From positions 1 to 56,082 of the forward strand of contig JASHNW010000091.1 in assembly GCA_030041435.1 (NCBI GenBank): 56,082 bases of DNA, given 5' to 3'. Each line of letters opens with the position of its first letter. Within the stretch, counting starts at the first letter, position 1. This document shows, piece after piece, positions 1 through 56,082 of this stretch. The position numbers were made by a program, and so were the translations under genes. The notes below the pieces were generated by a model. It was not told the DNA's origin, did no database searches, and was given only the letters and a program-made list of their open reading frames with translations. This DNA is from Acidobacteriaceae bacterium. GTDB lineage: Bacteria; Acidobacteriota; Terriglobia; Terriglobales; Acidobacteriaceae.

Positions 1-1052
1 ATCGCAAAGAACGGCCCATAGGGCGCGTACATGCAGCTGCCAGCCACGATTAGAAAACCGAATGCCCACGAAAAGGAGTGCTGCACGCTGAAGTACGACC
101 CCGCCAGCGCGGCCCCGGCCACGATCAGGCACGGCCAGACAAACTCGCGACGTCGAGCGCTCCGGTCTGAAAAATGCGACAACACCAGCATCAGCAGCAC
201 CGCTGCCAGGTAGGGGGCCGCCGCCAGTAGTCCCGTCCTGCCCATCGCCGCGCCTGTTGCGTTGCGAATCACTACGGGCAGCCAGAGCACAAACCCGTAA
301 ACTCCCAGGCTCCAGAAGAAATAATTGACGCACAACCGCACCACGTTCCTCTGGCGGAACGCTATTCCCAGGCTCACCATCCGCGGCACGCTCTGCTGTT
401 CCCGCTCCAGTTCCTGCTCCAGCGCCGAGCGTCCCTCGGGCCCCATCCAGCGCGCCTTCGCCGGCCGGTCGCGCACCACCGCCAGGAATACCAGCCCCCA
501 CACGACGGAAACCATGCCCTCGAGGATGAACGCACCCTGCCACCCGATCGCCTGGATGAGGAATCCCGTGACCGCCGACATCCACAGCACCGTCACCGGA
601 TTCCCCAGGATCATCAGCGTATTTGCCCGCGACCGCTCCGCCCGCGTAAACCAGCGCGTCAGCAGAATCAGCATCGCCGGAAACACAAAACTCTCCGCCA
701 CCCCCAGCAGCAGCCGGTCCACCACCAGCAGCCAGTAGATGCGGATCACGCCCGTCAGCGCCGCGAACGCGCCCCACGCCACCAAAGCAGCGAAGATCAT
801 CCACCGCGCGCTGGTCCGCTGCATGAGGGCAATGGCAGGAACCTGCGGCAGGAAATAACCCAGGAAAAACAGCGACGCCAGCAGCGACGACTGGTAGCCG
901 CTGATGTGGAGCGTCTTCGCCAGCCCTGCCGCCGCCCCGAACCCGTAGTTCGCGCGATCCAGATACGCCAAACTATAGGTAACAAAAACTGCCGGCAGCA
1001 GCAGCGTCCAGCGCTTCTGGAGATCGGTGTCTCTTCGATTCATCGCATTCAT
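1..1052 (-). CDS. MFS transporter, ACS-like family (3' end beyond window)
   Basis: Inner-membrane secondary transporter of the major facilitator superfamily. Reading the minus strand from an ATG at 1052 (second in-frame ATG at 1043) gives an open frame to the window edge. The start reads MNAMNRRDTDLQKRW, followed by LAYLDRANYGF, typical of the anion:cation symporter group (sugar-acid, tartrate or galactonate carriers). Several hydrophobic segments follow, and the visible end includes YAPYGPFFA, also typical of this group. No clear Shine-Dalgarno precedes either ATG. About 350 residues are visible, so only the last helices are missing. It is divergent from the GH3 glycosidase, with 240 bp between the starts, so a shared sugar-related role is plausible but not shown. 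Substrate unknown. Confidence 0.85.
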   Translation of the reverse strand, partial: MNAMNRRDTDLQKRWTLLLPAVFVTYSLAYLDRANYGFGAAAGLAKTLHISGYQSSLLASLFFLGYFLPQVPAIALMQRTSARWMIFAALVAWGAFAALTGVIRIYWLLVVDRLLLGVAESFVFPAMLILLTRWFTRAERSRANTLMILGNPVTVLWMSAVTGFLIQAIGWQGAFILEGMVSVVWGLVFLAVVRDRPAKARWMGPEGRSALEQELEREQQSVPRMVSLGIAFRQRNVVRLCVNYFFWSLGVYGFVLWLPVVIRNATGAAMGRTGLLAAAPYLAAVLLMLVLSHFSDRSARRREFVWPCLIVAGAALAGSYFSVQHSFSWAFGFLIVAGSCMYAPYGPFFA

Positions 1053-1292
1053 GGAGAAGCGGCGTGCCGGTGAGGCCGCTCCAGTAGATCACACCGGATA
1101 CCCTTTGCGTTTGTCCTGCGTTGCGCGTGCCGCGCAAAGACAGGCAGTCGATTGTTGCACGGCTTCGCGGCGTCCTCTCCTTACTACCTTTTCAACTCGG
1201 TCCCGCATATCGGGAACACGCCTTTCACGGTCCTCCTGTCGGGAGTAGCATTGTGCCGCAATCCCACTCGGAGGCCGAAGTACTCACCCATT

Positions 1293-4184
1293 ATGAGAAC
1301 TCCAACGTTTTATTCCATGCTGCCCTGCACGTTATGCCTGGCCGTGCTCTGCGCCGCGGCACTGCCCGCGCAGACCGCGCCCGCCGCGCAGAACTCCGCG
1401 CCCGCCTATAAGAATCCCAAACTCACCGTCGACGAGCGCGTCGCTGACCTGCTCTCGCGCATGACCCTCGAGGAGAAAGTCGACCAGATCAGCGGCGGCT
1501 TCGATCAGCTCCAGGGCGTCATCGATCCCACCGGTACCTACGACCTCCAGAAGGCGCGCGCCGCGCTGGAGCAGATGGGCAATCCTGACTTCACCGTCAC
1601 GCCCCGCGACTCCGCCATCCTGCGCAACGCCATCCAGCGTTACCAGTTGGAGAAAACCCGCCTCGGCATCCCCGCGCTCTTCCAGGGCGAAGCCCTCCAC
1701 GGCGACATGGAAGACGGCAGCACCAGCTTCCCGCAGGCGCTCGGCCTGGCCGCTACCTTTGATCCCGCACTCGTCCACCAGGTCTTCACCGCCGCCGGCA
1801 ATGAAGCCGGGGCGCGCGGCCAGGATCAGGTCTTCGCGCCCGTCCTCGGCCTGGGCCGCGATCCTCGCTGGGGCCGCACGGAAGAAACCTACGGTGAAGA
1901 TCCCTACCTCGTTTCGCGCATGGGCGTGGCCGCCGTGACCGGCCTGCAGGGCCCGACCTGGTATATCGGCCGCGACCACGTCATGGCGACCGCGAAGCAC
2001 TACGCCGTCCATAGCCAGCCCGAAGGCGGCACCAACACCGCGCCGGGCAACTACTCGGAGCGCATCGTTCGCGAAAACTTTTTCGTACCCTTCAAGGCCG
2101 TGGTGCAGGAAGCCAAAGTCGGCAGCATTATGGCCTCTTATAACGAAATCGACGGCATCCCCTCGCACATCAACCACTGGCTCCTCGGCACCGTCCTGCG
2201 CCAGGAGTGGGGCTTCCAGGGCTTCATCACGTCCGACGGCGACGGCATCCAGATGCTGTGGCAGGTCCACGGCGTCGCCCGCGACAACGCCGACGCCGCC
2301 CGCCAGGCTATCGCCGCCGGCATTGACTACGACCTCTCCGACGGCTCGGCGTACCACACCCTCCTGTGGCAGGTGAAGCAGGGCGTCGTCCCTGAGAGCC
2401 AGCTCGACCGCGCCGTTTCCAAAGTCCTCGCCGCCAAATTCCGCCTCGGTCTCTTCGACGACCCCTATGTAGACCCTGGCGCCACCGCAACCATCGTCAA
2501 CAGCCCCGAGCACCGCGCGCTCGCCGAGAAAACCGCCGAGGAAGTCCTCGTCCTCCTCAAGAACGACAACCACCTGCTGCCCCTCGATCTGTCGAAGCTC
2601 CACTCCATCGCCGTCATCGGTCCCAATGCTGCTGACGTCCATCTGGGCGGGTACAGCCGCCAGCCCGGCCATGAAGTCAGCATCCTCCAGGGCATTCGCG
2701 ACTACGTGGGCAACAAAGCCACAGTGAATTACGCCGAAGGCTGCAAAATCACCACGGCTCCTGAGGGCTGGCGCGGATGGTATGCCAACAACGTCGAGCT
2801 CGTCGCTGAGAATCCCGCTGAAATCGAGCGGGCTGCTGCCATTGCGCGCAAGTCCGACGTCACCATCCTCGTCGTCGGCGAAAACGAGAGCACCAACCGT
2901 GAAGCCTGGGCTGAAAATCACCTCGGCGACCGCGATTCGCTCGACCTCCTCGGAGCGCAAAACGATCTCGTCAAAGCCGTCCTCGAAACCGGCAAGCCCG
3001 TTGTCGTCCTGCTCATCAATGGCCGGCCGCTCTCCATTAACTATGTTGCGCAGAATGTGCCTGCCATCCTTGAAGGCTTTTACCTCGGTGAAGAAGGCGG
3101 CACCGCTGCGGCCCGCGTCCTCTTTGGCGATGTCGATCCCGGCGGCAAGCTGCCCATCACATTTCCTCATACCGTCGGCGACCTGCCCGACTTCTACAAT
3201 CACAAGCCGTCGGACGACCGCACCTACGCCTTTTCCACGCGCCAGCCTCTCTACCCCTTCGGGTACGGACTCAGCTACACCACCTTTAAGTTCGATAACC
3301 TCCGCGTCGAGCCTGAGCACATCGAAACCGGCGGCACCGCTGAAGTTTCCGTGGATGTCACCAATACCGGCTCGCGCGCCGGCGACGAGGTTCCGCAGCT
3401 CTACATCCACCAGGAAGTCGCTTCGGTCACCCGCCCCGTCATGCTGTTGCGCGGATTCCAGCGCATGACGCTCCAGCCCGGCGAGAAACGCACCGTCACC
3501 TTTACTATCGGCCCGGAGGACCTGTCCCTGATCAACGCCGACATGCATCGCGTCGTCGAGCCCGGCACTTTCGACATCATGGTCGGCCCCAGCTCCGCCG
3601 ACACCAAGACCATCCATCTTGAAGCAGGCAATCCCGGCGCGGCGCCGAAACCGCCGCTGCCGCCGCCGCCCGCAGGATCGGAGTCCGGCGTCGTCTCCAC
3701 CTTCGACACCGGCGCCACACCCACCGCCAACTACGGCTCGTGGATGCCCGCCTCCGACTCCATGAACGGCGGCAAATCCCATTCCGCCATCTCCATCGTC
3801 GCGCCCGGTGCTGAAGGCTCCAAAGGCGCACTCGAAGTCACCGGAGAAATCGTCGCCGGCGCGCAATATCCCTTCGGCGGCGTCATGTTCATGCCCGGCA
3901 CGCATCCTATGGAACCTGTCAATCTCTCGAACAAGAAGGAGATTCGTTTCTGGGCAAAGGGGGATGGTCACAGTTACACCCTGCTGGTCCTTACCGCGCA
4001 GCGCAACGGCCAAAACGGCGTTCCCGCGATGGTCAGTTTCGCCGCCGGCCCGGAGTGGAAACAGTACACCTTCCCCTTCTCCGCGCTCGAAACAGACGGT
4101 TCCGACATCGAGGCTCTCGGTTTTGCCGCCATTCAGAACCCGGGCAAATTCAGCTTCGAGATCGACCAGGTGGAAATCCGTTGA
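1293..4184 (+). CDS. Secreted GH3 beta-glucosidase/beta-xylosidase with C-terminal CBM-like domain
   Basis: Exported glycoside hydrolase family 3 enzyme, about 963 residues from the ATG at 1293, chosen because a signal peptide follows at once (MRTPTFYSMLPCTLCLAVL, then an AAALPAQ cleavage region). Order: signal peptide; GH3 N-terminal barrel with FQGEALHG, AKHYA and the nucleophile region TSDGDG (Asp about 315); GH3 C-terminal domain starting near AEKTAEEVLVLLKND; fibronectin-III-like domain near residues 660-770; a proline-rich linker (PPLPPPP); and a roughly 150-residue C-terminal beta domain resembling CBM11/CIA30 modules. It would release sugars from beta-linked plant or microbial oligosaccharides in the periplasm or outside. 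Exact substrate cannot be read from sequence. Members of this family are usually shorter; the added C-terminal domain explains the length. Confidence 0.92.
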   Translation: MRTPTFYSMLPCTLCLAVLCAAALPAQTAPAAQNSAPAYKNPKLTVDERVADLLSRMTLEEKVDQISGGFDQLQGVIDPTGTYDLQKARAALEQMGNPDFTVTPRDSAILRNAIQRYQLEKTRLGIPALFQGEALHGDMEDGSTSFPQALGLAATFDPALVHQVFTAAGNEAGARGQDQVFAPVLGLGRDPRWGRTEETYGEDPYLVSRMGVAAVTGLQGPTWYIGRDHVMATAKHYAVHSQPEGGTNTAPGNYSERIVRENFFVPFKAVVQEAKVGSIMASYNEIDGIPSHINHWLLGTVLRQEWGFQGFITSDGDGIQMLWQVHGVARDNADAARQAIAAGIDYDLSDGSAYHTLLWQVKQGVVPESQLDRAVSKVLAAKFRLGLFDDPYVDPGATATIVNSPEHRALAEKTAEEVLVLLKNDNHLLPLDLSKLHSIAVIGPNAADVHLGGYSRQPGHEVSILQGIRDYVGNKATVNYAEGCKITTAPEGWRGWYANNVELVAENPAEIERAAAIARKSDVTILVVGENESTNREAWAENHLGDRDSLDLLGAQNDLVKAVLETGKPVVVLLINGRPLSINYVAQNVPAILEGFYLGEEGGTAAARVLFGDVDPGGKLPITFPHTVGDLPDFYNHKPSDDRTYAFSTRQPLYPFGYGLSYTTFKFDNLRVEPEHIETGGTAEVSVDVTNTGSRAGDEVPQLYIHQEVASVTRPVMLLRGFQRMTLQPGEKRTVTFTIGPEDLSLINADMHRVVEPGTFDIMVGPSSADTKTIHLEAGNPGAAPKPPLPPPPAGSESGVVSTFDTGATPTANYGSWMPASDSMNGGKSHSAISIVAPGAEGSKGALEVTGEIVAGAQYPFGGVMFMPGTHPMEPVNLSNKKEIRFWAKGDGHSYTLLVLTAQRNGQNGVPAMVSFAAGPEWKQYTFPFSALETDGSDIEALGFAAIQNPGKFSFEIDQVEIR

Positions 4185-4411
4185 TCACGGTGCAGAAGCC
4201 CGCTCTGTTTTGACCTTCATGCGCCCGAATGGAGCGGGTCCGGTACCCATTTCCACGCCGCAGCCCCTGACGGCCATCCTTTGCAGCGGCCTGCTCAGGT
4301 CCGGTCTGGGAAAGATCGGGTTTCCCCCTGAATACTCCCGTCCGCGTTTCGCGTACGATAATCTTCTGGAGATAGTCTTCGCTTGGTCGGTTCTTCCTCC
4401 GGCTCAACCGT

Positions 4412-5689
4412 ATGCTGCGCGTCCTCCTCGAAATCGGCATCCTCGGCCTCGTCGCTTCGACCGGCGCCACGGTTCTGTCTCTCGTCGCACTCGCCCGCTT
4501 TCTCCGTCAAAAGCCTGTTGTGGGCCAGCCCTTCCGTGTCCCCAATGCCCCGGATACGGATGCGTGGGCTTGGCGGGCGGCGAGCCCGAGGGGTCCCGCC
4601 CAGCCCACTCCGTTCTTTGCTCCCCCCGTCAGCCTCCTCAAACCCCTGTATGGTGCAGAGCCCAACCTGGAGGCCCACCTCGAAACCTTCTTTGTCCAGG
4701 ACTACCCGAATTACGAAGTTCTTTTCTGCACCCGCAGCCCCGACGACCCCGGCCTCGCGACCGCCCGCCGCGTCGCAGCGCGGCACCCCAACATTCCGGC
4801 CCGCTTCCTTTTTACCGGCGACGATACGTGGATCAACGCCAAGGTCTCTTCGCTCGAGGTGATGGCCGCCTACGCGCTGCACGACATTTTCATCATCAGC
4901 GACAGCGATGTACGCGTCACGCCCGACTATATCCGTGAAGTCGTTGCGCCCTTCGCCGTCGAAAGCACCGGCACCGTCACTTGTCTCTATCGTGGTGTCG
5001 CCGACCGCGGCCTTTGGTCCAAACTGGAAGCCGCCGGCATGTCTGTGGAAATGACCGCCGGGGTCCTCACCGCCAGCTTCCTCGAAGGCATGAAGTTCGC
5101 CCTCGGCCCCACCATGGCGGTCCGTCGCCGCTGCATCCGCAAAATGGGGGGCTTCGGCGTCCTTGGCCCCTACTGCTCCGACGATTTCATCCTCGGCGCT
5201 CGCGTCGCCGCCCAGGGTTCGACCGTCGTCCTTTCACGGCACGTCATCGACCACATCGTTCTCAACATCGGCTTCCTCGACTCTCTCCAGCATCAGACGC
5301 GCTGGATGCGGTCCACGCGCTTTTCTCGTCCCCTCGGCCATCTCGGCACCGCGCTCACCTTCAGTATGCCTTGGGGAATCCTCGGCTTCTGCGCCGCGCT
5401 TGCTCTTCACCAGCCTACCCTCGCCTGGTCGCTGCTTGCCTGGTCCATCCTGCAGCGGATAGCCCTTGCCGCTTTCACCGGGAAGTTCGCCGTCCACGAG
5501 CCGCACCTTCTCCGCACGATTGCGCTCTACCCCCTCCGCGATCTGCTCGGCTTCTTCTGCTGGCTCGCCAGCTACGCCGGAAGCACAATCCTCTGGCGCG
5601 GAAGACGCTATCGCCTCTCCCGCGGCGGCCTCATGCACCCCATCGTCCCGACCACTCCGGACGACTCCGAATCCGCCCTCACCGCCTGA
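4412..5689 (+). CDS. hpnI: HpnI-like hopanoid-associated glycosyltransferase (GT21/ceramide glucosyltransferase-like)
   Basis: 425-residue membrane glycosyltransferase. An N-terminal hydrophobic helix is followed by PPVSLLKPLYGAEPNLEAHL, the HpnI/ceramide glucosyltransferase signature, then QDYPNYEVLFC, a D-x-D motif (SDSDVRV, Asp about 164/166), CSDDFILG and a QTRW motif, with about three C-terminal membrane helices. In known hopanoid producers HpnI adds an N-acetylglucosamine to bacteriohopanetetrol; later genes deacetylate and rearrange it. No other hopanoid gene is in the window, so another lipid acceptor is possible. The next gene, an FAD oxidoreductase, follows after 183 bp on the same strand. 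Confidence 0.75.
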   Translation: MLRVLLEIGILGLVASTGATVLSLVALARFLRQKPVVGQPFRVPNAPDTDAWAWRAASPRGPAQPTPFFAPPVSLLKPLYGAEPNLEAHLETFFVQDYPNYEVLFCTRSPDDPGLATARRVAARHPNIPARFLFTGDDTWINAKVSSLEVMAAYALHDIFIISDSDVRVTPDYIREVVAPFAVESTGTVTCLYRGVADRGLWSKLEAAGMSVEMTAGVLTASFLEGMKFALGPTMAVRRRCIRKMGGFGVLGPYCSDDFILGARVAAQGSTVVLSRHVIDHIVLNIGFLDSLQHQTRWMRSTRFSRPLGHLGTALTFSMPWGILGFCAALALHQPTLAWSLLAWSILQRIALAAFTGKFAVHEPHLLRTIALYPLRDLLGFFCWLASYAGSTILWRGRRYRLSRGGLMHPIVPTTPDDSESALTA

Positions 5690-5872
5690 CCCGGCCTAAA
5701 CTCCCCGTACGCCGACCTTTCCAGCGCTCTCAATCCCAATCACCAGCGATGTCTCAGACGGTAAGGTACCGGCCGGCCGCTCCAGATTCCCTGTTGCTCA
5801 ATCCTGCTCCAGGCCTGAACATTAAAAGGAGATGACAGTCCGAGCCAGCCGTTCCTGCCGTCTATCCCCTCC

Positions 5873-7438
5873 ATGAAAACCGCCATCATCATCGGAGCCG
5901 GTCCCGCCGGCCTCACCGCCGCGCTCGAACTGCTGCGCCGCTCCGACGTCCACCCCATCGTCCTTGAAGCCACCAACCGCATCGGTGGCATCTCCTGCAC
6001 CATCCGCCATAACGGCAACCGCATGGACATCGGCGGCCACCGTTTCTTCTCCAAGTCCGATCGGGTCATGGACTGGTGGACCGAGCTGATGCCCCTCGCC
6101 CCGACTGAAAACGGCGCAGGATTCCACGCCATCCACTACCAGAACCAGCAGCGGCAGGTTCCCGCGGGACCTGCAGCGCCCGCCGACCCTGATCTCGTCA
6201 TGCTCGTGCGGCCCCGCAAGAGCCGCATCTACTTCCTGCGCAGCTTTTTCGACTATCCGCTCGCCCTCAATGCGCAGACGCTCCGCCAGCTCGGCCCCTG
6301 GCGCATGTTCAAAATCGGCATCGGCTACCTACGCGCGAGACTCTTCCCGCGCCGCAACGAGAGAACCCTCGAAGACTTCCTCATCAATCGCTTCGGCAAC
6401 GAACTTTACCTCACCTTTTTTAAGTCCTATACGGAAAAAGTCTGGGGTGTTCCGTGCGACCACATCAGCGCCGAGTGGGGCGCACAGCGCATTAAGGGAC
6501 TTTCCCTGCGCACCGCGATTGCCCACTTCCTGAAAAAGACTTTCGGCCGGAAAAAATCCTCCGGCATTGCCCAGAAAGAAACTGAAACCTCCCTCATCGA
6601 ACGCTTTCTCTATCCCAAATTCGGCCCGGGCCAGCTCTGGGAACATGTCGCCGACATGGTTATCAACATGGGCGGTGAAGTCCGTCTCGGCTGGCGTGTC
6701 ACTCGACTGCGCATGGAAGGCAATCGGGTCGTTTCCGTGCAGGCCACCGATCCGCACGGCGCCTCGCACAACTTTGAGTCCGATTATGTTTTCTCCACTA
6801 TGCCCGTTCGCGAGCTCATCCGCGCCCTTGACGTCGACGTTCCTGGAGGCGTTCTCACCGTGGCCGACGGCCTAATGTACCGCGATTTCATCACGGTCGG
6901 CCTGCTCGTCGACCGCCTCGCCGTCACCGAGCCCGACGGCTCGCCCCTCAAAGACACCTGGATCTACATCCAGGAGCCCGACGTTCTGGTCGGACGCCTC
7001 CAGATTTTCAACAACTGGAGCCCCTTTATGGTTGCCGATCCTTCCAAAGTCTGGATCGGCCTCGAGTACTTCTGTTACGACTCAGACGACCTGTGGAAAA
7101 TGTCCGACGGCGACATGGCCCGCTTCGCCATCGCGGAAATCGAAAAGATCGGCATCCTCCGCGCGTCGGACGTACGCGACACCCACGTCGTCCGCGTCCC
7201 GAAAACCTATCCCGCCTACTTCGGCTCCTACGATCGCTTCGACGAAATCGTCCGTTATATGGACCGCTTTGAGAACCTCTTCCTGGTCGGCCGCAACGGA
7301 ATGCACAAGTACAACAATCAGGACCACTCCATGCTCACCGCCATGACAGCCGTCGACCAGATCGTGGCCGGACAGATCGACAAATCCGTCCTGTGGCAAA
7401 TCAACACCGAGCAGGAATACCACGAACAGAAAAAGTGA
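5873..7438 (+). CDS. NAD(P)/FAD-dependent oxidoreductase (HemY/UDP-galactopyranose-mutase-like)
   Basis: 521-residue flavoprotein. A dinucleotide-binding fold stands at the N-terminus ([17 protein letters not shown]) with the following acidic residue ([10 protein letters not shown]). [10 protein letters not shown] and the C-terminal block [17 protein letters not shown] (second FAD-contact region) match a subgroup of the protoporphyrinogen-oxidase/amine-oxidase superfamily often found beside glycosyltransferases. The reaction is unknown: family members include UDP-galactopyranose mutases, desaturases and amine oxidases. No signal peptide, so probably cytoplasmic or membrane-associated. The following GNAT gene begins 9 bp after the stop, so the two are probably cotranscribed. 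Confidence 0.8.
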
Positions 7439-7446
7439 GCTGAACG

Positions 7447-7875
7447 ATGCTCCCTGTCCTGACCCTCTTCGACAAGCCCGATCCGGCCGCCGCCCAGGCC
7501 ATCCACGCACCCCTGCTTGCCTTCAACAATGCAGCTTCCGGCTACCCGTTCGATGGAAAAGCTCTGGTCATCAGCGTCACCGATCCCAATGCAAATCAGC
7601 TGGTCGGCGGCCTGTGGGGCTCAACCTCCTACGGCTGGCTCCATGTCGACATGCTGATTCTTCCCGAATCCCTGCGCCACCGGGGTTTTGGCTCGCAGCT
7701 CATGCGCCAGGCGGAAGAGGAAGCCGTCCGCCGCGGCTGCCGTGGCGCCTACCTCGACACCTTCGACTTCCAGGCCCGCGGCTTTTACGAGCGCCTCGGG
7801 TACTCCGTCTTCGGCACGCTCGAGGACAATCCTCCCGGCCACAGCCGTTTCTTTCTCAGGAAGAGTCTCTGCTGA
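7447..7875 (+). CDS. GNAT-family N-acetyltransferase
   Basis: 142-residue single-domain acyltransferase of the GNAT fold. The acetyl-CoA pyrophosphate loop is visible as LRHRGFGSQLM (about residues 76-86). It is preceded by a beta strand (WLHVDMLILPESL) and followed by AYLDTFDFQARGFYERLGY, the usual C-terminal half in small-molecule or protein N-acetyltransferases. Acceptor unknown. It starts 9 bp after the upstream flavoprotein gene, suggesting one transcript. Possible roles include detoxification or modification of an amine. Confidence 0.82.
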   Translation: MLPVLTLFDKPDPAAAQAIHAPLLAFNNAASGYPFDGKALVISVTDPNANQLVGGLWGSTSYGWLHVDMLILPESLRHRGFGSQLMRQAEEEAVRRGCRGAYLDTFDFQARGFYERLGYSVFGTLEDNPPGHSRFFLRKSLC

Positions 7876-7975
7876 ACCGTCGGGACTACGCCATCGCCGT
7901 CGATCCCGAAGGTCCGCATATCCTGCCGAGTTTTATGTTGCTGGGCGAAGCTCGTGCGCCTGGGCGGCCAGTCCT

Positions 7976-8260
7976 TTACTCCCAAACAGTCGTGTGGCGG
8001 CGTACCCACCAGCAGGGTGATGCTCCAGCGTGCGGAAGCAGCGACCGCGCGCAGCTTACCTGTGCCGTCCCCAGATAATCGAATTCCGTCTTGTTTCCCT
8101 TGAGCGCCGTCGACAGAAACTCCTGTACCTGCACCTGGTCGTAGCCATTCCCGTGTGCCGCGCGCACCACAAACACGGCCCAATCCACCACCCACAGCAG
8201 CATCGCCGCGATCAGCACAGCCATCGCGCCGCGCTCGAGAAATTGCAGGTATCGCCTCAT
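7976..8260 (-). CDS. Small membrane-anchored conserved hypothetical protein
   Basis: 94-residue protein starting at the ATG whose complement is at 8258-8260. One N-terminal transmembrane helix (AMAVLIAAMLLWVVDWAVFVV) is followed by a short soluble part, GYDQVQVQEFLSTALKGNK, and a C-terminus rich in Cys and Trp (SPCWWVRRHT). The ordered helix-plus-conserved-tail layout and the divergent position relative to the M24 peptidase (73 bp between starts) support a real gene over a shadow frame. I recognise no characterised family. Function unknown. Confidence 0.7.
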   Translation of the reverse strand: MRRYLQFLERGAMAVLIAAMLLWVVDWAVFVVRAAHGNGYDQVQVQEFLSTALKGNKTEFDYLGTAQVSCARSLLPHAGASPCWWVRRHTTVWE

Positions 8261-8294
8261 ATTTTTCCACGTAATCGACCGGGGTTACTTTGTT

Positions 8295-8329
8295 CCCTAC
8301 ACCCTACACCCTGGACCCTATACCCTATA
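8295..8329. repeat. Heptamer tandem repeat, five units of CCCTRYA type
   Basis: Five consecutive 7-bp units are read as CCCTACA, CCCTACA, CCCTGGA, CCCTATA, CCCTATA. They end four bases before the ATG of the M24 peptidase gene, so this tract takes the place where a Shine-Dalgarno would be. It lies in the short divergent intergenic space between the small membrane protein and the peptidase. Confidence 0.9.
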
Positions 8330-8333
8330 CGAC

Positions 8334-9503
8334 ATGGACCTCTCCAACATTCAGTCCGCGCTGCGCGAGGCCGGCCTTGACGCCTGGCTCTTTTACGACC
8401 ATCACCACCGCGACCCCATTTCCGCCGCCATCCTCGGCTTGCCCGATCATGGCCTCGTCAGTCGGCGCTGGTACTACGTCATTCCCGCTGTAGGCGATCC
8501 TCGCAAGCTTGTCCACCGCATCGAATCCGGCAAACTCGACTCCCTCCCCGGCTCCAAAGGCGTCTACTCGTCCTGGCAGGAACTTGAGTCCGGCCTCGAC
8601 GCCATGCTCGGTCCCTTCACGCGCATCGCCATGCAGTACTCCCCGAACAACGCCATCATGTATGTCTCCATGGTCGATGCCGGGACCGTTGAATTCCTCC
8701 GCTCCCTCGGCAAAGAAATCCTCAGTTCCGCCGACCTCGTCAGCCAGTTCCAGGCGGTCCTCAGCCAGGAGCAGATCGCCAGTCATTTCGCCGCGCAGTC
8801 CGCGCTCGACGACATCCTCATCGAAGGCTTTCAGGTCATCGGCAGCCGTGCCCGCTCCGACAACCCCGCCACCGAGTACGAGATGATGATCTGGTTTAAG
8901 GAAGCCATGGGCCGCCAGGGCCTCACCACCGACCACGGGCCGAACGTCTCCGTGAACGAAAACAGCTCCGACTCGCATTACGAGCCCACTTCGGAGTCCG
9001 CCCGCCCCATTCGCTCGGGCGACTTTCTTCTTATCGACATCTGGGCGCGCAAAGATTTCCCTGGCTCCTGCTGGTACGACATTACGTGGACCGGAGTCGT
9101 GCAGCGCGACCCCACCGATCACGAGCGCACCATCTTCGCGATCGTCCGCGATGCCCGCAACGCGGCCGTTTCCGCTGTCCGCACCGCCTTCGAAGCGCGC
9201 CAACCCATCGCCGGTTTTGCCGCCGACGACGCCGCCCGGGAGGTTATCCGCAACGCCGGCTACGGCGAGTACTTCACTCACCGCACCGGCCATAACATCG
9301 GCGCGGAACTCCACGGCAACGGCGCGCACCTCGACAATCTCGAGACGCATGACGAGCGCCGCATCCTCCCCTTCACATGCTTTTCGGTCGAGCCTGGAAT
9401 CTATCTGCCCGAGTTCGGCATTCGCAGCGAAGTCAATATGATGACCACCGCTGACTCGGCCTCCGTCACCGGCGCCATCCAGGAGGAGTTGGTCAGAATC
9501 TGA
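8334..9503 (+). CDS. M24-family metallopeptidase (Xaa-Pro dipeptidase-like)
   Basis: 389-residue cytoplasmic protein with the creatinase/prolidase (pita-bread) fold. The N-terminal non-catalytic domain covers about residues 1-160. The dimetal site follows in the usual order: Asp in LLIDIWAR (about 235), Asp in WYDITWTG (about 248), His in HRTGHNIG (about 319), Glu in SVEPGIY (about 353) and Glu in RSEVNMM (about 365). All five ligands are present, so it should be an active two-metal aminopeptidase or dipeptidase, probably cleaving before proline. No canonical ribosome site is seen; the heptamer repeat sits directly upstream. It is followed by a hairpin between convergent genes. Confidence 0.88.
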   Translation: MDLSNIQSALREAGLDAWLFYDHHHRDPISAAILGLPDHGLVSRRWYYVIPAVGDPRKLVHRIESGKLDSLPGSKGVYSSWQELESGLDAMLGPFTRIAMQYSPNNAIMYVSMVDAGTVEFLRSLGKEILSSADLVSQFQAVLSQEQIASHFAAQSALDDILIEGFQVIGSRARSDNPATEYEMMIWFKEAMGRQGLTTDHGPNVSVNENSSDSHYEPTSESARPIRSGDFLLIDIWARKDFPGSCWYDITWTGVVQRDPTDHERTIFAIVRDARNAAVSAVRTAFEARQPIAGFAADDAAREVIRNAGYGEYFTHRTGHNIGAELHGNGAHLDNLETHDERRILPFTCFSVEPGIYLPEFGIRSEVNMMTTADSASVTGAIQEELVRI

Positions 9504-9550
9504 GCGCGGCTACTGGTGACGCAGCGACTCCGGACACTCCGGGCCCCGAC

Positions 9551-9587
9551 CCTCCGAAAAAGCGAAAGGCTGGGGTCGGCCCCAGCC
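9551..9587 (-). terminator. Hairpin terminator between convergent genes
   Basis: A perfect 8-bp stem with a 4-base loop occupies 9568-9587 (GGCTGGGG / CCCCAGCC). On the minus strand it is followed by TTTCGCTTTTT, giving a factor-independent terminator for the minus-strand transcript, although the minus-strand genes end 30 bp before it. On the plus strand no T-run follows, so it would act weakly for the peptidase gene. The position between two convergent stops supports the call. Confidence 0.6.
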
Positions 9588-9617
9588 CTGAGTGCACGCA
9601 GCTTCCACCGCTGCGCT

Positions 9618-9797
9618 CTACTTCCTGATGAAGTACATCAGCCAGCTCGCCGCGATCACCGAGACGACAAACAGCACCCAGCAGTAAACCCCGTACTTCA
9701 CCATGGCCTTCGGCGTAGATCGCTGCGTGATCCCAAACACGATCGACGCAAACGTGGCAAAGAGCAGGACGGCCGTGAAGTGGGAAGGCGCGTACAC
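9618..9797 (-). CDS. Small two-helix membrane protein (59 aa)
   Basis: Minus-strand frame from a GTG (complement at 9795-9797) directly after the stop codon of the 134-residue gene, ending at the stop whose complement is 9618-9620. The product begins VYAPSHFTAVLLFATFASIV and ends SWLMYFIRK. Two hydrophobic helices, about residues 7-22 and 36-54, are separated by a polar loop (TQRSTPKAMVKYG). Zero spacing to the upstream gene suggests translational coupling. No family recognised. Confidence rests on this coupling and the clean two-helix pattern. Confidence 0.65.
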   Translation of the reverse strand: MYAPSHFTAVLLFATFASIVFGITQRSTPKAMVKYGVYCWVLFVVSVIAASWLMYFIRK

Positions 9798-10202
9798 CTA
9801 AACCTTCCTCCCAATCCGGAGGTTGTGCGCGTCCACCGCGGCAATAAAATTCAGCAACCCCGCCACCACCACGAACTTGGTTCCGTAGTCGGCCGTCACC
9901 AGTTGCACGGTGGGCTGCCCCAGGCTGAAGATGCGCGCGATCATGTATAGAACGCCCGTCCCAATGTCCCCGACAAACCCCAGCATGTCCAGCGGCTCAC
10001 CGGTATTTGGCGTGTAGACCTTGGCCTGCATTGCCAGCCCCAGCACGAACATCGCCGTAATTACCAGGAACAGCAGCAAGGCGCGCACCCAGTGCCGCGT
10101 CAGCAGATGTCCTGCGCCGGGGATCAGCCACCCCAGCAGGAGTGCCGAATACGTGGAGCTCTTGGTTTGTTGTTGTACGGGGGTCTGCGCTCGCGAAGCC
10201 AT
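9798..10202 (-). CDS. Conserved membrane protein, DUF6677-like
   Basis: 134-residue inner-membrane protein. After a short polar N-terminus comes ALLLGWLIPGAGHLLTRHW, a pattern shared with small TM2/DUF6677-type proteins of acidobacteria. Then come a second helix (ALLLFLVITAMFVLGLAM), a glycine-rich region (DMLGFVGDIGTGVLYMIAR) and a last helix (FVVVAGLLNFIAAVDAHNL). The family assignment is from memory of the motif. Function is unknown. The stop directly precedes the start of the 59-residue membrane protein, so both are likely one operon running leftward from the gene-poor region at 10.2-11.0 kb. Confidence 0.75.
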   Translation of the reverse strand: MASRAQTPVQQQTKSSTYSALLLGWLIPGAGHLLTRHWVRALLLFLVITAMFVLGLAMQAKVYTPNTGEPLDMLGFVGDIGTGVLYMIARIFSLGQPTVQLVTADYGTKFVVVAGLLNFIAAVDAHNLRIGRKV

Positions 10203-11043
10203 CTTCTTTCAAATATACAGGCTCCCGCGCTCACTGAACTTGCGCCGCAAGCCGCCTCTGCACTTCCACCGCGCAGGGGACGCGAGGGCAGTCGTAGATT
10301 GAACCGAGCACCCAGTTCGGGCAGGACTCCAGCGTGAGTTGGCCATTTGCCGCATGCATCCGATTGAGGATCACCCATGGACCCAGTGGCAGCTCGACCT
10401 ATGCGCATTTGAATTCATGTGTACACTTCCAGGCGCCCAATTCGGGCACCACCGTCGCGAACGGTACGCCCGCCACTTTTCGCAGAGAGTCCCGACGCTT
10501 CAGGAGATGAAAGTGCTCCGTCCGGCATCTGCTCGGTGACCATTTCGCAGGGGACGGACTGAGAGAAGGCCGGCGCTGAAGCGGAGTTCCTCGCGGCGAC
10601 CTGCAATTCGGAACCAGACAAGATGGCCTCCGAATAGTGGATTAGCCCCTGAGTGCTCGTTCCGCCAGGCGTGAGGATCCCCGAGGGGCCAACCTGACCC
10701 CGAAGTAACAGTTCCTGGGAATTACTGAAGCGTGCAAAATTGACATTTAGTGTGTAACTTTTGTCCGAATTGAAAGCACCTCATCGACGCTATTGTGACG
10801 GATTACGCTTGTAAATGTTTTATTTACAGATGCTTATTCGCGTAACACGAAAGTCACAGCCAGTAATGAGAAAGTGGGCCATCTACATGCTCACCGATGC
10901 TAAACTGCCGTCGATTTCTCGTACTTCTGACCAAAGGTAACCCTCGGCTTGGGCAGAAAAGTAGCTTTTGCCCACCTCTTGAGGCTCGCAGGCTCTCGCT
11001 CTACTCGAGATGGTTGGATTCGCGGTGTTGAAGCCTGGGACTT
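10203..11043. other. Long gene-poor region with hairpins and a decayed kinase fragment
   Basis: No convincing intact gene is seen over about 840 bp. The left part contains a minus-strand remnant of a histidine kinase C-terminus (listed separately). The stretch 10735-10850 is AT-rich compared with its surroundings and contains a 7-bp inverted repeat (TGTAAAT / ATTTACA, 10810-10828). At 10950-10974 a longer imperfect hairpin (TGGGCA...TGCCCA with an inner AAAG/CTTT stem) lies about 90 bases before the lipoprotein start. This may be a long regulated leader. Minus-strand frame 10415-10621 has no recognisable product. Confidence 0.6.
10300..10396 (-). pseudogene. Decayed fragment of a sensor histidine kinase C-terminus
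   Basis: Reading the minus strand gives GPWVILNRMHAANGQLTLES followed by CPNW. The C-terminus of the intact kinase at 13213-14979 reads GPRVIRERVHSANGQLTLES followed by YPNWG. DNA similarity is strong over about 80 bp; for example, both share the plus-strand run GTTGGCCATTTGCCG near 10338 and 13278. The fragment has no start, loses the frame after VLGSI, and is isolated. It looks like the remains of a duplicated kinase gene that lost everything but the end of the ATPase domain. Confidence 0.75.
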
Positions 11044-11067
11044 TTGCAAGAGGTTGGTGCTGTGTAC

Positions 11068-13095
11068 ATGTTTTTTTCTGTTTTTCTTTTTGGAACTGGA
11101 ATCTTAGGGTTTTTATTCCTTTTTGTTGACCGACCGCGACTCAACGAGTGTTGCGGGCTGAGTCATTCCCGGGTCGCGCGGAGCAGCGCGTGGGTTGCGG
11201 TTCTTATGGCGTGCCTCCTTACGGCCGGTCTGTCCGGCTGCGGGGCCAGTGCAGGCGGCCCAACCAACACTGGAAGTACGGGAAACACAGGTAACGGCGG
11301 GGGAGTGGCAACACTGGGAGTTTCCGCCAGCGCCGTTTCGTTTGGGACGGTACCGGTGGGCCAGACTGCCAGTGCCAGCGTTTCGGTCACGAACGGAGGT
11401 ACGGTGCCGCTTCAGATCTCTGGAGTTTCCGTGACAGGTCAATATTTTTCCGCTGCACAAGTCAGTCTGCCGGTTACCGTGGCCGCGGGCGGCTCCTACA
11501 GCGTGACTCTGCACTTCAACCCGGCAACGCCGGGAGCGGACACCGGAACGCTGACGGTGAGCAGCAACGCATCCTCAGGCGGCACGGCGACGATCAGCTT
11601 AAGCGGAACCGGGCAAGCGTCCAGTGGAATGGGACAGGCAACGGCGGGAGTGCTGGGTGGGCTGAGCTGCAGCAGCGGATCGATGACGAGAACGGATGCC
11701 TGCACGGTGACATTGACGGCGGCGGCGGGCACGGGCGGGCTGGCAGTGAGCCTGTCCAGCAGCAGCAGCGCCGTGACGGTGCCGGGGTCGGTGACGGTGC
11801 CGGCGGGAGCGACGACGGCAGGCTTCAGCGCGACGGTATCGTCGGTGACGACGGCGCAGACGGCCACGCTGACGGCCACCGCGGGGGGAGTGAAGAAGAC
11901 CTGCGCGATCGACCTGGGCGCGACCGTGCCGGGACTGACGCTGAGCACCAGCAGTCTGAGCTTTGGCGATGTGACGGTGAACAGCTCGGCTACACCGCGG
12001 CCGGTGACGCTGACCTCATCGGGGACAGCTCCGCTGACCATCAGCGCGGGAGCGGTGACGGGAACCGGCTTCAGCATGTCGGGAGTGAGCTTCCCGCTGA
12101 CCCTGAACCCGGGGCAGACAGCGACACTGAACATTGAATTCGACCCGACTGCGGCGGGCGCGGTGACCGGATCTGTGACCCTGACCACCAACACCACGGC
12201 GGCGACGGCGGCCATCGCTCTGAGCGGAACAGGACAGGCAACGGCGGGACAGCTGGGTGGGCTAAGCTGCAGCAGCGGATCGATGACGAGAACGGGAACG
12301 GATGCCTGCACGGTGACATTGACGGCGGCGGCAGGCACGGGCGGGCTGGCAGTGAGCTTGTCCAGCAGCAGCAGCGCCGTGACGGTGCCGGGGTCGGTGA
12401 CGGTGCCGGCGGGAGCGACGACGGCAGGCTTCAGCGCGACGGTATCGTCGGTGACGACAGCGCAGACGGCCACGCTGACAGCAACCGCGGGGGAAGTGAA
12501 GAAGACCTGCGCGATCGAGCTGGGCGCGGCCGTGCCAGGTTTGACGCTGAACTCGACGAGGGTGGCATTCGGCGATGTGGGCCTGAAGACCCCGGCGACA
12601 CAGTCGGTGACGCTGACCTCATCGGGGACGGCGCCGCTGATCATCAGCGCGGGCGCGGTGACGGGAACCGGCTTCAGCATGTCGGGAGTGAGCTTCCCGC
12701 TGACCCTGAACCCGGGGCAAACTGCGACGTTGAACATTGAATTCGACCCGACGGCAGCGGGCGCGGTGACCGGGACAGTGAGCCTGACCACCAACACCAC
12801 GGCAGGGACGGCGGCCATCGCTCTGAGCGGAACGGGACAGGCGGCGGCGTATCAAGTAGACCTGAGCTGGGAAGCTCCGGCGAACCCGACGGTACCGGTG
12901 ACCGGCTATAAAATCTATCGCGAGGTCAGCGGGGGCTCTTCCTACGAATTGCTCAACACGACGGTCGACAGCCTGACAGCCTACTCGGACACGACGGTTG
13001 CGGACGGAACCGCTTACACCTACTACGTCACGAGCGTAGACGCGAGCGGGACTCAAAGCGCTCCATCCAACGCATATACTGTGACGATTCCGTAG
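11068..13095 (+). CDS. Repeat-rich putative lipoprotein with Hydin-like/choice-of-anchor-D domains and a C-terminal FnIII domain
   Basis: About 675 residues from the ATG at 11068; a TTG at 11044 is also in frame and the true start is uncertain. The N-terminus has an odd first hydrophobic stretch (FFSVFLFGTGILGFLFLFV), then a second one ending in a lipobox (LLTAGLSGC, Cys about 58), suggesting lipidation and surface or periplasmic location. Next are Ig-like ASPM-SPD-2-Hydin modules (LSFGDVTVNSS, VAFGDVGLKTP), two of them in a nearly identical 600-bp tandem repeat. The last about 85 residues form a fibronectin-III domain (VPVTGYKIYREVSGGSSYE). Likely a structural or adhesive cell-surface protein. 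Coding DNA is unusually G-rich and Ser/Thr/Gly-rich. It is convergent with the sensor kinase gene. Confidence 0.82.
   Translation: MFFSVFLFGTGILGFLFLFVDRPRLNECCGLSHSRVARSSAWVAVLMACLLTAGLSGCGASAGGPTNTGSTGNTGNGGGVATLGVSASAVSFGTVPVGQTASASVSVTNGGTVPLQISGVSVTGQYFSAAQVSLPVTVAAGGSYSVTLHFNPATPGADTGTLTVSSNASSGGTATISLSGTGQASSGMGQATAGVLGGLSCSSGSMTRTDACTVTLTAAAGTGGLAVSLSSSSSAVTVPGSVTVPAGATTAGFSATVSSVTTAQTATLTATAGGVKKTCAIDLGATVPGLTLSTSSLSFGDVTVNSSATPRPVTLTSSGTAPLTISAGAVTGTGFSMSGVSFPLTLNPGQTATLNIEFDPTAAGAVTGSVTLTTNTTAATAAIALSGTGQATAGQLGGLSCSSGSMTRTGTDACTVTLTAAAGTGGLAVSLSSSSSAVTVPGSVTVPAGATTAGFSATVSSVTTAQTATLTATAGEVKKTCAIELGAAVPGLTLNSTRVAFGDVGLKTPATQSVTLTSSGTAPLIISAGAVTGTGFSMSGVSFPLTLNPGQTATLNIEFDPTAAGAVTGTVSLTTNTTAGTAAIALSGTGQAAAYQVDLSWEAPANPTVPVTGYKIYREVSGGSSYELLNTTVDSLTAYSDTTVADGTAYTYYVTSVDASGTQSAPSNAYTVTIP
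11632..12834 (+). repeat. Two tandem copies of a ~600-bp in-gene repeat
   Basis: Copy 1 runs about 11632-12231 and copy 2 about 12232-12834; both begin GGACAGGCAACGGCGGGA. The copies are nearly identical over long stretches, e.g. the segments encoding LSSSSSAVTVPGS and SGVSFPLTLNPGQ. Copy 2 has an in-frame 6-bp insertion (MTRTDACT becomes MTRTGTDACT) and a more divergent stretch near 12540-12600. Each copy encodes one linker and one Hydin-like Ig module. Confidence 0.92.
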
Positions 13096-13212
13096 CCATG
13101 CTGTCGGGAGGTTCACGCGAACCGAGCGCCCAATGAGCGCTGCATCTCCGCCATCGAACTCGAGAGGATGGTCGGGGCTACACACGCACCCGGGCCGCAC
13201 CGGCAGTCGCAT

Positions 13213-14979
13213 TCACGAATGTGAAGCCAGTCGTATTTTCAGCCGGGTGCCCCAGTTTGGGTAGGACTCGAGCGTCAGTTGGCCATTTGCCGAGTGCACC
13301 CGCTCGCGGATCACCCGCGGCCCCTTTTGCTCCGCTTCCAGTTGCGCCAGAGACAGCCGTCCGCTGAAATCGAAGCCGCACCCGTCGTCCTGCACCATCA
13401 CCTCCCAGGCATCCTGGTGGGATGTGATGCGCACCTCGACCTTGCGCGCTCCACTGTGTTTTCTGACGTTGCTCAGCGCCTCTTCGACGATATGAACGAT
13501 CTCTCCGGACACTCTGTCGGGGATGGATTCTTCCTGCACGTCGAACGCAAAGGTCGTCACAATACTGGTTTCTCGCTGGAAGTTGTCCAGCATCTCCGCC
13601 AGACTCGGCAAAACCGGACGCCGCTGCGCACTCGAGCGGAGTTGCTCGATCTGCTCCCGCAGTTTGCGCACCTCGGTGCGGAGGACATCCTGCACTTCCC
13701 GCATCGTCTCCTCACGCCGAAACGGCGCTTCGTGCTGCGCGCTCCTGCGTCGCAGCAGCTCAAGCTGCAAATCCGTGGCGATCAGCGACTGCACCACTCC
13801 GTCGTGCAGATCGCGGGCCAGACGTTGCCGCTCCACCGCTCGCACGCGCGCGCTGGTGTGCTGCCAGCGATAGAAATTGTAGGCGGCCGGACCTACCTCA
13901 TCGACCATTTGCTGCAGCAGCCGCAGACACGACTCACGCCCGGCCGCGCAGGGCGCGTCCACGAGGAAGATGCGTCCGGTCCATTCGCTCCCAAACTGCA
14001 GGCTCGTCGCCAGAATCGTGTGAAACGACTCCTCCCACAGGAAACACCGCCGCAAAGCCTGCGTATCCACCTGCGCTCGCGACCCCTGGCGGTTCAGAGC
14101 CAGGAAATCGCCGCCGTGACTGTTTTTGGAACAAGCGACTGAAATGCACTCGGCGGGCATGGGCCAGAAGTATTGATCCTCCTCTGCGAACGCCACTTCC
14201 CGCCTGATCGGATGCCCCGTGGCCGTATCGCTCGTACCCCACTGGAATACCCGCCAGGTGGTCGAATTCCTTAGGACCAGCACGATCCTTTTGGCTTCGA
14301 AAACCTGCATCATGGCGGGCAGGATCTCCCGCAGATTGGTCTCAACCCCGGCGCTGGCATGCAGGCGCCTCAGGATGGAACGCGTGGCGTACGCCTGCTG
14401 TTCCCTCTCTGCCCAGTACGCTGTATAGGCCTGAAATCCACCGACCACCAGCAGCAGCGCGGCCTTCACGGCAAATGGCCCGGCCGGCAGAGGTCTGCGG
14501 CTTAATTCAAGGTGCGCGAAGACCGGCAGGTTCGCGAGGATGCTTTCAGTGAGGACAATGAGAACACTGAACAGCGCAATCAGCACGGTTTCGAGCGACT
14601 TTCGCCGGTAGGGCACGGCGAGCAGCGCGAAGATGAACAGCAGCAGAAAAGGACTTCTCGCGCAGCCTGTGAACAGGCAGATGAGCGAGGGCCAGACCAA
14701 GTCCGACGTGTGAACAAAAATCAAAAATGCCGTCGAGTTCGCGCCGGCAAGAAAAACGCGCGCTAGGATGATCAGGCTCACCAGCGCATAACCGAAAAGA
14801 ATCACGCAGGCCCAGAACTCGTGATTGCCTGTTAGAGGACGAATGAGGGGAAACACCCCGACAAAGCTAAGCGCGGCGATGAGGCGGAAGATGGCGAGCG
14901 CCTGCTCCCGGTACAGCGCCTTGCCAAACGGCAGCAGCGCTCCCAAATCTGATTTGGCTCGCAACGCCCCCAGGCGCAT
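13213..14979 (-). CDS. NarL-type membrane sensor histidine kinase
   Basis: About 588 residues from the ATG at 14979, preferred because GGAGAG lies eight bases upstream; longer starts exist at 14997 and 15012 (TTG). The N-terminal half has about six membrane helices (ALAIFRLIAALSFVGVFPL through AALLLVVGGFQAYTAYW). A GAF-like region follows, then the HisKA_3 dimerisation box RQRLARDLHDGVVQSL with phospho-acceptor His about 392, and a HATPase domain (EEALSNVRKHSGA, QDDGCGFDFSGR). It should phosphorylate the NarL-type regulator encoded divergently at 15470. The signal is unknown. A decayed copy of its 3' end lies at 10.3 kb. Confidence 0.93.
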   Translation of the reverse strand: MRLGALRAKSDLGALLPFGKALYREQALAIFRLIAALSFVGVFPLIRPLTGNHEFWACVILFGYALVSLIILARVFLAGANSTAFLIFVHTSDLVWPSLICLFTGCARSPFLLLFIFALLAVPYRRKSLETVLIALFSVLIVLTESILANLPVFAHLELSRRPLPAGPFAVKAALLLVVGGFQAYTAYWAEREQQAYATRSILRRLHASAGVETNLREILPAMMQVFEAKRIVLVLRNSTTWRVFQWGTSDTATGHPIRREVAFAEEDQYFWPMPAECISVACSKNSHGGDFLALNRQGSRAQVDTQALRRCFLWEESFHTILATSLQFGSEWTGRIFLVDAPCAAGRESCLRLLQQMVDEVGPAAYNFYRWQHTSARVRAVERQRLARDLHDGVVQSLIATDLQLELLRRRSAQHEAPFRREETMREVQDVLRTEVRKLREQIEQLRSSAQRRPVLPSLAEMLDNFQRETSIVTTFAFDVQEESIPDRVSGEIVHIVEEALSNVRKHSGARKVEVRITSHQDAWEVMVQDDGCGFDFSGRLSLAQLEAEQKGPRVIRERVHSANGQLTLESYPNWGTRLKIRLASHS

Positions 14980-15469
14980 CTTGGTGGCTCTCCGCATCGG
15001 AACCGTCGGCAAAAAAGGAGCGATGGCGCGGCATTTGCGTTATGCCGTCGAGTTCCGCCATGATCGACCGATTGCAAAACCGCTTCACACAGGGACGCGC
15101 ATCCGTAATGTTCGTCGACCACCAGCTCGCGGTCTGCAATTGAGTCGCTTTGGGCCCGGGGGACAGGCTAAGCGCTTTGATTATGCTCGTGGTTGGTGCG
15201 AGGGTCAAGCGCCATTTCCGGTTCACCTGGTGCACCTCTTTCGCTGTAGATTCCCCCGGGATAGGAACCTCCATGTTGCCGTTCGCAGATTCCGGGTTGC
15301 AGGAAAGTGCAACAAAAGAGGTATTCAGACCTGAATTAACGGCTATATACTGGCTCCAGTTCAACACCAGCGGCCAGTTACCTGAGGTCCAGGCACAGAG
15401 AGCCGTGACACCAACCCAACCAGGCACCGCTCCGCCACAATTCTGGAGCGTCCGTGAGGATTTTCGAGG
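14980..15469. promoter_or_regulatory. Divergent intergenic region between sensor kinase and response regulator
   Basis: About 490 bp separate the two divergent starts, long enough for two promoters and regulator sites. I see no convincing gene here: overlapping frames are low-quality shadows. No clear -35/-10 pair or palindromic operator could be assigned by eye. Confidence 0.45.
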
Positions 15470-16156
15470 ATGGCTTCTCTCGCCAGGGTTTCTCCATCTC
15501 CCATTCGCGTTCTCATTGCCGATGACCACGCACTCTTTCGGGACGGCCTGCGCAAGTTGCTGGAATCGGAAGAGGGGTTTGAAGTGGTTGGCGAAGCCCC
15601 GGACGGCGAAATGCTGGTTGCGCTGGCACGGAAGACCCAGGCAGACGTCATCTTGCTGGATCTTGCCATGCCCCGCCAGGATGGCATGGAAGTCCTCCGT
15701 GAGCTGGCGGCATCCCAAATCCCCATTCGCACACTGGTGCTGACCGCATCCATCGACAAGGATCAGATCGTTCGCGCTTTGAAACTCGGCGCTTACGGCG
15801 TCATCCTGAAGGAATCTACCACGCAGCGGCTGTTCGACAGCATTCGCTGCGTCATGGCGGGGCAATATTGGGTGGGACGCGAGAGTGTATCCGATCTGGT
15901 GCGGGCGCTGCGCACAGTCTCGCCCGGCGAACCGACCAGCCGTTCCAAAGAGTTCGGCCTCACACCGCGCGAAATGGAAATTGTCACCCTGGTGGTAGCC
16001 GGATATTCGAACCCGGATATTGCGCAAAGATGCTCGATCAGCGAGCAGACAGTGAAGCATCATATCAGCAATATCTTCAATAAGCTCGGCGTCTCCAATC
16101 GCCTCGAGCTGGCGCTGTTCGCTGTGAATCACCGTCTCACTGAGGCCGCTTCCTGA
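15470..16156 (+). CDS. NarL/FixJ-family response regulator
   Basis: 228-residue two-domain regulator. The receiver domain has the acidic pocket (VLIADDHALFRDGL), the phosphorylated Asp in ILLDLAMPRQDG (about Asp64), the conserved Thr in TLVLTAS and Lys in GVILKES. A LuxR-type helix-turn-helix follows (LTPREMEIVTLVVAGYSNPD, TVKHHISNIFNKLGVSNR). It is divergent from the sensor kinase, its probable partner. Targets are unknown; the polysaccharide locus starting 400 bp downstream is a natural candidate (inference). Confidence 0.94.
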   Translation: MASLARVSPSPIRVLIADDHALFRDGLRKLLESEEGFEVVGEAPDGEMLVALARKTQADVILLDLAMPRQDGMEVLRELAASQIPIRTLVLTASIDKDQIVRALKLGAYGVILKESTTQRLFDSIRCVMAGQYWVGRESVSDLVRALRTVSPGEPTSRSKEFGLTPREMEIVTLVVAGYSNPDIAQRCSISEQTVKHHISNIFNKLGVSNRLELALFAVNHRLTEAAS

Positions 16157-16563
16157 TATCTTCCATCCCCCAGGCATCCTCGCCCCGAGAGGATATTTCT
16201 ATAGCTGCCTGAGGGTGATCCAAGAGCAGGCGAGATAGAAGAAGGCGTATATCGCTGACGCCGGTCACGATGCCGATCCGTTGCGCGAGCGGCTGAGGAA
16301 GCGGGCCTCCGAACTGATTGTGCCTTACTGTAGGTAACAATATACGAGAGCGCTATCAGTAACTCTCTTCTACTCCATAGTTACCTATTCCCCTGCATGG
16401 CGTGCGCACTAGTAACACCCCAAAGCTCCCCCCTTTATAGCACCACGCAGGGACATGACCATAGTACTGTTGGGCCATTGAGCCGCCTCAGCGCCTCGCG
16501 TAGCCTTGGATTCTCGCGATTGGAAAATTGCGAGATTGAGCCCGCATACAGACAGGAGACGGG
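16157..16563. promoter_or_regulatory. Leader/promoter region of the PilZ gene with two hairpin structures
   Basis: No gene seen over about 400 bp. Just after the response regulator stop, 16170-16212 can fold into a nested structure: inner ATCCTC/GAGGAT with a 7-base loop, outer CAGGCA/TGCCTG. This may end the regulator transcript, though the T-run is weak (ATTTCT). A 10-bp stem at 16512-16535 (listed separately) lies near the PilZ start. Confidence 0.45.
16512..16535 (+). promoter_or_regulatory. 10-bp hairpin 28 bases upstream of PilZ start
   Basis: TCTCGCGATT, loop GGAA, AATTGCGAGA: a ten-pair stem with one G-T wobble and a GNRA-type tetraloop. It lies between the likely promoter and the AGGAG ribosome site at about 16555, so it would be in the 5' leader. 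It could be an operator or an mRNA structure. Confidence 0.5.
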
Positions 16564-16968
16564 ATGGGTTTGCAAGGAACCGTGAACGGCTCGCAGAACG
16601 GAGTTGCCCGGGCCCGCCGGTATGACATCGGCACGGTTTTGCGGTACCGGGTTCGGGGCGAGAGGGAATGGCGCGAGGGTGTGATGGAGAACATCAGCAT
16701 CACGGGCGTTCGCATCCGCACTACGCATTATCTGAAACCCGACACGGTAATTGAGATGAGGTTTTTTCTTCCGATCGAACTGAACGGCGAATGTGCGGCG
16801 GAAGTTCTTTGCCGAGGGTCTGTTGTCAGGGCGTCAGAATGTGAGGTTCCAGGCGGCGAGGTGGTCGTCGCTGCCCGGATCGACCATTCGCGCTTCCTGC
16901 GGCAGATGAGCAGGAAAGAGGAGTTAGCCAAAGATTTATCAACCGGCAGCAATCGACGGTTAGACTAG
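16564..16968 (+). CDS. PilZ-domain protein, putative c-di-GMP receptor
   Basis: 134 residues, with a good ribosome site (AGGAG, five bases before ATG). The PilZ signature is present: an arginine-rich N-terminal switch (ARARRYDIGTVLRYRVRG) and D/NxSxxG in ENISITGVRI, then beta-barrel strands (TVIEMRFFLPIEL, EVLCRGSVVRAS). Proteins of this type bind cyclic di-GMP and change partner activity, often exopolysaccharide synthesis or motility. It directly precedes the EPS locus, so control of polymer production is plausible. Single-domain, no membrane segment. Confidence 0.85.
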   Translation: MGLQGTVNGSQNGVARARRYDIGTVLRYRVRGEREWREGVMENISITGVRIRTTHYLKPDTVIEMRFFLPIELNGECAAEVLCRGSVVRASECEVPGGEVVVAARIDHSRFLRQMSRKEELAKDLSTGSNRRLD

Positions 16969-17027
16969 CGACTCTCCCCCCGCCTTAGATCGCGCTGGAT
17001 TTGTTGTAACGAATACACCGGATCGCC

Positions 17028-17053
17028 GGCCTCAGACTCGTTGTCTGACGGCC
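17028..17053 (+). promoter_or_regulatory. Leader hairpin upstream of the antiterminator gene
   Basis: GGCC-TCAGAC, loop TCGTT, GTCTGA-C-GGCC: ten pairs with one bulged C, about 110 bases before the UpxY-like start. No U-run follows, so it is not a standard terminator. It lies in the roughly 195-bp leader at the head of the polysaccharide operon, where NusG-like specialised antitermination factors act. Confidence 0.45.
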
Positions 17054-17164
17054 CGAGGTCCGCGTCGTGCAGAGAAAATGGGCGATGTAGCTCACAGGGC
17101 GAAGCTATGTCTTCGTTCTTTGGAACTCAGCTTGAACTTTGCAGGCAACGGAGCGGAGGACGAG

Positions 17165-17827
17165 ATGCTGGCTGCACCGATCAATGGCGCCGGAAACCAG
17201 GAACTGTCGTCATGGTGGGCGCTCTATGCCCGCCATCAGCACGAAAAGGTCGTAGCGGAGATGCTGACAGCCAAGGAGTTCGAGGTATTTTTGCCTTTGT
17301 ACGAATCTGTACGGCGCTGGAAGGACAGACGCAAGCTGTTGTCTCTGCCACTGTTTCCAGGGTATGTGTTTGTTCGCGGCGGACTGGAGCGGCGCCTGCA
17401 GATCCTGACAACGCCCGGGATTCACATGATTCTTTGCCGGGGCGAACAGGTCGCAACGATCCCGGACGAAGAAATCGAGGCCGTCCGCAGGACCATCAAC
17501 GGAAATTTTCGCGTAGAACCCCACCCGTTCCTGAAATGCGGTGAACGGGTACGCGTGAAGCGAGGTTCCCTTCAGGGTGTCGAGGGAATCCTTGTGCGCA
17601 AGAAGAATTTGTATCGGCTAGTGCTTTCCGTGGATATGCTGGCGCAATCCGTGGGCGTTGAGATCGACGCTGCAGATGTGGAGCCGGTTGAAACGCGGAG
17701 GCCGTCAGTTGGGCTGTCGCAGGATCTGCCTGCCGGGACAGGGACCTTCCCAAAGCCCATGCCTCCAGCCACTGGCCAATGGGGCATGGAAGGCAGGAAG
17801 CTGCATTCCGCAGCGACCGCGAACTAA
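17165..17827 (+). CDS. UpxY/NusG-like transcription antitermination factor
   Basis: About 220 residues from the ATG at 17165, chosen over 17078 because GGAGCGGAGGA sits just upstream and the NusG N-terminal domain begins right after. Visible features: WWALYARHQHEKVVAEML, FLPLYESVRRWKDRRK, LPLFPGYVFVRGG (the NGN core), and a C-terminal KOW-like stretch GERVRVKRGSLQGVEGILV. Such NusG paralogues sit first in capsule or exopolysaccharide operons and keep RNA polymerase going through the long transcript. It stands upstream of the export genes, fitting that role. The last about 50 residues are disordered. Confidence 0.88.
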   Translation: MLAAPINGAGNQELSSWWALYARHQHEKVVAEMLTAKEFEVFLPLYESVRRWKDRRKLLSLPLFPGYVFVRGGLERRLQILTTPGIHMILCRGEQVATIPDEEIEAVRRTINGNFRVEPHPFLKCGERVRVKRGSLQGVEGILVRKKNLYRLVLSVDMLAQSVGVEIDAADVEPVETRRPSVGLSQDLPAGTGTFPKPMPPATGQWGMEGRKLHSAATAN

Positions 17828-17879
17828 AGGCAGGCGAGCAGGGGGTCTGCGTCCATTCGCGCCCCTGGATGGAGTTGTT

Positions 17880-18533
17880 ATGAAGCTCAGAACGGATCGT
17901 CTCATCAGCGTCGGGTTCCTGTTCGTATTCCTCGCGGTATCTCTGCTCGGCCAGACCGACACTGGACAGGATCAGCCGGACCCCGGCATAGCCGCGGCCC
18001 GCGCAGCACAAGGGTCGGAGGCGACCTCGACAGCAAAACCGCACGACGATAACTACGTGATCGGTAACGACGACGAGATCGGGATCAACGTCTGGAAAGA
18101 GCCGGATTTGAAACAGACCATCCCCGTCCGATCAGACGGAAAGATTTCGCTGCCGCTGATTGGGGAAATCCAGGCGACGGGACGAACTCCGCTGCAACTG
18201 GAAGAAGCCATTGCCGAGAAGCTGCGCGCCTATATTACGCAGCCGGAAGTTACTGTCATGGTTCTGCAGATGAACAGCCAGAAGTTCAACATACTGGGAC
18301 GCGTGGCGAAGCCGGGCTCGTTCCCGCTGACCACCACGACCACCGTTCTGGACGCCATCGCACTGGCCGGTGGATTTCAGGATTTTGCGAAGCAGAAGAA
18401 CATATACATCCTGCGGCAGAAACCTGGCGGCGGTGAATCGCGGATCCCCTTTAACTACAAAGATGTTATTCGCGGGAAACATCCTGAGGAAAATATCAGG
18501 GTCGAAGCGCACGACACGATCGTCGTGCCTTGA
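17880..18533 (+). CDS. Polysaccharide export protein (Wza/EpsA-like)
   Basis: 217 residues from the ATG at 17880, where a signal peptide starts (MKLRTDRLISVGFLFVFLAV...LLGQ). The Poly_export domain follows (YVIGNDDEIGINVWKEPDL, VRSDGKISLPLIGEIQATGR), then one SLBB domain (KFNILGRVAKPGSFPL, VLDAIALAGGFQDFAKQ). It forms the periplasmic/outer-membrane channel part of Wzx/Wzy-type export. It is shorter than Wza and lacks Wza's C-terminal outer-membrane helix and an obvious lipobox, as often seen in GumB/EpsA types. The outer-membrane barrel gene follows after 10 bp. Confidence 0.9.
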   Translation: MKLRTDRLISVGFLFVFLAVSLLGQTDTGQDQPDPGIAAARAAQGSEATSTAKPHDDNYVIGNDDEIGINVWKEPDLKQTIPVRSDGKISLPLIGEIQATGRTPLQLEEAIAEKLRAYITQPEVTVMVLQMNSQKFNILGRVAKPGSFPLTTTTTVLDAIALAGGFQDFAKQKNIYILRQKPGGGESRIPFNYKDVIRGKHPEENIRVEAHDTIVVP

Positions 18534-18543
18534 GCATCTGTCC

Positions 18544-19878
18544 ATGCTGACAAGGATATGTCTGATCTTCGCATTGGTCGTGGCGATCCCGGCGTATTCC
18601 CAGGTAGACAGCGGAGCCGACCAGGTTTCCAGCCAGACGAATGACAGCCAGATGATGACGCCCCCGCCCATCAACGGTGAAACCTACCCGACCGCGGTAG
18701 GGGCTGAAGTACGATCCAACTATCTTCGGGGCGGGGTCGCCTTCAATGCGGGCTATATCAACAATTTCTATGCAGGCAACGGGGGAACTCCGCTGGCAGA
18801 AACAACCTTTTCGATATTTCCCACGATGGCTCTTGACCAGACCACTCCGCGGCAACATACGACTGTCAGTTACAGTCCTGGGTTTACGTTCTATCAGCCT
18901 ACGAGTGAGCTGGATGAAGTGGATGAAAACGCATCTGTGGCGTACCAGTTTCGCCTGACCCCTCATTCCAGAATTTCCGCCAACGACAGCTTCGTTGACA
19001 GCTCGACCGTCTCCGGCCTGACGGACACAGAGCCTGATGGCTCGGTTGCAGGCTCCCCTCCAACTTCAACTCCAGGGATTACGCCGCCATTTGCGCGGCG
19101 CCTGACCAATAATGCGGCCGCGGAGTTCGCCCTGCAAACCAGCAGGAGCAGTATGATCGGGGCCTCCGGGTCGACTTCGACCCTGCATTATCCGAATCCA
19201 GCCGAGGTGACTGGGCTATACGACTCGAGTTCGCGGGATGGTTCGGCATTTTATAACCGTCGCCTTTCGAGCAATCAGTACCTGGGCGTCACTTATAATT
19301 ACTCGGATACTCTGGCATATCCGACGAACGCGCAGAGCGACACGCAGACGCACGCGATATCCGGTTTTTACACCATCTATCTTATGAAAAGCTTCTCACT
19401 CTCGGCGTCAGGCGGCCCCCAACACTACCAGGTCACGCAAACTTCTTTACCCACCTCCGCTTCGTGGGGTCCCTCGATTTCGGCCAGCATGGGTTGGCAG
19501 GGCATGCACACCAGCTTCTCTGCCGGCTATTCGCAGTCGGTGACAGGGGGCGGAGGGCTACTGGGAGCCTTTCATACGAGAAGCGCCAATGCTACGACGC
19601 GCTGGCAGATGTCGCGTACATGGACCGTCGGAGTCGGCGGAAACTACTCCATCAACAAATCTGTGACTCCGTTTCTGTTCGGCGGACTTCAGGGAGGCCA
19701 CACTGTTTCCGGAACCGCCAGCTTGGAACACTCTCTTTCGAGCAATCTCAGGATGAGCTTCCAGTACCTTCGAGCGCATCAGAGTTACAGCGGCATTGTG
19801 GCGATATCCGATAATCCGGACAGCGATCGCGAGACAATCTCGATTTACTGGCAGTTCATGCGACCCCTTGGAAGATAG
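18544..19878 (+). CDS. Outer-membrane beta-barrel protein of the EPS locus
   Basis: 444 residues from the ATG at 18544, which gives a signal peptide (MLTRICLIFALVVAIPAYSQ). The rest is a series of alternating strands rich in Ser, Thr, Tyr and Gly (SVAYQFRLTPHSRISANDSF, RRLSSNQYLGVTYNYSD, SNLRMSFQYLRAHQSYSG) ending with an aromatic outer-membrane-type terminus (ISIYWQFMRPLGR). In exosortase-linked EPS loci a similar barrel sits beside GumC and the ATPase. Likely role: outer-membrane step of polymer export. Tightly spaced between the export protein and the chain-length gene (2 bp to the next). Confidence 0.75.
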   Translation: MLTRICLIFALVVAIPAYSQVDSGADQVSSQTNDSQMMTPPPINGETYPTAVGAEVRSNYLRGGVAFNAGYINNFYAGNGGTPLAETTFSIFPTMALDQTTPRQHTTVSYSPGFTFYQPTSELDEVDENASVAYQFRLTPHSRISANDSFVDSSTVSGLTDTEPDGSVAGSPPTSTPGITPPFARRLTNNAAAEFALQTSRSSMIGASGSTSTLHYPNPAEVTGLYDSSSRDGSAFYNRRLSSNQYLGVTYNYSDTLAYPTNAQSDTQTHAISGFYTIYLMKSFSLSASGGPQHYQVTQTSLPTSASWGPSISASMGWQGMHTSFSAGYSQSVTGGGGLLGAFHTRSANATTRWQMSRTWTVGVGGNYSINKSVTPFLFGGLQGGHTVSGTASLEHSLSSNLRMSFQYLRAHQSYSGIVAISDNPDSDRETISIYWQFMRPLGR

Positions 19879-19880
19879 CT

Positions 19881-21491
19881 ATGCCTGGAGACTTCGAAGA
19901 ACAACAACCGACGCAGTCCTTTGACATCGGGCGCTATCTCGATATAGTCCGCCGGCGCCATATGCTGTTCCTGATTCTGCTGCTGGGCGGATGGCTGCTC
20001 GTATGGGGATCCAGCTGGGTCCTGCCGGCGCGCTACAAGTCACAGACGCTGATCCTGGTGGAAGAGCCTACGATGCCCAAGAACTACGTCGTGCCCAACG
20101 TCAACGACGACCTTCAGGACAGATTACAAAGCATTACTCAGCAAATTCTGAGCAGAACGCGCCTCCTTCTGATCATCGACAAGCTGCATCTTTACAGGGA
20201 TGAGCACGGTGCGCGCACACCGGACGAGAGAGTCGACCTGATGCGCAAAGACATCGATATCGAGCTGGTGAGAGATCCACAGAATGAGGCCATCACGGCG
20301 TTCAGGATCTATTACTCGGCGACGGATCCTCATATCGCGCAGCAGGTAACCGGCGACCTGACGAACCTGTTTATTGACGAAAACACGAGAGTCCGCGAGC
20401 AGGAGTCCGAAGATACTACTGCGTTCATTGAGAACCAGCTCGCGAGTGCGCGGACGAGTCTTGCAGATCAGGATGCAAAGGTTAAGGCATTCCAGGCAGC
20501 CCATGAAGGGGAGTTGCCGACCGAGGAAACGAGCAATCTCCAGATACTGAGCGGGCTTCAGTCACAGCTGCAAAACGAACAGGACGCTTTGAATGCCGCG
20601 AAACAGCAGCGCGTCTACTATCAGTCCCTGATCGAGCAGTACCGGGCTGTTCAGGGGACGACCCGGTCGGCCACAGGAGCTCCTACCGGATTGGCGGCGA
20701 TTGACCAGCAGCTCGACACATTGAGGTCGAAGCTCACCGATCTCAAGACGCGATATACCGACCAATATCCGGAAGTTCAGGAAGTGAAAGCGGAAATCGC
20801 CACCACGGAAAAGACACGCGAGCACCTCATCGCCAGCCTCAAGAGCGCCGCTGGCGGCAAGGACCAGACAACCGGCGCCGGCGCGCAGGAAGTGGTCGAC
20901 CCCGCGCAAAATGCACCGCTTTTGCAATTGCAGAGCCAGTTGCATGGCGAGGAACTGGAGATTTCCAGTCGCGAGCAGTCGATTGCCAGCCTGAAGTCGA
21001 GAATCAACGATTTTCAGGCACGCCTGAGCCAGGCCCCCGCGGTCGAGCAGCAGCTGGCCGATCTAACTCGTGGTTACGAACAGTCTCAGGCAAACTATAA
21101 TGACCTGCTGAAAAAGGAAAGCGATTCGCAAATGGCCACCAGCATGGAGCAGATGCAGGAGGGCGAACGGTTCACCATGCTCGACCCACCCAGCCTGCCG
21201 CTCAGGCCGGACTTCCCCAATCGCCTGAAAATGTGCCAGGCTGGATTGGGCGCAGGGCTGGCGCTTGGAGTTCTGGTTGTGGCTCTGCTGGAGTTCTTTG
21301 ATGATCGCCTGCGCAGCGATGGAGCGATCGAAAAACTGTTGCCCACCACAGTGATTTCGGAAATACCGGAGATTCTGAGGCCCGCGGACGAGAAGCGGAA
21401 AAAGAGGAGAGTCGTTCTGGGCTGGGCGATGACCGCCCTGGTGGTACTGACCATTCTGGCCGGTTCCGCCTTTAGCTATCTGCACGCGTAG
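19881..21491 (+). CDS. GumC/Wzc-N-type polysaccharide chain-length determinant
   Basis: 536-residue inner-membrane co-polymerase. The Wzz domain is at the N-terminus (DIGRYLDIVRRRHMLFLILL, first helix about residues 30-50). A long periplasmic coiled-coil region follows (residues about 180-430, e.g. LDTLRSKLTDLKTRYTDQYP). The PxxP-like region before the second helix reads PPSLPLRPDFPNRLK, and the cytoplasmic end has a further hydrophobic stretch (VVLGWAMTALVVLTILAGSA). It lacks the kinase domain, which is separate at 22491. It sets polymer length together with Wzy and CpsD. Only 2 bp from the barrel gene. Confidence 0.92.
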   Translation: MPGDFEEQQPTQSFDIGRYLDIVRRRHMLFLILLLGGWLLVWGSSWVLPARYKSQTLILVEEPTMPKNYVVPNVNDDLQDRLQSITQQILSRTRLLLIIDKLHLYRDEHGARTPDERVDLMRKDIDIELVRDPQNEAITAFRIYYSATDPHIAQQVTGDLTNLFIDENTRVREQESEDTTAFIENQLASARTSLADQDAKVKAFQAAHEGELPTEETSNLQILSGLQSQLQNEQDALNAAKQQRVYYQSLIEQYRAVQGTTRSATGAPTGLAAIDQQLDTLRSKLTDLKTRYTDQYPEVQEVKAEIATTEKTREHLIASLKSAAGGKDQTTGAGAQEVVDPAQNAPLLQLQSQLHGEELEISSREQSIASLKSRINDFQARLSQAPAVEQQLADLTRGYEQSQANYNDLLKKESDSQMATSMEQMQEGERFTMLDPPSLPLRPDFPNRLKMCQAGLGAGLALGVLVVALLEFFDDRLRSDGAIEKLLPTTVISEIPEILRPADEKRKKRRVVLGWAMTALVVLTILAGSAFSYLHA

Positions 21492-21504
21492 AGCTCGCGT
21501 ACCC

Positions 21505-22488
21505 ATGTACAAAGCCTTTTTCAATCTCGCGCGCAATCCGTTCGACCTCACGCCGGATCCTACTTGTTTCGTTTCTACCAGACGGCACAATGAGGCCCTG
21601 GCAGCCCTGTATTACGGTGTCCGGTGGCACAAAGGATTCGTCGTTGTCACGGGAGAAGTGGGCACTGGCAAGACTCTTCTTCTGCGCTGTCTGCTGCGGC
21701 TACTCAAAGAAAGCAAGGACATCGCATACGCTTATCTCTTCAACAGCCGTCTCTCGCCAACCGAGTTCCTGCAATACATTCTTTCCGACTTCGGCCTCGC
21801 CGCATCCGGCAAAAATAAGAGCGAACTGCTTCTCGATTTTGGCCAGTTCCTCGTGGCGCGAGGAGCAAAGCGACTAACCACGGTCCTCATTGTCGACGAA
21901 GCGCACCATCTCTCCGAGGACATTCTGGAAGAAATTCGTCTCCTGTCGAACCTGGAGACGACCGACGACAAACTCCTCCAAATCGTCCTGGTTGGGCAGC
22001 CTGAACTCGACGAGAAGCTCGATTCTCTGGGATTGCGGCAGCTCAAGCAGAGAATCGCTCTGCGTGCTCAGCTCGGACCGCTGGATGGCGAAGAAACAGC
22101 CGAGTATATCGCGCAGCGTCTGCAAATTGCGGGGGCCGAAGCGCACCGGGATCCTCTCTTTCCGCAAGATGCGGTTGCGGCAGTGTACCGGCACTCGAAA
22201 GGACTACCTCGCCTGATCAATACCATTTGCGAGAATGCGCTCATTGCCGCCTATGCGAGACAGCAGGCTGCCGTGACTCCGGATCTCATCGAAGACGTGG
22301 CGCGCGAATTCCGCCTTGATGTCGTCTATTCGCGCGAGGCCGGAAACACTGGACGCCACAGCGAGGCGGAAATTCGGCGCGCGACCGACGTACTGCTTGA
22401 TCTCTTTGCCAACTTGCGCAGGCCTGCGGCGACGAACAACGACTCGGGTATTCCCGAGGGCGCGGATGCGACCAAGGTTGAGATGTAG
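21505..22488 (+). CDS. GspA/ExeA-like AAA ATPase of the EPS locus
   Basis: 327 residues. The opening FFNLARNPFDLTPDPTCFV, the Walker A GEVGTGKT (about 49-56), the Walker B VLIVDEAHHL (about 127-136) and sensor-type residues match ExeA/TniB-like ATPases, including those seen in exosortase-A EPS loci. C-terminal region: GLPRLINTICENALIAAYAR. Probably drives assembly or placement of the export machinery; the exact role in these loci is not established. It lies between GumC (13 bp) and the tyrosine kinase (2 bp), clearly one operon. Confidence 0.87.
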   Translation: MYKAFFNLARNPFDLTPDPTCFVSTRRHNEALAALYYGVRWHKGFVVVTGEVGTGKTLLLRCLLRLLKESKDIAYAYLFNSRLSPTEFLQYILSDFGLAASGKNKSELLLDFGQFLVARGAKRLTTVLIVDEAHHLSEDILEEIRLLSNLETTDDKLLQIVLVGQPELDEKLDSLGLRQLKQRIALRAQLGPLDGEETAEYIAQRLQIAGAEAHRDPLFPQDAVAAVYRHSKGLPRLINTICENALIAAYARQQAAVTPDLIEDVAREFRLDVVYSREAGNTGRHSEAEIRRATDVLLDLFANLRRPAATNNDSGIPEGADATKVEM

Positions 22489-22490
22489 AC

Positions 22491-23498
22491 ATGAGCAACA
22501 TATTTGATGCGTTGCAAAAATCGGAGGCCGAACGGGCCGGCGCCAACGGGACCGCGTTCTCCGGAGCCACGGAGCTTCTGCAGCGCGCGGAACGACAGGC
22601 AGCCCTGCAATGGAGGTCCGAGGTCCGCTCGGAGGAACTCGACGCGATACAAAACGCGGAGCACGACTCGCTGTCGCAACTCCATGATCTCGCTCCGAAC
22701 GAACCCATACCCGGAGAGCTTTCGGCGGGCTTGGCCGTATCCTCCGACGAACAGAACGCAGTCCTTAATAAATTCAGGACAATTCGACTTTCGCCTCCCA
22801 TCGAAAGCACCTTGGTGTGCCTCACAGACAAAGAGAGCGCCGCGGCAGAGGCCTTTCGCCTGCTGGGTGTGCGGCTCCAGAGTCTGCGCCGCGAGCGGCC
22901 GATGAAGAAGCTTCTCATCACCAGCACCGTTCCGCAAGAAGGCAAAAGCATGATAGCGGCTAACCTGGCCTGCACGCTCGGAGAAGGAAGACGGCAGAAG
23001 GTCCTGCTGCTGGAAGGGGACGTGCGACGGCCGTCACTGACGCAACTCTTCGACCTGACGTCGACGAGCGGTCTCTGCGAATGGCTAAGTGGCGCGAGCA
23101 GTATAATGGCGAGCATCTACCGGGCAGAAGATTCGTGTTTCTGGATTTTGCCCGCTGGCCACGCGCCGGCGCATCCCCCCGAGCTAATTCAATCATCTAA
23201 ATTGAGCGAGTTGATGGAGCAGCTGAGCTCCTGGTTCGACTGGGTCGTCATCGATTCCCCCCCGGTGCTCCCTCTGGCTGACACAAGCATCTGGGCGCGC
23301 CTGGCAGACGGAATCCTGCTCGTCGCGCGGCAGGGAGTCACCGAAAAAAAGCAGTTAGTCCGGGGGATCGAAGCCCTCGAACCTCAAAAGCTGCTGGGCG
23401 CAATCGTGAACTCATCGACGAGGTCGTCGGATGGAGAATATTATTACTACAAACGATCTCAGAGTTCTACACAGCCGACCAACCGCTCTGATCAATAG
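22491..23498 (+). CDS. CpsD/CapB-family tyrosine-protein kinase
   Basis: 335-residue BY-kinase. Walker A variant TSTVPQEGKSMIAANLA (about 145-160), Walker A' VLLLEGDVRRPSL, Walker B-like WVVIDSPPVLPLADT, and a C-terminal tyrosine cluster (GEYYYYKRS) for autophosphorylation. Paired with the separate GumC protein, it regulates polymer length and export by cycling phosphorylation. The first about 130 residues are variable. Last gene of the tight export operon; about 350 bp without a gene follow. Confidence 0.92.
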   Translation: MSNIFDALQKSEAERAGANGTAFSGATELLQRAERQAALQWRSEVRSEELDAIQNAEHDSLSQLHDLAPNEPIPGELSAGLAVSSDEQNAVLNKFRTIRLSPPIESTLVCLTDKESAAAEAFRLLGVRLQSLRRERPMKKLLITSTVPQEGKSMIAANLACTLGEGRRQKVLLLEGDVRRPSLTQLFDLTSTSGLCEWLSGASSIMASIYRAEDSCFWILPAGHAPAHPPELIQSSKLSELMEQLSSWFDWVVIDSPPVLPLADTSIWARLADGILLVARQGVTEKKQLVRGIEALEPQKLLGAIVNSSTRSSDGEYYYYKRSQSSTQPTNRSDQ

Positions 23499-23847
23499 AC
23501 GGAGATCTCTCGTGAATGATGGAGTTTGCGGCGGCGCCAGTTAGTCTAACCAATCGTCGGCGTCTTGCAGCGGTCCGCAGAGACTTGAGATGATCCCGAG
23601 CTCGAGTAAGCAGATCTGAACGTCTGAAGCACCTTCGCCGACTGTCGGTTCGCCAGAGATATCATTCACAGCAGCGGGTAAAGACTCGGCTATGGCGTCA
23701 GCAAGCGTAGCGGCCCGTTCCGCATCGGGGCTCTGCGTCTCCCTGCGACCCCGAGTGACGATGCTGGAAGACTGAGGTTGACGACTCCGTCTCGAGCGAG
23801 GAAGACACAGAAGCATTCAGGGCTGCGGTTAGATCGCAGAAACCAAC
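23499..23847. other. Intergenic region without recognised gene
   Basis: About 350 bp between the tyrosine kinase and the SIS isomerase. Short minus-strand frames exist but show no domain or ribosome site. A promoter for the downstream sugar genes is likely but could not be assigned by eye. Confidence 0.4.
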
Positions 23848-24465
23848 ATGTCAGACTCTCCGAACATCTCCACGGTATTTGATCAGGCGATCGCCGAGCA
23901 TCTTCGGGTGATTGAAGCATTGTCTGTGCAGCAGCCGTTGCTGTGGCAGATCGCCGTGATCATGACAGACGCAATTGTCGCCGGTCGGAAGGTGCTGTGG
24001 TGCGGCAACGGCGGCAGTGCAGCAGATGCCCAGCATCTTGCCGCCGAGCTGGTGGGGCGCTTTCGGCGCGAGCGGCGCGGCCTTGCTTCCCTGGCTCTCA
24101 CAACCAACACGTCAATCCTGACTGCGATCGGCAACGACTATGGCTACGAACACGTCTTCCGGCGCCAGGTGGAAGCACTCTGCGTGCCGGGCGATGTGGT
24201 TGTTGGGATCTCCACGTCGGGTAACAGTCCCAATGTTTGCGGTGCGCTGAAGGCTGCGCAGGATATAGGCGCGTCGGCGGTAGCCTTCACCGGAGCAGGC
24301 GGTGGCGCCGCAGCGAGTGTCGCAGATTTTGCACTTTGCATTCCGTCGAATGACACTGCACGCATTCAGGAAGGCCACATTCTGTGCGGGCATATGTTGT
24401 GCGACTGGATCGAACAGAGCGTCTGCGAGCACGAGGCTGCCAAAACGGAAGTTCTTTCCAGGTAA
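23848..24465 (+). CDS. gmhA: SIS-domain phosphoheptose isomerase (GmhA-like)
   Basis: 205 residues. A single SIS fold with the GmhA blocks: WCGNGGSAADAQHLAAELVGRF (about 51-72), ALTTNTSILTAIGNDYGYEHVF, the sugar-phosphate loop ISTSGNSPNV and the C-terminal EGHILCGHMLCDWIE. GmhA converts sedoheptulose 7-phosphate to D-glycero-manno-heptose 7-phosphate, the first step to ADP/GDP-heptose. No other heptose gene is in the window, so the polymer may contain heptose if the remaining steps are encoded elsewhere. Confidence 0.9.
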   Translation: MSDSPNISTVFDQAIAEHLRVIEALSVQQPLLWQIAVIMTDAIVAGRKVLWCGNGGSAADAQHLAAELVGRFRRERRGLASLALTTNTSILTAIGNDYGYEHVFRRQVEALCVPGDVVVGISTSGNSPNVCGALKAAQDIGASAVAFTGAGGGAAASVADFALCIPSNDTARIQEGHILCGHMLCDWIEQSVCEHEAAKTEVLSR

Positions 24466-24808
24466 CTGAGAGGCCTTGGCGCTCGTCCATCCGCCGGGCA
24501 CGATTCGTCTCATGGAAAGAGTTGGGCCTCGGTGTTGCGCCTACATGATTTCCAGGCGGCGATTGACCGAGCACCGCGTGGATTGCGCAGACAGCTTGTG
24601 CTTCACAGGTCCCGCAGATTTGTTGTTCGCCAAAGACAAACAGCTCTTCGATTCATATGCCGGACCGTCTGTGAGTCGGTTTACCTGCCGGGAGCAGTTG
24701 CCGCCGTCGCCTCGTAGTTTTGAATATCTCCAAGTACCTACAGAACAAATGAGCACGCTGTTCCGCGATCAACAATTAGGAAATGATGGTCCGGGAAAGG
24801 AGTAGATT
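24466..24808. other. Intergenic region without recognised gene
   Basis: About 340 bp between the isomerase and the sugar transferase. A plus-strand frame at 24476-24805 shows no recognisable domain and poor composition. The end carries AAGGAG six bases before the TTG start of the sugar transferase. Confidence 0.4.
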
Positions 24809-25954
24809 TTGACCTCACGCTTTGATAATGCTTCAGGTCTTACGGAGTTTCTTGTGGGTTCGGCATCGGCCGGAGATCGCGAGGCCCTGAACGAAGAAGC
24901 CTTCCGGCGGATGATTGCGATCGAGCGTAAAAGGACCGAGCGATCCAAGGAACCCTTCCTGCTTGTGCTGCTCGAAGCTGGCCATCCTCAGAGCGCGAGC
25001 AACAGCGGTAAGGCGCTCGATAACATCATCTCCGCCCTGTTGCCAACGACCAGGGAGACGGATGTCATCGGCTGGTACAAAGACCGCACCGTCATCGGTG
25101 TGATGTTTACAGGACTCGCGATCGCCGACAGGAGCACGGCCCTAGGCACGATCCTGAGCAGAGTGAGTTCGGCGCTGCGCAACGAGTTGACGTTCGACCA
25201 GTTCAGTCAAATCAGCATCTCGTTCCATTTCTTTCCCGACGACTGGAACCACGAAGATTCGGGGGACCCAAGTAATCCCGCTTTGTATCCGGATCTCGTT
25301 AGTCCTGCCAACGGAAAGCGTACGATGCTGGGCTTCAAGCGTCTCATGGACGTTGCCGGCAGCCTCCTGATGCTTGTTGCCTGCGCGCCTCTCTTCGCGC
25401 TGATTGCCGTGGCCATTAAAGCATCCTCACGAGGTCCGGTATTTTTCAAGCAGGACCGCGTGGGGCAATACGGTCGGCGCTTTACGTTCCTGAAATTCCG
25501 CTCGATGTATGTCAACAACGATCACAGCGTTCACAGGGACTATGTGAAGCAACTGATCGCAGGCAGCGCTGAGCGAATCTCGCTTGACAGCAATGGCGAG
25601 GGCGTTTACAAGCTGGCCCATGACCGCAGGATCACACCTGTCGGAAAACTTCTGCGGAGGACCAGCCTGGACGAGTTGCCGCAGTTCCTGAACGTACTGT
25701 GGGGCGATATGTCGCTGGTCGGCCCAAGACCTCCCATCCCCTATGAGCTCGCGGCCTATCAAACGTGGCACCGTCGTCGCTTGCTTCAGGTGAAACCTGG
25801 AATTACCGGACTGTGGCAAGTCACCGGCCGAAGCCGGGTCACCTTTGACGATATGGTCCGCCTCGACCTGCACTATGCCACGGTCTGGTCGCCCTGGCTC
25901 GACCTCAAAATACTGATGCGTACGCCCGGCGCGGTCATTAAGGGCGCTTACTGA
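24809..25954 (+). CDS. Initiating sugar transferase (Bac_transf/WbaP-like) with degenerate GGDEF-like N-terminal domain
   Basis: 381 residues from a TTG start supported by AAGGAG six bases upstream. Residues about 175-381 are a polyprenyl-phosphate sugar phosphotransferase: FKRLMDVAGSLLMLVACAPL (membrane hairpin), PVFFKQDRVGQYGRRFTFLKF, RRTSLDELPQFLNVLWGDMS, LVGPRPPIPYE, VKPGITGLWQVTGRS. It would place the first sugar-phosphate on undecaprenyl phosphate. Residues about 20-150 (EAFRRMIAIERKRTERSKEPF, TRETDVIGWYKDRTVIGVMF) look like a nucleotide-cyclase/GGDEF fold without the GGDEF signature, in place of the usual four N-terminal helices. The N-terminal assignment is inference. Confidence 0.9.
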   Translation: MTSRFDNASGLTEFLVGSASAGDREALNEEAFRRMIAIERKRTERSKEPFLLVLLEAGHPQSASNSGKALDNIISALLPTTRETDVIGWYKDRTVIGVMFTGLAIADRSTALGTILSRVSSALRNELTFDQFSQISISFHFFPDDWNHEDSGDPSNPALYPDLVSPANGKRTMLGFKRLMDVAGSLLMLVACAPLFALIAVAIKASSRGPVFFKQDRVGQYGRRFTFLKFRSMYVNNDHSVHRDYVKQLIAGSAERISLDSNGEGVYKLAHDRRITPVGKLLRRTSLDELPQFLNVLWGDMSLVGPRPPIPYELAAYQTWHRRRLLQVKPGITGLWQVTGRSRVTFDDMVRLDLHYATVWSPWLDLKILMRTPGAVIKGAY

Positions 25955-26071
25955 TACGCGCTCCTGCCGTAATTTTCGTTGTCGACGATTGTGCAGTTTC
26001 TTCCGCCTGACTCCTCCCCCCCAATGCAGATTTCCGGTCGCTGGCCGAATTGAAAGAATGGTGAAACCGTC

Positions 26072-27070
26072 GTGAACTTCGGTGTAGTTGGTTACGGGTA
26101 CTGGGGGCCCAATGTCGTAAGAAACCTCGCAAGTCTGGAGGGTTCCCAAGTAGTCTCAATCGCGGAGATGAGTCCTGCGGCGCGCCATCGCGCACAAAAG
26201 GCGTATCCGGGTATCCATGTCACACCGGACGCTGCGGAACTGATTGCGTCTCCTGAAATCGACGCGGTCGCTGTCATCACTCCAGTATGGACTCATTATG
26301 AGATTGCAAAGGCCGCACTGGAAAATGGCAAGCACGTGTTCGTTGAGAAGCCATTCACCAGCACCATTACCCAGGGCGAAAAGCTGATTGAGCTCGCCGC
26401 CAGAAAAAACCTCAAAATCATGGTGGATCACACGTTCCTCTTTACCGGGGCGGTGAGGAAAATCTGCCAACTGCTCGAAGACGGAACTCTGGGAAAGCTT
26501 TATTACTACGATTCCACCCGGGTCAACCTGGGACTTTTCCAGCACGATATCAACGTCCTTTGGGATCTGGCGCCACACGATCTTTCCATCATGGATCACC
26601 TCATTCAGGCAAATCCTGAAGCGATCGTCGCAACCGGGCAAAAACATTTGAACTGTCATGAAGATGTGGCCTTCATGACCCTCTATTTCCCGGATAAGGT
26701 CATAGCCCATATCAACGTCAACTGGCTGTCCCCGGTGAAGGTTCGTACCACTTTGATCGGCGGCGAGAAGCGCATGCTGGTGTGGAACGATCTCGAAGCG
26801 GATGAAAAACTGAAAGTGTACGACAAGGGGGTCAACATCACCAATCGTGAGGGTGTCTACGAACTGCTGGTGAGTTATCGATCCGGAGACATGTGGGCGC
26901 CTCAACTGGAACAGGTGGAAGCTCTGCGTCAGGAACTTTCCTATTTTGTTGACTGCATTTCGAGCGGCCAGGATCCGCACAACGACGGGCACGCCGGCCT
27001 TCGTGTCGTGAAGATGCTGGAGGCGGCGACAGATTCCCTGAACAAAAGGGGGGCGCTGGTCTACCTGTGA
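26072..27070 (+). CDS. Gfo/Idh/MocA-family oxidoreductase (WbpB/WlbA-like)
   Basis: 332 residues from a GTG. Rossmann motif VVGYGYWGPNVVRNL at the N-terminus, the EKP signature in KHVFVEKPFT (about 90-99), and WDLAPHDLSIMDHL containing the conserved His. In the Pseudomonas WbpB / Bordetella WlbA pathway this enzyme oxidises C3 of UDP-GlcNAc-uronate. The next two genes (acetyltransferase overlapping by 4 bp, then PLP aminotransferase) match WbpD and WbpE, so this is most likely the 3-dehydrogenase of a UDP-2,3-diacetamido uronate pathway. Substrate is inferred from context. Confidence 0.87.
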   Translation: MNFGVVGYGYWGPNVVRNLASLEGSQVVSIAEMSPAARHRAQKAYPGIHVTPDAAELIASPEIDAVAVITPVWTHYEIAKAALENGKHVFVEKPFTSTITQGEKLIELAARKNLKIMVDHTFLFTGAVRKICQLLEDGTLGKLYYYDSTRVNLGLFQHDINVLWDLAPHDLSIMDHLIQANPEAIVATGQKHLNCHEDVAFMTLYFPDKVIAHINVNWLSPVKVRTTLIGGEKRMLVWNDLEADEKLKVYDKGVNITNREGVYELLVSYRSGDMWAPQLEQVEALRQELSYFVDCISSGQDPHNDGHAGLRVVKMLEAATDSLNKRGALVYL

Positions 27071-27573
27071 ACTCCCTGAATTGCATCGCCGATGACGTGA
27101 AGCTGGGCTCGAATGTGCGCCTGTCGAGATTCATCAATCTGTATGGATGCGAAATTGGCGACGAAACGAAGATCGGCGCGTTCGTGGAAATCCAGAAGAA
27201 CGCCAGGGTGGGAAAGCACTGCAAGATATCCAGCCACACGTTCATCTGCGAGGGTGTGATCATCGAAAACAACGTCTTCATTGGTCACGGAGTGACGTTC
27301 ACCAATGACACTTACCCTCGTGCTACTACCAGTGACGGAACTTTGCAGACAGAATCTGACTGGAAAGTCGAACCAACGATCGTACGAAAGGGTGCGTCCA
27401 TCGGCTCCGGTGCCACCCTCCTTTGCAATATCAGTGTCGGCGAAAACGCCATTGTAGGGGCCGGCAGCGTAGTTACCAAAGATGTCCCCCCCAACGCGAT
27501 CGTGGCGGGAAATCCGGCCAGGATCCTGCGATATATCCAATCAAGTGTGGAGGGTTCCAATGTCCGTCTCTAG
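27067..27573 (+). CDS. Left-handed beta-helix N-acetyltransferase (WbpD/WlbB-like)
   Basis: 168 residues starting with a GTG that overlaps the upstream stop (GTGA). Hexapeptide repeats throughout (IADDVKLGSNVRLSRFINLY, ENNVFIGHGVTFTND, GSGATLLCNISVGENAIVGA, GSVVTKDVPPNAIVAGNPAR), the standard trimeric acetyl/acyltransferase fold. WbpD acetylates the 3-amino group of the UDP-sugar made by WbpE. Overlap with its neighbours on both sides (14 bp with the aminotransferase) shows translational coupling. Confidence 0.9.
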   Translation: MNSLNCIADDVKLGSNVRLSRFINLYGCEIGDETKIGAFVEIQKNARVGKHCKISSHTFICEGVIIENNVFIGHGVTFTNDTYPRATTSDGTLQTESDWKVEPTIVRKGASIGSGATLLCNISVGENAIVGAGSVVTKDVPPNAIVAGNPARILRYIQSSVEGSNVRL

Positions 27574-28807
27574 CAACATTCCTTTTCTCGACCTAGTTAC
27601 TCCGCATGTGGAGCTGGAACAGGAGCTAACGGGAGTTTTTCACAAGGCTCTGCGGACCGCCGGCTTCATCGGCGGCCCCATGGTAGAAGAATTTGAAGAG
27701 TCGTTTGCCGCCTTCTGCAGTGCGCAGCATGCTGTTGCTGTCAGCAGCGGCACAGACGCACTCCGCTTTGCCCTGATGGCATGCGGCGTCCGAAGCGGCG
27801 ACGTGGTAATCACCGTGCCCCACACCTTCATCGCTACGACGGAAGCGATCTCTCAGGCCGGAGCTCTTCCCGAGTTCGTCGACATCGACGAGCAGACCTA
27901 TAACCTGTCCGTCGAAAGGCTGCAGGAGTATCTGGAAGAGCAGTGCACGCGGGATGATTCTGGCGCGCTGATCAGCACGCGCAGCAATCGGCCGGTAACC
28001 GCTGTGGTGCCGGTGCACTTGTATGGCCAGATGGCCGACATGGACGGTGTTCTCCGGCTCGCCGATCAATACGGTCTCACAGTGATCGAGGATGCCTGTC
28101 AGGCGCACGGGGCGGAATACTTCTCTCGGCACCTGAACCGCTGGATGAAGGCCGGCTCGATGGGCCGTGCGGCTGCTTTCAGCTTTTATCCGGGCAAGAA
28201 CCTAGGCGCGTGTGGGGAAGCCGGCGCCGCCACCACGAACGATAGCGGGGTTGCGGCGAAGATGCACATGCTGCGCGATCACGGTCAGGCACATAAGTAC
28301 TATCACGACGTGGAGGGCTATAACGGTCGGCTGGACGCAATCCAGGCGGGCCTCCTGCAGGCGAAACTGGCGCATCTGGCGAAGTGGAACGCGCTGCGCC
28401 GAGAGCGAGCGACCGAATATAATCGCCTTCTCGCTGACAATGAAGCCGTCACGTGCCCCTACGAACCTGCCTGGTCACGTGCTGTATATCATCTGTACGT
28501 GATCCGCACCGCAGACCGCGACGGAATGATGCGGCACCTGAAAAGTGCAGGCATTGGCACGGGAATCCACTACCCCGTTCCCCTTCATATGCAGAAGGCC
28601 TACGCGTGGCTCGAATACAACTCAGCAGACTTCCCCGTGGCATACCGCGTAGCGTCTGAAATCGTCTCTCTGCCAATGTTCCCGCAACTCACGCCGGAAC
28701 AGCAGGAAAGAGTGGCTGAAGAAATTCAGGCCTTCACCTCCGGAGCTTCTATCAAGCCAGTGGTTCGCGAAGGCTGTTCCGGAGAGTTCGCCGAACTGAC
28801 TGCATAA
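27560..28807 (+). CDS. DegT/DnrJ/EryC1/StrS aminotransferase (WbpE/WlbC-like)
   Basis: 415 residues from the ATG at 27560, overlapping the acetyltransferase gene. PLP-dependent sugar aminotransferase: VSSGTDALRFALMACG (phosphate contact), VPVHLYGQMADMDGV, VIEDACQAHGAEY, and the Schiff-base lysine in FSFYPGKNLGACGEAG (Lys about 213). C-terminal GTGIHYPVPLHMQKAY is typical. WbpE converts the 3-keto intermediate to a 3-amino sugar. It closes the three-gene cassette with the oxidoreductase and acetyltransferase. A cofactor or substrate different from Pseudomonas cannot be excluded. Confidence 0.93.
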   Translation: MSVSSNIPFLDLVTPHVELEQELTGVFHKALRTAGFIGGPMVEEFEESFAAFCSAQHAVAVSSGTDALRFALMACGVRSGDVVITVPHTFIATTEAISQAGALPEFVDIDEQTYNLSVERLQEYLEEQCTRDDSGALISTRSNRPVTAVVPVHLYGQMADMDGVLRLADQYGLTVIEDACQAHGAEYFSRHLNRWMKAGSMGRAAAFSFYPGKNLGACGEAGAATTNDSGVAAKMHMLRDHGQAHKYYHDVEGYNGRLDAIQAGLLQAKLAHLAKWNALRRERATEYNRLLADNEAVTCPYEPAWSRAVYHLYVIRTADRDGMMRHLKSAGIGTGIHYPVPLHMQKAYAWLEYNSADFPVAYRVASEIVSLPMFPQLTPEQQERVAEEIQAFTSGASIKPVVREGCSGEFAELTA

Positions 28808-28976
28808 GAGGAGGGTCCCGTTTCGCGAATAGAATTCCATGCTCCTATACGTAGTTGTCACGGTGCTGCAGAACACGCACTTGAATCGAGACTCGACCGC
28901 GCGGTGCGCTGTTCTCGCTCTTGCATTGTCTGCCGCCACGAGACTTGGTAACTGCAGTTAACGGGAAAGCTGAGAA

Positions 28977-29945
28977 ATGAACCCTCACACGAAGACTGCT
29001 GAAATCTCAGTTAAAGGGAAGTGGCACACAGTTCCTGCATCGAACGTCAATGGCAACAACATCATTGTCACGGGACGATGGATACGAATCGCACGCATTG
29101 AATCCGAAGATTGGCTGGAAACGGAGCTCAATGAGCCTGAGTCGTGCGTGCAACTCCTTAAAGGGTCATCTGACCTTTCTGCGGATCTTCTGAGCTTTGC
29201 CCAGAAAGTTCCCATGACACTGCCCAAATATCAGTACCCCATGGAATGGGACAGTATCGCTGCGGTTCGCCTTGCCACGTTTGCCCAGTGGTGGGAACAT
29301 CTTCCGAAGGAAACTCGCAAGAATGTCCGAAGAGCAGAGAAGAGAGGTGTCGTGGTTCAGGTGAAGCAGCTTGATGAGAACCTGATTCGGGGTCTCCGCG
29401 ATCTGAATAACGACGCCCCGATACGACAAGGAAAGAGATTTTGGCATTATGGTAAGACGCTCGAACAGGTCACAAAAGACCAGCAGGCGTTTCTTGACCG
29501 GAGCGACTATATTTGCGCTTCTTATGAAAACGAGCTGATCGGTGTTATTAAGCTGATTTATCTGGGGGATAAGGCTTCGATATTAACATTCCTCCCGAAA
29601 ACAAGCCACCATGATAAGAGGCCGGCGAATGCCCTTATGGCTAAGGCTGTCGAACTCTGCATAGAGAAGAAGCTCTCGCACCTGATGTTCGGACAGTTCA
29701 ATCATGGCAATAAACGGCATACATCTTTGCGGGAGTTTAAGATTCGCCATGGGTTCGAAGAAATTGTCGTGCCGCGCTATTATGTTCCTCTGACCCCAAA
29801 AGGGGCAGCAGTAGTCAAACTGAGACTGTACCGCGGTCTCATGGGTGTATTGCCGCATGACATTATCACTTTTCTTGTGAATTCGCGCGCCAGATTGCAC
29901 TCGATACTGGCCGGTGTAGCTGATGGCAGACCAGTCGAATTTTGA
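28977..29945 (+). CDS. FemAB/GNAT-like putative acyltransferase (paralogue 1)
   Basis: 322 residues, with a weak purine-rich site before ATG. The middle reads YPMEWDSIAAVRLATFAQWW, ETRKNVRRAEKRGV, then NDAPIRQGKRFWHYGKTLE, LIGVIKLIYLGDKASIL and FKIRHGFEEIVVPRYYVPLT: the blocks of a GNAT/FemX-type fold. A second protein in this window (about 37.1-38.0 kb) shares all these blocks. In EPS loci such proteins may attach an acyl or aminoacyl group to a sugar, but the function is not established. The DNA is less GC-rich than its neighbours and is set off by about 170 bp upstream, hinting at separate acquisition. Confidence 0.72.
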   Translation: MNPHTKTAEISVKGKWHTVPASNVNGNNIIVTGRWIRIARIESEDWLETELNEPESCVQLLKGSSDLSADLLSFAQKVPMTLPKYQYPMEWDSIAAVRLATFAQWWEHLPKETRKNVRRAEKRGVVVQVKQLDENLIRGLRDLNNDAPIRQGKRFWHYGKTLEQVTKDQQAFLDRSDYICASYENELIGVIKLIYLGDKASILTFLPKTSHHDKRPANALMAKAVELCIEKKLSHLMFGQFNHGNKRHTSLREFKIRHGFEEIVVPRYYVPLTPKGAAVVKLRLYRGLMGVLPHDIITFLVNSRARLHSILAGVADGRPVEF

Positions 29946-30069
29946 TCGTGAGCACAAATTCCGCTCGCCAGAACGAGTCGCCTCCCGCACGCTAAAATCC
30001 ATCGAAAGTGACCGTTGGTGAGAACCTCGGCTGTGCCTGACCCAATGTATCCCAGGAGGATCACAAACC

Positions 30070-30837
30070 GTGACAGATAAGAATTGCGTGGTTGTCGTCG
30101 GACTCGGTGAGGTTGGAAAGCCCCTCTTTGACCTCATATCGAAACATCAGTGTGCGATTGGCGTGGATATTGCGCCTTCGCAGCACCAAGTTGAGCAGAC
30201 TGAAATCCTGCATGTGTGCTACCCGTTTCAGATCCGGGACTTCGTGGGAGAGACGGCACGTTACATTGAGATGTTTAGGCCGAAGATAACAGTCATCAAC
30301 AGCACCGTTGCCGTCGGAACAACGCGGTTGATTGCTGACCGTACGGGAACTGCGATTGTTAACAGCCCAATTCGCGGCAAGCATGCGCGGATGCTCGAAG
30401 ATCTGTGCAAATACACCAAATTCGTGGGGTCAACTACCCCTGCAGCTGCCCAGCATGCCGCCGCGCATTTCGAGTCGCTGGGATTGCGCACTAGAATACT
30501 GTCGTCTCCCGAGGCCACCGAGCTCGCAAAGCTTACCGAAACTACGTACTTCGGCTTGATGATCGCCTGGGCACAGGAACTTGAGAGATATTGCGACCGG
30601 ACCGGTGCGATTTATGAAGAAGTCATCTCCTTCTACGATGAAATCAATTTCTTCCCTTCGGTGAAATACTTCCCGGGAATCATCGGAGGCCACTGCGTCA
30701 TGCCGAACATCGAAATCCTGCGCAAATTCAGCAAGTCAGAGATTCTGCAGGCAATTGAGATATCCAACCAGTTGAAAATCGAACGAGAAGCACGCAACAA
30801 GATGGCTGGCGTCGCCGCCGAGGAAGTCGCGGTTTAA
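30070..30837 (+). CDS. Short UDP-sugar dehydrogenase-like protein lacking the C-terminal domain
   Basis: 255 residues from a GTG with GGAGG nearby. The N-terminal Rossmann motif is VVVVGLGEVGKPLFDL, followed by INSTVAVGTTRLIAD and VNSPIRGKHARMLED, as in UDP-glucose/UDP-ManNAc dehydrogenases. The central helix ELAKLTETTYFGLMIAWAQE and the catalytic-cysteine block IIGGHCVMPN (Cys about 209, cf. GGHCIPxDP) are present. Normal enzymes have about 420-450 residues; here part of the NAD domain and the whole UDP-binding C-terminal domain are absent. The frame ends naturally before the next gene (8 bp), so this is not an obvious frameshift. A uronate-forming role for the WbpB/D/E cassette is possible. 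Confidence 0.75.
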   Translation: MTDKNCVVVVGLGEVGKPLFDLISKHQCAIGVDIAPSQHQVEQTEILHVCYPFQIRDFVGETARYIEMFRPKITVINSTVAVGTTRLIADRTGTAIVNSPIRGKHARMLEDLCKYTKFVGSTTPAAAQHAAAHFESLGLRTRILSSPEATELAKLTETTYFGLMIAWAQELERYCDRTGAIYEEVISFYDEINFFPSVKYFPGIIGGHCVMPNIEILRKFSKSEILQAIEISNQLKIEREARNKMAGVAAEEVAV

Positions 30838-30845
30838 CCGCCCCC

Positions 30846-32135
30846 GTGAATTCCCAGATGAACAACCTCGTTGGAGGCGATGCCGTGACGGTGGCAGTTC
30901 CCGAGTTGTCGCTCGTGCCGAACCCAAACATCGCATCTGAAGGCCGGTTGGCCGGCAAGAGGGCCGGCATGGTTGTGTTTTCTCCCTACCCTCACGATCC
31001 GCGACCGCGCCGTGCAGCGGAGGCGTTGATCACAGAGGGGATGTGCGTCGATCTGATTTGCGAGGCCGACGAGAAACTGCCAGCGAGGGAACAGTTTGAC
31101 AGCCTGGACGTTACACGAATTCCCATCCGACATCACCGCGGGGGTGCTCTCTCCTACGCTTACCAGTACTCCACTTTCATCGCGATCTCAGCCATGATTT
31201 TGGCCTGGCGAACGCTTCGGAAGCGGTACGACCTGGTGTACGTGCACAACATGCCCGACATTCTGGTGCTGAGCGCACTCATTCCCAAGATGCTCGGCGC
31301 GAAGGTGATTCTGGATCAGCACGATCCCATGCCGGAACTCATGCGCACGATCTTCAACAGAGAAGAAACCAGCTTCGCGGTCAGGATGATCCGGCGCATG
31401 GAGACGTGGAGCCTGACGCGCGCTGACCTGGTGATCACGGTTAACAAGGCGTGCAGGCGCATCTTCTCCTCGCGCAGTTGCCGCGCTGAGAAGATCGGTG
31501 TAGTGATGAACTCGCCCGATGAGTCGATGTTCCCGTATCGCGCCGCGAGGTCCTATCCCGTGCGCGAGGGGAACCGCCCGTTCATCATCATGTACCACGG
31601 CTCACTGGTTGAGCGGAATGGACTGCACCTGGCGGTCGAAGCGCTGGCTATTCTCAAAATCAGGATTCCTCTAGCAGAACTTCGGGTTTTCGGCCGCACG
31701 TCACCTTATCTCGAGCAGGTCATGGAGAGAATCCGCACCCTTGGTTTGCAGGGCCGGGTTCGGTACATGGGCCCGAGAAAGTTGGAGGAACTGGCGGCAG
31801 AAATCGAGAGCTGCGATCTCGGTGTAATTCCGAACCAGCGAAACACATTCACCGACATCAACACGCCGACGCGGATCTTCGAATACCTAGCTCTGGGCAA
31901 GCCGGTTGTGGCCCCCAGCACACCGGGGATCCAAGATTATTTTGCAGACGATGCTCTGATCTACTTCGAGTCCGGCAACGCGGAGGACTTGGCCAGAGCG
32001 ATCGAATATGCGGCCTCCGATGCGCGCGAGGCGATTGCCACCGCGGAGCGTGGCCAGCAATGCTACCTAGCGCATACCTGGCAGCAGGAGCGGGAGACGT
32101 TGGTCGGCCTGGTAGCGGGGTTGATCCATGCATGA
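30846..32135 (+). CDS. GT4-family glycosyltransferase
   Basis: 429 residues from a GTG 8 bp after the dehydrogenase stop; the GT-B fold itself begins near GMVVFSPYPHDPRPRRAAEAL. The acceptor-domain block YDLVYVHNMPDILVLSALIP is followed by ILDQHDPMPELM. The donor domain has IMYHGSLVERNGLHLAVEAL, FGRTSPYLEQVMERI and the E-x7-E region GNAEDLARAIEY near PTRIFEYLALGKPVVAP. Probably adds one sugar of the repeat unit on the cytoplasmic face. Donor and linkage unknown. Confidence 0.9.
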   Translation: MNSQMNNLVGGDAVTVAVPELSLVPNPNIASEGRLAGKRAGMVVFSPYPHDPRPRRAAEALITEGMCVDLICEADEKLPAREQFDSLDVTRIPIRHHRGGALSYAYQYSTFIAISAMILAWRTLRKRYDLVYVHNMPDILVLSALIPKMLGAKVILDQHDPMPELMRTIFNREETSFAVRMIRRMETWSLTRADLVITVNKACRRIFSSRSCRAEKIGVVMNSPDESMFPYRAARSYPVREGNRPFIIMYHGSLVERNGLHLAVEALAILKIRIPLAELRVFGRTSPYLEQVMERIRTLGLQGRVRYMGPRKLEELAAEIESCDLGVIPNQRNTFTDINTPTRIFEYLALGKPVVAPSTPGIQDYFADDALIYFESGNAEDLARAIEYAASDAREAIATAERGQQCYLAHTWQQERETLVGLVAGLIHA

Positions 32136-32183
32136 CGACGCCGCTGGATGCGGATGTGATGCGGCAGGGGGCGAAGAGCGGCC

Positions 32184-33845
32184 GTGATCGGAGTGATTGC
32201 GGATCCGCCGGAACAGCGAGCCGTCCGCGAGTTCTTCGAGCTTTTCAAGACCCCGTGGGAATTCTGGCGGAACGGAAGTCGGTATGACGTTCTGCTGTGT
32301 TCGGGCAGCGGAGAAGTTGTCGGCGACGCTGCGAGGCTGGTTGTGGTTTTCAGCGGGCGGCCCCACCGGCTCGATGCGGAATGTGGGATCGACGTCGCAG
32401 TTCAGGAGCGCGGGGCCATGCTCGTGTACCGGGGATCTTTGCTTCCGATCTACGGCGACTGTGTCGCGTTTCGGGGCGGCGACCCTGATCTTCTTGTTCG
32501 TAAGGGCGACGGCGAGCCGGCGATGCGCCTCGCACAGAACGCGTCTGGCACGGTAGCGCGGGTCGGCTTCGATCTGTTTGGCGAGGTCGCGAAATTACTC
32601 GGCGAAGGACAGCCCGCAGCCAACGCGGCCATCCCCGCGCTCGACCTCCACATCGCGCTTCTGCGGGAGCTGATCGTCCGCAGCGGAATCCAGCTGCTGG
32701 AAGTTCCTCCGATTCCGGAGGGATTCCGGCTGATCGCTTGTCTGACGCACGACGTCGATCATCCGTCGATTCGGCTGCACCGTTGGGATCACACGGCCTT
32801 CGGTTTTCTCTTCCGCGCGGTCGTCGCGACAACGGCGGAATTCCTGCGGGGCAAAACGAGCGGTCACAGGCTGATTGCCAACTTGGTCGCCGCTCTGAAG
32901 CTGCCGTTCGTCTACCTAGGCCTTGCAAAGGATTTCTGGCGCCCTTTCGGGGAGCGTTACCGCGCAATCGAAGGAACAACGGGGTCGACCTACTTTATCA
33001 TTCCTTTCCGGGACAGGCCCGGCAGAACCCGACAGGGAAATGCGCAGAAGCTTCGCGCTTCAGGCTACGGCGCGCGCGAAATTGGTAAGGCCGTCAAGGC
33101 ACTGGCGGCGGCTGGATCGGAAGTTGCGCTTCACGGTATCGATGCCTGGATTGACGAAGCTGCCGGCCGCGAGGAACTCGCCGAAATTGCCAACCTTGCC
33201 GGCGGATGCTGCATCGGGGTGCGCATGCACTGGCTCTACTCCGATCGCAGCACTGCGCGAGCTCTGGAGTCAGCGGGGGCGGAATACGACTCGACGGCAG
33301 GATATAGGGAGACGGTGGGTTACCGCAACGGTACTTCCCAAGTGTACAAGCCGATTGAAGCCGATACGCTACTTGAATTGCCCCTGCACGTGATGGATAC
33401 CGCGCTGTTTTACCCGGGATTCATGGGGCTTTCGTCGCGGCAGGCCGCCACACTACTGAAGGGGATGGTGAAGAACGCCGCCCGCATGGGCGGCTGTCTC
33501 ACGATCAACTGGCACGATCGCAGTTTGGCGCCCGAAAGGCTTTGGACTGAGCCCTATTCCAGCGCAGTGGAAGAGTTGAAGAATGAGGGCGCGTGGTTCG
33601 CGACTGCTGGCCATGCCGTTGGCTGGTTTCGCAAGCGTCGTTCGGTAGTCTTCGAAGAGGATGATGGCGGCGCACTTCGTGTTCGGCTGGAAGATCGCGC
33701 GGCTACCGCACTCCCGGGTCTTCGGCTAAGGGTCCATCAACGCGGCGAGGGATCTGGAAATGACGCTAATCCCGTTGCCGAGTATGTCGATCTGCCTCTC
33801 CGCGAAGACACAGAGATCGCCGCCGTGGTGACGACCAGAGCCTGA
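32184..33845 (+). CDS. Polysaccharide deacetylase-like protein
   Basis: 553 residues from a GTG. The first about 180 residues form a variable domain (WEFWRNGSRYDVLLCSGSG). From about 185 the NodB-like fold begins with LIACLTHDVDHPS (metal-binding Asp/His-Asp motif). It continues with GSTYFIIPFRDRPG, EVALHGIDAWID and GCCIGVRMHWLYSD, and ends with LTINWHDRSLAPERLW. These are the blocks of carbohydrate-esterase-4-related proteins found in EPS clusters, which remove acetyl groups from polymer or lipid-linked units. No signal peptide is visible, so a cytoplasmic or membrane-linked substrate is likely. Catalytic competence not proven. Confidence 0.78.
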   Translation: MIGVIADPPEQRAVREFFELFKTPWEFWRNGSRYDVLLCSGSGEVVGDAARLVVVFSGRPHRLDAECGIDVAVQERGAMLVYRGSLLPIYGDCVAFRGGDPDLLVRKGDGEPAMRLAQNASGTVARVGFDLFGEVAKLLGEGQPAANAAIPALDLHIALLRELIVRSGIQLLEVPPIPEGFRLIACLTHDVDHPSIRLHRWDHTAFGFLFRAVVATTAEFLRGKTSGHRLIANLVAALKLPFVYLGLAKDFWRPFGERYRAIEGTTGSTYFIIPFRDRPGRTRQGNAQKLRASGYGAREIGKAVKALAAAGSEVALHGIDAWIDEAAGREELAEIANLAGGCCIGVRMHWLYSDRSTARALESAGAEYDSTAGYRETVGYRNGTSQVYKPIEADTLLELPLHVMDTALFYPGFMGLSSRQAATLLKGMVKNAARMGGCLTINWHDRSLAPERLWTEPYSSAVEELKNEGAWFATAGHAVGWFRKRRSVVFEEDDGGALRVRLEDRAATALPGLRLRVHQRGEGSGNDANPVAEYVDLPLREDTEIAAVVTTRA

Positions 33846-33875
33846 CGGAAAGCCCAGAGCGAACAAAATCATTCT

Positions 33876-35366
33876 ATGTCTCCCTCGGTAGCACTGGTTC
33901 TCTGGTTAGTTTGCCTCCTCGCTCTGCTGCGCTTCGATCCGGCAAGTCAGCACAGGACAGGCTGGACGTTATGGGTACCGGTCATCTGGATGTTTATTGC
34001 CGCCACGCGCCTGCCTTCGCAGTGGCTCAATGCCAATGGCGGGATCGTCATCTCAGCCGAGGCACAGGAACAGGGCAATCCAACAGATCGGCTGGTATAC
34101 ACGACACTGATTGTTCTTGCTATCGTGATCCTCGCGACGCGACGATTTCCGTGGGGTCCGTTCTTCCAACGGAATCTTGCCTTGTCGGCGTTTCTCTTCT
34201 TCTGCCTTCTAAGTGTGGCCTGGTCGGATTTCCCATTTGTCGCTTTCAAGCGGTGGTTCCGAGACATGGGTGACTATCTCGTGCTGCTGGTTGTCCTTTC
34301 CAGTCCGCAGCCTGCTGAAGCGGTGCGCACAACTCTCCGACGGCTGTGTTACTTGGTGATCCCTCTCTCGGTGGTGTTAGTTAAGTATTACCCGGCTCTA
34401 TCGATCCACTATAGCTACTGGACGGGTGCGCCGGAGTACACGGGAGCCGCGACGAGCAAGAACACCCTGGGAAGCCTCTGCCTAATCAGCGGATTGGTGT
34501 TCTGCTGGGAGACGGTGCTGCGCTGGCCGGATCGCAAAAAGAGGCGCGTGCAGCTGTCCTTTGTGGTCAACGCCGGGTTGTTCGCCATGGTGCTCTGGTT
34601 GCTGCACCTTTCCAACTCCGCTACCAGCCATGTTTGCCTGGCGCTGGGCTGCATTGTGATCGCCGTGGCACAGACCCGATGGGCAAAGCACCATTCCGGC
34701 CTGTTCAAGTTCCTGATGCCGGCATTTTTTCTGCTCTACATTCTTTTGAGCCTCGGTTTCGATATGACTGGAGAAATGGCTGCGGACCTAGGCAGAAACC
34801 CCGACCTGACAGGAAGAGCGGAGATCTGGAGGACGCTGCTCAGCACGCATACCAATCCACTGCTGGGAACCGGGTATGAGACCTTCTGGATGGGCCCGCG
34901 CCTGGAGTGGATCTGGCAGCAGCGCGGGCACATCAACGAGGCCCATAACGGTTATCTCGACGTTTATCTGAATCTGGGCTTGATTGGCCTCTGCCTATTG
35001 ATTATCCTGCTGGCGTCGGCCTATAGGAACATGTGCCGGGGACTCGATCGGCGATCGGGCATCGCTGTGCTGGGAGCCGCGTCGTGGACTCTGCTGCTCT
35101 TCTACTCGGTCACCGAAGCAGCCTTTTTGAACGGCATGATCTGGATGACCTTTCTGCTGGGCACAGTCGTGGTTCCCCGCACCGTCAAGGCCCGAGCCCG
35201 AACCCAGACGTCTGGATCCTCCCCTGATTCTGCATGGCCTCCGCTTCAGGAGGCTGAGAACCTGATTTCTGCGAGGCTATACGCGGCCCACGGTCAGCCA
35301 GAGACTGTCCTCTCCGTCCGGCCCGAGTTCCCCAGCAACGAGGCGACGCACAAACTCCGGGCCTGA
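33876..35366 (+). CDS. O-antigen ligase/polymerase family protein (Wzy-like)
   Basis: 496-residue polytopic membrane protein with about ten helices. The Wzy_C region is visible as LVILIPL-type helices around FRDMGDYLVLLVVLSS, then TGAATSKNTLGSLCLISGLV and the large periplasmic loop signature LTGRAEIWRTLLSTHTNPLL, GTGYETFW and NEAHNGYLDVYLNLGLIGL. This pattern is diagnostic of the O-antigen ligase/polymerase family. In this locus it is the best candidate for Wzy polymerase, joining lipid-linked units in the periplasm. The last about 60 residues are a soluble tail. Confidence 0.9.
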   Translation: MSPSVALVLWLVCLLALLRFDPASQHRTGWTLWVPVIWMFIAATRLPSQWLNANGGIVISAEAQEQGNPTDRLVYTTLIVLAIVILATRRFPWGPFFQRNLALSAFLFFCLLSVAWSDFPFVAFKRWFRDMGDYLVLLVVLSSPQPAEAVRTTLRRLCYLVIPLSVVLVKYYPALSIHYSYWTGAPEYTGAATSKNTLGSLCLISGLVFCWETVLRWPDRKKRRVQLSFVVNAGLFAMVLWLLHLSNSATSHVCLALGCIVIAVAQTRWAKHHSGLFKFLMPAFFLLYILLSLGFDMTGEMAADLGRNPDLTGRAEIWRTLLSTHTNPLLGTGYETFWMGPRLEWIWQQRGHINEAHNGYLDVYLNLGLIGLCLLIILLASAYRNMCRGLDRRSGIAVLGAASWTLLLFYSVTEAAFLNGMIWMTFLLGTVVVPRTVKARARTQTSGSSPDSAWPPLQEAENLISARLYAAHGQPETVLSVRPEFPSNEATHKLRA

Positions 35367-35379
35367 GAACATTTCGAAT

Positions 35380-37005
35380 ATGAGTGCAACAGCGAATCTC
35401 GACCTGGAGACCACACAAGTGGCGACTCGGGACCAACATGCCCCAACCGCGGCCTGGAGGGTGAGCTTTTTCCTTCTCGCGATTCTTGGCTTCTCATTCT
35501 GGTTCTTCCTAGCCGTCCCGTTTGCCAGTCACCGCGAGAGCTACTCCTGGTACCCCGGGGTTGAAACCAAGAGTTTTGCCGCGGCTTTCGGTTTTATCAG
35601 CGTGACCTACCGGCCATTGGGGCAGGGTCTGGCGTGGCTGGGATTCAGGCTGCTTCATCCATCCACCTTTCCAACCAGCCCTGTGCGACAGACGCTGCTT
35701 CAGTTGTTTGTCTACGCCACATTCGCCATGGCCTGGTGGTTTATTGTCTCAGCGGCAAAGCATCTTCGTCTGCTTGCCCTGATCTCTCTCGTTGCGGGCG
35801 GCGTCTTCTTTCCCGGATACGTCCATCTGTTCCACATCTACGGAATGTTCTACTCGCCCGTCATCCTGATGATCGGGGCTTTGCTGGTCTTTTACTCCAA
35901 CCGTGCAATCGACCGCCGCGAGCGATGGCTGGCGGTAGCGGCGGTGTTGCTGGTGCTTTGGCATCCATTCGCAACTGCGTTGTTTGCGGCTTTCTACTTT
36001 GGGTTTTATCTCGAAACATTCCGCCAGCGCAGGAGACAGCAGCACCTGGAGGCTGTGGTGATTCTTGCGGCCTGCGCCGCGGCCGTCATCCTGATGGCAG
36101 ACGTGTTTGCGCGATCTGACGTGCACGTCCCGCTTGCCACCAAGCTCTACGGAGGTCTGGTCTCTTACCGGACCAGCGAAGTCAATGCTGTTGCGTCGCT
36201 GGTTGCCTTTATTCTCGCGCAGTTCACGCTGCAAAGCATTGGCCTGAGGGCGAAGGTGAGGTGGAGCGCGGCGGCTGCGCTGTCCGTTCTGGCTGTCATC
36301 TTCTATATGAATGGACTTGCCGTGCTGCTCCTTTGGCTCGGCGTGGTGCTCATCAAGCTCGTGCGCCTTCGCGACTGGTGCCTCTTCTTCCTGCTGCTGG
36401 GAGCGGCGTTGCTTCCCATCGGCGCAATCATCGGTTCTCCGGTGTTCGGGCTCTTCGCAATCGTGATTGCCGTCTACGCGACGGCCTTGGGATGGCCGGA
36501 GGCGGAGCGAGCCCTTGCGTTCCTCAGGCCGTGGCACGCCCTTGGAATCGCCGCCATTGCCACCGCGATGATCCTTCTGATGCGCTCCGGCATCCGCGTG
36601 CCGGTCGTCGCCAAGGCTGCGACCCCATTGCTGTCAGAACGCGAGCGGACATTTCAGCTGGAGCATGAGATCGAGTGGCTGCATCGCTCGAAATACTGCA
36701 GCGATGAGATTGCATTTGCCGACAATGGAGGCAGCCCGATCGATTCTGTCGAGAACGTGTTGAGAAGACGCTACCGGCCCCCGTCGGACATCGATGACGT
36801 GAGGCAGTTCTGGGACTCAGTTATGCGATGCAACACCAGCGAGGAACCCGGAGATCACACCGGGACGGTCATTCTGACGTTTGGAGATGAGGAACTGCAC
36901 GGCGAGGTTCCCGTCTTCACCGTAAAGGGCAAATATGCCGGCGATTCCGCTATATGGGTCAGCGAATCTCAGCTACCCTCCGGAGCTGCGCACGGCGAGG
37001 AGTAG
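35380..37005 (+). CDS. Large polytopic membrane protein of unknown function
   Basis: 541 residues with about eleven hydrophobic helices across residues 25-405 (FFLLAILGFSFWFFLAVPF through ALGIAAIATAMILLMRS), then a soluble domain of about 130 residues with two cysteines (HRSKYCSDEI, SVMRCNTSEEPGD). Its topology resembles integral-membrane GT-C glycosyltransferases or arabinosyl/mannosyltransferase-like proteins, with an early acidic loop (ASHRESYSWYPGVE), but no diagnostic motif is seen. It starts 13 bp after the Wzy stop, so it belongs to the locus. The function is not recognised. Confidence 0.75.
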   Translation: MSATANLDLETTQVATRDQHAPTAAWRVSFFLLAILGFSFWFFLAVPFASHRESYSWYPGVETKSFAAAFGFISVTYRPLGQGLAWLGFRLLHPSTFPTSPVRQTLLQLFVYATFAMAWWFIVSAAKHLRLLALISLVAGGVFFPGYVHLFHIYGMFYSPVILMIGALLVFYSNRAIDRRERWLAVAAVLLVLWHPFATALFAAFYFGFYLETFRQRRRQQHLEAVVILAACAAAVILMADVFARSDVHVPLATKLYGGLVSYRTSEVNAVASLVAFILAQFTLQSIGLRAKVRWSAAAALSVLAVIFYMNGLAVLLLWLGVVLIKLVRLRDWCLFFLLLGAALLPIGAIIGSPVFGLFAIVIAVYATALGWPEAERALAFLRPWHALGIAAIATAMILLMRSGIRVPVVAKAATPLLSERERTFQLEHEIEWLHRSKYCSDEIAFADNGGSPIDSVENVLRRRYRPPSDIDDVRQFWDSVMRCNTSEEPGDHTGTVILTFGDEELHGEVPVFTVKGKYAGDSAIWVSESQLPSGAAHGEE

Positions 37006-37098
37006 CTGTGGCGCCTGTCCGGATCGTCTGGCATCGACCTTGGCAGCTCGAGCAAATCATTGTTGCATAACGGCGCCGATGCAAAGCAATTCGGGAAG

Positions 37099-38004
37099 AT
37101 GAGAGAACAGATGGAGTTGCAGGGTAGGGAAATCAGAAGGCGCGGCAGTCTGATCCGGGTGGCGTTTCTCGATGGGGAAGGCTACCAGTTTCTGGACGAC
37201 CCGGATGCCGGCGTGGCGGCTCTGCGAAAGTTGAGGCGCCGGTTCGATCTGTTCACGTTCATCCAGAACCTCAGCGACACCACGCCGAGATTTGCATACC
37301 CGATAGAGTGGGATAACCTCGCGGCGCTCAAGGTGACCACGTTCGAAAGCTGGATGAAGAATCAAATCGACTTCAAGGCCAGAAATAAAGCGCGTAAGGC
37401 GGCCAAGGCTGGGGTCGAGGTTCGTGAAGCCGTCTACGATGACGACTTTGTGCGTGGGATCTCGGAGATCTACAACGAATCGCCCATCCGGCAGGGCAAA
37501 CCGTTTTGGCACTACAAAAAGGAGATCGAAGCGGTACGCCGGATGAATGCGACGTTCACGGATCGCAGCATCTTCATAGGCGCCTTCTTCGAAGGTCGTC
37601 TCATCGGCTTCGTGAAGCTGGTCGCGAACGAGGACTGGAGCCAGGCCGGCCTGATGCAAGTTGTGTCCATGTTCCGGCATCGCGAAAAGGCTCCGACCAA
37701 TGCACTCATCGCGCAGGCCGTCAAGTCGTGTGCCGATCGTGGGATCGCGCATCTCTGGTACGCTAACTACTCCTATGGAAAAAAGCAGGAGGATGGCCTG
37801 GCCGAATTCAAGCGCCACAATGGTTTTCAGAAGGTGGAAGTGCCCAGGTATTATGTGCCATTGACGATTGCTGGTCGCGTAGCCCTGAGGCTCGGCCTGC
37901 ACCACCAGGCTTCCGACTGGATTCCGGAACCGCTGACAAGTACCTACCGCAAAGTTCGCAGGATCTGGTTCGCGAAGCGTTTCCCAGGATTCGAGAACGC
38001 ATAA
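37099..38004 (+). CDS. FemAB/GNAT-like putative acyltransferase (paralogue 2)
   Basis: About 301 residues from the ATG at 37099; an in-frame TTG at 37060 and an ATG at 37111 are alternatives, and alignment with paralogue 1 supports a start near 37099-37111. Shared blocks: YPIEWDNLAALKVTTFESWM, ARNKARKAAKAGV, NESPIRQGKPFWHYKKEIE, FEGRLIGFVKLVANEDW, FKRHNGFQKVEVPRYYVPLT. It lies between the unknown membrane protein and the asparagine-synthase-like gene. Likely a GNAT-fold transferase acting on a sugar or lipid-linked unit; substrate unknown. Confidence 0.75.
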   Translation: MREQMELQGREIRRRGSLIRVAFLDGEGYQFLDDPDAGVAALRKLRRRFDLFTFIQNLSDTTPRFAYPIEWDNLAALKVTTFESWMKNQIDFKARNKARKAAKAGVEVREAVYDDDFVRGISEIYNESPIRQGKPFWHYKKEIEAVRRMNATFTDRSIFIGAFFEGRLIGFVKLVANEDWSQAGLMQVVSMFRHREKAPTNALIAQAVKSCADRGIAHLWYANYSYGKKQEDGLAEFKRHNGFQKVEVPRYYVPLTIAGRVALRLGLHHQASDWIPEPLTSTYRKVRRIWFAKRFPGFENA

Positions 38005-38145
38005 AAAGGACAATGAAGCCGGCGCCGCAACCCCCGGCTCGAACCTCCGCATCCAGTTTCAGATGCATCCCTGACCAGCGCAGAGCGCCACCGATGTGCC
38101 CATCGCTCACGCGCGTCGTCACCGACTTTTCCGAAGACCCAATAT

Positions 38146-40023
38146 ATGCCAGGAATCGCAGGATGCATTACCCGCCGCCGGCCGCAGGATGCTGAGGCCG
38201 ATGTGCGACAAATGGTGGAGACCTTGTGTCACGAGGACTTCTACACTGCGGGAGTCTGGTCGGAGGAGTCGCTGGGAGTCTATGCAGGCTGGGTCGCGCG
38301 GAAGGGCTCGTATGCCGATTCCATTCCGGTGCGCAACGAACGCGGCGACGTGATCCTCATTTTTTCAGGCGAGGAGTTCCCGGAGCCGAACGCGAAGGAG
38401 CAGCTCAGACAGCGCGGGCATGTGTTCAATTCCGGTGGGCCGTCCTGGCTGATGCACCATTACAAAGATTCGCCGTCGTTCCCTGCAAGTCTGAACGGAC
38501 GATTCCACGGATTGCTGGTCGACCTTTCCCGCTCCGTCGCGACGCTCTTCAACGACCGCTACGGAATGGGCCGAGTCTACTTTGCCGAGACGGAAGACGG
38601 GTTTTACTTTGCCGCCGAGGCCAAGGCGATTCTGGCCGTCCGTCCTGAACTCCGGCGGGCAGATTATCGAAGCCTGGGGGAGTTCGTCTCCTGTGGCGCA
38701 GTTCTGGAGAACCGGACGCTCTTCGAGGGGATCAACCTCTTGCCGGCTGCGTCCGCGTGGGTGTTTCGAAACGGCGCGCTGGCGGGGAAGAGCACGTACT
38801 TCGATCCGCGAGAATGGGAGGAACAGGAACGACTCCGTCCGGAGGATTACTACCAAGAGCTCCGCAGGATCTTCACACAGAACCTCCCTCGATATTTCGC
38901 GGGAAGCGAGCGTATCGGGATGTCCCTGACGGGCGGCCTGGACACGCGCATGATCCTCGCCAACTGCAAGCCCGAGCCGGGATCGCTTCCCTGCTATACG
39001 TTTGGCAGCATGTACCGGGAAAATCAGGATGTCCGCGTGGCTCGCCGCGTGGCGCAAGTCTGCGGGCAGTCTCATCAGGTGATCACGGCCGGCAACGATT
39101 TCCTGTCGCAGTTTTCCGATTACGCCAGGCGCGCGGTGTATCTCACCGACGGCTGCGTAGATGTGGGTCGCGCCCCCGATCTCTATCTGAACGAGCGGGC
39201 ACGGGAGATTGCTCCGGTGAGGATGACGGGAAACTACGGCGGGGAAGTGTTGCGGGGAGTCGTTGCATTCAAGCCCACGGAGCCCACCGCAGGTCTGTTC
39301 TGTCCGGAATTTCAGTCCTGGATTCGTCAGACGGCGGAGACCTATTCCGGAATCACTCGTTGCCATCCGGTTTCGTTTGCGGTTTTCAGACAAGCTCCAT
39401 GGTATCTGTACGGCGTGCTGTCTTTGGAGCAGGCACAACTCTCGATGCGCTCTCCCTATCTCGATAACGATTTCGTCCGCACTGTCTTTCGCGCACCCAT
39501 GTCCAAGCTGGCCAGTAATGAGGTGTCAATGCGTCTCGTTGCCGACGGGAACCGGGAACTGCTCAGGATCCAGACCGACCGCGGTCTGGCCGGAGATCGG
39601 GGCCGGCTCGCGCAAACAGTCTGTCGGGGATATCTGGAGTTCCTGTTCAAGGCAGAGTACGCATACGATATGGGCATGCCGCAGTGGCTCGCCCGGCTGG
39701 ATCACGCCGGCTCGGCGTTGCACCTCGAGCGGATATTCTTAGGACGACACAAGCCTTTTCATTTCCGCGTGTGGTACCGCGATGCACTTGCCGGGTACGT
39801 GCAGGAGATGCTGCTTGACGCGCGCAGCCTGACTAGACCCTACATTGAGAGAAAGGGACTTGAGGTAATGGTGCGCGGCCACCTCACGGGCAATCGAAAT
39901 TACACCACCGAACTTCACAAGGCGCTGACGCTGGAGCTTGTTCACCGGCTCTTTCTGGACAGCCCGATAGATGTCCGGGAAAAGGAATATGAGGATCACA
40001 CCTTCTCCCGGTCAGCATGCTGA
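38146..40023 (+). CDS. Asparagine-synthase-like protein lacking the glutaminase cysteine
   Basis: 625 residues. The N-terminus MPGIAGCI aligns with the glutamine amidotransferase start MCGIAG, but Pro replaces the nucleophilic Cys2. The N-terminal domain keeps LNGRFHGLLVDLSR and FNDRYGMGRVYFAE. The synthase domain begins near YYQELRRIFTQNL with an ATP-pyrophosphatase loop SLTGGLDTRMI (about 265-275, usual SGGxDS). Proteins of this type recur in EPS loci, where they may amidate uronates using free ammonia or adenylate another carboxylate. Role inferred. Its stop codon directly abuts the stop of the convergent beta-helix gene. Confidence 0.85.
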   Translation: MPGIAGCITRRRPQDAEADVRQMVETLCHEDFYTAGVWSEESLGVYAGWVARKGSYADSIPVRNERGDVILIFSGEEFPEPNAKEQLRQRGHVFNSGGPSWLMHHYKDSPSFPASLNGRFHGLLVDLSRSVATLFNDRYGMGRVYFAETEDGFYFAAEAKAILAVRPELRRADYRSLGEFVSCGAVLENRTLFEGINLLPAASAWVFRNGALAGKSTYFDPREWEEQERLRPEDYYQELRRIFTQNLPRYFAGSERIGMSLTGGLDTRMILANCKPEPGSLPCYTFGSMYRENQDVRVARRVAQVCGQSHQVITAGNDFLSQFSDYARRAVYLTDGCVDVGRAPDLYLNERAREIAPVRMTGNYGGEVLRGVVAFKPTEPTAGLFCPEFQSWIRQTAETYSGITRCHPVSFAVFRQAPWYLYGVLSLEQAQLSMRSPYLDNDFVRTVFRAPMSKLASNEVSMRLVADGNRELLRIQTDRGLAGDRGRLAQTVCRGYLEFLFKAEYAYDMGMPQWLARLDHAGSALHLERIFLGRHKPFHFRVWYRDALAGYVQEMLLDARSLTRPYIERKGLEVMVRGHLTGNRNYTTELHKALTLELVHRLFLDSPIDVREKEYEDHTFSRSAC

Positions 40024-41598
40024 TTATTGAACAACGGTTTCCCCATTCACATCCGTCGGCGGGGGTGGAGCCGGAGTTCCCGAGGTGTCGAGCGGATGCG
40101 GATAAGTATATGGAGTGTAATAGAGAGACCAAGTGTTCGTAGCCGTGCAGACGAACAGCTCGCCTTGTCCTCCGCTGCCGCTCTGATTCCAGCTACCCTG
40201 ATCCGTCGCCCAATAGGCTACTCCAGTCGTACAAGTCGAGGGCCGTGCCGATAAGGTTCCCGAACCGACTCCGCCGGTACCATTAAAGCTCTGAGCGTAC
40301 GTGTAGTAGTCGCGATTCGCGACCACTACGTCAGAGCTGGAATCGTTAATCAGTGGATAAGGATAGCCCGCCACGGCATTCCAAGAGTCCAGCCACTCGT
40401 AGATTGGTTCCAGCTTCTGGTGCGGCCAGGTTAAGGTGCCTGTCGCACTGTCTACAGCATTGGGAAACTGACCGGCAAGGAGATCGCTCTGCCCCTGGCC
40501 GGGCTGGTCGAGACAAGGATAGCCTGTCGAAGTGTTGGTATTCCCGTCCCACGCCGATCCCGCTCCGTTAAACGATGTACCGCAGTAGCCCCAGCCGTTC
40601 GGCGTTGCCGTTTGCGTGTAGGTGCTGTTGTCGCGTCGCATCGAATGAAAACTTATAAAGCTCTCATATCCGGTGAGTGCAGAATTTCCCCAGATAACTC
40701 CCGTACCGCTGCTGAAAAAATATGCGTTATAAATGGGAGACGAGTTGGACGCGGTAAATGTGTTTTCGTACACTTCCGACGCCCGGCATCCCCTACCTCT
40801 TCCCTGGCTGCCGGTGGGGTGGGTCTGGACTGCTGTATTGTTCAGTGTGTTGAAACGAAACACGAATTTCCCACCCTGCACGCAATCGTTGGCCGTGAGG
40901 ATGTTGTTGAAAGTGTTGTTCTCCGCAAAGATGAATTTGTTGCTGCCAAGGGACGTGGCGTCGGCCCAGGCTCCGTCACCATACGCGTTGGAACCACCGC
41001 CATAGCTCGGCTCCCAAAACGTGACAGCGTTCTGGCCCGAATTCAGCCCATCGAATATGGAGTGGTCCAGAACGCCATAGTTCCATCCGTCAAATCTGAG
41101 CGCATCTCCATTGAAGCCAGAGCCGGTTGTCATGTTGAAATGGTCGTGATCGACGCGAACGTTCTGGGAGTTGCCGGCGATATTCAGAATGCCATTGTTC
41201 TTCTCCGTGCCCGTACCGCTTTCGAGTGTGATCCCAGCAAAGCGGAAGTAGGAAGAGGACGCGGCGGTAGTCACGATCAGCAGAGAATTCGTGTCTGTCG
41301 TGTCGTTGTCTTCAATCACCGTCTGGTCCCCGCCGCCCGTGGTGGTTAGGCTTCCGGCTCCGATGATCGAGAGGCTTGTGCTTCCTGACGGCACCGTAAA
41401 GCCGATCTGTGAGGTCCAGGCGCAGGTCCCTGCCGGAATACTCACTGTGGTCGTTGAAGCGGTTACGGAGTTGAGTGCTGTTTGAACATCGCTCTCGTTA
41501 CATGAGGCTGCAGCGATGGATTGAGCCCCTGAACTCTGTACAGCAAGGGCGCCCAAGAAAAGCGCAAAAAATGCAATACCCGAAACCATCCTCGTCAC
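40024..41598 (-). CDS. Secreted parallel beta-helix protein (polysaccharide-lyase-like)
   Basis: 524 residues from a GTG (complement 41596-41598); an ATG at 41589 is also possible. The signal peptide MTRMVSGIAFFALFLGALAV ends near SSGAQS. Next come many short Asn/Gly/Ser-rich rungs: ILNIAGNSQNVRVDHDHFNM, ALRFDGWNYGVLDHSIFDGL, FIFAENNTFNNILTANDCVQ, VFRFNTLNNT. This is a right-handed beta-helix as in pectate-lyase-like or mannuronan-epimerase-like proteins. It is the only minus-strand gene inside the EPS locus and is tail-to-tail with the asparagine-synthase-like gene with no spacing. Plausible role: cutting or modifying the exported polymer. No PEP-CTERM tail; it ends in a proline-rich tail (PAPPPPTD). 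Confidence 0.8.
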   Translation of the reverse strand: MTRMVSGIAFFALFLGALAVQSSGAQSIAAASCNESDVQTALNSVTASTTTVSIPAGTCAWTSQIGFTVPSGSTSLSIIGAGSLTTTGGGDQTVIEDNDTTDTNSLLIVTTAASSSYFRFAGITLESGTGTEKNNGILNIAGNSQNVRVDHDHFNMTTGSGFNGDALRFDGWNYGVLDHSIFDGLNSGQNAVTFWEPSYGGGSNAYGDGAWADATSLGSNKFIFAENNTFNNILTANDCVQGGKFVFRFNTLNNTAVQTHPTGSQGRGRGCRASEVYENTFTASNSSPIYNAYFFSSGTGVIWGNSALTGYESFISFHSMRRDNSTYTQTATPNGWGYCGTSFNGAGSAWDGNTNTSTGYPCLDQPGQGQSDLLAGQFPNAVDSATGTLTWPHQKLEPIYEWLDSWNAVAGYPYPLINDSSSDVVVANRDYYTYAQSFNGTGGVGSGTLSARPSTCTTGVAYWATDQGSWNQSGSGGQGELFVCTATNTWSLYYTPYTYPHPLDTSGTPAPPPPTDVNGETVVQ

Positions 41599-41981
41599 TT
41601 TAAATCGTCCTCACTTCGACAAAAATATGAATCGATCCTCTCAGATCAGAGGCCCAACAGGAGTATCGACGACACTGTGTTACTTTAGCAAGCATTCTGA
41701 AGCGTTACCATGGTTACTTGAGTAACCGCATTATGCCGTTTCCAACAAGAACGTCGTGGTCGGGACACCAGCTTTGATCGCGGAAACTGTGATGGTAAGG
41801 GATTTGCAATCAATATCTTATTGAGCAATGGTATCCTGTGACCCGACGCACAGCTCCCGGAGTGGCCCGAGTTGAACGGTTCGTTAGAACGTTCGTCGGA
41901 ATTGCCGGAGATTCCTGGCTTTGCTATGCTCACACGGCCGAACGTAGGACGACCGCCGCTTTGGGGCTCACGTGGACAACC
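41599..41981. promoter_or_regulatory. Divergent region upstream of the beta-helix gene and the decayed GT2 copy
   Basis: No intact gene in about 380 bp. A 7-bp inverted repeat with two-base centre is at 41712-41727 (GGTTACT/AGTAACC), about 115 bp upstream of the beta-helix start and overlapping a second partial palindrome (ACCATGGT). A possible operator. From about 41821 on, the sequence belongs to a repeated module (see repeats). Confidence 0.45.
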
Positions 41982-42361
41982 ATGAAACCCCTCGTATTAA
42001 TTCTCATTTCCGCCTATAACGCCGAACGATGGGTCGCTGATGCTATCCAGCCTGCGATTCGCCAGACCCGGCAGCGCAAGGAGATCATCGTCGCGGACGA
42101 TGGTTCGACTGATCGCACTGCGGATATCGTGAAACAATTCGGGTCGAAAATCAAACTGGTCTCAACGGAAAACGGCGGTCTGTGCGCCGCGGTCACAGGA
42201 TTCGGGCGGCAGATGGCAACCATCTGACTGGGCGTAGGCAAAAGGGTCCTCCTTTCGCCTACATGGGCTCACTTTTCTTATCGAACCCGGTCGGTCTCTT
42301 GTTGAGGAATTGAGGCCTATAAGCGGATGCAAAGGTCCCGGAATGGCCCGAGTCGAACGGC
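41821..42361 (+). repeat. Duplicated intergenic module (two copies 480 bp apart)
   Basis: About 60 bp at 41821-41881 recurs at 42301-42361. The best part is TCCCGGARTGGCCCGAGTYG followed by AACGGYT, 24 of 27 bases identical. Each copy lies upstream of a gene start (decayed GT2, methyltransferase). The stretch about 41885-41981 is also similar to about 43185-43283 upstream of the intact GT2 gene. Confidence 0.75.
41982..42290 (+). pseudogene. Decayed copy of the GT2 glycosyltransferase 5' end
   Basis: From the ATG at 41982 the translation runs MKPLVLILISAYNAERWVAD and is nearly identical to the start of the intact gene at 43284, through KIKLVSTENGGLCAAV. Then a net 69-bp deletion relative to the intact copy removes the QELDADDILVP region (the DAD acceptor motif). 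A stop codon follows at about 42225, and recognisable similarity fades near 42290 (TTATCGAACCCG shared). The homology also reaches upstream of the start. A partial tandem duplication that has decayed. Confidence 0.9.
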
Positions 42362-42407
42362 TTCTTTGAAGGGCTAGTAATTTCGCTGATTGTATTGAGG
42401 TTGCGGA

Positions 42408-43145
42408 TTGACAACGACACTGGGCTTGGGTGCGATTTATTCGAACGAGTTTTTTGCTGGCCAAGTTGAGGGATCGGCCAGATCGGCCGCCGTTATCGTG
42501 CCGCTCGTTTTGTCGCTCGTACCAGCAAAGAGCGTTATCGATGTGGGTTGTGGCGTCGGTCCGTGGGCAGCCGAGTTTCTGGCGAACGGCGTTCCGGAGG
42601 TGTTGGCCATCGACGGCGATCACATTAACCGTTCCCACTTACTGATTCCGCCTCATAGATTTCTGGCCTGCGACTTGACGCAACCTCTTAAACTCGACCG
42701 AACCTTTGACTTAGCAGTCTGCCTGGAAGTTGCTGAACATCTCCCGCAATCGAGGGCCGCAGGTTTGGTCGCAGATTTAACCTCGATGGCTCCTTGTCTG
42801 ATGTTTTCCGCAGCCGTTCCTGGGCCTACCGGAACCAATCATATAAACGCGCAATTCTTACCGTATTGGATCGAGCTTTTCCGGAAGCACGGATACGAAG
42901 CAATTGATCCGATTCGGCCCCGGATTTGGGGCCATGAGTCTGTGGAATGGTTCTATCAGCAAGACACAATTCTGGTGGTGGCTCCAAACCATCCGTTGTT
43001 AGCCAAAGGCTTTCCAAGACCTCAAAGCCTCATTCACCAGGAATTGTATGAGCAGGTACTCCATCAGGAAGCCACGATTGGAGCGCTCATAAGAGGCTTT
43101 CCTGGCGCGGTTCGTCGCTCGATCTCCTATCGGATGGCGCACTAA
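42408..43145 (+). CDS. Class I SAM-dependent methyltransferase
   Basis: 245 residues from a TTG. Motif I SVIDVGCGVGPWAAEFL (about 42-58), acidic loop end EVLAIDGDHINR, motif IV-like FDLAVCLEVAEHLPQ. The C-terminal half (FRKHGYEAIDPIRPRIWGHE) is a FkbM/Methyltransf_23-type lid. Likely methylates a sugar of the repeat unit. It sits between the decayed and the intact GT2 copies, so it was carried inside or inserted into a duplication. Confidence 0.87.
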   Translation: MTTTLGLGAIYSNEFFAGQVEGSARSAAVIVPLVLSLVPAKSVIDVGCGVGPWAAEFLANGVPEVLAIDGDHINRSHLLIPPHRFLACDLTQPLKLDRTFDLAVCLEVAEHLPQSRAAGLVADLTSMAPCLMFSAAVPGPTGTNHINAQFLPYWIELFRKHGYEAIDPIRPRIWGHESVEWFYQQDTILVVAPNHPLLAKGFPRPQSLIHQELYEQVLHQEATIGALIRGFPGAVRRSISYRMAH

Positions 43146-43283
43146 AACGCCTGCGTTCCGGCCCTGTGGATCGAAACTGACTCACTACCAACGTCTCGTC
43201 AGATTTGCCGGATATCCTCGGCCGTGCCTTGCTGAAAAGGCCGAACCAGGACAACCGCTGCTTTGAAACCCGCGGGAACAATT

Positions 43284-44318
43284 ATGAAACCTCTCGTATC
43301 GATTCTTATTCCTGCCTATAACGCCGAGCGATGGGTCGCCGATGCGATCCAGTCCGCGATTCGCCAGACCTGGCAGCGCAAGGAGATCATCGTCGTGGAC
43401 GATGGTTCGACGGATCGCACTGCGGATTTCGCGAAGCAGTTCGGGTCGAAAATCAAACTGGTCTCAACAGAAAACGGCGGCCTGTGTGCGGCGGTCAACC
43501 ATGCCTACCGGCTCAGCCAGGGGGACTACATCCAGGAACTGGATGCGGACGATATTCTGGTGCCAGACAAGATCGAGCGGCAGATAGCAGCAATGCGCCC
43601 AGGCGACAGCAAAAGAATCCTTTTTTCTTCGCCGTGGGCCCGCTTTTATTATCGAACCCGAAAAGGGAGATTCATTTCCAACTCGCTGTGCCGGGACCTT
43701 TCTCCGGTTGAGTGGCTGTTAGCCAAAATGGGCGAAAACCTGCACATGCAAAATGCAACCTGGCTGGTGAGCCGGGAGCTGGCTGAAACGGCAGGACCAT
43801 GGGACACGCGGCTACACTATGATCAGGACGGCGAGTACTTTGACCGGGTCCTTTTGGCTTCCGCGGGAGTCCGCTTTGTACCCGGAACCGGAGTCTATTA
43901 CCGGGCGAGCGGTGCGGGCAGCATCAGCACGATTGGCAACTCCAACAGGAAAAGGGATTCGTTGCTCCTGTCGATGAAGCTGCACATCCAGTACCTGCGC
44001 TCGCTCGAGGACAGCGAGCGCGTCCGAAAGGCCTGCCTGACCTATCTCCAAAACTGGTACGGTGTCTTCTATCCCGAGCGGCCGGATTTGGTCAAAGAGC
44101 TGCAGGCGTTGGCCGCGGAGCTCGATGGTCACCTGGAGACGCCCCGTCTTCGCTGGAAATATGCGTGGATGACGCCTGTGTTCGGGTGGAAGGCGGCTAA
44201 ATCGGCTCAGGATGTCCTCCCGCAACTCAAAGCAGCATGCGTGAGGCAAATTGACAGGATGATGTACCGATGGGAAGTGAACCCAGTGCCGGCAGACCAG
44301 CAGATCACGGCATCCTGA
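43284..44318 (+). CDS. GT2-family glycosyltransferase
   Basis: 344 residues from the ATG at 43284, where the GT-A fold starts (VSILIPAYNAERWVADAIQS). Nucleotide contact VVDDGSTDRTADF, metal/donor motif QELDADDILVPDKIE, and a C-terminal acceptor region (LHYDQDGEYFDRVLLASAGV). It adds a sugar on the cytoplasmic face. A truncated copy of its 5' end and upstream region lies 1.3 kb upstream. Confidence 0.92.
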   Translation: MKPLVSILIPAYNAERWVADAIQSAIRQTWQRKEIIVVDDGSTDRTADFAKQFGSKIKLVSTENGGLCAAVNHAYRLSQGDYIQELDADDILVPDKIERQIAAMRPGDSKRILFSSPWARFYYRTRKGRFISNSLCRDLSPVEWLLAKMGENLHMQNATWLVSRELAETAGPWDTRLHYDQDGEYFDRVLLASAGVRFVPGTGVYYRASGAGSISTIGNSNRKRDSLLLSMKLHIQYLRSLEDSERVRKACLTYLQNWYGVFYPERPDLVKELQALAAELDGHLETPRLRWKYAWMTPVFGWKAAKSAQDVLPQLKAACVRQIDRMMYRWEVNPVPADQQITAS

Positions 44319-44348
44319 GTTGGCACGGCCCGCGGAAAGAGCCTCGGA

Positions 44349-45680
44349 ATGAGTGAGGCCGGCACCAGTACATACGCAGAGCCGGATCGTAAGCGCCACG
44401 GCTGCCGAGGTTGCACAGCTTTGAACGTACCCGACATTCCACAGAATATTGCTGTTTCGCTGCTTACCGGAGGCAGTGACCGCCCCTATGTATACGGCCT
44501 GACAACGTCGCTGGTGTCACAGGGAGCAACTCTGGACTTGATCGGCAGTGATGAGCTGGATATTCCTCAGTTTCGCGGCGCACGAACGCTAACCTTCCTG
44601 AACCTCAGGGGCAGCACTCGGCACGATGCCAGCTTCTCAGCGAAGGCAACGCGAATAGTGACCTACTATCTCCGGTTGGTCTGTTATGCGGCGACGACCA
44701 GATCCAAAATCTTTCACATTCTGTGGAATAACAAGTGGGAAACCTTCGATCGCACGCTGCTAATGCTTTATTACCGGCTCCTTGGCAAACAGATTGTCTT
44801 CACAGTGCACAACGTAAATGCGGCCAAGCGAGATCGCAACGACAGCTTACTCAACCGACTCACCCTGCGAATTCAGTACAGACTCTCCCATCGTCTGTTT
44901 GTGCACACAGAGAGCATGCGCCGGGAACTGATCGAGGACTTTGGCCTGCAGCGCGAGCGTGTGAGCGTGATTCCATTCGGAATTAACAACGCAGTGCCGC
45001 ATAGCACCCTGACGACACAAGCGGCAAAACAGCGACTGGGTCTTAAGGCAGGCGAGAGGGCAATCCTCTTTTTTGGACGGATCACCCCCTACAAAGGCCT
45101 GGATTGGCTCGTTCCCGCATTTCGGAAGCTCGTGGTTCGCAATAGCAGCTATCGGCTGGTGATCGCGGGAATGCCGGATAACTGCGAAGAATACTGGACT
45201 AAACTACGGGAGAGTCTTCAGGAAGACGTCGAGTCCGGCACCATCCTGCTGGAAGCTGGTTTTATTCCAGATGATGAAGTCGAAATTTACTTCAAAGCGG
45301 CTGACGCCTTGATATTACCCTATCGCGATATTTATCAAAGCGGAGTCCTCTTTCTCGGTCACAGCTTCGGTTTGCCGGTGTTGGCCGCGGACGTTGGCTG
45401 CCTGAAGGATGAGATCGTGCCGGAGAAGACCGGATTTGTCTTCAAACCAGACGATCCGGAGGACTTGGTCGATGCCGTAGAACGGTACTTTACAAGCACC
45501 TTATACCGGGATTTAGACAAACGGCGTTCCGAAATCTGCGCTTATGCGACTGCCCGGCACTCCTGGGACGTAGTGGGTCAGATGACTATGACCGTGTATG
45601 CAAACCTGATGGGCCGGATGTCCGCCACGGCAATCAGCGAGAACGCGGCTGGCGGCGCCGTCGATGCGAAGATGAGCTAG
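44349..45680 (+). CDS. GT4-family glycosyltransferase
   Basis: 443 residues; the ATG at 44349 gives a charged leader and the fold starts near NIAVSLLTGGSDRPYVYGL. Acceptor-domain block KQIVFTVHNVNAAKRDR, donor-domain blocks AILFFGRITPYKGLDWLVPA, and ADALILPYRDIYQSGVLFLG with GLPVLAADVGCLKDEIV (nucleotide-sugar binding with the E-rich motif). A retaining GT-B enzyme of the repeat-unit assembly line. It is 30 bp after the GT2 gene and 81 bp before Wzx. Confidence 0.9.
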   Translation: MSEAGTSTYAEPDRKRHGCRGCTALNVPDIPQNIAVSLLTGGSDRPYVYGLTTSLVSQGATLDLIGSDELDIPQFRGARTLTFLNLRGSTRHDASFSAKATRIVTYYLRLVCYAATTRSKIFHILWNNKWETFDRTLLMLYYRLLGKQIVFTVHNVNAAKRDRNDSLLNRLTLRIQYRLSHRLFVHTESMRRELIEDFGLQRERVSVIPFGINNAVPHSTLTTQAAKQRLGLKAGERAILFFGRITPYKGLDWLVPAFRKLVVRNSSYRLVIAGMPDNCEEYWTKLRESLQEDVESGTILLEAGFIPDDEVEIYFKAADALILPYRDIYQSGVLFLGHSFGLPVLAADVGCLKDEIVPEKTGFVFKPDDPEDLVDAVERYFTSTLYRDLDKRRSEICAYATARHSWDVVGQMTMTVYANLMGRMSATAISENAAGGAVDAKMS

Positions 45681-45761
45681 GTCAGGTGAACGCAAGCAGT
45701 AGCTTCGTTTGTAAGAGAGAGCCGGCGTGGATCACTTTATGCAAAGTCCACATGACATTAC

Positions 45762-47288
45762 ATGGCCGTTTCCCAACCATTGCTAAACGCTTTCAGCACC
45801 GACCATTTGCAGGCGGACCTCACGGGCCGATCCGTTCGCGGCGGGTTGCTGACACTTACGTCACAGGGCGCGCAGTTTGTCATGCAATCTGTCTCGACCA
45901 TAGTGCTGGCGCATATGCTGCTGCCAGCGGATTTTGGTCTTGTCGCCATGGTTACTGCAATTACGGGTCTGGGACAAGCCTTTGCTGATCTGGGACTCTC
46001 CGAAGCTACCATCCAGCATCCGGAAATCGATCACCACCAGGTCAGCAATTTATTCTGGATTAATGTTCTGATTGGTCTGGCGCTCACAAGCGTCACCGCC
46101 GCCATGGCGCCCGTGTTTGTTTGGTTTTATCACCAGGCGCGGCTTCGGGAAATCACATACCTGATCTCCCTCACTTTTCTCATCGGCGGCCTCCGCGTGC
46201 AGCACGACGCGCTTCTCAAGCGTCAGATGCGATTTACGGCTCTGGCTATTCGGGACGCAGCTGCCTATGCGGTAGCGGTTCCTGTCGCCATCACCATGGC
46301 CTGGCGCGGCGCGGGATACTGGGCAATCGTTGCTCTTCCATTGGCGTTAAACACGACGCAAATGGTTCTCTCCTGGGTGCTCGTCCCCTGGATACCTGGC
46401 CTGCCCAAACGTGCCGCAAAAGTACGCTCGTTAATCACGTTTGGAGGCAGTGTTGCTACGTCTTATCTGACCTTCAGCCTTACTCGCAGCGCCGACAGCG
46501 TCTTAATCGGATGGTATTGGGGAGCCGGTCCGCTGGGACTGTACTCACGAGCTATGAATTTGCTGTTGCTGCCCGTGAGGCAACTGGGCGCCCCCGCCCG
46601 AAGTGTTGCCATCCCTGGTTTCAGCAGAGTGCAGGACGATCCACCACGGCTGGCGCGGTATTTTCTGCGAACCTCCAACCTCATCATGTGGATTACGGCT
46701 CCCATATTCGGCTTCCTGTTCGTCGCTGCCACGCCGGTCATCGTCCTCGCACTCGGACACAAATGGCAGGCGGCCGCTCCGGTCTTTCAGCTCCTTGCGA
46801 TTTTTGCCCTTGGGCAGCTTCTCTTTGAGTCGACGATTTGGCTGATTGTGAGTCGCGGAGAGTCGCGCCGGCTTTTGACGCTGGCCCTGATCGTCAGTCC
46901 GATCACAATTGCCAGCTATGCAATCGGTCTTCCCTTCGGGATAAAAGGTGTTGCGCTGTCTGGAGCGCTTGTCATGCTTGTCATCTTCCCCTGGATCCTC
47001 AGATTCAGTTTTCGTGGCACAGATCTGACACTGCAGAATCTTGGAAGGAGCATTCTCGTACCACTGGTAACCTGTTTCGCGGGTGTCGCGTGCGGGGAGG
47101 TAGGGCTTCACCTGGCGGCGCACGCTCCCATAGTGCCGCAGCTCTTGGTAATCGCTTTGGCATTCGCTCTGGGGTGTGCACTTACGCTCCTTGTTTCGGC
47201 GGTTCGAGGGGAAGTAAAAGCGCTGGTGGATTTGTTACGCGGCGCGCGTGCCATGTCCTCAATCCAGCTGGTCGAGAGTCTGGACTAA
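45762..47288 (+). CDS. Wzx-type polysaccharide flippase (MOP superfamily)
   Basis: 508-residue inner-membrane protein with about 12-14 helices. The start SVRGGLLTLTSQGAQFVMQS and VLAHMLLPADFGLVAMVTAI are typical of lipopolysaccharide flippases of the WzxC/MviN type. Further blocks: DSVLIGWYWGAGPLGLYSRA, LLPVRQLGAPARSVAIPGFS, VLALGHKWQAAAPVFQLLAI. It would flip undecaprenyl-linked repeat units to the periplasm for the Wzy-like protein. The epimerase gene starts 8 bp after its stop. Confidence 0.93.
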   Translation: MAVSQPLLNAFSTDHLQADLTGRSVRGGLLTLTSQGAQFVMQSVSTIVLAHMLLPADFGLVAMVTAITGLGQAFADLGLSEATIQHPEIDHHQVSNLFWINVLIGLALTSVTAAMAPVFVWFYHQARLREITYLISLTFLIGGLRVQHDALLKRQMRFTALAIRDAAAYAVAVPVAITMAWRGAGYWAIVALPLALNTTQMVLSWVLVPWIPGLPKRAAKVRSLITFGGSVATSYLTFSLTRSADSVLIGWYWGAGPLGLYSRAMNLLLLPVRQLGAPARSVAIPGFSRVQDDPPRLARYFLRTSNLIMWITAPIFGFLFVAATPVIVLALGHKWQAAAPVFQLLAIFALGQLLFESTIWLIVSRGESRRLLTLALIVSPITIASYAIGLPFGIKGVALSGALVMLVIFPWILRFSFRGTDLTLQNLGRSILVPLVTCFAGVACGEVGLHLAAHAPIVPQLLVIALAFALGCALTLLVSAVRGEVKALVDLLRGARAMSSIQLVESLD

Positions 47289-47296
47289 TATCTCGT

Positions 47297-48250
47297 ATGT
47301 CAACACGGAAAACCGCTTTTGTTACTGGTTCGGATGGCTTTATTGGGTCCCATCTTGTACGCTTTCTTCATGCCAAAGGCTGGGATGTTATCGGTGGCGT
47401 TCTGCGACACCCCCGTAGGTCGTCTCTCGACGGGGGGCAACCGCGATTTGTATCGTGCGATCTCCGCGACGGAAAACGCCTGAAGCGAGTCCTTTCGCAG
47501 TACAACCCGACGCACGTCTTTCATCTCGGAGCACAGAGCCTTCCGACCGTATCATGGGCCGATCCCGTAGGTACATTCGAGTCGAACATCATGGGCTCGC
47601 TGTACCTGTTCGAGGCGGTACGCTCCATGGACACCCCCCCGGTCGTGGTTTCCGCTTGTTCAAGCGCCGAATATGGAAATGTTCCGCCCTCAGCCATCCC
47701 CGTCACCGAAGAGCAGCCGCTGCGGCCCCTGCATCCTTACGGAATCAGCAAAGTTTGCCTGGATTTGCTGGCCCGGGAGTATTTTCTCGACTACAAGATT
47801 CCGGCCGTCAATTTGAGACTGTTCAACACAACAGGACCTGGCAAGACCAATGACGCGCCTTCCGACTTCGTGCGTCAGCTGGCCAAGATCACAAAGGGAC
47901 TGCAAGCGCCGGTCATTGAAGTTGGCAATCTGAAGCCTCGTCGGGCGTTCTTGGATGTCAGAGACACCGTTCGCGGCTTTTATCTCGCGGCAACGAAAGG
48001 CAAGCCCGGCGAGTCGTACAACCTGTGCGCCTCATCGACGCGTGAAATCGGAGAGCTCTTGCGGACTGCGATCCGGCTATCCGGCGTGCAGGTAGAGATC
48101 CGGCCCTCTGCTCACCTGATGCGGCCCTCTGATGAAAAAATCATCTTCGGCAGCACCAAAAAAATCCGCAGAGACACCGGCTGGGAACCAGTGTTGTCCC
48201 TGGAGGAAACACTGTCCTCGATGTTGAGGTACTGGGAAGCCAGATTCTGA
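47297..48250 (+). CDS. NAD-dependent sugar epimerase/dehydratase (GDP-mannose dehydratase/RMD-like)
   Basis: 317 residues from the ATG at 47297. Extended SDR: FVTGSDGFIGSHLVRFLHAK (cofactor loop), FHLGAQSLPTVSWADP, VVSACSSAEYGNV and the catalytic pair in HPYGISK (Tyr148/Lys152), then NLRLFNTTGPGKTNDA and RRAFLDVRDTVRGF. The NTTGPGKTNDAPSDF block resembles GDP-mannose 4,6-dehydratase and GDP-6-deoxy-4-keto reductase proteins, so a 6-deoxyhexose product is possible. Directly follows Wzx (8 bp) and is likely cotranscribed with the acyl cassette downstream. Confidence 0.88.
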   Translation: MSTRKTAFVTGSDGFIGSHLVRFLHAKGWDVIGGVLRHPRRSSLDGGQPRFVSCDLRDGKRLKRVLSQYNPTHVFHLGAQSLPTVSWADPVGTFESNIMGSLYLFEAVRSMDTPPVVVSACSSAEYGNVPPSAIPVTEEQPLRPLHPYGISKVCLDLLAREYFLDYKIPAVNLRLFNTTGPGKTNDAPSDFVRQLAKITKGLQAPVIEVGNLKPRRAFLDVRDTVRGFYLAATKGKPGESYNLCASSTREIGELLRTAIRLSGVQVEIRPSAHLMRPSDEKIIFGSTKKIRRDTGWEPVLSLEETLSSMLRYWEARF

Positions 48251-48303
48251 GAGTCGACGTCGATTCTATGCGGCGGACCAGACTCCCTGAAGGCTGAATC
48301 CTG

Positions 48304-49077
48304 ATGAAAGCAATGGAGAACGGGCTGTTTTCTTTGAGTCACAGATCGTATCTGGTCACTGGAGGCACACGGGGCATTGGCCAGGCGATTTCGCTCCGCT
48401 TTGCGCGAGCGGGTGCCACGGTGATCGCAAACTATCTCCGTAACGAAAAGTCCGCGGAACAGTTGATGGCGATTGCAGCCGGCGAGAACCTCAATATCAC
48501 GCTGTGCCGCGCGGATCTGACCAGCGAGCGAGGCCTCGAACAACTGAATATCTGTCTGGAAGAGCGGAGTCCTGCTCTCTCAGGCATGGTTCATTGTGCT
48601 GCCACAGGGATTCACCGCCGCGTCGAAGAACTCACGGAGCGCCATTTTGACTGGACGATGAACCTGAATGTGCGAGTCTTCTTCCAGCTGGTGAAACTTC
48701 TTCTGGGGCGATTCACAGCAAGCTCAAGCGTCGTGGCCGTCAGTTCCTGGGGAGCACTGCGGGCCCTCCCATACTACTCTCTCGTAGGATCCTCCAAAGG
48801 TGCTCTGGAGGCACTCGCGCGACATTTCGCTGTCGAGCTGGCGCCGCGCGGTGTCCGCGTCAATATTCTGAGAGCCGGCGCGGTGCTGACCGACGTCTGG
48901 AAGGCGCTACCGGACAGCGCAGCACGAATTGAAGAGACTCTCCGCCGCACTCCGGCAGGACGCCTGGTTACAGTCGAGGAAATTGCCTCCGGCGCACAGT
49001 TCCTTTGCTCCGACGCAGCTGCAGGCATCATCGGACAGACGCTCGTGATTGATGGCGGCGCGGGAATCCTGGCCTGA
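48304..49077 (+). CDS. FabL-like enoyl-[acyl-carrier-protein] reductase (SDR family)
   Basis: 257 residues. The NAD(P) loop YLVTGGTRGIGQAISLRFA is classical SDR, but the active site is Tyr-x6-Lys (YSLVGSSK, Tyr158/Lys165), the spacing of FabI/FabL enoyl reductases and not the Tyr-x3-Lys of ketoreductases. The motif RHFDWTMNLNVR and the end GQTLVIDGG also resemble Bacillus FabL. It would reduce an enoyl-ACP double bond. First gene of the acyl cassette and 110 bp before the ACP gene. A ketoreductase function is less likely because the position four before Lys is Val. Confidence 0.82.
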   Translation: MKAMENGLFSLSHRSYLVTGGTRGIGQAISLRFARAGATVIANYLRNEKSAEQLMAIAAGENLNITLCRADLTSERGLEQLNICLEERSPALSGMVHCAATGIHRRVEELTERHFDWTMNLNVRVFFQLVKLLLGRFTASSSVVAVSSWGALRALPYYSLVGSSKGALEALARHFAVELAPRGVRVNILRAGAVLTDVWKALPDSAARIEETLRRTPAGRLVTVEEIASGAQFLCSDAAAGIIGQTLVIDGGAGILA

Positions 49078-49186
49078 GTTTTGCTGGAAGGATGCCCGGT
49101 GCTCCAAATTCACGCTTGACCCGACGTGCAACCCAAGGGACAATCGTTCAACAATTCCGACTCCAAGCAGGTATGTGAAAGATCAA

Positions 49187-49441
49187 ATGAGCGACTCGGA
49201 TTACATCCTGAACAAGGTCCGGGAGGCGTTTGCCGCCTCCTTCGAAATTATCCCGAATATGGTCACATTAGAGACCAGTGCAAGTGACATCCCAGGGTGG
49301 GATTCCGTTGGCCATTTATCGCTCGCCAGCAATCTCGAACAGATCTTCGGGATCAACCTGGACGTCGATGAGCTGATCGAAATGGAGAATGTCCGCGAGA
49401 TCGTGCGCATCGTGGCGGCGAAAATTCCCAGGAACGTGTGA
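49187..49441 (+). CDS. Acyl carrier protein
   Basis: 84 residues from the ATG at 49187. Four-helix ACP with the phosphopantetheine serine in IPGWDSVGHLSLASNLEQ (Ser40) and acidic helix II/III (FGINLDVDELIEMENVREI). The usual DSL is DSV here, as in many dedicated ACPs of secondary pathways. The ligase gene starts 1 bp after its stop, so the pair is translationally coupled and the ligase probably loads this carrier. Confidence 0.92.
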   Translation: MSDSDYILNKVREAFAASFEIIPNMVTLETSASDIPGWDSVGHLSLASNLEQIFGINLDVDELIEMENVREIVRIVAAKIPRNV

Positions 49442-49442
49442 C

Positions 49443-50933
49443 GTGGACTCCAGCGCCAACTGCAACTTTGCCAGTCGGCTGGCAGAGCGCCTCGGACCGC
49501 ATTCGCACCTGATCGATGCAGCCACCGGACGTACGATTGAGCCGGCGGCGGTGCGCTGCCTCATTCCTGCGTGCGGCTCAGCATTGATCGCGTCGGGCTT
49601 GAGGCAGGGCGATCGAGTACTGATCGGCTGCTCCTTATCGCCCGCCAGCGCTCTAGTCTACCTGGGGGCGATCTATGCCGGCCTTGTAGCGGTGCCCGTG
49701 GAAGACCGCGTTCTGGCAACCTCCGCAGCTGCCTTCGTGGCCGCCACGGGAGCCAGGGCCGTCTGGAACGAAACGGGTCTGGCATGGGGAGAGGCTGGCA
49801 ACGGTTCCGTCATCCTCCTGCAGGGTGACCTGTCCATGGGATCCGCTGAGCTCAGGCCCGCGGCGGCCTGCGCAGCGTCTGACCTGGCGGCCCTCATGGC
49901 TACCTCAGGTTCGACAGGGGTTCCCAGATTTGTGATGGTGACCCACGGGAACCTGATCGCCAACACCGAAGCGATCGTCCGCAGCCAGCGGCTGGGCACG
50001 GGCGAACGGGCGATGATGATCCTCCCGGTGAACTACTGTTTCGGCGCGAGTCTGCTCCACACCCATCTCTATCAGGGTGGCGGCGTCGTTTTTGACCGGC
50101 GGTTCATGTTTCCGGACAAGGTTCTCCAGGCCATGACTGATTTCGGCTGCACCACGTTCGCCGGCGTGCCCACTGTCTACAATGTGCTGCTGCGCCGGTC
50201 GGGCATTCGGCAGGCTTCACTGCCCTGCTTGCGGCGTTTTCTCCAGGCCGGTGGAGCTCTGGCACCGGGAAAGATCGATGAGATGCGTGCCATCTTTCCG
50301 CTGGTGCCGTTCTATGTAATGTACGGACAGACCGAAGCGACCGCACGAATATCGTGCATGGAATCGGAACGCTGGGAAGAGAAGCCGGGAAGTGTTGGGC
50401 GCCCATTGGATAATCTGACCGTCTCGATCGTGGACGAAGCAGGAAGTGAATTGCCTCCTGGACAGATTGGCGAACTGCTCGCCTGCGGACCCTCCATATG
50501 CGCCGGGTACTGGAACGACCCGGACGAAACCTCTCGCGTCTTCCACGACGGATGGCTACGCACCGGCGACCTGGCGCGTCAGGACGAGGAAGGCTATCTG
50601 TGGATCGAAGGACGCAGAGGAGCATTCCTGAAGATCCGCGGAACCCGCATCAGTTTTGCAGAAGTGGAAGGAAGAGTCGCTGCGATGACGGGAGTCTATG
50701 AGTGCGGCGCCTGCGCCGTCCAGCATCCCGATGCGGGAGAGGCTCTGGCCCTGCTGATTGTGCCCGATCAGGGATCGCGCGTCGATCCCGATGAGATTCG
50801 CCGCGGACTTCCCGCGCACTGGACTCTTGATTCCATTCGCATGGTCTCGGAATTGCCGAAGACATCTTCGGGAAAGCTGGCGCGCTCCATGCTCGCCGCC
50901 TGGGCAAAGGACGGCCATGCAGCCATTGCATGA
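49443..50933 (+). CDS. AMP-forming acyl-CoA/acyl-ACP ligase
   Basis: 496 residues from a GTG one base after the ACP stop. ANL superfamily: phosphate loop LMATSGSTGVPRFVMVTHGN (about 153-172), FYVMYGQTEATARIS (A5), GWLRTGDLARQDEEGYLWIE (A7), GRRGAFLKIRGTRIS (A8) and the catalytic Lys in PKTSSGKLARSML (A10). It adenylates a carboxylic acid and passes it to the ACP next door (inference from coupling) or to CoA. The substrate specificity pocket cannot be read. It overlaps the LuxE-like gene by 17 bp. Confidence 0.92.
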   Translation: MDSSANCNFASRLAERLGPHSHLIDAATGRTIEPAAVRCLIPACGSALIASGLRQGDRVLIGCSLSPASALVYLGAIYAGLVAVPVEDRVLATSAAAFVAATGARAVWNETGLAWGEAGNGSVILLQGDLSMGSAELRPAAACAASDLAALMATSGSTGVPRFVMVTHGNLIANTEAIVRSQRLGTGERAMMILPVNYCFGASLLHTHLYQGGGVVFDRRFMFPDKVLQAMTDFGCTTFAGVPTVYNVLLRRSGIRQASLPCLRRFLQAGGALAPGKIDEMRAIFPLVPFYVMYGQTEATARISCMESERWEEKPGSVGRPLDNLTVSIVDEAGSELPPGQIGELLACGPSICAGYWNDPDETSRVFHDGWLRTGDLARQDEEGYLWIEGRRGAFLKIRGTRISFAEVEGRVAAMTGVYECGACAVQHPDAGEALALLIVPDQGSRVDPDEIRRGLPAHWTLDSIRMVSELPKTSSGKLARSMLAAWAKDGHAAIA

Positions 50934-52041
50934 AAAGATAGACCACCTGCTGTCGATGCCTCCTTATGATCAGTCGCCCGCCGAACGAGAGGCAGCTCTG
51001 CTCGAATTACTGAAGGAGGAGCTGGACTACGCATGCGAGCGGCACGCCGGCTATAAGAGCTATGTCGAGCACTGGCCGGTAAGCTATCGATCCGCTGCCC
51101 GCATCAGCGACCTGCCTTTCCTGCCGGTGGGCATGCTCAAGGCCAATCCGCCTCTGTCCTTCGTGGGCACGGACGAGGTCAGGAGGACTTTGACCTCCAG
51201 CGCCACCACGTCGCAGGCGCCCAGTCGCGTCGTGCTCGATGCTCCGACCTCGCGGCGTATGACCAAGGGGACGGTCGTGATTGTCCGCGACTTTATCGGC
51301 CCTGCGCGAAGGCCGTACCTTGTCGTCGATACTCCGGACCAGAAGGCAAATGGCAATGGGCTGGGGGCGCGCGGCGCGGCGATTCAGGGATTGCAGCCAT
51401 TTGCGTCCGAAACAACCTACTGCCTCGGCGTCAGCGATCAGGGCGACCTGACTCTCGATCTGGAGAAATTGAAGCAGTTTGCCGCGACGCACAAGGGCGC
51501 TGAGCTGCTGATCTACGGCTTCACTTACATTCTGTGGAACCACTTCGCGAAGCCTCTGATGGCCAAAAACATCTGTCTCGATCTGCAAAATGTTCGCATC
51601 CTGCACAGTGGCGGCTGGAAGCGATTGCAGGATCAGGCGGTGGAGAAATCTGTTTTCAACCAGCAGCTGGCCCAAGTTGTCGGCTGTTCCACTGACTGCA
51701 TTGTTGACTTCTATGGCATGGTCGAGAGCGTGGGAGTTATCTTTCCCGATTGCCCTGAAGGCAACAAACATGGACCCGTGTTTGGCGCAGTCATTGTCCG
51801 CGATCCGCTGACGCTGGAACCGGTTCCTGCGGGAGGCTACGGCATTGTCCAGGTCTGCAGTGTTCTGCCCACTAGCTTTCCAGGTAACCTGCTGCTCACC
51901 GAGGACATGGCGCAGGTGATTGCCTATGACGGATGCCCCTGCGGAAGGCGCGGCATCAGTTTCCGCTTTGCCGGCCGCATACCGAGGGCAGAACTTAGAG
52001 GTTGCGGAAATATCGAGACCAAACGGTCAGCGATGAACTGA
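50917..52041 (+). CDS. LuxE-like acyl-protein synthetase
   Basis: 374 residues from the ATG at 50917, overlapping the ligase gene by 17 bp. LuxE/PaaK-type adenylating protein: LPFLPVGMLKA, TLTSSATTSQAPSRVVLD (phosphate loop), LILYGFTYIL-type strand, ILHSGGWKRLQDQAV, DFYGMVESVGVIFPDC and a C-terminal CPCGRRG with CRIPRAEL-type end. In luminous bacteria LuxE activates a fatty acid and passes the acyl group to LuxC for reduction to aldehyde. LuxC is the next gene here (15 bp). No luciferase gene (luxAB) is in the window. Confidence 0.9.
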   Translation: MQPLHEKIDHLLSMPPYDQSPAEREAALLELLKEELDYACERHAGYKSYVEHWPVSYRSAARISDLPFLPVGMLKANPPLSFVGTDEVRRTLTSSATTSQAPSRVVLDAPTSRRMTKGTVVIVRDFIGPARRPYLVVDTPDQKANGNGLGARGAAIQGLQPFASETTYCLGVSDQGDLTLDLEKLKQFAATHKGAELLIYGFTYILWNHFAKPLMAKNICLDLQNVRILHSGGWKRLQDQAVEKSVFNQQLAQVVGCSTDCIVDFYGMVESVGVIFPDCPEGNKHGPVFGAVIVRDPLTLEPVPAGGYGIVQVCSVLPTSFPGNLLLTEDMAQVIAYDGCPCGRRGISFRFAGRIPRAELRGCGNIETKRSAMN

Positions 52042-52056
52042 GGCCTGATTATCTTG

Positions 52057-53313
52057 ATGACTGCGCTTCAACAGAATGTAAGTTCGCCCGCGGAGATCTC
52101 CTTTGCGGCGGCACGCCTGCGGCAGGCCGTCCAGGATAAAGAGCTCTCGCCGAATGATGTCCTGGCGGTTTTCGATGTCTGGGCAAAGAGCCTGGACGAC
52201 CGCGAGCTCGACGAGATACCAGGGATTGTTTTCCTCCGCATGTGGCTGAGGCGCGGAACTCTCGAGCCGATCATTGCGCGCGAACTCGGACCTAATGCTC
52301 TGAATGCCGGCTGGAGCGATTCCGGACGTGCCCGTTGCAGAGCTTTTCCCCTGGGTGTTGTGGGCCACTGGCCCGCCGCCAACGTGGAGATCCAGCCCCT
52401 TTTATCGATGACCTGCGCTCTGCTGGGCGGCAATGCCTCGCTGGTTCGCATCCCTCGCAGCCTGGCCGCTCTCACGCAGCCGTTGATCGACAGACTGGTT
52501 CGGAGCGATCCGGAAGGAATCCTTACGTCGCGTATTTTCATGGCGGCTTTTGAGCATGGCAGGCGCGACCTGCATGAAGCAATGGCTCAAGCCGTCGATG
52601 GAGCCATGATCTGGGGTGGACAGGAGGCCGTCTTGCAGGTCCGTGCGCTGCCATTTCCCCACTGGGCTCGCCTGGCGGTCTTTGGACCGAGGATATCCGT
52701 CGCAGCGATGGACGCGGCCGCCTGGAGCGATCTGCAGGAGCGCGAGTCCTGGTGCCGGCGCCTCGCGCGTGACGTCTGGCAGTTCGATCAGCAGGCGTGC
52801 TCCTCACCGCAGGTTCTGTTCCTTGAGCGAGACTCGAATCGTTCCTCTGCGGAGTTCGTTCAGTTTCTTCGGCGGGCTTTCGAATCTGAAAACCAGGCGC
52901 ATCCGCGCAGAACCATTCCTGCTGGGCTGACTTCGGCGATCACGCTGGCGCGCGCATCCTGGCTGCTGCAGGACTCGACGCACAGCGCGGTCTTTCCCTT
53001 GAGCCCGGACTGGACGCTGCTGCTTGGTTCCGGATCGGATATTCCGCAGCCCACGCAGGGCAAAACCCTCACGGTCCTCGAAGTGGATAACCTACTGGAG
53101 CCGGTTTCTAAGTTCGATGGCAACGTACAGACGCTGGGTTTGGGCGTCTCCGACACGGAAAAAGAAAGGGAAATTACGCGGACCGCCGGGAAAAAAGGCG
53201 TTGACCGCATTGTGAAACTGGGGCGTATGCACGTATTCGTGCCTCCGTGGGACGGATCTGATCTGATCCGCCCCATGGTTCGCATGGTTCGTCATGTCAG
53301 CTCTCTTGATTGA
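52057..53313 (+). CDS. LuxC-like acyl-CoA/acyl-protein reductase
   Basis: 418 residues from the ATG at 52057 (TTG at 52054 also possible). Aldehyde-dehydrogenase-like fold of the LuxC family: FPLGVVGHWPAANVEIQPLL, CALLGGNASLVRIPRS, MIWGGQEAVLQVRAL and the catalytic cysteine in DQQACSSPQVLFLE (Cys248). C-terminal RIVKLGRMHVFVPPWDG is also family-typical. It reduces an acyl group delivered by LuxE to the aldehyde with NADPH. Tight spacing to LuxE and to the methyltransferase gene (32 bp) supports one pathway. Confidence 0.92.
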   Translation: MTALQQNVSSPAEISFAAARLRQAVQDKELSPNDVLAVFDVWAKSLDDRELDEIPGIVFLRMWLRRGTLEPIIARELGPNALNAGWSDSGRARCRAFPLGVVGHWPAANVEIQPLLSMTCALLGGNASLVRIPRSLAALTQPLIDRLVRSDPEGILTSRIFMAAFEHGRRDLHEAMAQAVDGAMIWGGQEAVLQVRALPFPHWARLAVFGPRISVAAMDAAAWSDLQERESWCRRLARDVWQFDQQACSSPQVLFLERDSNRSSAEFVQFLRRAFESENQAHPRRTIPAGLTSAITLARASWLLQDSTHSAVFPLSPDWTLLLGSGSDIPQPTQGKTLTVLEVDNLLEPVSKFDGNVQTLGLGVSDTEKEREITRTAGKKGVDRIVKLGRMHVFVPPWDGSDLIRPMVRMVRHVSSLD

Positions 53314-53345
53314 GCACAGCGACGACGCAATCCTCAGGAGAAACT

Positions 53346-54245
53346 ATGAAAGATGCAACGGCATTTTTGAACAGCCTCGAAACGAAGGCCAGAATGTTTG
53401 CTCCCTCCGCTCGGTCAACCTACGAGGCGAACGAAGCGCTCTGCTCCTGGCTGCTCAATCCGCTCGCCCGCTGGGCCGATGGAGCCTATGGCGATCGGGC
53501 TTTCGACGATGCCGCTAAAGGTTACGCCAAATACTGCATGGGCGTCTGGAAATCCCAGCAGCAGTATGAAAAGGAAGGCCGCTACACGCCGGAGACGCTT
53601 CCGGAGCTGATCTCCGAGGTCTATGAGGATGAGGGCTACATGGTTCCTTATATGTGGGCTGCTATCCTCATTTATCCCTTCTGGCCTTCCATGGTCAGCC
53701 ACATCGAGCTCTATCGCGACGAGTTTCTCAAGGCCATTCCGGCCGGAGGCAAAATCCTCGAGGTGGCTTCCGGTCACGGCGTGATGGGCCTGCTTGCAGC
53801 CGAAACCCGGCCGGACATTCAGCTGCGCGGCTTCGATATCAGTCCGCCCGCCGTAGCCGTCTCTGATCGCCTCCTAGATATATCCGGACATCGCGACCGC
53901 GTGAGCTTTGCAGTCAAGGACGTCCTGAATCTCGAGACTTCAGGTGAACCGCGAACTTATCAGGGGATCATCGCCGCCATGCTGGCCGAACATCTGCAGG
54001 ATCCGCGGCCTCTCTTTGCCGTGCTGGGACATCACCTCGCGGATGATGGCCTCGTCTTCTTCAGCACCGCTCTGGAATCGGCTCAGCGCGACCATACCTT
54101 CGAATTTCATCAAGAGAGCGAACCGATCAAGCTGGCTGAAGAATACGGCCTGCGCGTCACACGGCTCGTGTGCGATGCCGGCGTACCCGTGCCCGGGGGC
54201 CGGTTTCTCCCTCGCGCCCTCGGAATGATCCTTCGCCGGCGATGA
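53346..54245 (+). CDS. Class I SAM-dependent methyltransferase of the acyl cassette
   Basis: 299 residues from the ATG at 53346 with AGGAG seven bases upstream. Motif I ILEVASGHGVMGLLAAE (about 137-153), LRGFDISPPAVAVSDRLL (motif II) and LAEHLQDPRPLFAVLGHHLA. The N-terminal 130 residues form an extra helical part (YMWAAILIYPFWPSMVSHIE). Likely O- or C-methylation of a product of the cassette. Not closely similar to the sugar-region methyltransferase at 42408. Confidence 0.87.
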   Translation: MKDATAFLNSLETKARMFAPSARSTYEANEALCSWLLNPLARWADGAYGDRAFDDAAKGYAKYCMGVWKSQQQYEKEGRYTPETLPELISEVYEDEGYMVPYMWAAILIYPFWPSMVSHIELYRDEFLKAIPAGGKILEVASGHGVMGLLAAETRPDIQLRGFDISPPAVAVSDRLLDISGHRDRVSFAVKDVLNLETSGEPRTYQGIIAAMLAEHLQDPRPLFAVLGHHLADDGLVFFSTALESAQRDHTFEFHQESEPIKLAEEYGLRVTRLVCDAGVPVPGGRFLPRALGMILRRR

Positions 54246-54318
54246 AGCGGGCATTGCCGTCAATGAATGTCTCACCACAGGGAACCTGTTCAGTACCCGC
54301 CGTGTGCATGACTCTCTT

Positions 54319-54759
54319 ATGATAATGACCTTTGAGGAAATAAAGTTACGCCTGAAGCAGCGATTTCCCCTGATAATGGTAGACAGGGTACTGGAGCTGG
54401 AGCCGGGGAAAAGCATCAAAACGCTGAAAAACGTCGCTGGCAATGAAATTCAATTCCTCGGACATTTCCCTGATTACTCCATCATGCCCGGAACTTCAAT
54501 TATCGAGGCCATAGGACAAAGCGCATCCATCCTTTTCAGCTACACCACCGGAAAAGGCATGGAGTCAAAGGAATTCATGGCCCTGGCAGCGGTCAACGAC
54601 ATGCGCTTTCTGCAGCCTGTGCTGCCAGGTTATACCATGGTGATGGACATCACCATTCTCAAGATGACCAACCAAGCCGCGCTCGTCGAAGGCGTCGCCC
54701 GCGTCGACGATACGATTATGACCCGAGGAAAGCTCAGTTTCGCAAGAATATCGGTGTGA
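54319..54759 (+). CDS. FabZ-like 3-hydroxyacyl-ACP dehydratase
   Basis: 146 residues from the ATG at 54319; this start gives FabZ-like numbering, His49 and Glu63, in the catalytic block FLGHFPDYSIMPGTSIIEAI. The beginning KQRFPLIMVDRVLELEPG and the end TMVMDITILKMTNQAALVEG complete the hot-dog fold. It removes water from 3-hydroxyacyl-ACP to give the enoyl-ACP that the FabL-like reductase could use. Located in the same direction after the methyltransferase, with a gene-free 317 bp downstream. Confidence 0.9.
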   Translation: MIMTFEEIKLRLKQRFPLIMVDRVLELEPGKSIKTLKNVAGNEIQFLGHFPDYSIMPGTSIIEAIGQSASILFSYTTGKGMESKEFMALAAVNDMRFLQPVLPGYTMVMDITILKMTNQAALVEGVARVDDTIMTRGKLSFARISV

Positions 54760-55076
54760 TCTATATATGGTTCTGGAAGAAGCGGGTGCAATCTATTCGA
54801 GCCAGTTTTGGGCAGGACAAATCGATGAAACGTCGATGTGGATTCTGAACACGAACGCATGCCTCCCGCATCGACACTACATGCATCCCGCGCCCTGACT
54901 CTCCGCCCTTGCGCTCCTGCCCGCACCTGAGTTTTCTCCGCGCTTTCTTGCGAGGCCGATCTCCATTCGCCCCAGTCTCAGCTATCCCTAATTTCTCCGT
55001 TCCGATTTTTTCCATAGACCTATCAATCAGCAGTCACTCCCGGTCGCATAATCGGCGACCCCCGACGCAACCACAC
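54760..55076. other. Intergenic region without recognised gene
   Basis: About 317 bp between the dehydratase and the hydrolase-fold gene. A frame open from 54909 runs into the hydrolase gene but has a low-quality N-terminus, so I start that gene at 55077. A promoter here is possible; none assigned. Confidence 0.4.
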
Positions 55077-55889
55077 ATGGATCCCATTCAGAGCACCCAC
55101 ACTTATCCCTCAGAACACGCCGCATACTTCCCGGTTCCAGGCGCGCACCTCTATACTGTTCTGCACTACGCTGTGGACCCTATTGCGCGTGTCATGCTTA
55201 TCGGTCCCTTTGCCTCGGAACGGCACTTTTCTTATCACCCCTGGGTCCGCTGGGCGCGCTATCTCAGCGCCCGGCATATTGAAGTACTCCGCTACGATTA
55301 TCGCGGAATCGGCGAGAGCACAGGCGATTTTGCGGAGCTGACCTTCACCCATTGGAGCGAAGATGTGCGGCTCCTCGGAGAGTGGCTGATACAGCGCTCT
55401 CCAAAGATCCCGCTCATCCTCCATGGCCTGGAGATCGGGGCTTTACTTGCCGTAAAGGCATTTGAACTCGGATTCGGTGATGGAATGCTTCTCTGGTCCG
55501 CTCCGCCGACGGCAAATCAAGCGCTACGTTCCAGTCTTCTCTTATGGGCAGGTTTGGAGCAAAAGTGGGAATCGTCAGAGAACCACCTGTCCGCGTCGGA
55601 ATATATTGATCAATTAGAGCAAGGATTCCCCATCGAGGTTCAAGGGTATCAGTGGCCGGCTCACCTCTGGCATGACTCTTTTGCGATTGAATTGCCAGCG
55701 GCAGTTAGAACTGACGATAGTTGGAGCACGATTTGCGGGAGGCCGGTTCTAAGTCTCGCGCTCGACAGACACGCGGCTCCTCTGGTCAAACCGCATGTTA
55801 TGTATCAGGACCTTCCTGATCTTGGATGGTTATACGCGAGGACTTTCGATTTTCTGAAAACACTTCTAAAGGAAGGATCCACAGCCTAG
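55077..55889 (+). CDS. Alpha/beta-hydrolase-fold protein without nucleophile serine (exosortase-A-associated hydrolase-like)
   Basis: 270 residues from the ATG at 55077. The fold is clear: VMLIGPFASERHFSYHPWVR, RHIEVLRYDYRGIGESTGDF, WSEDVRLLGEWL. The nucleophile elbow G-x-S-x-G is HGLEIGALL (Glu119 in place of Ser), so it is probably not a classical serine esterase. From memory, the hydrolase group linked to exosortase-A EPS loci also lacks Ser at this point (WGLRLGALL type). Probably an accessory of the acyl or EPS pathway. The IS630 fragment starts right after it. Confidence 0.75.
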   Translation: MDPIQSTHTYPSEHAAYFPVPGAHLYTVLHYAVDPIARVMLIGPFASERHFSYHPWVRWARYLSARHIEVLRYDYRGIGESTGDFAELTFTHWSEDVRLLGEWLIQRSPKIPLILHGLEIGALLAVKAFELGFGDGMLLWSAPPTANQALRSSLLLWAGLEQKWESSENHLSASEYIDQLEQGFPIEVQGYQWPAHLWHDSFAIELPAAVRTDDSWSTICGRPVLSLALDRHAAPLVKPHVMYQDLPDLGWLYARTFDFLKTLLKEGSTA

Positions 55890-55898
55890 TGTAGTGCG

Positions 55899-56082
55899 TC
55901 ATGCAGATTGCCGATTATTCTGAGCGGCGCGGGCACGCTTGACCTTCTCCAGTATGTCGGCGGCTTTGGCAGTCCAGATAAAGGGCTTGGGGTTGTCGTT
56001 GTGCTGGTCGATGTAGTCGAAGATCGCGGTGATCAGATCCTCGACACTGCGAAAGACTCCCCGGCGCAGGCGGTTTTCGGTC
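55899..56082 (-). mobile_element. IS630-family transposase, C-terminal part (cut by window edge)
   Basis: The minus strand, entered from the window edge, reads NRLRRGVFRSVEDLITAIFD, then YIDQHNDNPKPFIWTAKAAD and ILEKVKRARA, ending at a stop near 55899. FIWTAKAxDILEKV is the typical C-terminus of IS630 transposases. The upstream part and the terminal repeats lie outside or are not determinable; the element end is probably within about 20 bp of 55889. It marks the right boundary of the cassette in this window. Confidence 0.85.

Follow-up and report, generated by a model that had tools for sequence, protein, structure and literature searches.

The locus analysed here holds seven genes that form a conserved unit and keep their active-site residues; polysaccharide genes surround this unit both in the window (the whole stretch of 56,082 nucleotides of Acidobacteriaceae contig JASHNW010000091.1) and in nine of 16 related loci. 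An SDR oxidoreductase, an ACP, an AMP-forming acyl ligase, LuxE, LuxC, a methyltransferase and a FabZ-like dehydratase are encoded in this order on the plus strand (48304-54759). We propose, with even chances of being right, that this set is a mobile module of the polysaccharide locus and that its product, a small acyl or aldehyde group which has been methylated and has lost its beta-oxygen, goes to a surface glycan; the substrate, the product and the sequence of reactions are those that we infer. LuxC and LuxE are best known from bioluminescence. A compact LuxC/LuxE module which includes a dehydratase and an enoyl-reductase-type SDR, and which often lies in polysaccharide loci, suggests an unexplored route from acid to aldehyde for glycan decorations.

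Organization of the cassette

The FabL-like SDR (48304..49077; PF13561) is followed by a dedicated ACP with its serine in a WDS motif (49187..49441; PF00550, 26.5 bits for a cut-off of 20.8) and by the ligase, which has a GTG start (49443..50933; PF00501 and PF13193; C-terminal lysine). The ligase frame overlaps by 17 bases with that of the LuxE-family acyl-protein synthetase (50917..52041; PF04443, 183.5 bits; C-terminal cysteine). Further along lie the LuxC-family, aldehyde-forming acyl-thioester reductase (52057..53313; PF05893, 181.9 bits; cysteine codon 52798-52800), a class I SAM-dependent methyltransferase with an N-terminal helical domain (53346..54245; PF13489, 45 bits) and the FabZ-like 3-hydroxyacyl-ACP dehydratase (54319..54759; PF07977, 72 bits). 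An alpha/beta-hydrolase-fold protein is encoded next (55077..55889, plus strand; PF12146).

The preliminary description had listed eight consecutive co-directional genes, and all eight frames are found on the plus strand, with corrected limits; the Pfam domains of the eight proteins each score above their own gathering score. The hydrolase, which had been counted as a member, has to be removed from the set: it has no counterpart in any of the 16 relatives, and no serine is present in its nucleophile elbow (G-L-E-I-G). We treat it as a neighbour outside the conserved cassette.

The window neighbours scanned are polysaccharide genes. On the plus strand, a family-2 glycosyltransferase (43284..44318), a Wzx-type flippase (45762..47288; PF13440, 263 bits) and an NAD-dependent sugar epimerase/dehydratase (47297..48250; PF16363, 212 bits) flank the cassette upstream. 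No acyltransferase adjoins the cassette in the window, whose end falls inside a transposase-like frame. Bioluminescence was considered and rejected as a function: Pfam searches of the eight proteins and two upstream neighbours returned no LuxD and, in line with the preliminary description, no luciferase.

Family membership and active sites

Among the best 25 NCBIfam models listed per protein, most cut-offs are missed. The FabZ-like protein passes NF000582 (121 bits, cut-off 113) and misses TIGR01750 (123 vs 155 bits). The second-best NCBIfam model of the ligase is TIGR03098, the exosortase A system-associated ligase (244 vs 592 bits), and the hydrolase reaches 67.6 bits with TIGR03101 (cut-off 202.75). 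The SDR carries the FabL signature Y-x6-K and scores 206 bits with its best NCBIfam model, NF005975 for FabL, below the cut-off of 328; its nearest solved structure is an enoyl-ACP reductase. The only PDB sequence that the family profile retrieves at E<=1e-45 is that of 3oic/3oid, an enoyl-ACP reductase which we take to be FabL.

The Pfam LuxC model PF05893 is unspecific on its own, as it matches in nine of 14 control genomes and exceeds its cut-off in seven; within the host genome it matches one protein, the cassette LuxC. A LuxC profile of the clade finds the solved LuxC 7xc6_A as the sole PDB match at E<=0.01. The cysteine in FDQQAC (kept in 14/14 of the clade) aligns with QQAC of 7xc6_A, and the C-terminal LuxE cysteine in RGC (15/15) aligns with KGC of LuxE 7xc6_E. 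The aldehyde-forming LuxE/LuxC pair that had been recognized earlier is supported.

The catalytic residues previously noted in the reductase, ACP, ligase, LuxC and dehydratase are also intact in the clade alignments. The ACP serine in WDS and the FabZ pair His46/Glu60 (numbered as in the aligned window row) are invariant (13/13 each), and the C-terminal GK lysine of the ligase is kept in 14/14. Y-x6-K is present in all 12 cassette SDRs whereas three SDRs outside the clade (loci L029, L033 and L036) show Y-x3-K; the Azospirillum and Pantoea plasmid SDRs mentioned below fit both tyrosine/lysine patterns and are left out of these three. The catalytic role of these LuxC, LuxE, ACP, FabZ, SDR and ligase residues is presumed from family knowledge. 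The predicted structure of the methyltransferase (mean pLDDT 78.5) resembles small-molecule methyltransferases with TM values of 0.43-0.57 among the 50 matches listed of 1477 at E<=0.001, a fold match which gives the class of the model only and no substrate.

The LuxC/LuxE enzymes of luminous bacteria use fatty acids as substrates. By analogy, the cassette could tailor lipids: a membrane or outer-membrane lipid, or the anchor of a lipid-linked glycan, would receive the fatty aldehyde or alcohol that it makes. We judge this improbable, as Pfam searches of the cassette proteins reveal neither a LuxD-type thioesterase nor a lipid-type acyltransferase. Moreover, LuxE (62 vs 550 bits) and LuxC (66 vs 750 bits) fall far below the cut-offs of the NCBIfam equivalogs for long-chain enzymes, so the chain-length preference of the latter is not transferable.

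Conservation and distribution

The order ACP-ligase-LuxE-LuxC-methyltransferase-FabZ is kept in the 16 related loci wherever the contig reaches, at 47-80% identity. Where testable, LuxE is present in 16/16, the ligase in 15/15, the ACP in 14/14, the methyltransferase in 15/15 and FabZ in 14/14; in one locus (L018) LuxC is split into three pieces and FabZ is matched in part. An SDR adjoins the cassette in 11 of 14 testable relatives and is missing from this position in L016, L018 and L028, and thus the reductase is not obligatory. Fourteen of the 16 loci stem from metagenome-assembled genomes, with four phyla represented, and the taxon labels therefore depend on binning. Since the order persists in loci from four phyla, the adjacency is not due to chance. 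Chance adjacency was the outcome that the preliminary description had named as counting against its reading.

The LuxC, LuxE and methyltransferase trees agree in their main split, and Acidobacteriota fall on either side of it. The occurrence of the cassette is patchy: the count is three of 150 relatives (the host genome, G047 and G120) and, for the phylum, three of 297 genomes (the host, G343 of the same clade, and G150, which has a distant LuxC). Absences in the phylum search (up to 6 candidates scored for most genomes) and in further genome searches (up to 4-9) are not firm, since few candidates per genome entered the scoring. LuxC matches occur in 49 plasmid records, all below 60% identity and at 24-29% among the 30 listed. 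The cassette appears to be a horizontally mobile module which moves between phyla.

Two ATP-dependent activating enzymes within one cassette could also mean that two independent functions adjoin each other, with ligase, ACP, SDR and FabZ preparing one acyl group while LuxE, LuxC and the methyltransferase handle another. Plasmids of Azospirillum and Pantoea carry LuxE- and LuxC-type genes and an SDR, with neither an ACP nor a second ligase annotated (in an incomplete gene table), and locus L031 has an ACP, LuxE, LuxC and a methyltransferase-like protein with no ligase detected. However, both halves are interleaved in one order in all testable relatives of the clade, and the distances of five cassette proteins correlate (0.71-0.92), which makes this division very unlikely.

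A ketosynthase had been reported as lacking, and this holds: in the window and 28 locus records, queries for the FabF and FabH types (one of each from the host genome) gave nothing better than E 2.6, and positive controls worked. The idea of a ketosynthase hidden past the contig end was dropped, as the fetched flanks of relatives contain none of the FabF/FabH type. The single exosortase match of the host genome lies outside the window, on contig C34 (51.4 kb), a candidate for the continuation of the window; the initial 20 kb of C34 include the exosortase and contain no copy of the last 192 bases of the window.

Gene neighbourhoods

The polysaccharide context noted earlier extends beyond the window. 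Within the sequence scanned, polysaccharide genes are clear in the nine relatives listed here, and none are clear in the other seven. Two of the nine (L006 and L008) share a GT2, a Wzx-like protein and an epimerase (a dTDP-epimerase in L006). Elsewhere the cassette lies near Wza and an ATPase (L005), an exosortase and PIG-L (L011), a sugar transferase (L014), GT/heparinase (L018), a GT2 and a GNAT-fold protein (L027) or a Wzz-kinase (L028). The ninth, the verrucomicrobial L013, has GT2/PIG-L genes, and a homolog of the window glycosyltransferase at 43284..44318 lies about 1 kb upstream of its cassette (66% identity). A hexapeptide-like protein precedes the SDR immediately in L006 (26.3 of 27 bits), with homologs in L007 and L008; L006 also has an MBOAT.

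Other neighbours invite a different reading, in which the product is a small molecule for secretion (an aldehyde, an alcohol or an acyl-amino acid) and the cassette is merely housed in mobile, variable polysaccharide islands. In L014 an NRPS, whose C-A-MT-PCP-TE organization was read from the translation and not by Pfam, separates LuxC from the methyltransferase. Past the cassette of L009, the opposite strand encodes an A-PCP protein (likewise read from the translation), a condensation domain and a P450. A second ligase/SDR set adjoins the cassette in L010 and L012, and the methyltransferase model resembles natural-product methyltransferases. These NRPS genes, within the cassette in one locus and next to it in the other, keep a small-molecule product in play, yet we find it rather unlikely given the polysaccharide genes of the window and the nine relatives. 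Related five-gene sets are described from flagellin glycosylation islands in the accessible text of two papers (PMC7874193, PMC4875605) and lie beside glycosyltransferase genes in Deinococcus. Furthermore, no recurring exporter was noticed among 60 proteins in a scan that was not aimed at exporters.

Proposed chemistry

For the preferred reading, a glycan decoration, the ligase would load the dedicated ACP with a small carboxylic acid, either a 3-hydroxy acid or one derived from a sugar or an amino acid. FabZ would dehydrate it and the Y-x6-K reductase would then reduce the enoyl group, which would remove the beta-oxygen, and the methyltransferase would add a methyl group. The acid would be taken by LuxE and reduced to the aldehyde by LuxC, and the finished acyl or aldehyde group would become part of a building block of the glycan; in some loci, a hexapeptide or MBOAT acyltransferase encoded nearby may carry out this step. 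As the neighbourhood has no ketosynthase, the starting acid would supply the carbon skeleton.

Several aspects speak against this scheme. Among them are the seven relatives that show no clear polysaccharide gene, the three that lack an adjacent SDR and the window cassette, which no acyltransferase adjoins. Saturated acids can be obtained from fatty acid synthesis, and FabZ together with an enoyl reductase is odd where a ketosynthase is lacking. The two activating enzymes, ligase and LuxE, may serve two acids. The NRPS genes of L014 and L009 point elsewhere. Overall, the interpretation given in the preliminary description is partly supported.

Comparison with known systems

The closest described counterpart is a five-gene set of ACP, SDR (3-oxoacyl-ACP reductase), AMP-synthetase, LuxE and LuxC from the flagellin glycosylation islands that Aeromonas group II and enterobacteria carry (PMC7874193, PMC4875605). 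The same five functions are contiguous in the window. As far as the accessible text of these sources goes, five of the seven cassette functions are common and both sets lie in glycan loci, no SAM methyltransferase is named and FabZ is given for one enterobacterial strain only; the product is unnamed and a ketosynthase unmentioned. The ACP is listed there ahead of the reductase whereas the cassette begins with the SDR, and the reductase of Aeromonas is a ketoreductase by annotation as opposed to the Y-x6-K type of the clade, a comparison by description and not by sequence. The described set belongs to flagellin islands, while the cassette sits with exopolysaccharide genes. We envisage the cassette as an extension of the five-gene set, in which the SDR would be of the enoyl-reductase type and to which FabZ and the methyltransferase would have been added. 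If true, this offers a testable function for the LuxC/LuxE genes of the flagellin islands as these are described in that text. A more specific version is a new glycan decoration, in which an ACP-bound hydroxy acid is beta-deoxygenated, methylated and passed as a LuxE/LuxC aldehyde into a surface sugar, and in which the simpler five-gene relative would do so without deoxygenation and would explain the 102-Da moiety that the flagellin glycan of Aeromonas piscicola carries; we regard it as a doubtful proposal.

Contiguous ACP, SDR, AMP-ligase, LuxE and LuxC genes also occur, as in the cassette, on a plasmid of Deinococcus sp. NW-56 (L036), with glycosyltransferase and sugar-transferase genes just upstream, and in L029, from the phylum of the window, with a hexapeptide protein after LuxC. 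These sets differ from the cassette in the Y-x3-K SDR, in the lack of a FabZ or methyltransferase match and in sequence (LuxC 26-31%, LuxE 38-40% identity). A Rhizobium leguminosarum plasmid (L033) unites ACP-like, AMP-binding, LuxE, LuxC, SDR, FabZ and methyltransferase genes, as the cassette does, but on two strands, with a Y-x3-K SDR, a LuxC of 25% identity and a methyltransferase without a tblastn match at E 1e-3. It further holds transketolase proteins, a GMC oxidoreductase and an LpxA-like acyltransferase. The presence of FabZ with a Y-x3-K SDR in Rhizobium breaks a strict pairing of FabZ with Y-x6-K.

The LuxC-LuxE complex of bioluminescence (7xc6) has both cysteines in common with the cassette proteins. 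In contrast to lux systems, the cassette comes without LuxD and luciferase and with a dedicated ACP and ligase, and its scores are far below the equivalog cut-offs. XrtA/PEP-CTERM loci (TIGR03098 ligase, TIGR03100 and TIGR03101 hydrolases) are echoed by the ligase and the neighbouring hydrolase, which score on TIGR03098 and TIGR03101, and by relatives of the XrtA-type chain-length protein, ATPase and kinase in the window; however, all XrtA model cut-offs are missed and the exosortase match lies on another contig.

The seven-gene set has no recognizable description in the literature searched, a search beyond whose reach most subscription journals lie. The earlier statement that no pathway with this exact set is described thus needs qualification: the five-gene core is described, in the accessible text of PMC7874193 and PMC4875605, and is also found in Deinococcus, while the version with FabZ, methyltransferase and Y-x6-K SDR is, within the searches made, new relative to that core.

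Conservation of the cassette

The window corresponds to contig C30 in an assembly of 134 contigs totalling 5.77 Mb, and the eight genes named in the preliminary description are indeed present. By Pfam class these are an SDR, an ACP, an AMP-binding ligase, LuxE, LuxC, a class I methyltransferase and a FabA/FabZ-like dehydratase (the cassette, 48304-54759, +), followed by an alpha/beta-hydrolase (55077-55889, +). Among the models shown for these proteins, the curated NCBIfam cut-off was attained by one FabZ model only; the names therefore convey the fold and the type of chemistry rather than the substrate. Matches to the Pfam LuxC model also occur in 9 of 14 control genomes, whereas a clade LuxC profile has a sole PDB match, LuxC of the LuxC–LuxE structure (7xc6_A).

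A LuxC scan of genome contigs reduced 29 candidate stretches to 14 relatives, all labelled MAG, and further genome searches added L027 (G343) and L028 (G120). Each of these 16 loci was searched by tblastn with the window proteins. LuxE was found in every locus, the ligase in 15 of 15 testable loci (L015 begins within LuxE), ACP in 14 of 14 (L009 and L015 begin too late), the methyltransferase in 15 of 15 (L007 stops at LuxC) and FabZ in 14 of 14 (L007 and L013 stop too early; the L018 match is partial). The SDR was detected in 11 of 14, and tblastn found none adjoining the cassette in L016, L018 and L028. Protein identities to the window are 47-80%, and LuxC of L018 is split into three pieces.

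The gene order first described in the window is kept, with direction, across these loci, except for one insertion each in L012 (an extra alpha/beta-hydrolase gene between LuxE and LuxC) and L014 (an NRPS gene of about 1750 aa between LuxC and methyltransferase, 11278-16536, on a 436-kb Proteobacteria MAG contig). That the cassette combines two separate functions is, beside this order, very improbable. The window hydrolase, originally counted as a member, has no homolog in any of the 16 relatives (tblastn). Its closest model is TIGR03101 and its nucleophile elbow reads G-L-E-I-G; the protein is possibly not a hydrolase.

Active sites and chemistry

The LuxC and LuxE cysteines, the ACP serine, the FabZ His/Glu and the ligase lysine, which are catalytic in these families, are invariant in all aligned rows; the residues reported intact in LuxC, ACP, ligase and dehydratase thus hold throughout the aligned clade. 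Both cysteines align with 7xc6. Y-x6-K is the signature of enoyl reductases and Y-x3-K that of ketoreductases; all 12 cassette SDRs carry the former, whereas those of three loci outside the clade (Deinococcus L036, L029 and Rhizobium L033) carry the latter. The SDRs of Azospirillum and Pantoea, compatible with either pattern, were excluded. L033 has FabZ despite its Y-x3-K SDR, which argues against a strict FabZ/Y-x6-K pairing.

The methyltransferase AlphaFold2 model (mean pLDDT 78.5) resembles, among the matches listed, small-molecule methyltransferases (TM 0.43-0.57), including Fur6, MfnG and DsyB as well as the alpha-keto-acid C-methyltransferases SgvM and MrsA. A small-acid substrate would fit these folds, which are not proof of it.

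FabF and FabH queries against 28 locus records and the window gave a best E of 2.6, and a PKS query gave nothing at E 1e-3. As positive controls, the FabF query found its own locus and the PKS, and the FabH query recovered its source locus plus one more of FabH type. The absence of a ketosynthase is upheld for the FabF/FabH type in the window and these records; elsewhere in the window genome, on other contigs, matches of ketosynthase and FabH type do occur. A lipid product appears distinctly unlikely.

Genomic neighbourhood

Sixty proteins from a subset of flanking frames (manual gene calls; one from outgroup L029) were run through Pfam. Clear polysaccharide genes accompany the cassette in the window and 9 of 16 relatives (L005, L006, L008, L011, L013, L014, L018, L027, L028); they are weak or lacking in L007, L009, L010, L012, L015, L016 and L017, L015 (6 kb) lying outside the scan. 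The 6-kb L007 encodes a homolog of the L006 hexapeptide-like protein, one of three proteins scanned in L016 is a chemoreceptor, and L017 has a sulfotransferase and Lon as neighbours. A glycosyltransferase common to L013 and the window (66% identity) hints that cassette and glycan genes may move together.

The window locus is akin to XrtA-type loci, with cut-offs missed by the chain-length protein (258/279 bits) and the ATPase (279/325); the genome's only exosortase match lies on a separate contig (C34:12134-12901). Within the polysaccharide locus of the window, two FemAB-like proteins (28977-29945, 37060-38004; identified by eye, without an NCBIfam match) together with an asparagine-synthase-like amidotransferase (38146-40023) suggest aminoacyl and amide decorations. 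By eye, a short frame (41838-42227) repeats the N-terminal part of the downstream family-2 glycosyltransferase (43284-44318), apparently as a truncated duplicate, and the contig stops within a transposase-like frame (55890-56081, -), the IS element noted previously.

Other settings occur. A condensation domain, a P450 and an A-PCP protein adjoin the cassette in L009 (5514-10061, -), possibly a small-molecule cluster. Beside the cassette and on the opposite strand, L010 (13418-16651) and L012 (11164-14117) share a second conserved set (hexapeptide protein, AMP-ligase, SDR, small protein; 75-87% identical). That the cassette product is a free small molecule we consider rather unlikely.

Distribution and transfer

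LuxC matches occur in 3 of 150 relatives of the window genome (itself counted), in 3 of 297 genomes of its phylum (itself, G343 and G150, the last a distant LuxC), in the seed alone among 369 genomes of the L017 class, and, for each of the phyla of L011 (194 genomes) and L016 (198), in the seed together with a single distant LuxC, all lower bounds because few candidates were scored per genome. G047, of the window's family, has its match where L006, an Acidobacteria MAG contig, does, so the window genome is probably acidobacterial.

Midpoint-rooted trees of LuxC (16 rows), LuxE (17) and methyltransferase (16) agree on two groups: the window, L005-L008 (L007 without methyltransferase), L010, L012 and the Syntrophobacteraceae locus L016; and L009, L027, L028, the two Verrucomicrobiota loci and the Pseudomonadota loci. 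Pairwise distances of five cassette proteins correlate at 0.71-0.92, as is also expected from common organism history. Since Acidobacteriota fall on both sides of the split, transfer as a block would be the simpler reading, although the relatives are largely MAGs and binning errors could mislead such taxon-based arguments.

Proposed function and known systems

The cassette is a conserved unit with intact residues, a frequent polysaccharide setting and no FabF/FabH-type ketosynthase nearby. The ligase would load an acid, which may undergo beta-deoxygenation, methylation and reduction to an aldehyde before transfer to a glycan. We give this role in glycan decoration an about even chance.

Around LuxE/LuxC, Rhizobium leguminosarum plasmid L033 carries two transketolase proteins, a GMC oxidoreductase, an LpxA-like acyltransferase, FabZ and a methyltransferase; a transketolase could use an aldehyde as acceptor. 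Flagellin glycosylation islands of Aeromonas hold a five-gene set of ACP, 3-oxoacyl-ACP reductase, AMP-dependent synthetase, LuxE and LuxC (PMC7874193). Enterobacterial islands are listed with these functions too, one strain having FabZ (PMC4875605), and the passages on both gene sets name no product. Any tie between the 102-Da moiety of the Aeromonas piscicola flagellin glycan and a LuxC/LuxE-type set is speculation. Since such island sets are described, the kind of pathway is already known and the claim that none matches this exact set must be narrowed: it is the seven-gene version that is new within the literature searched.
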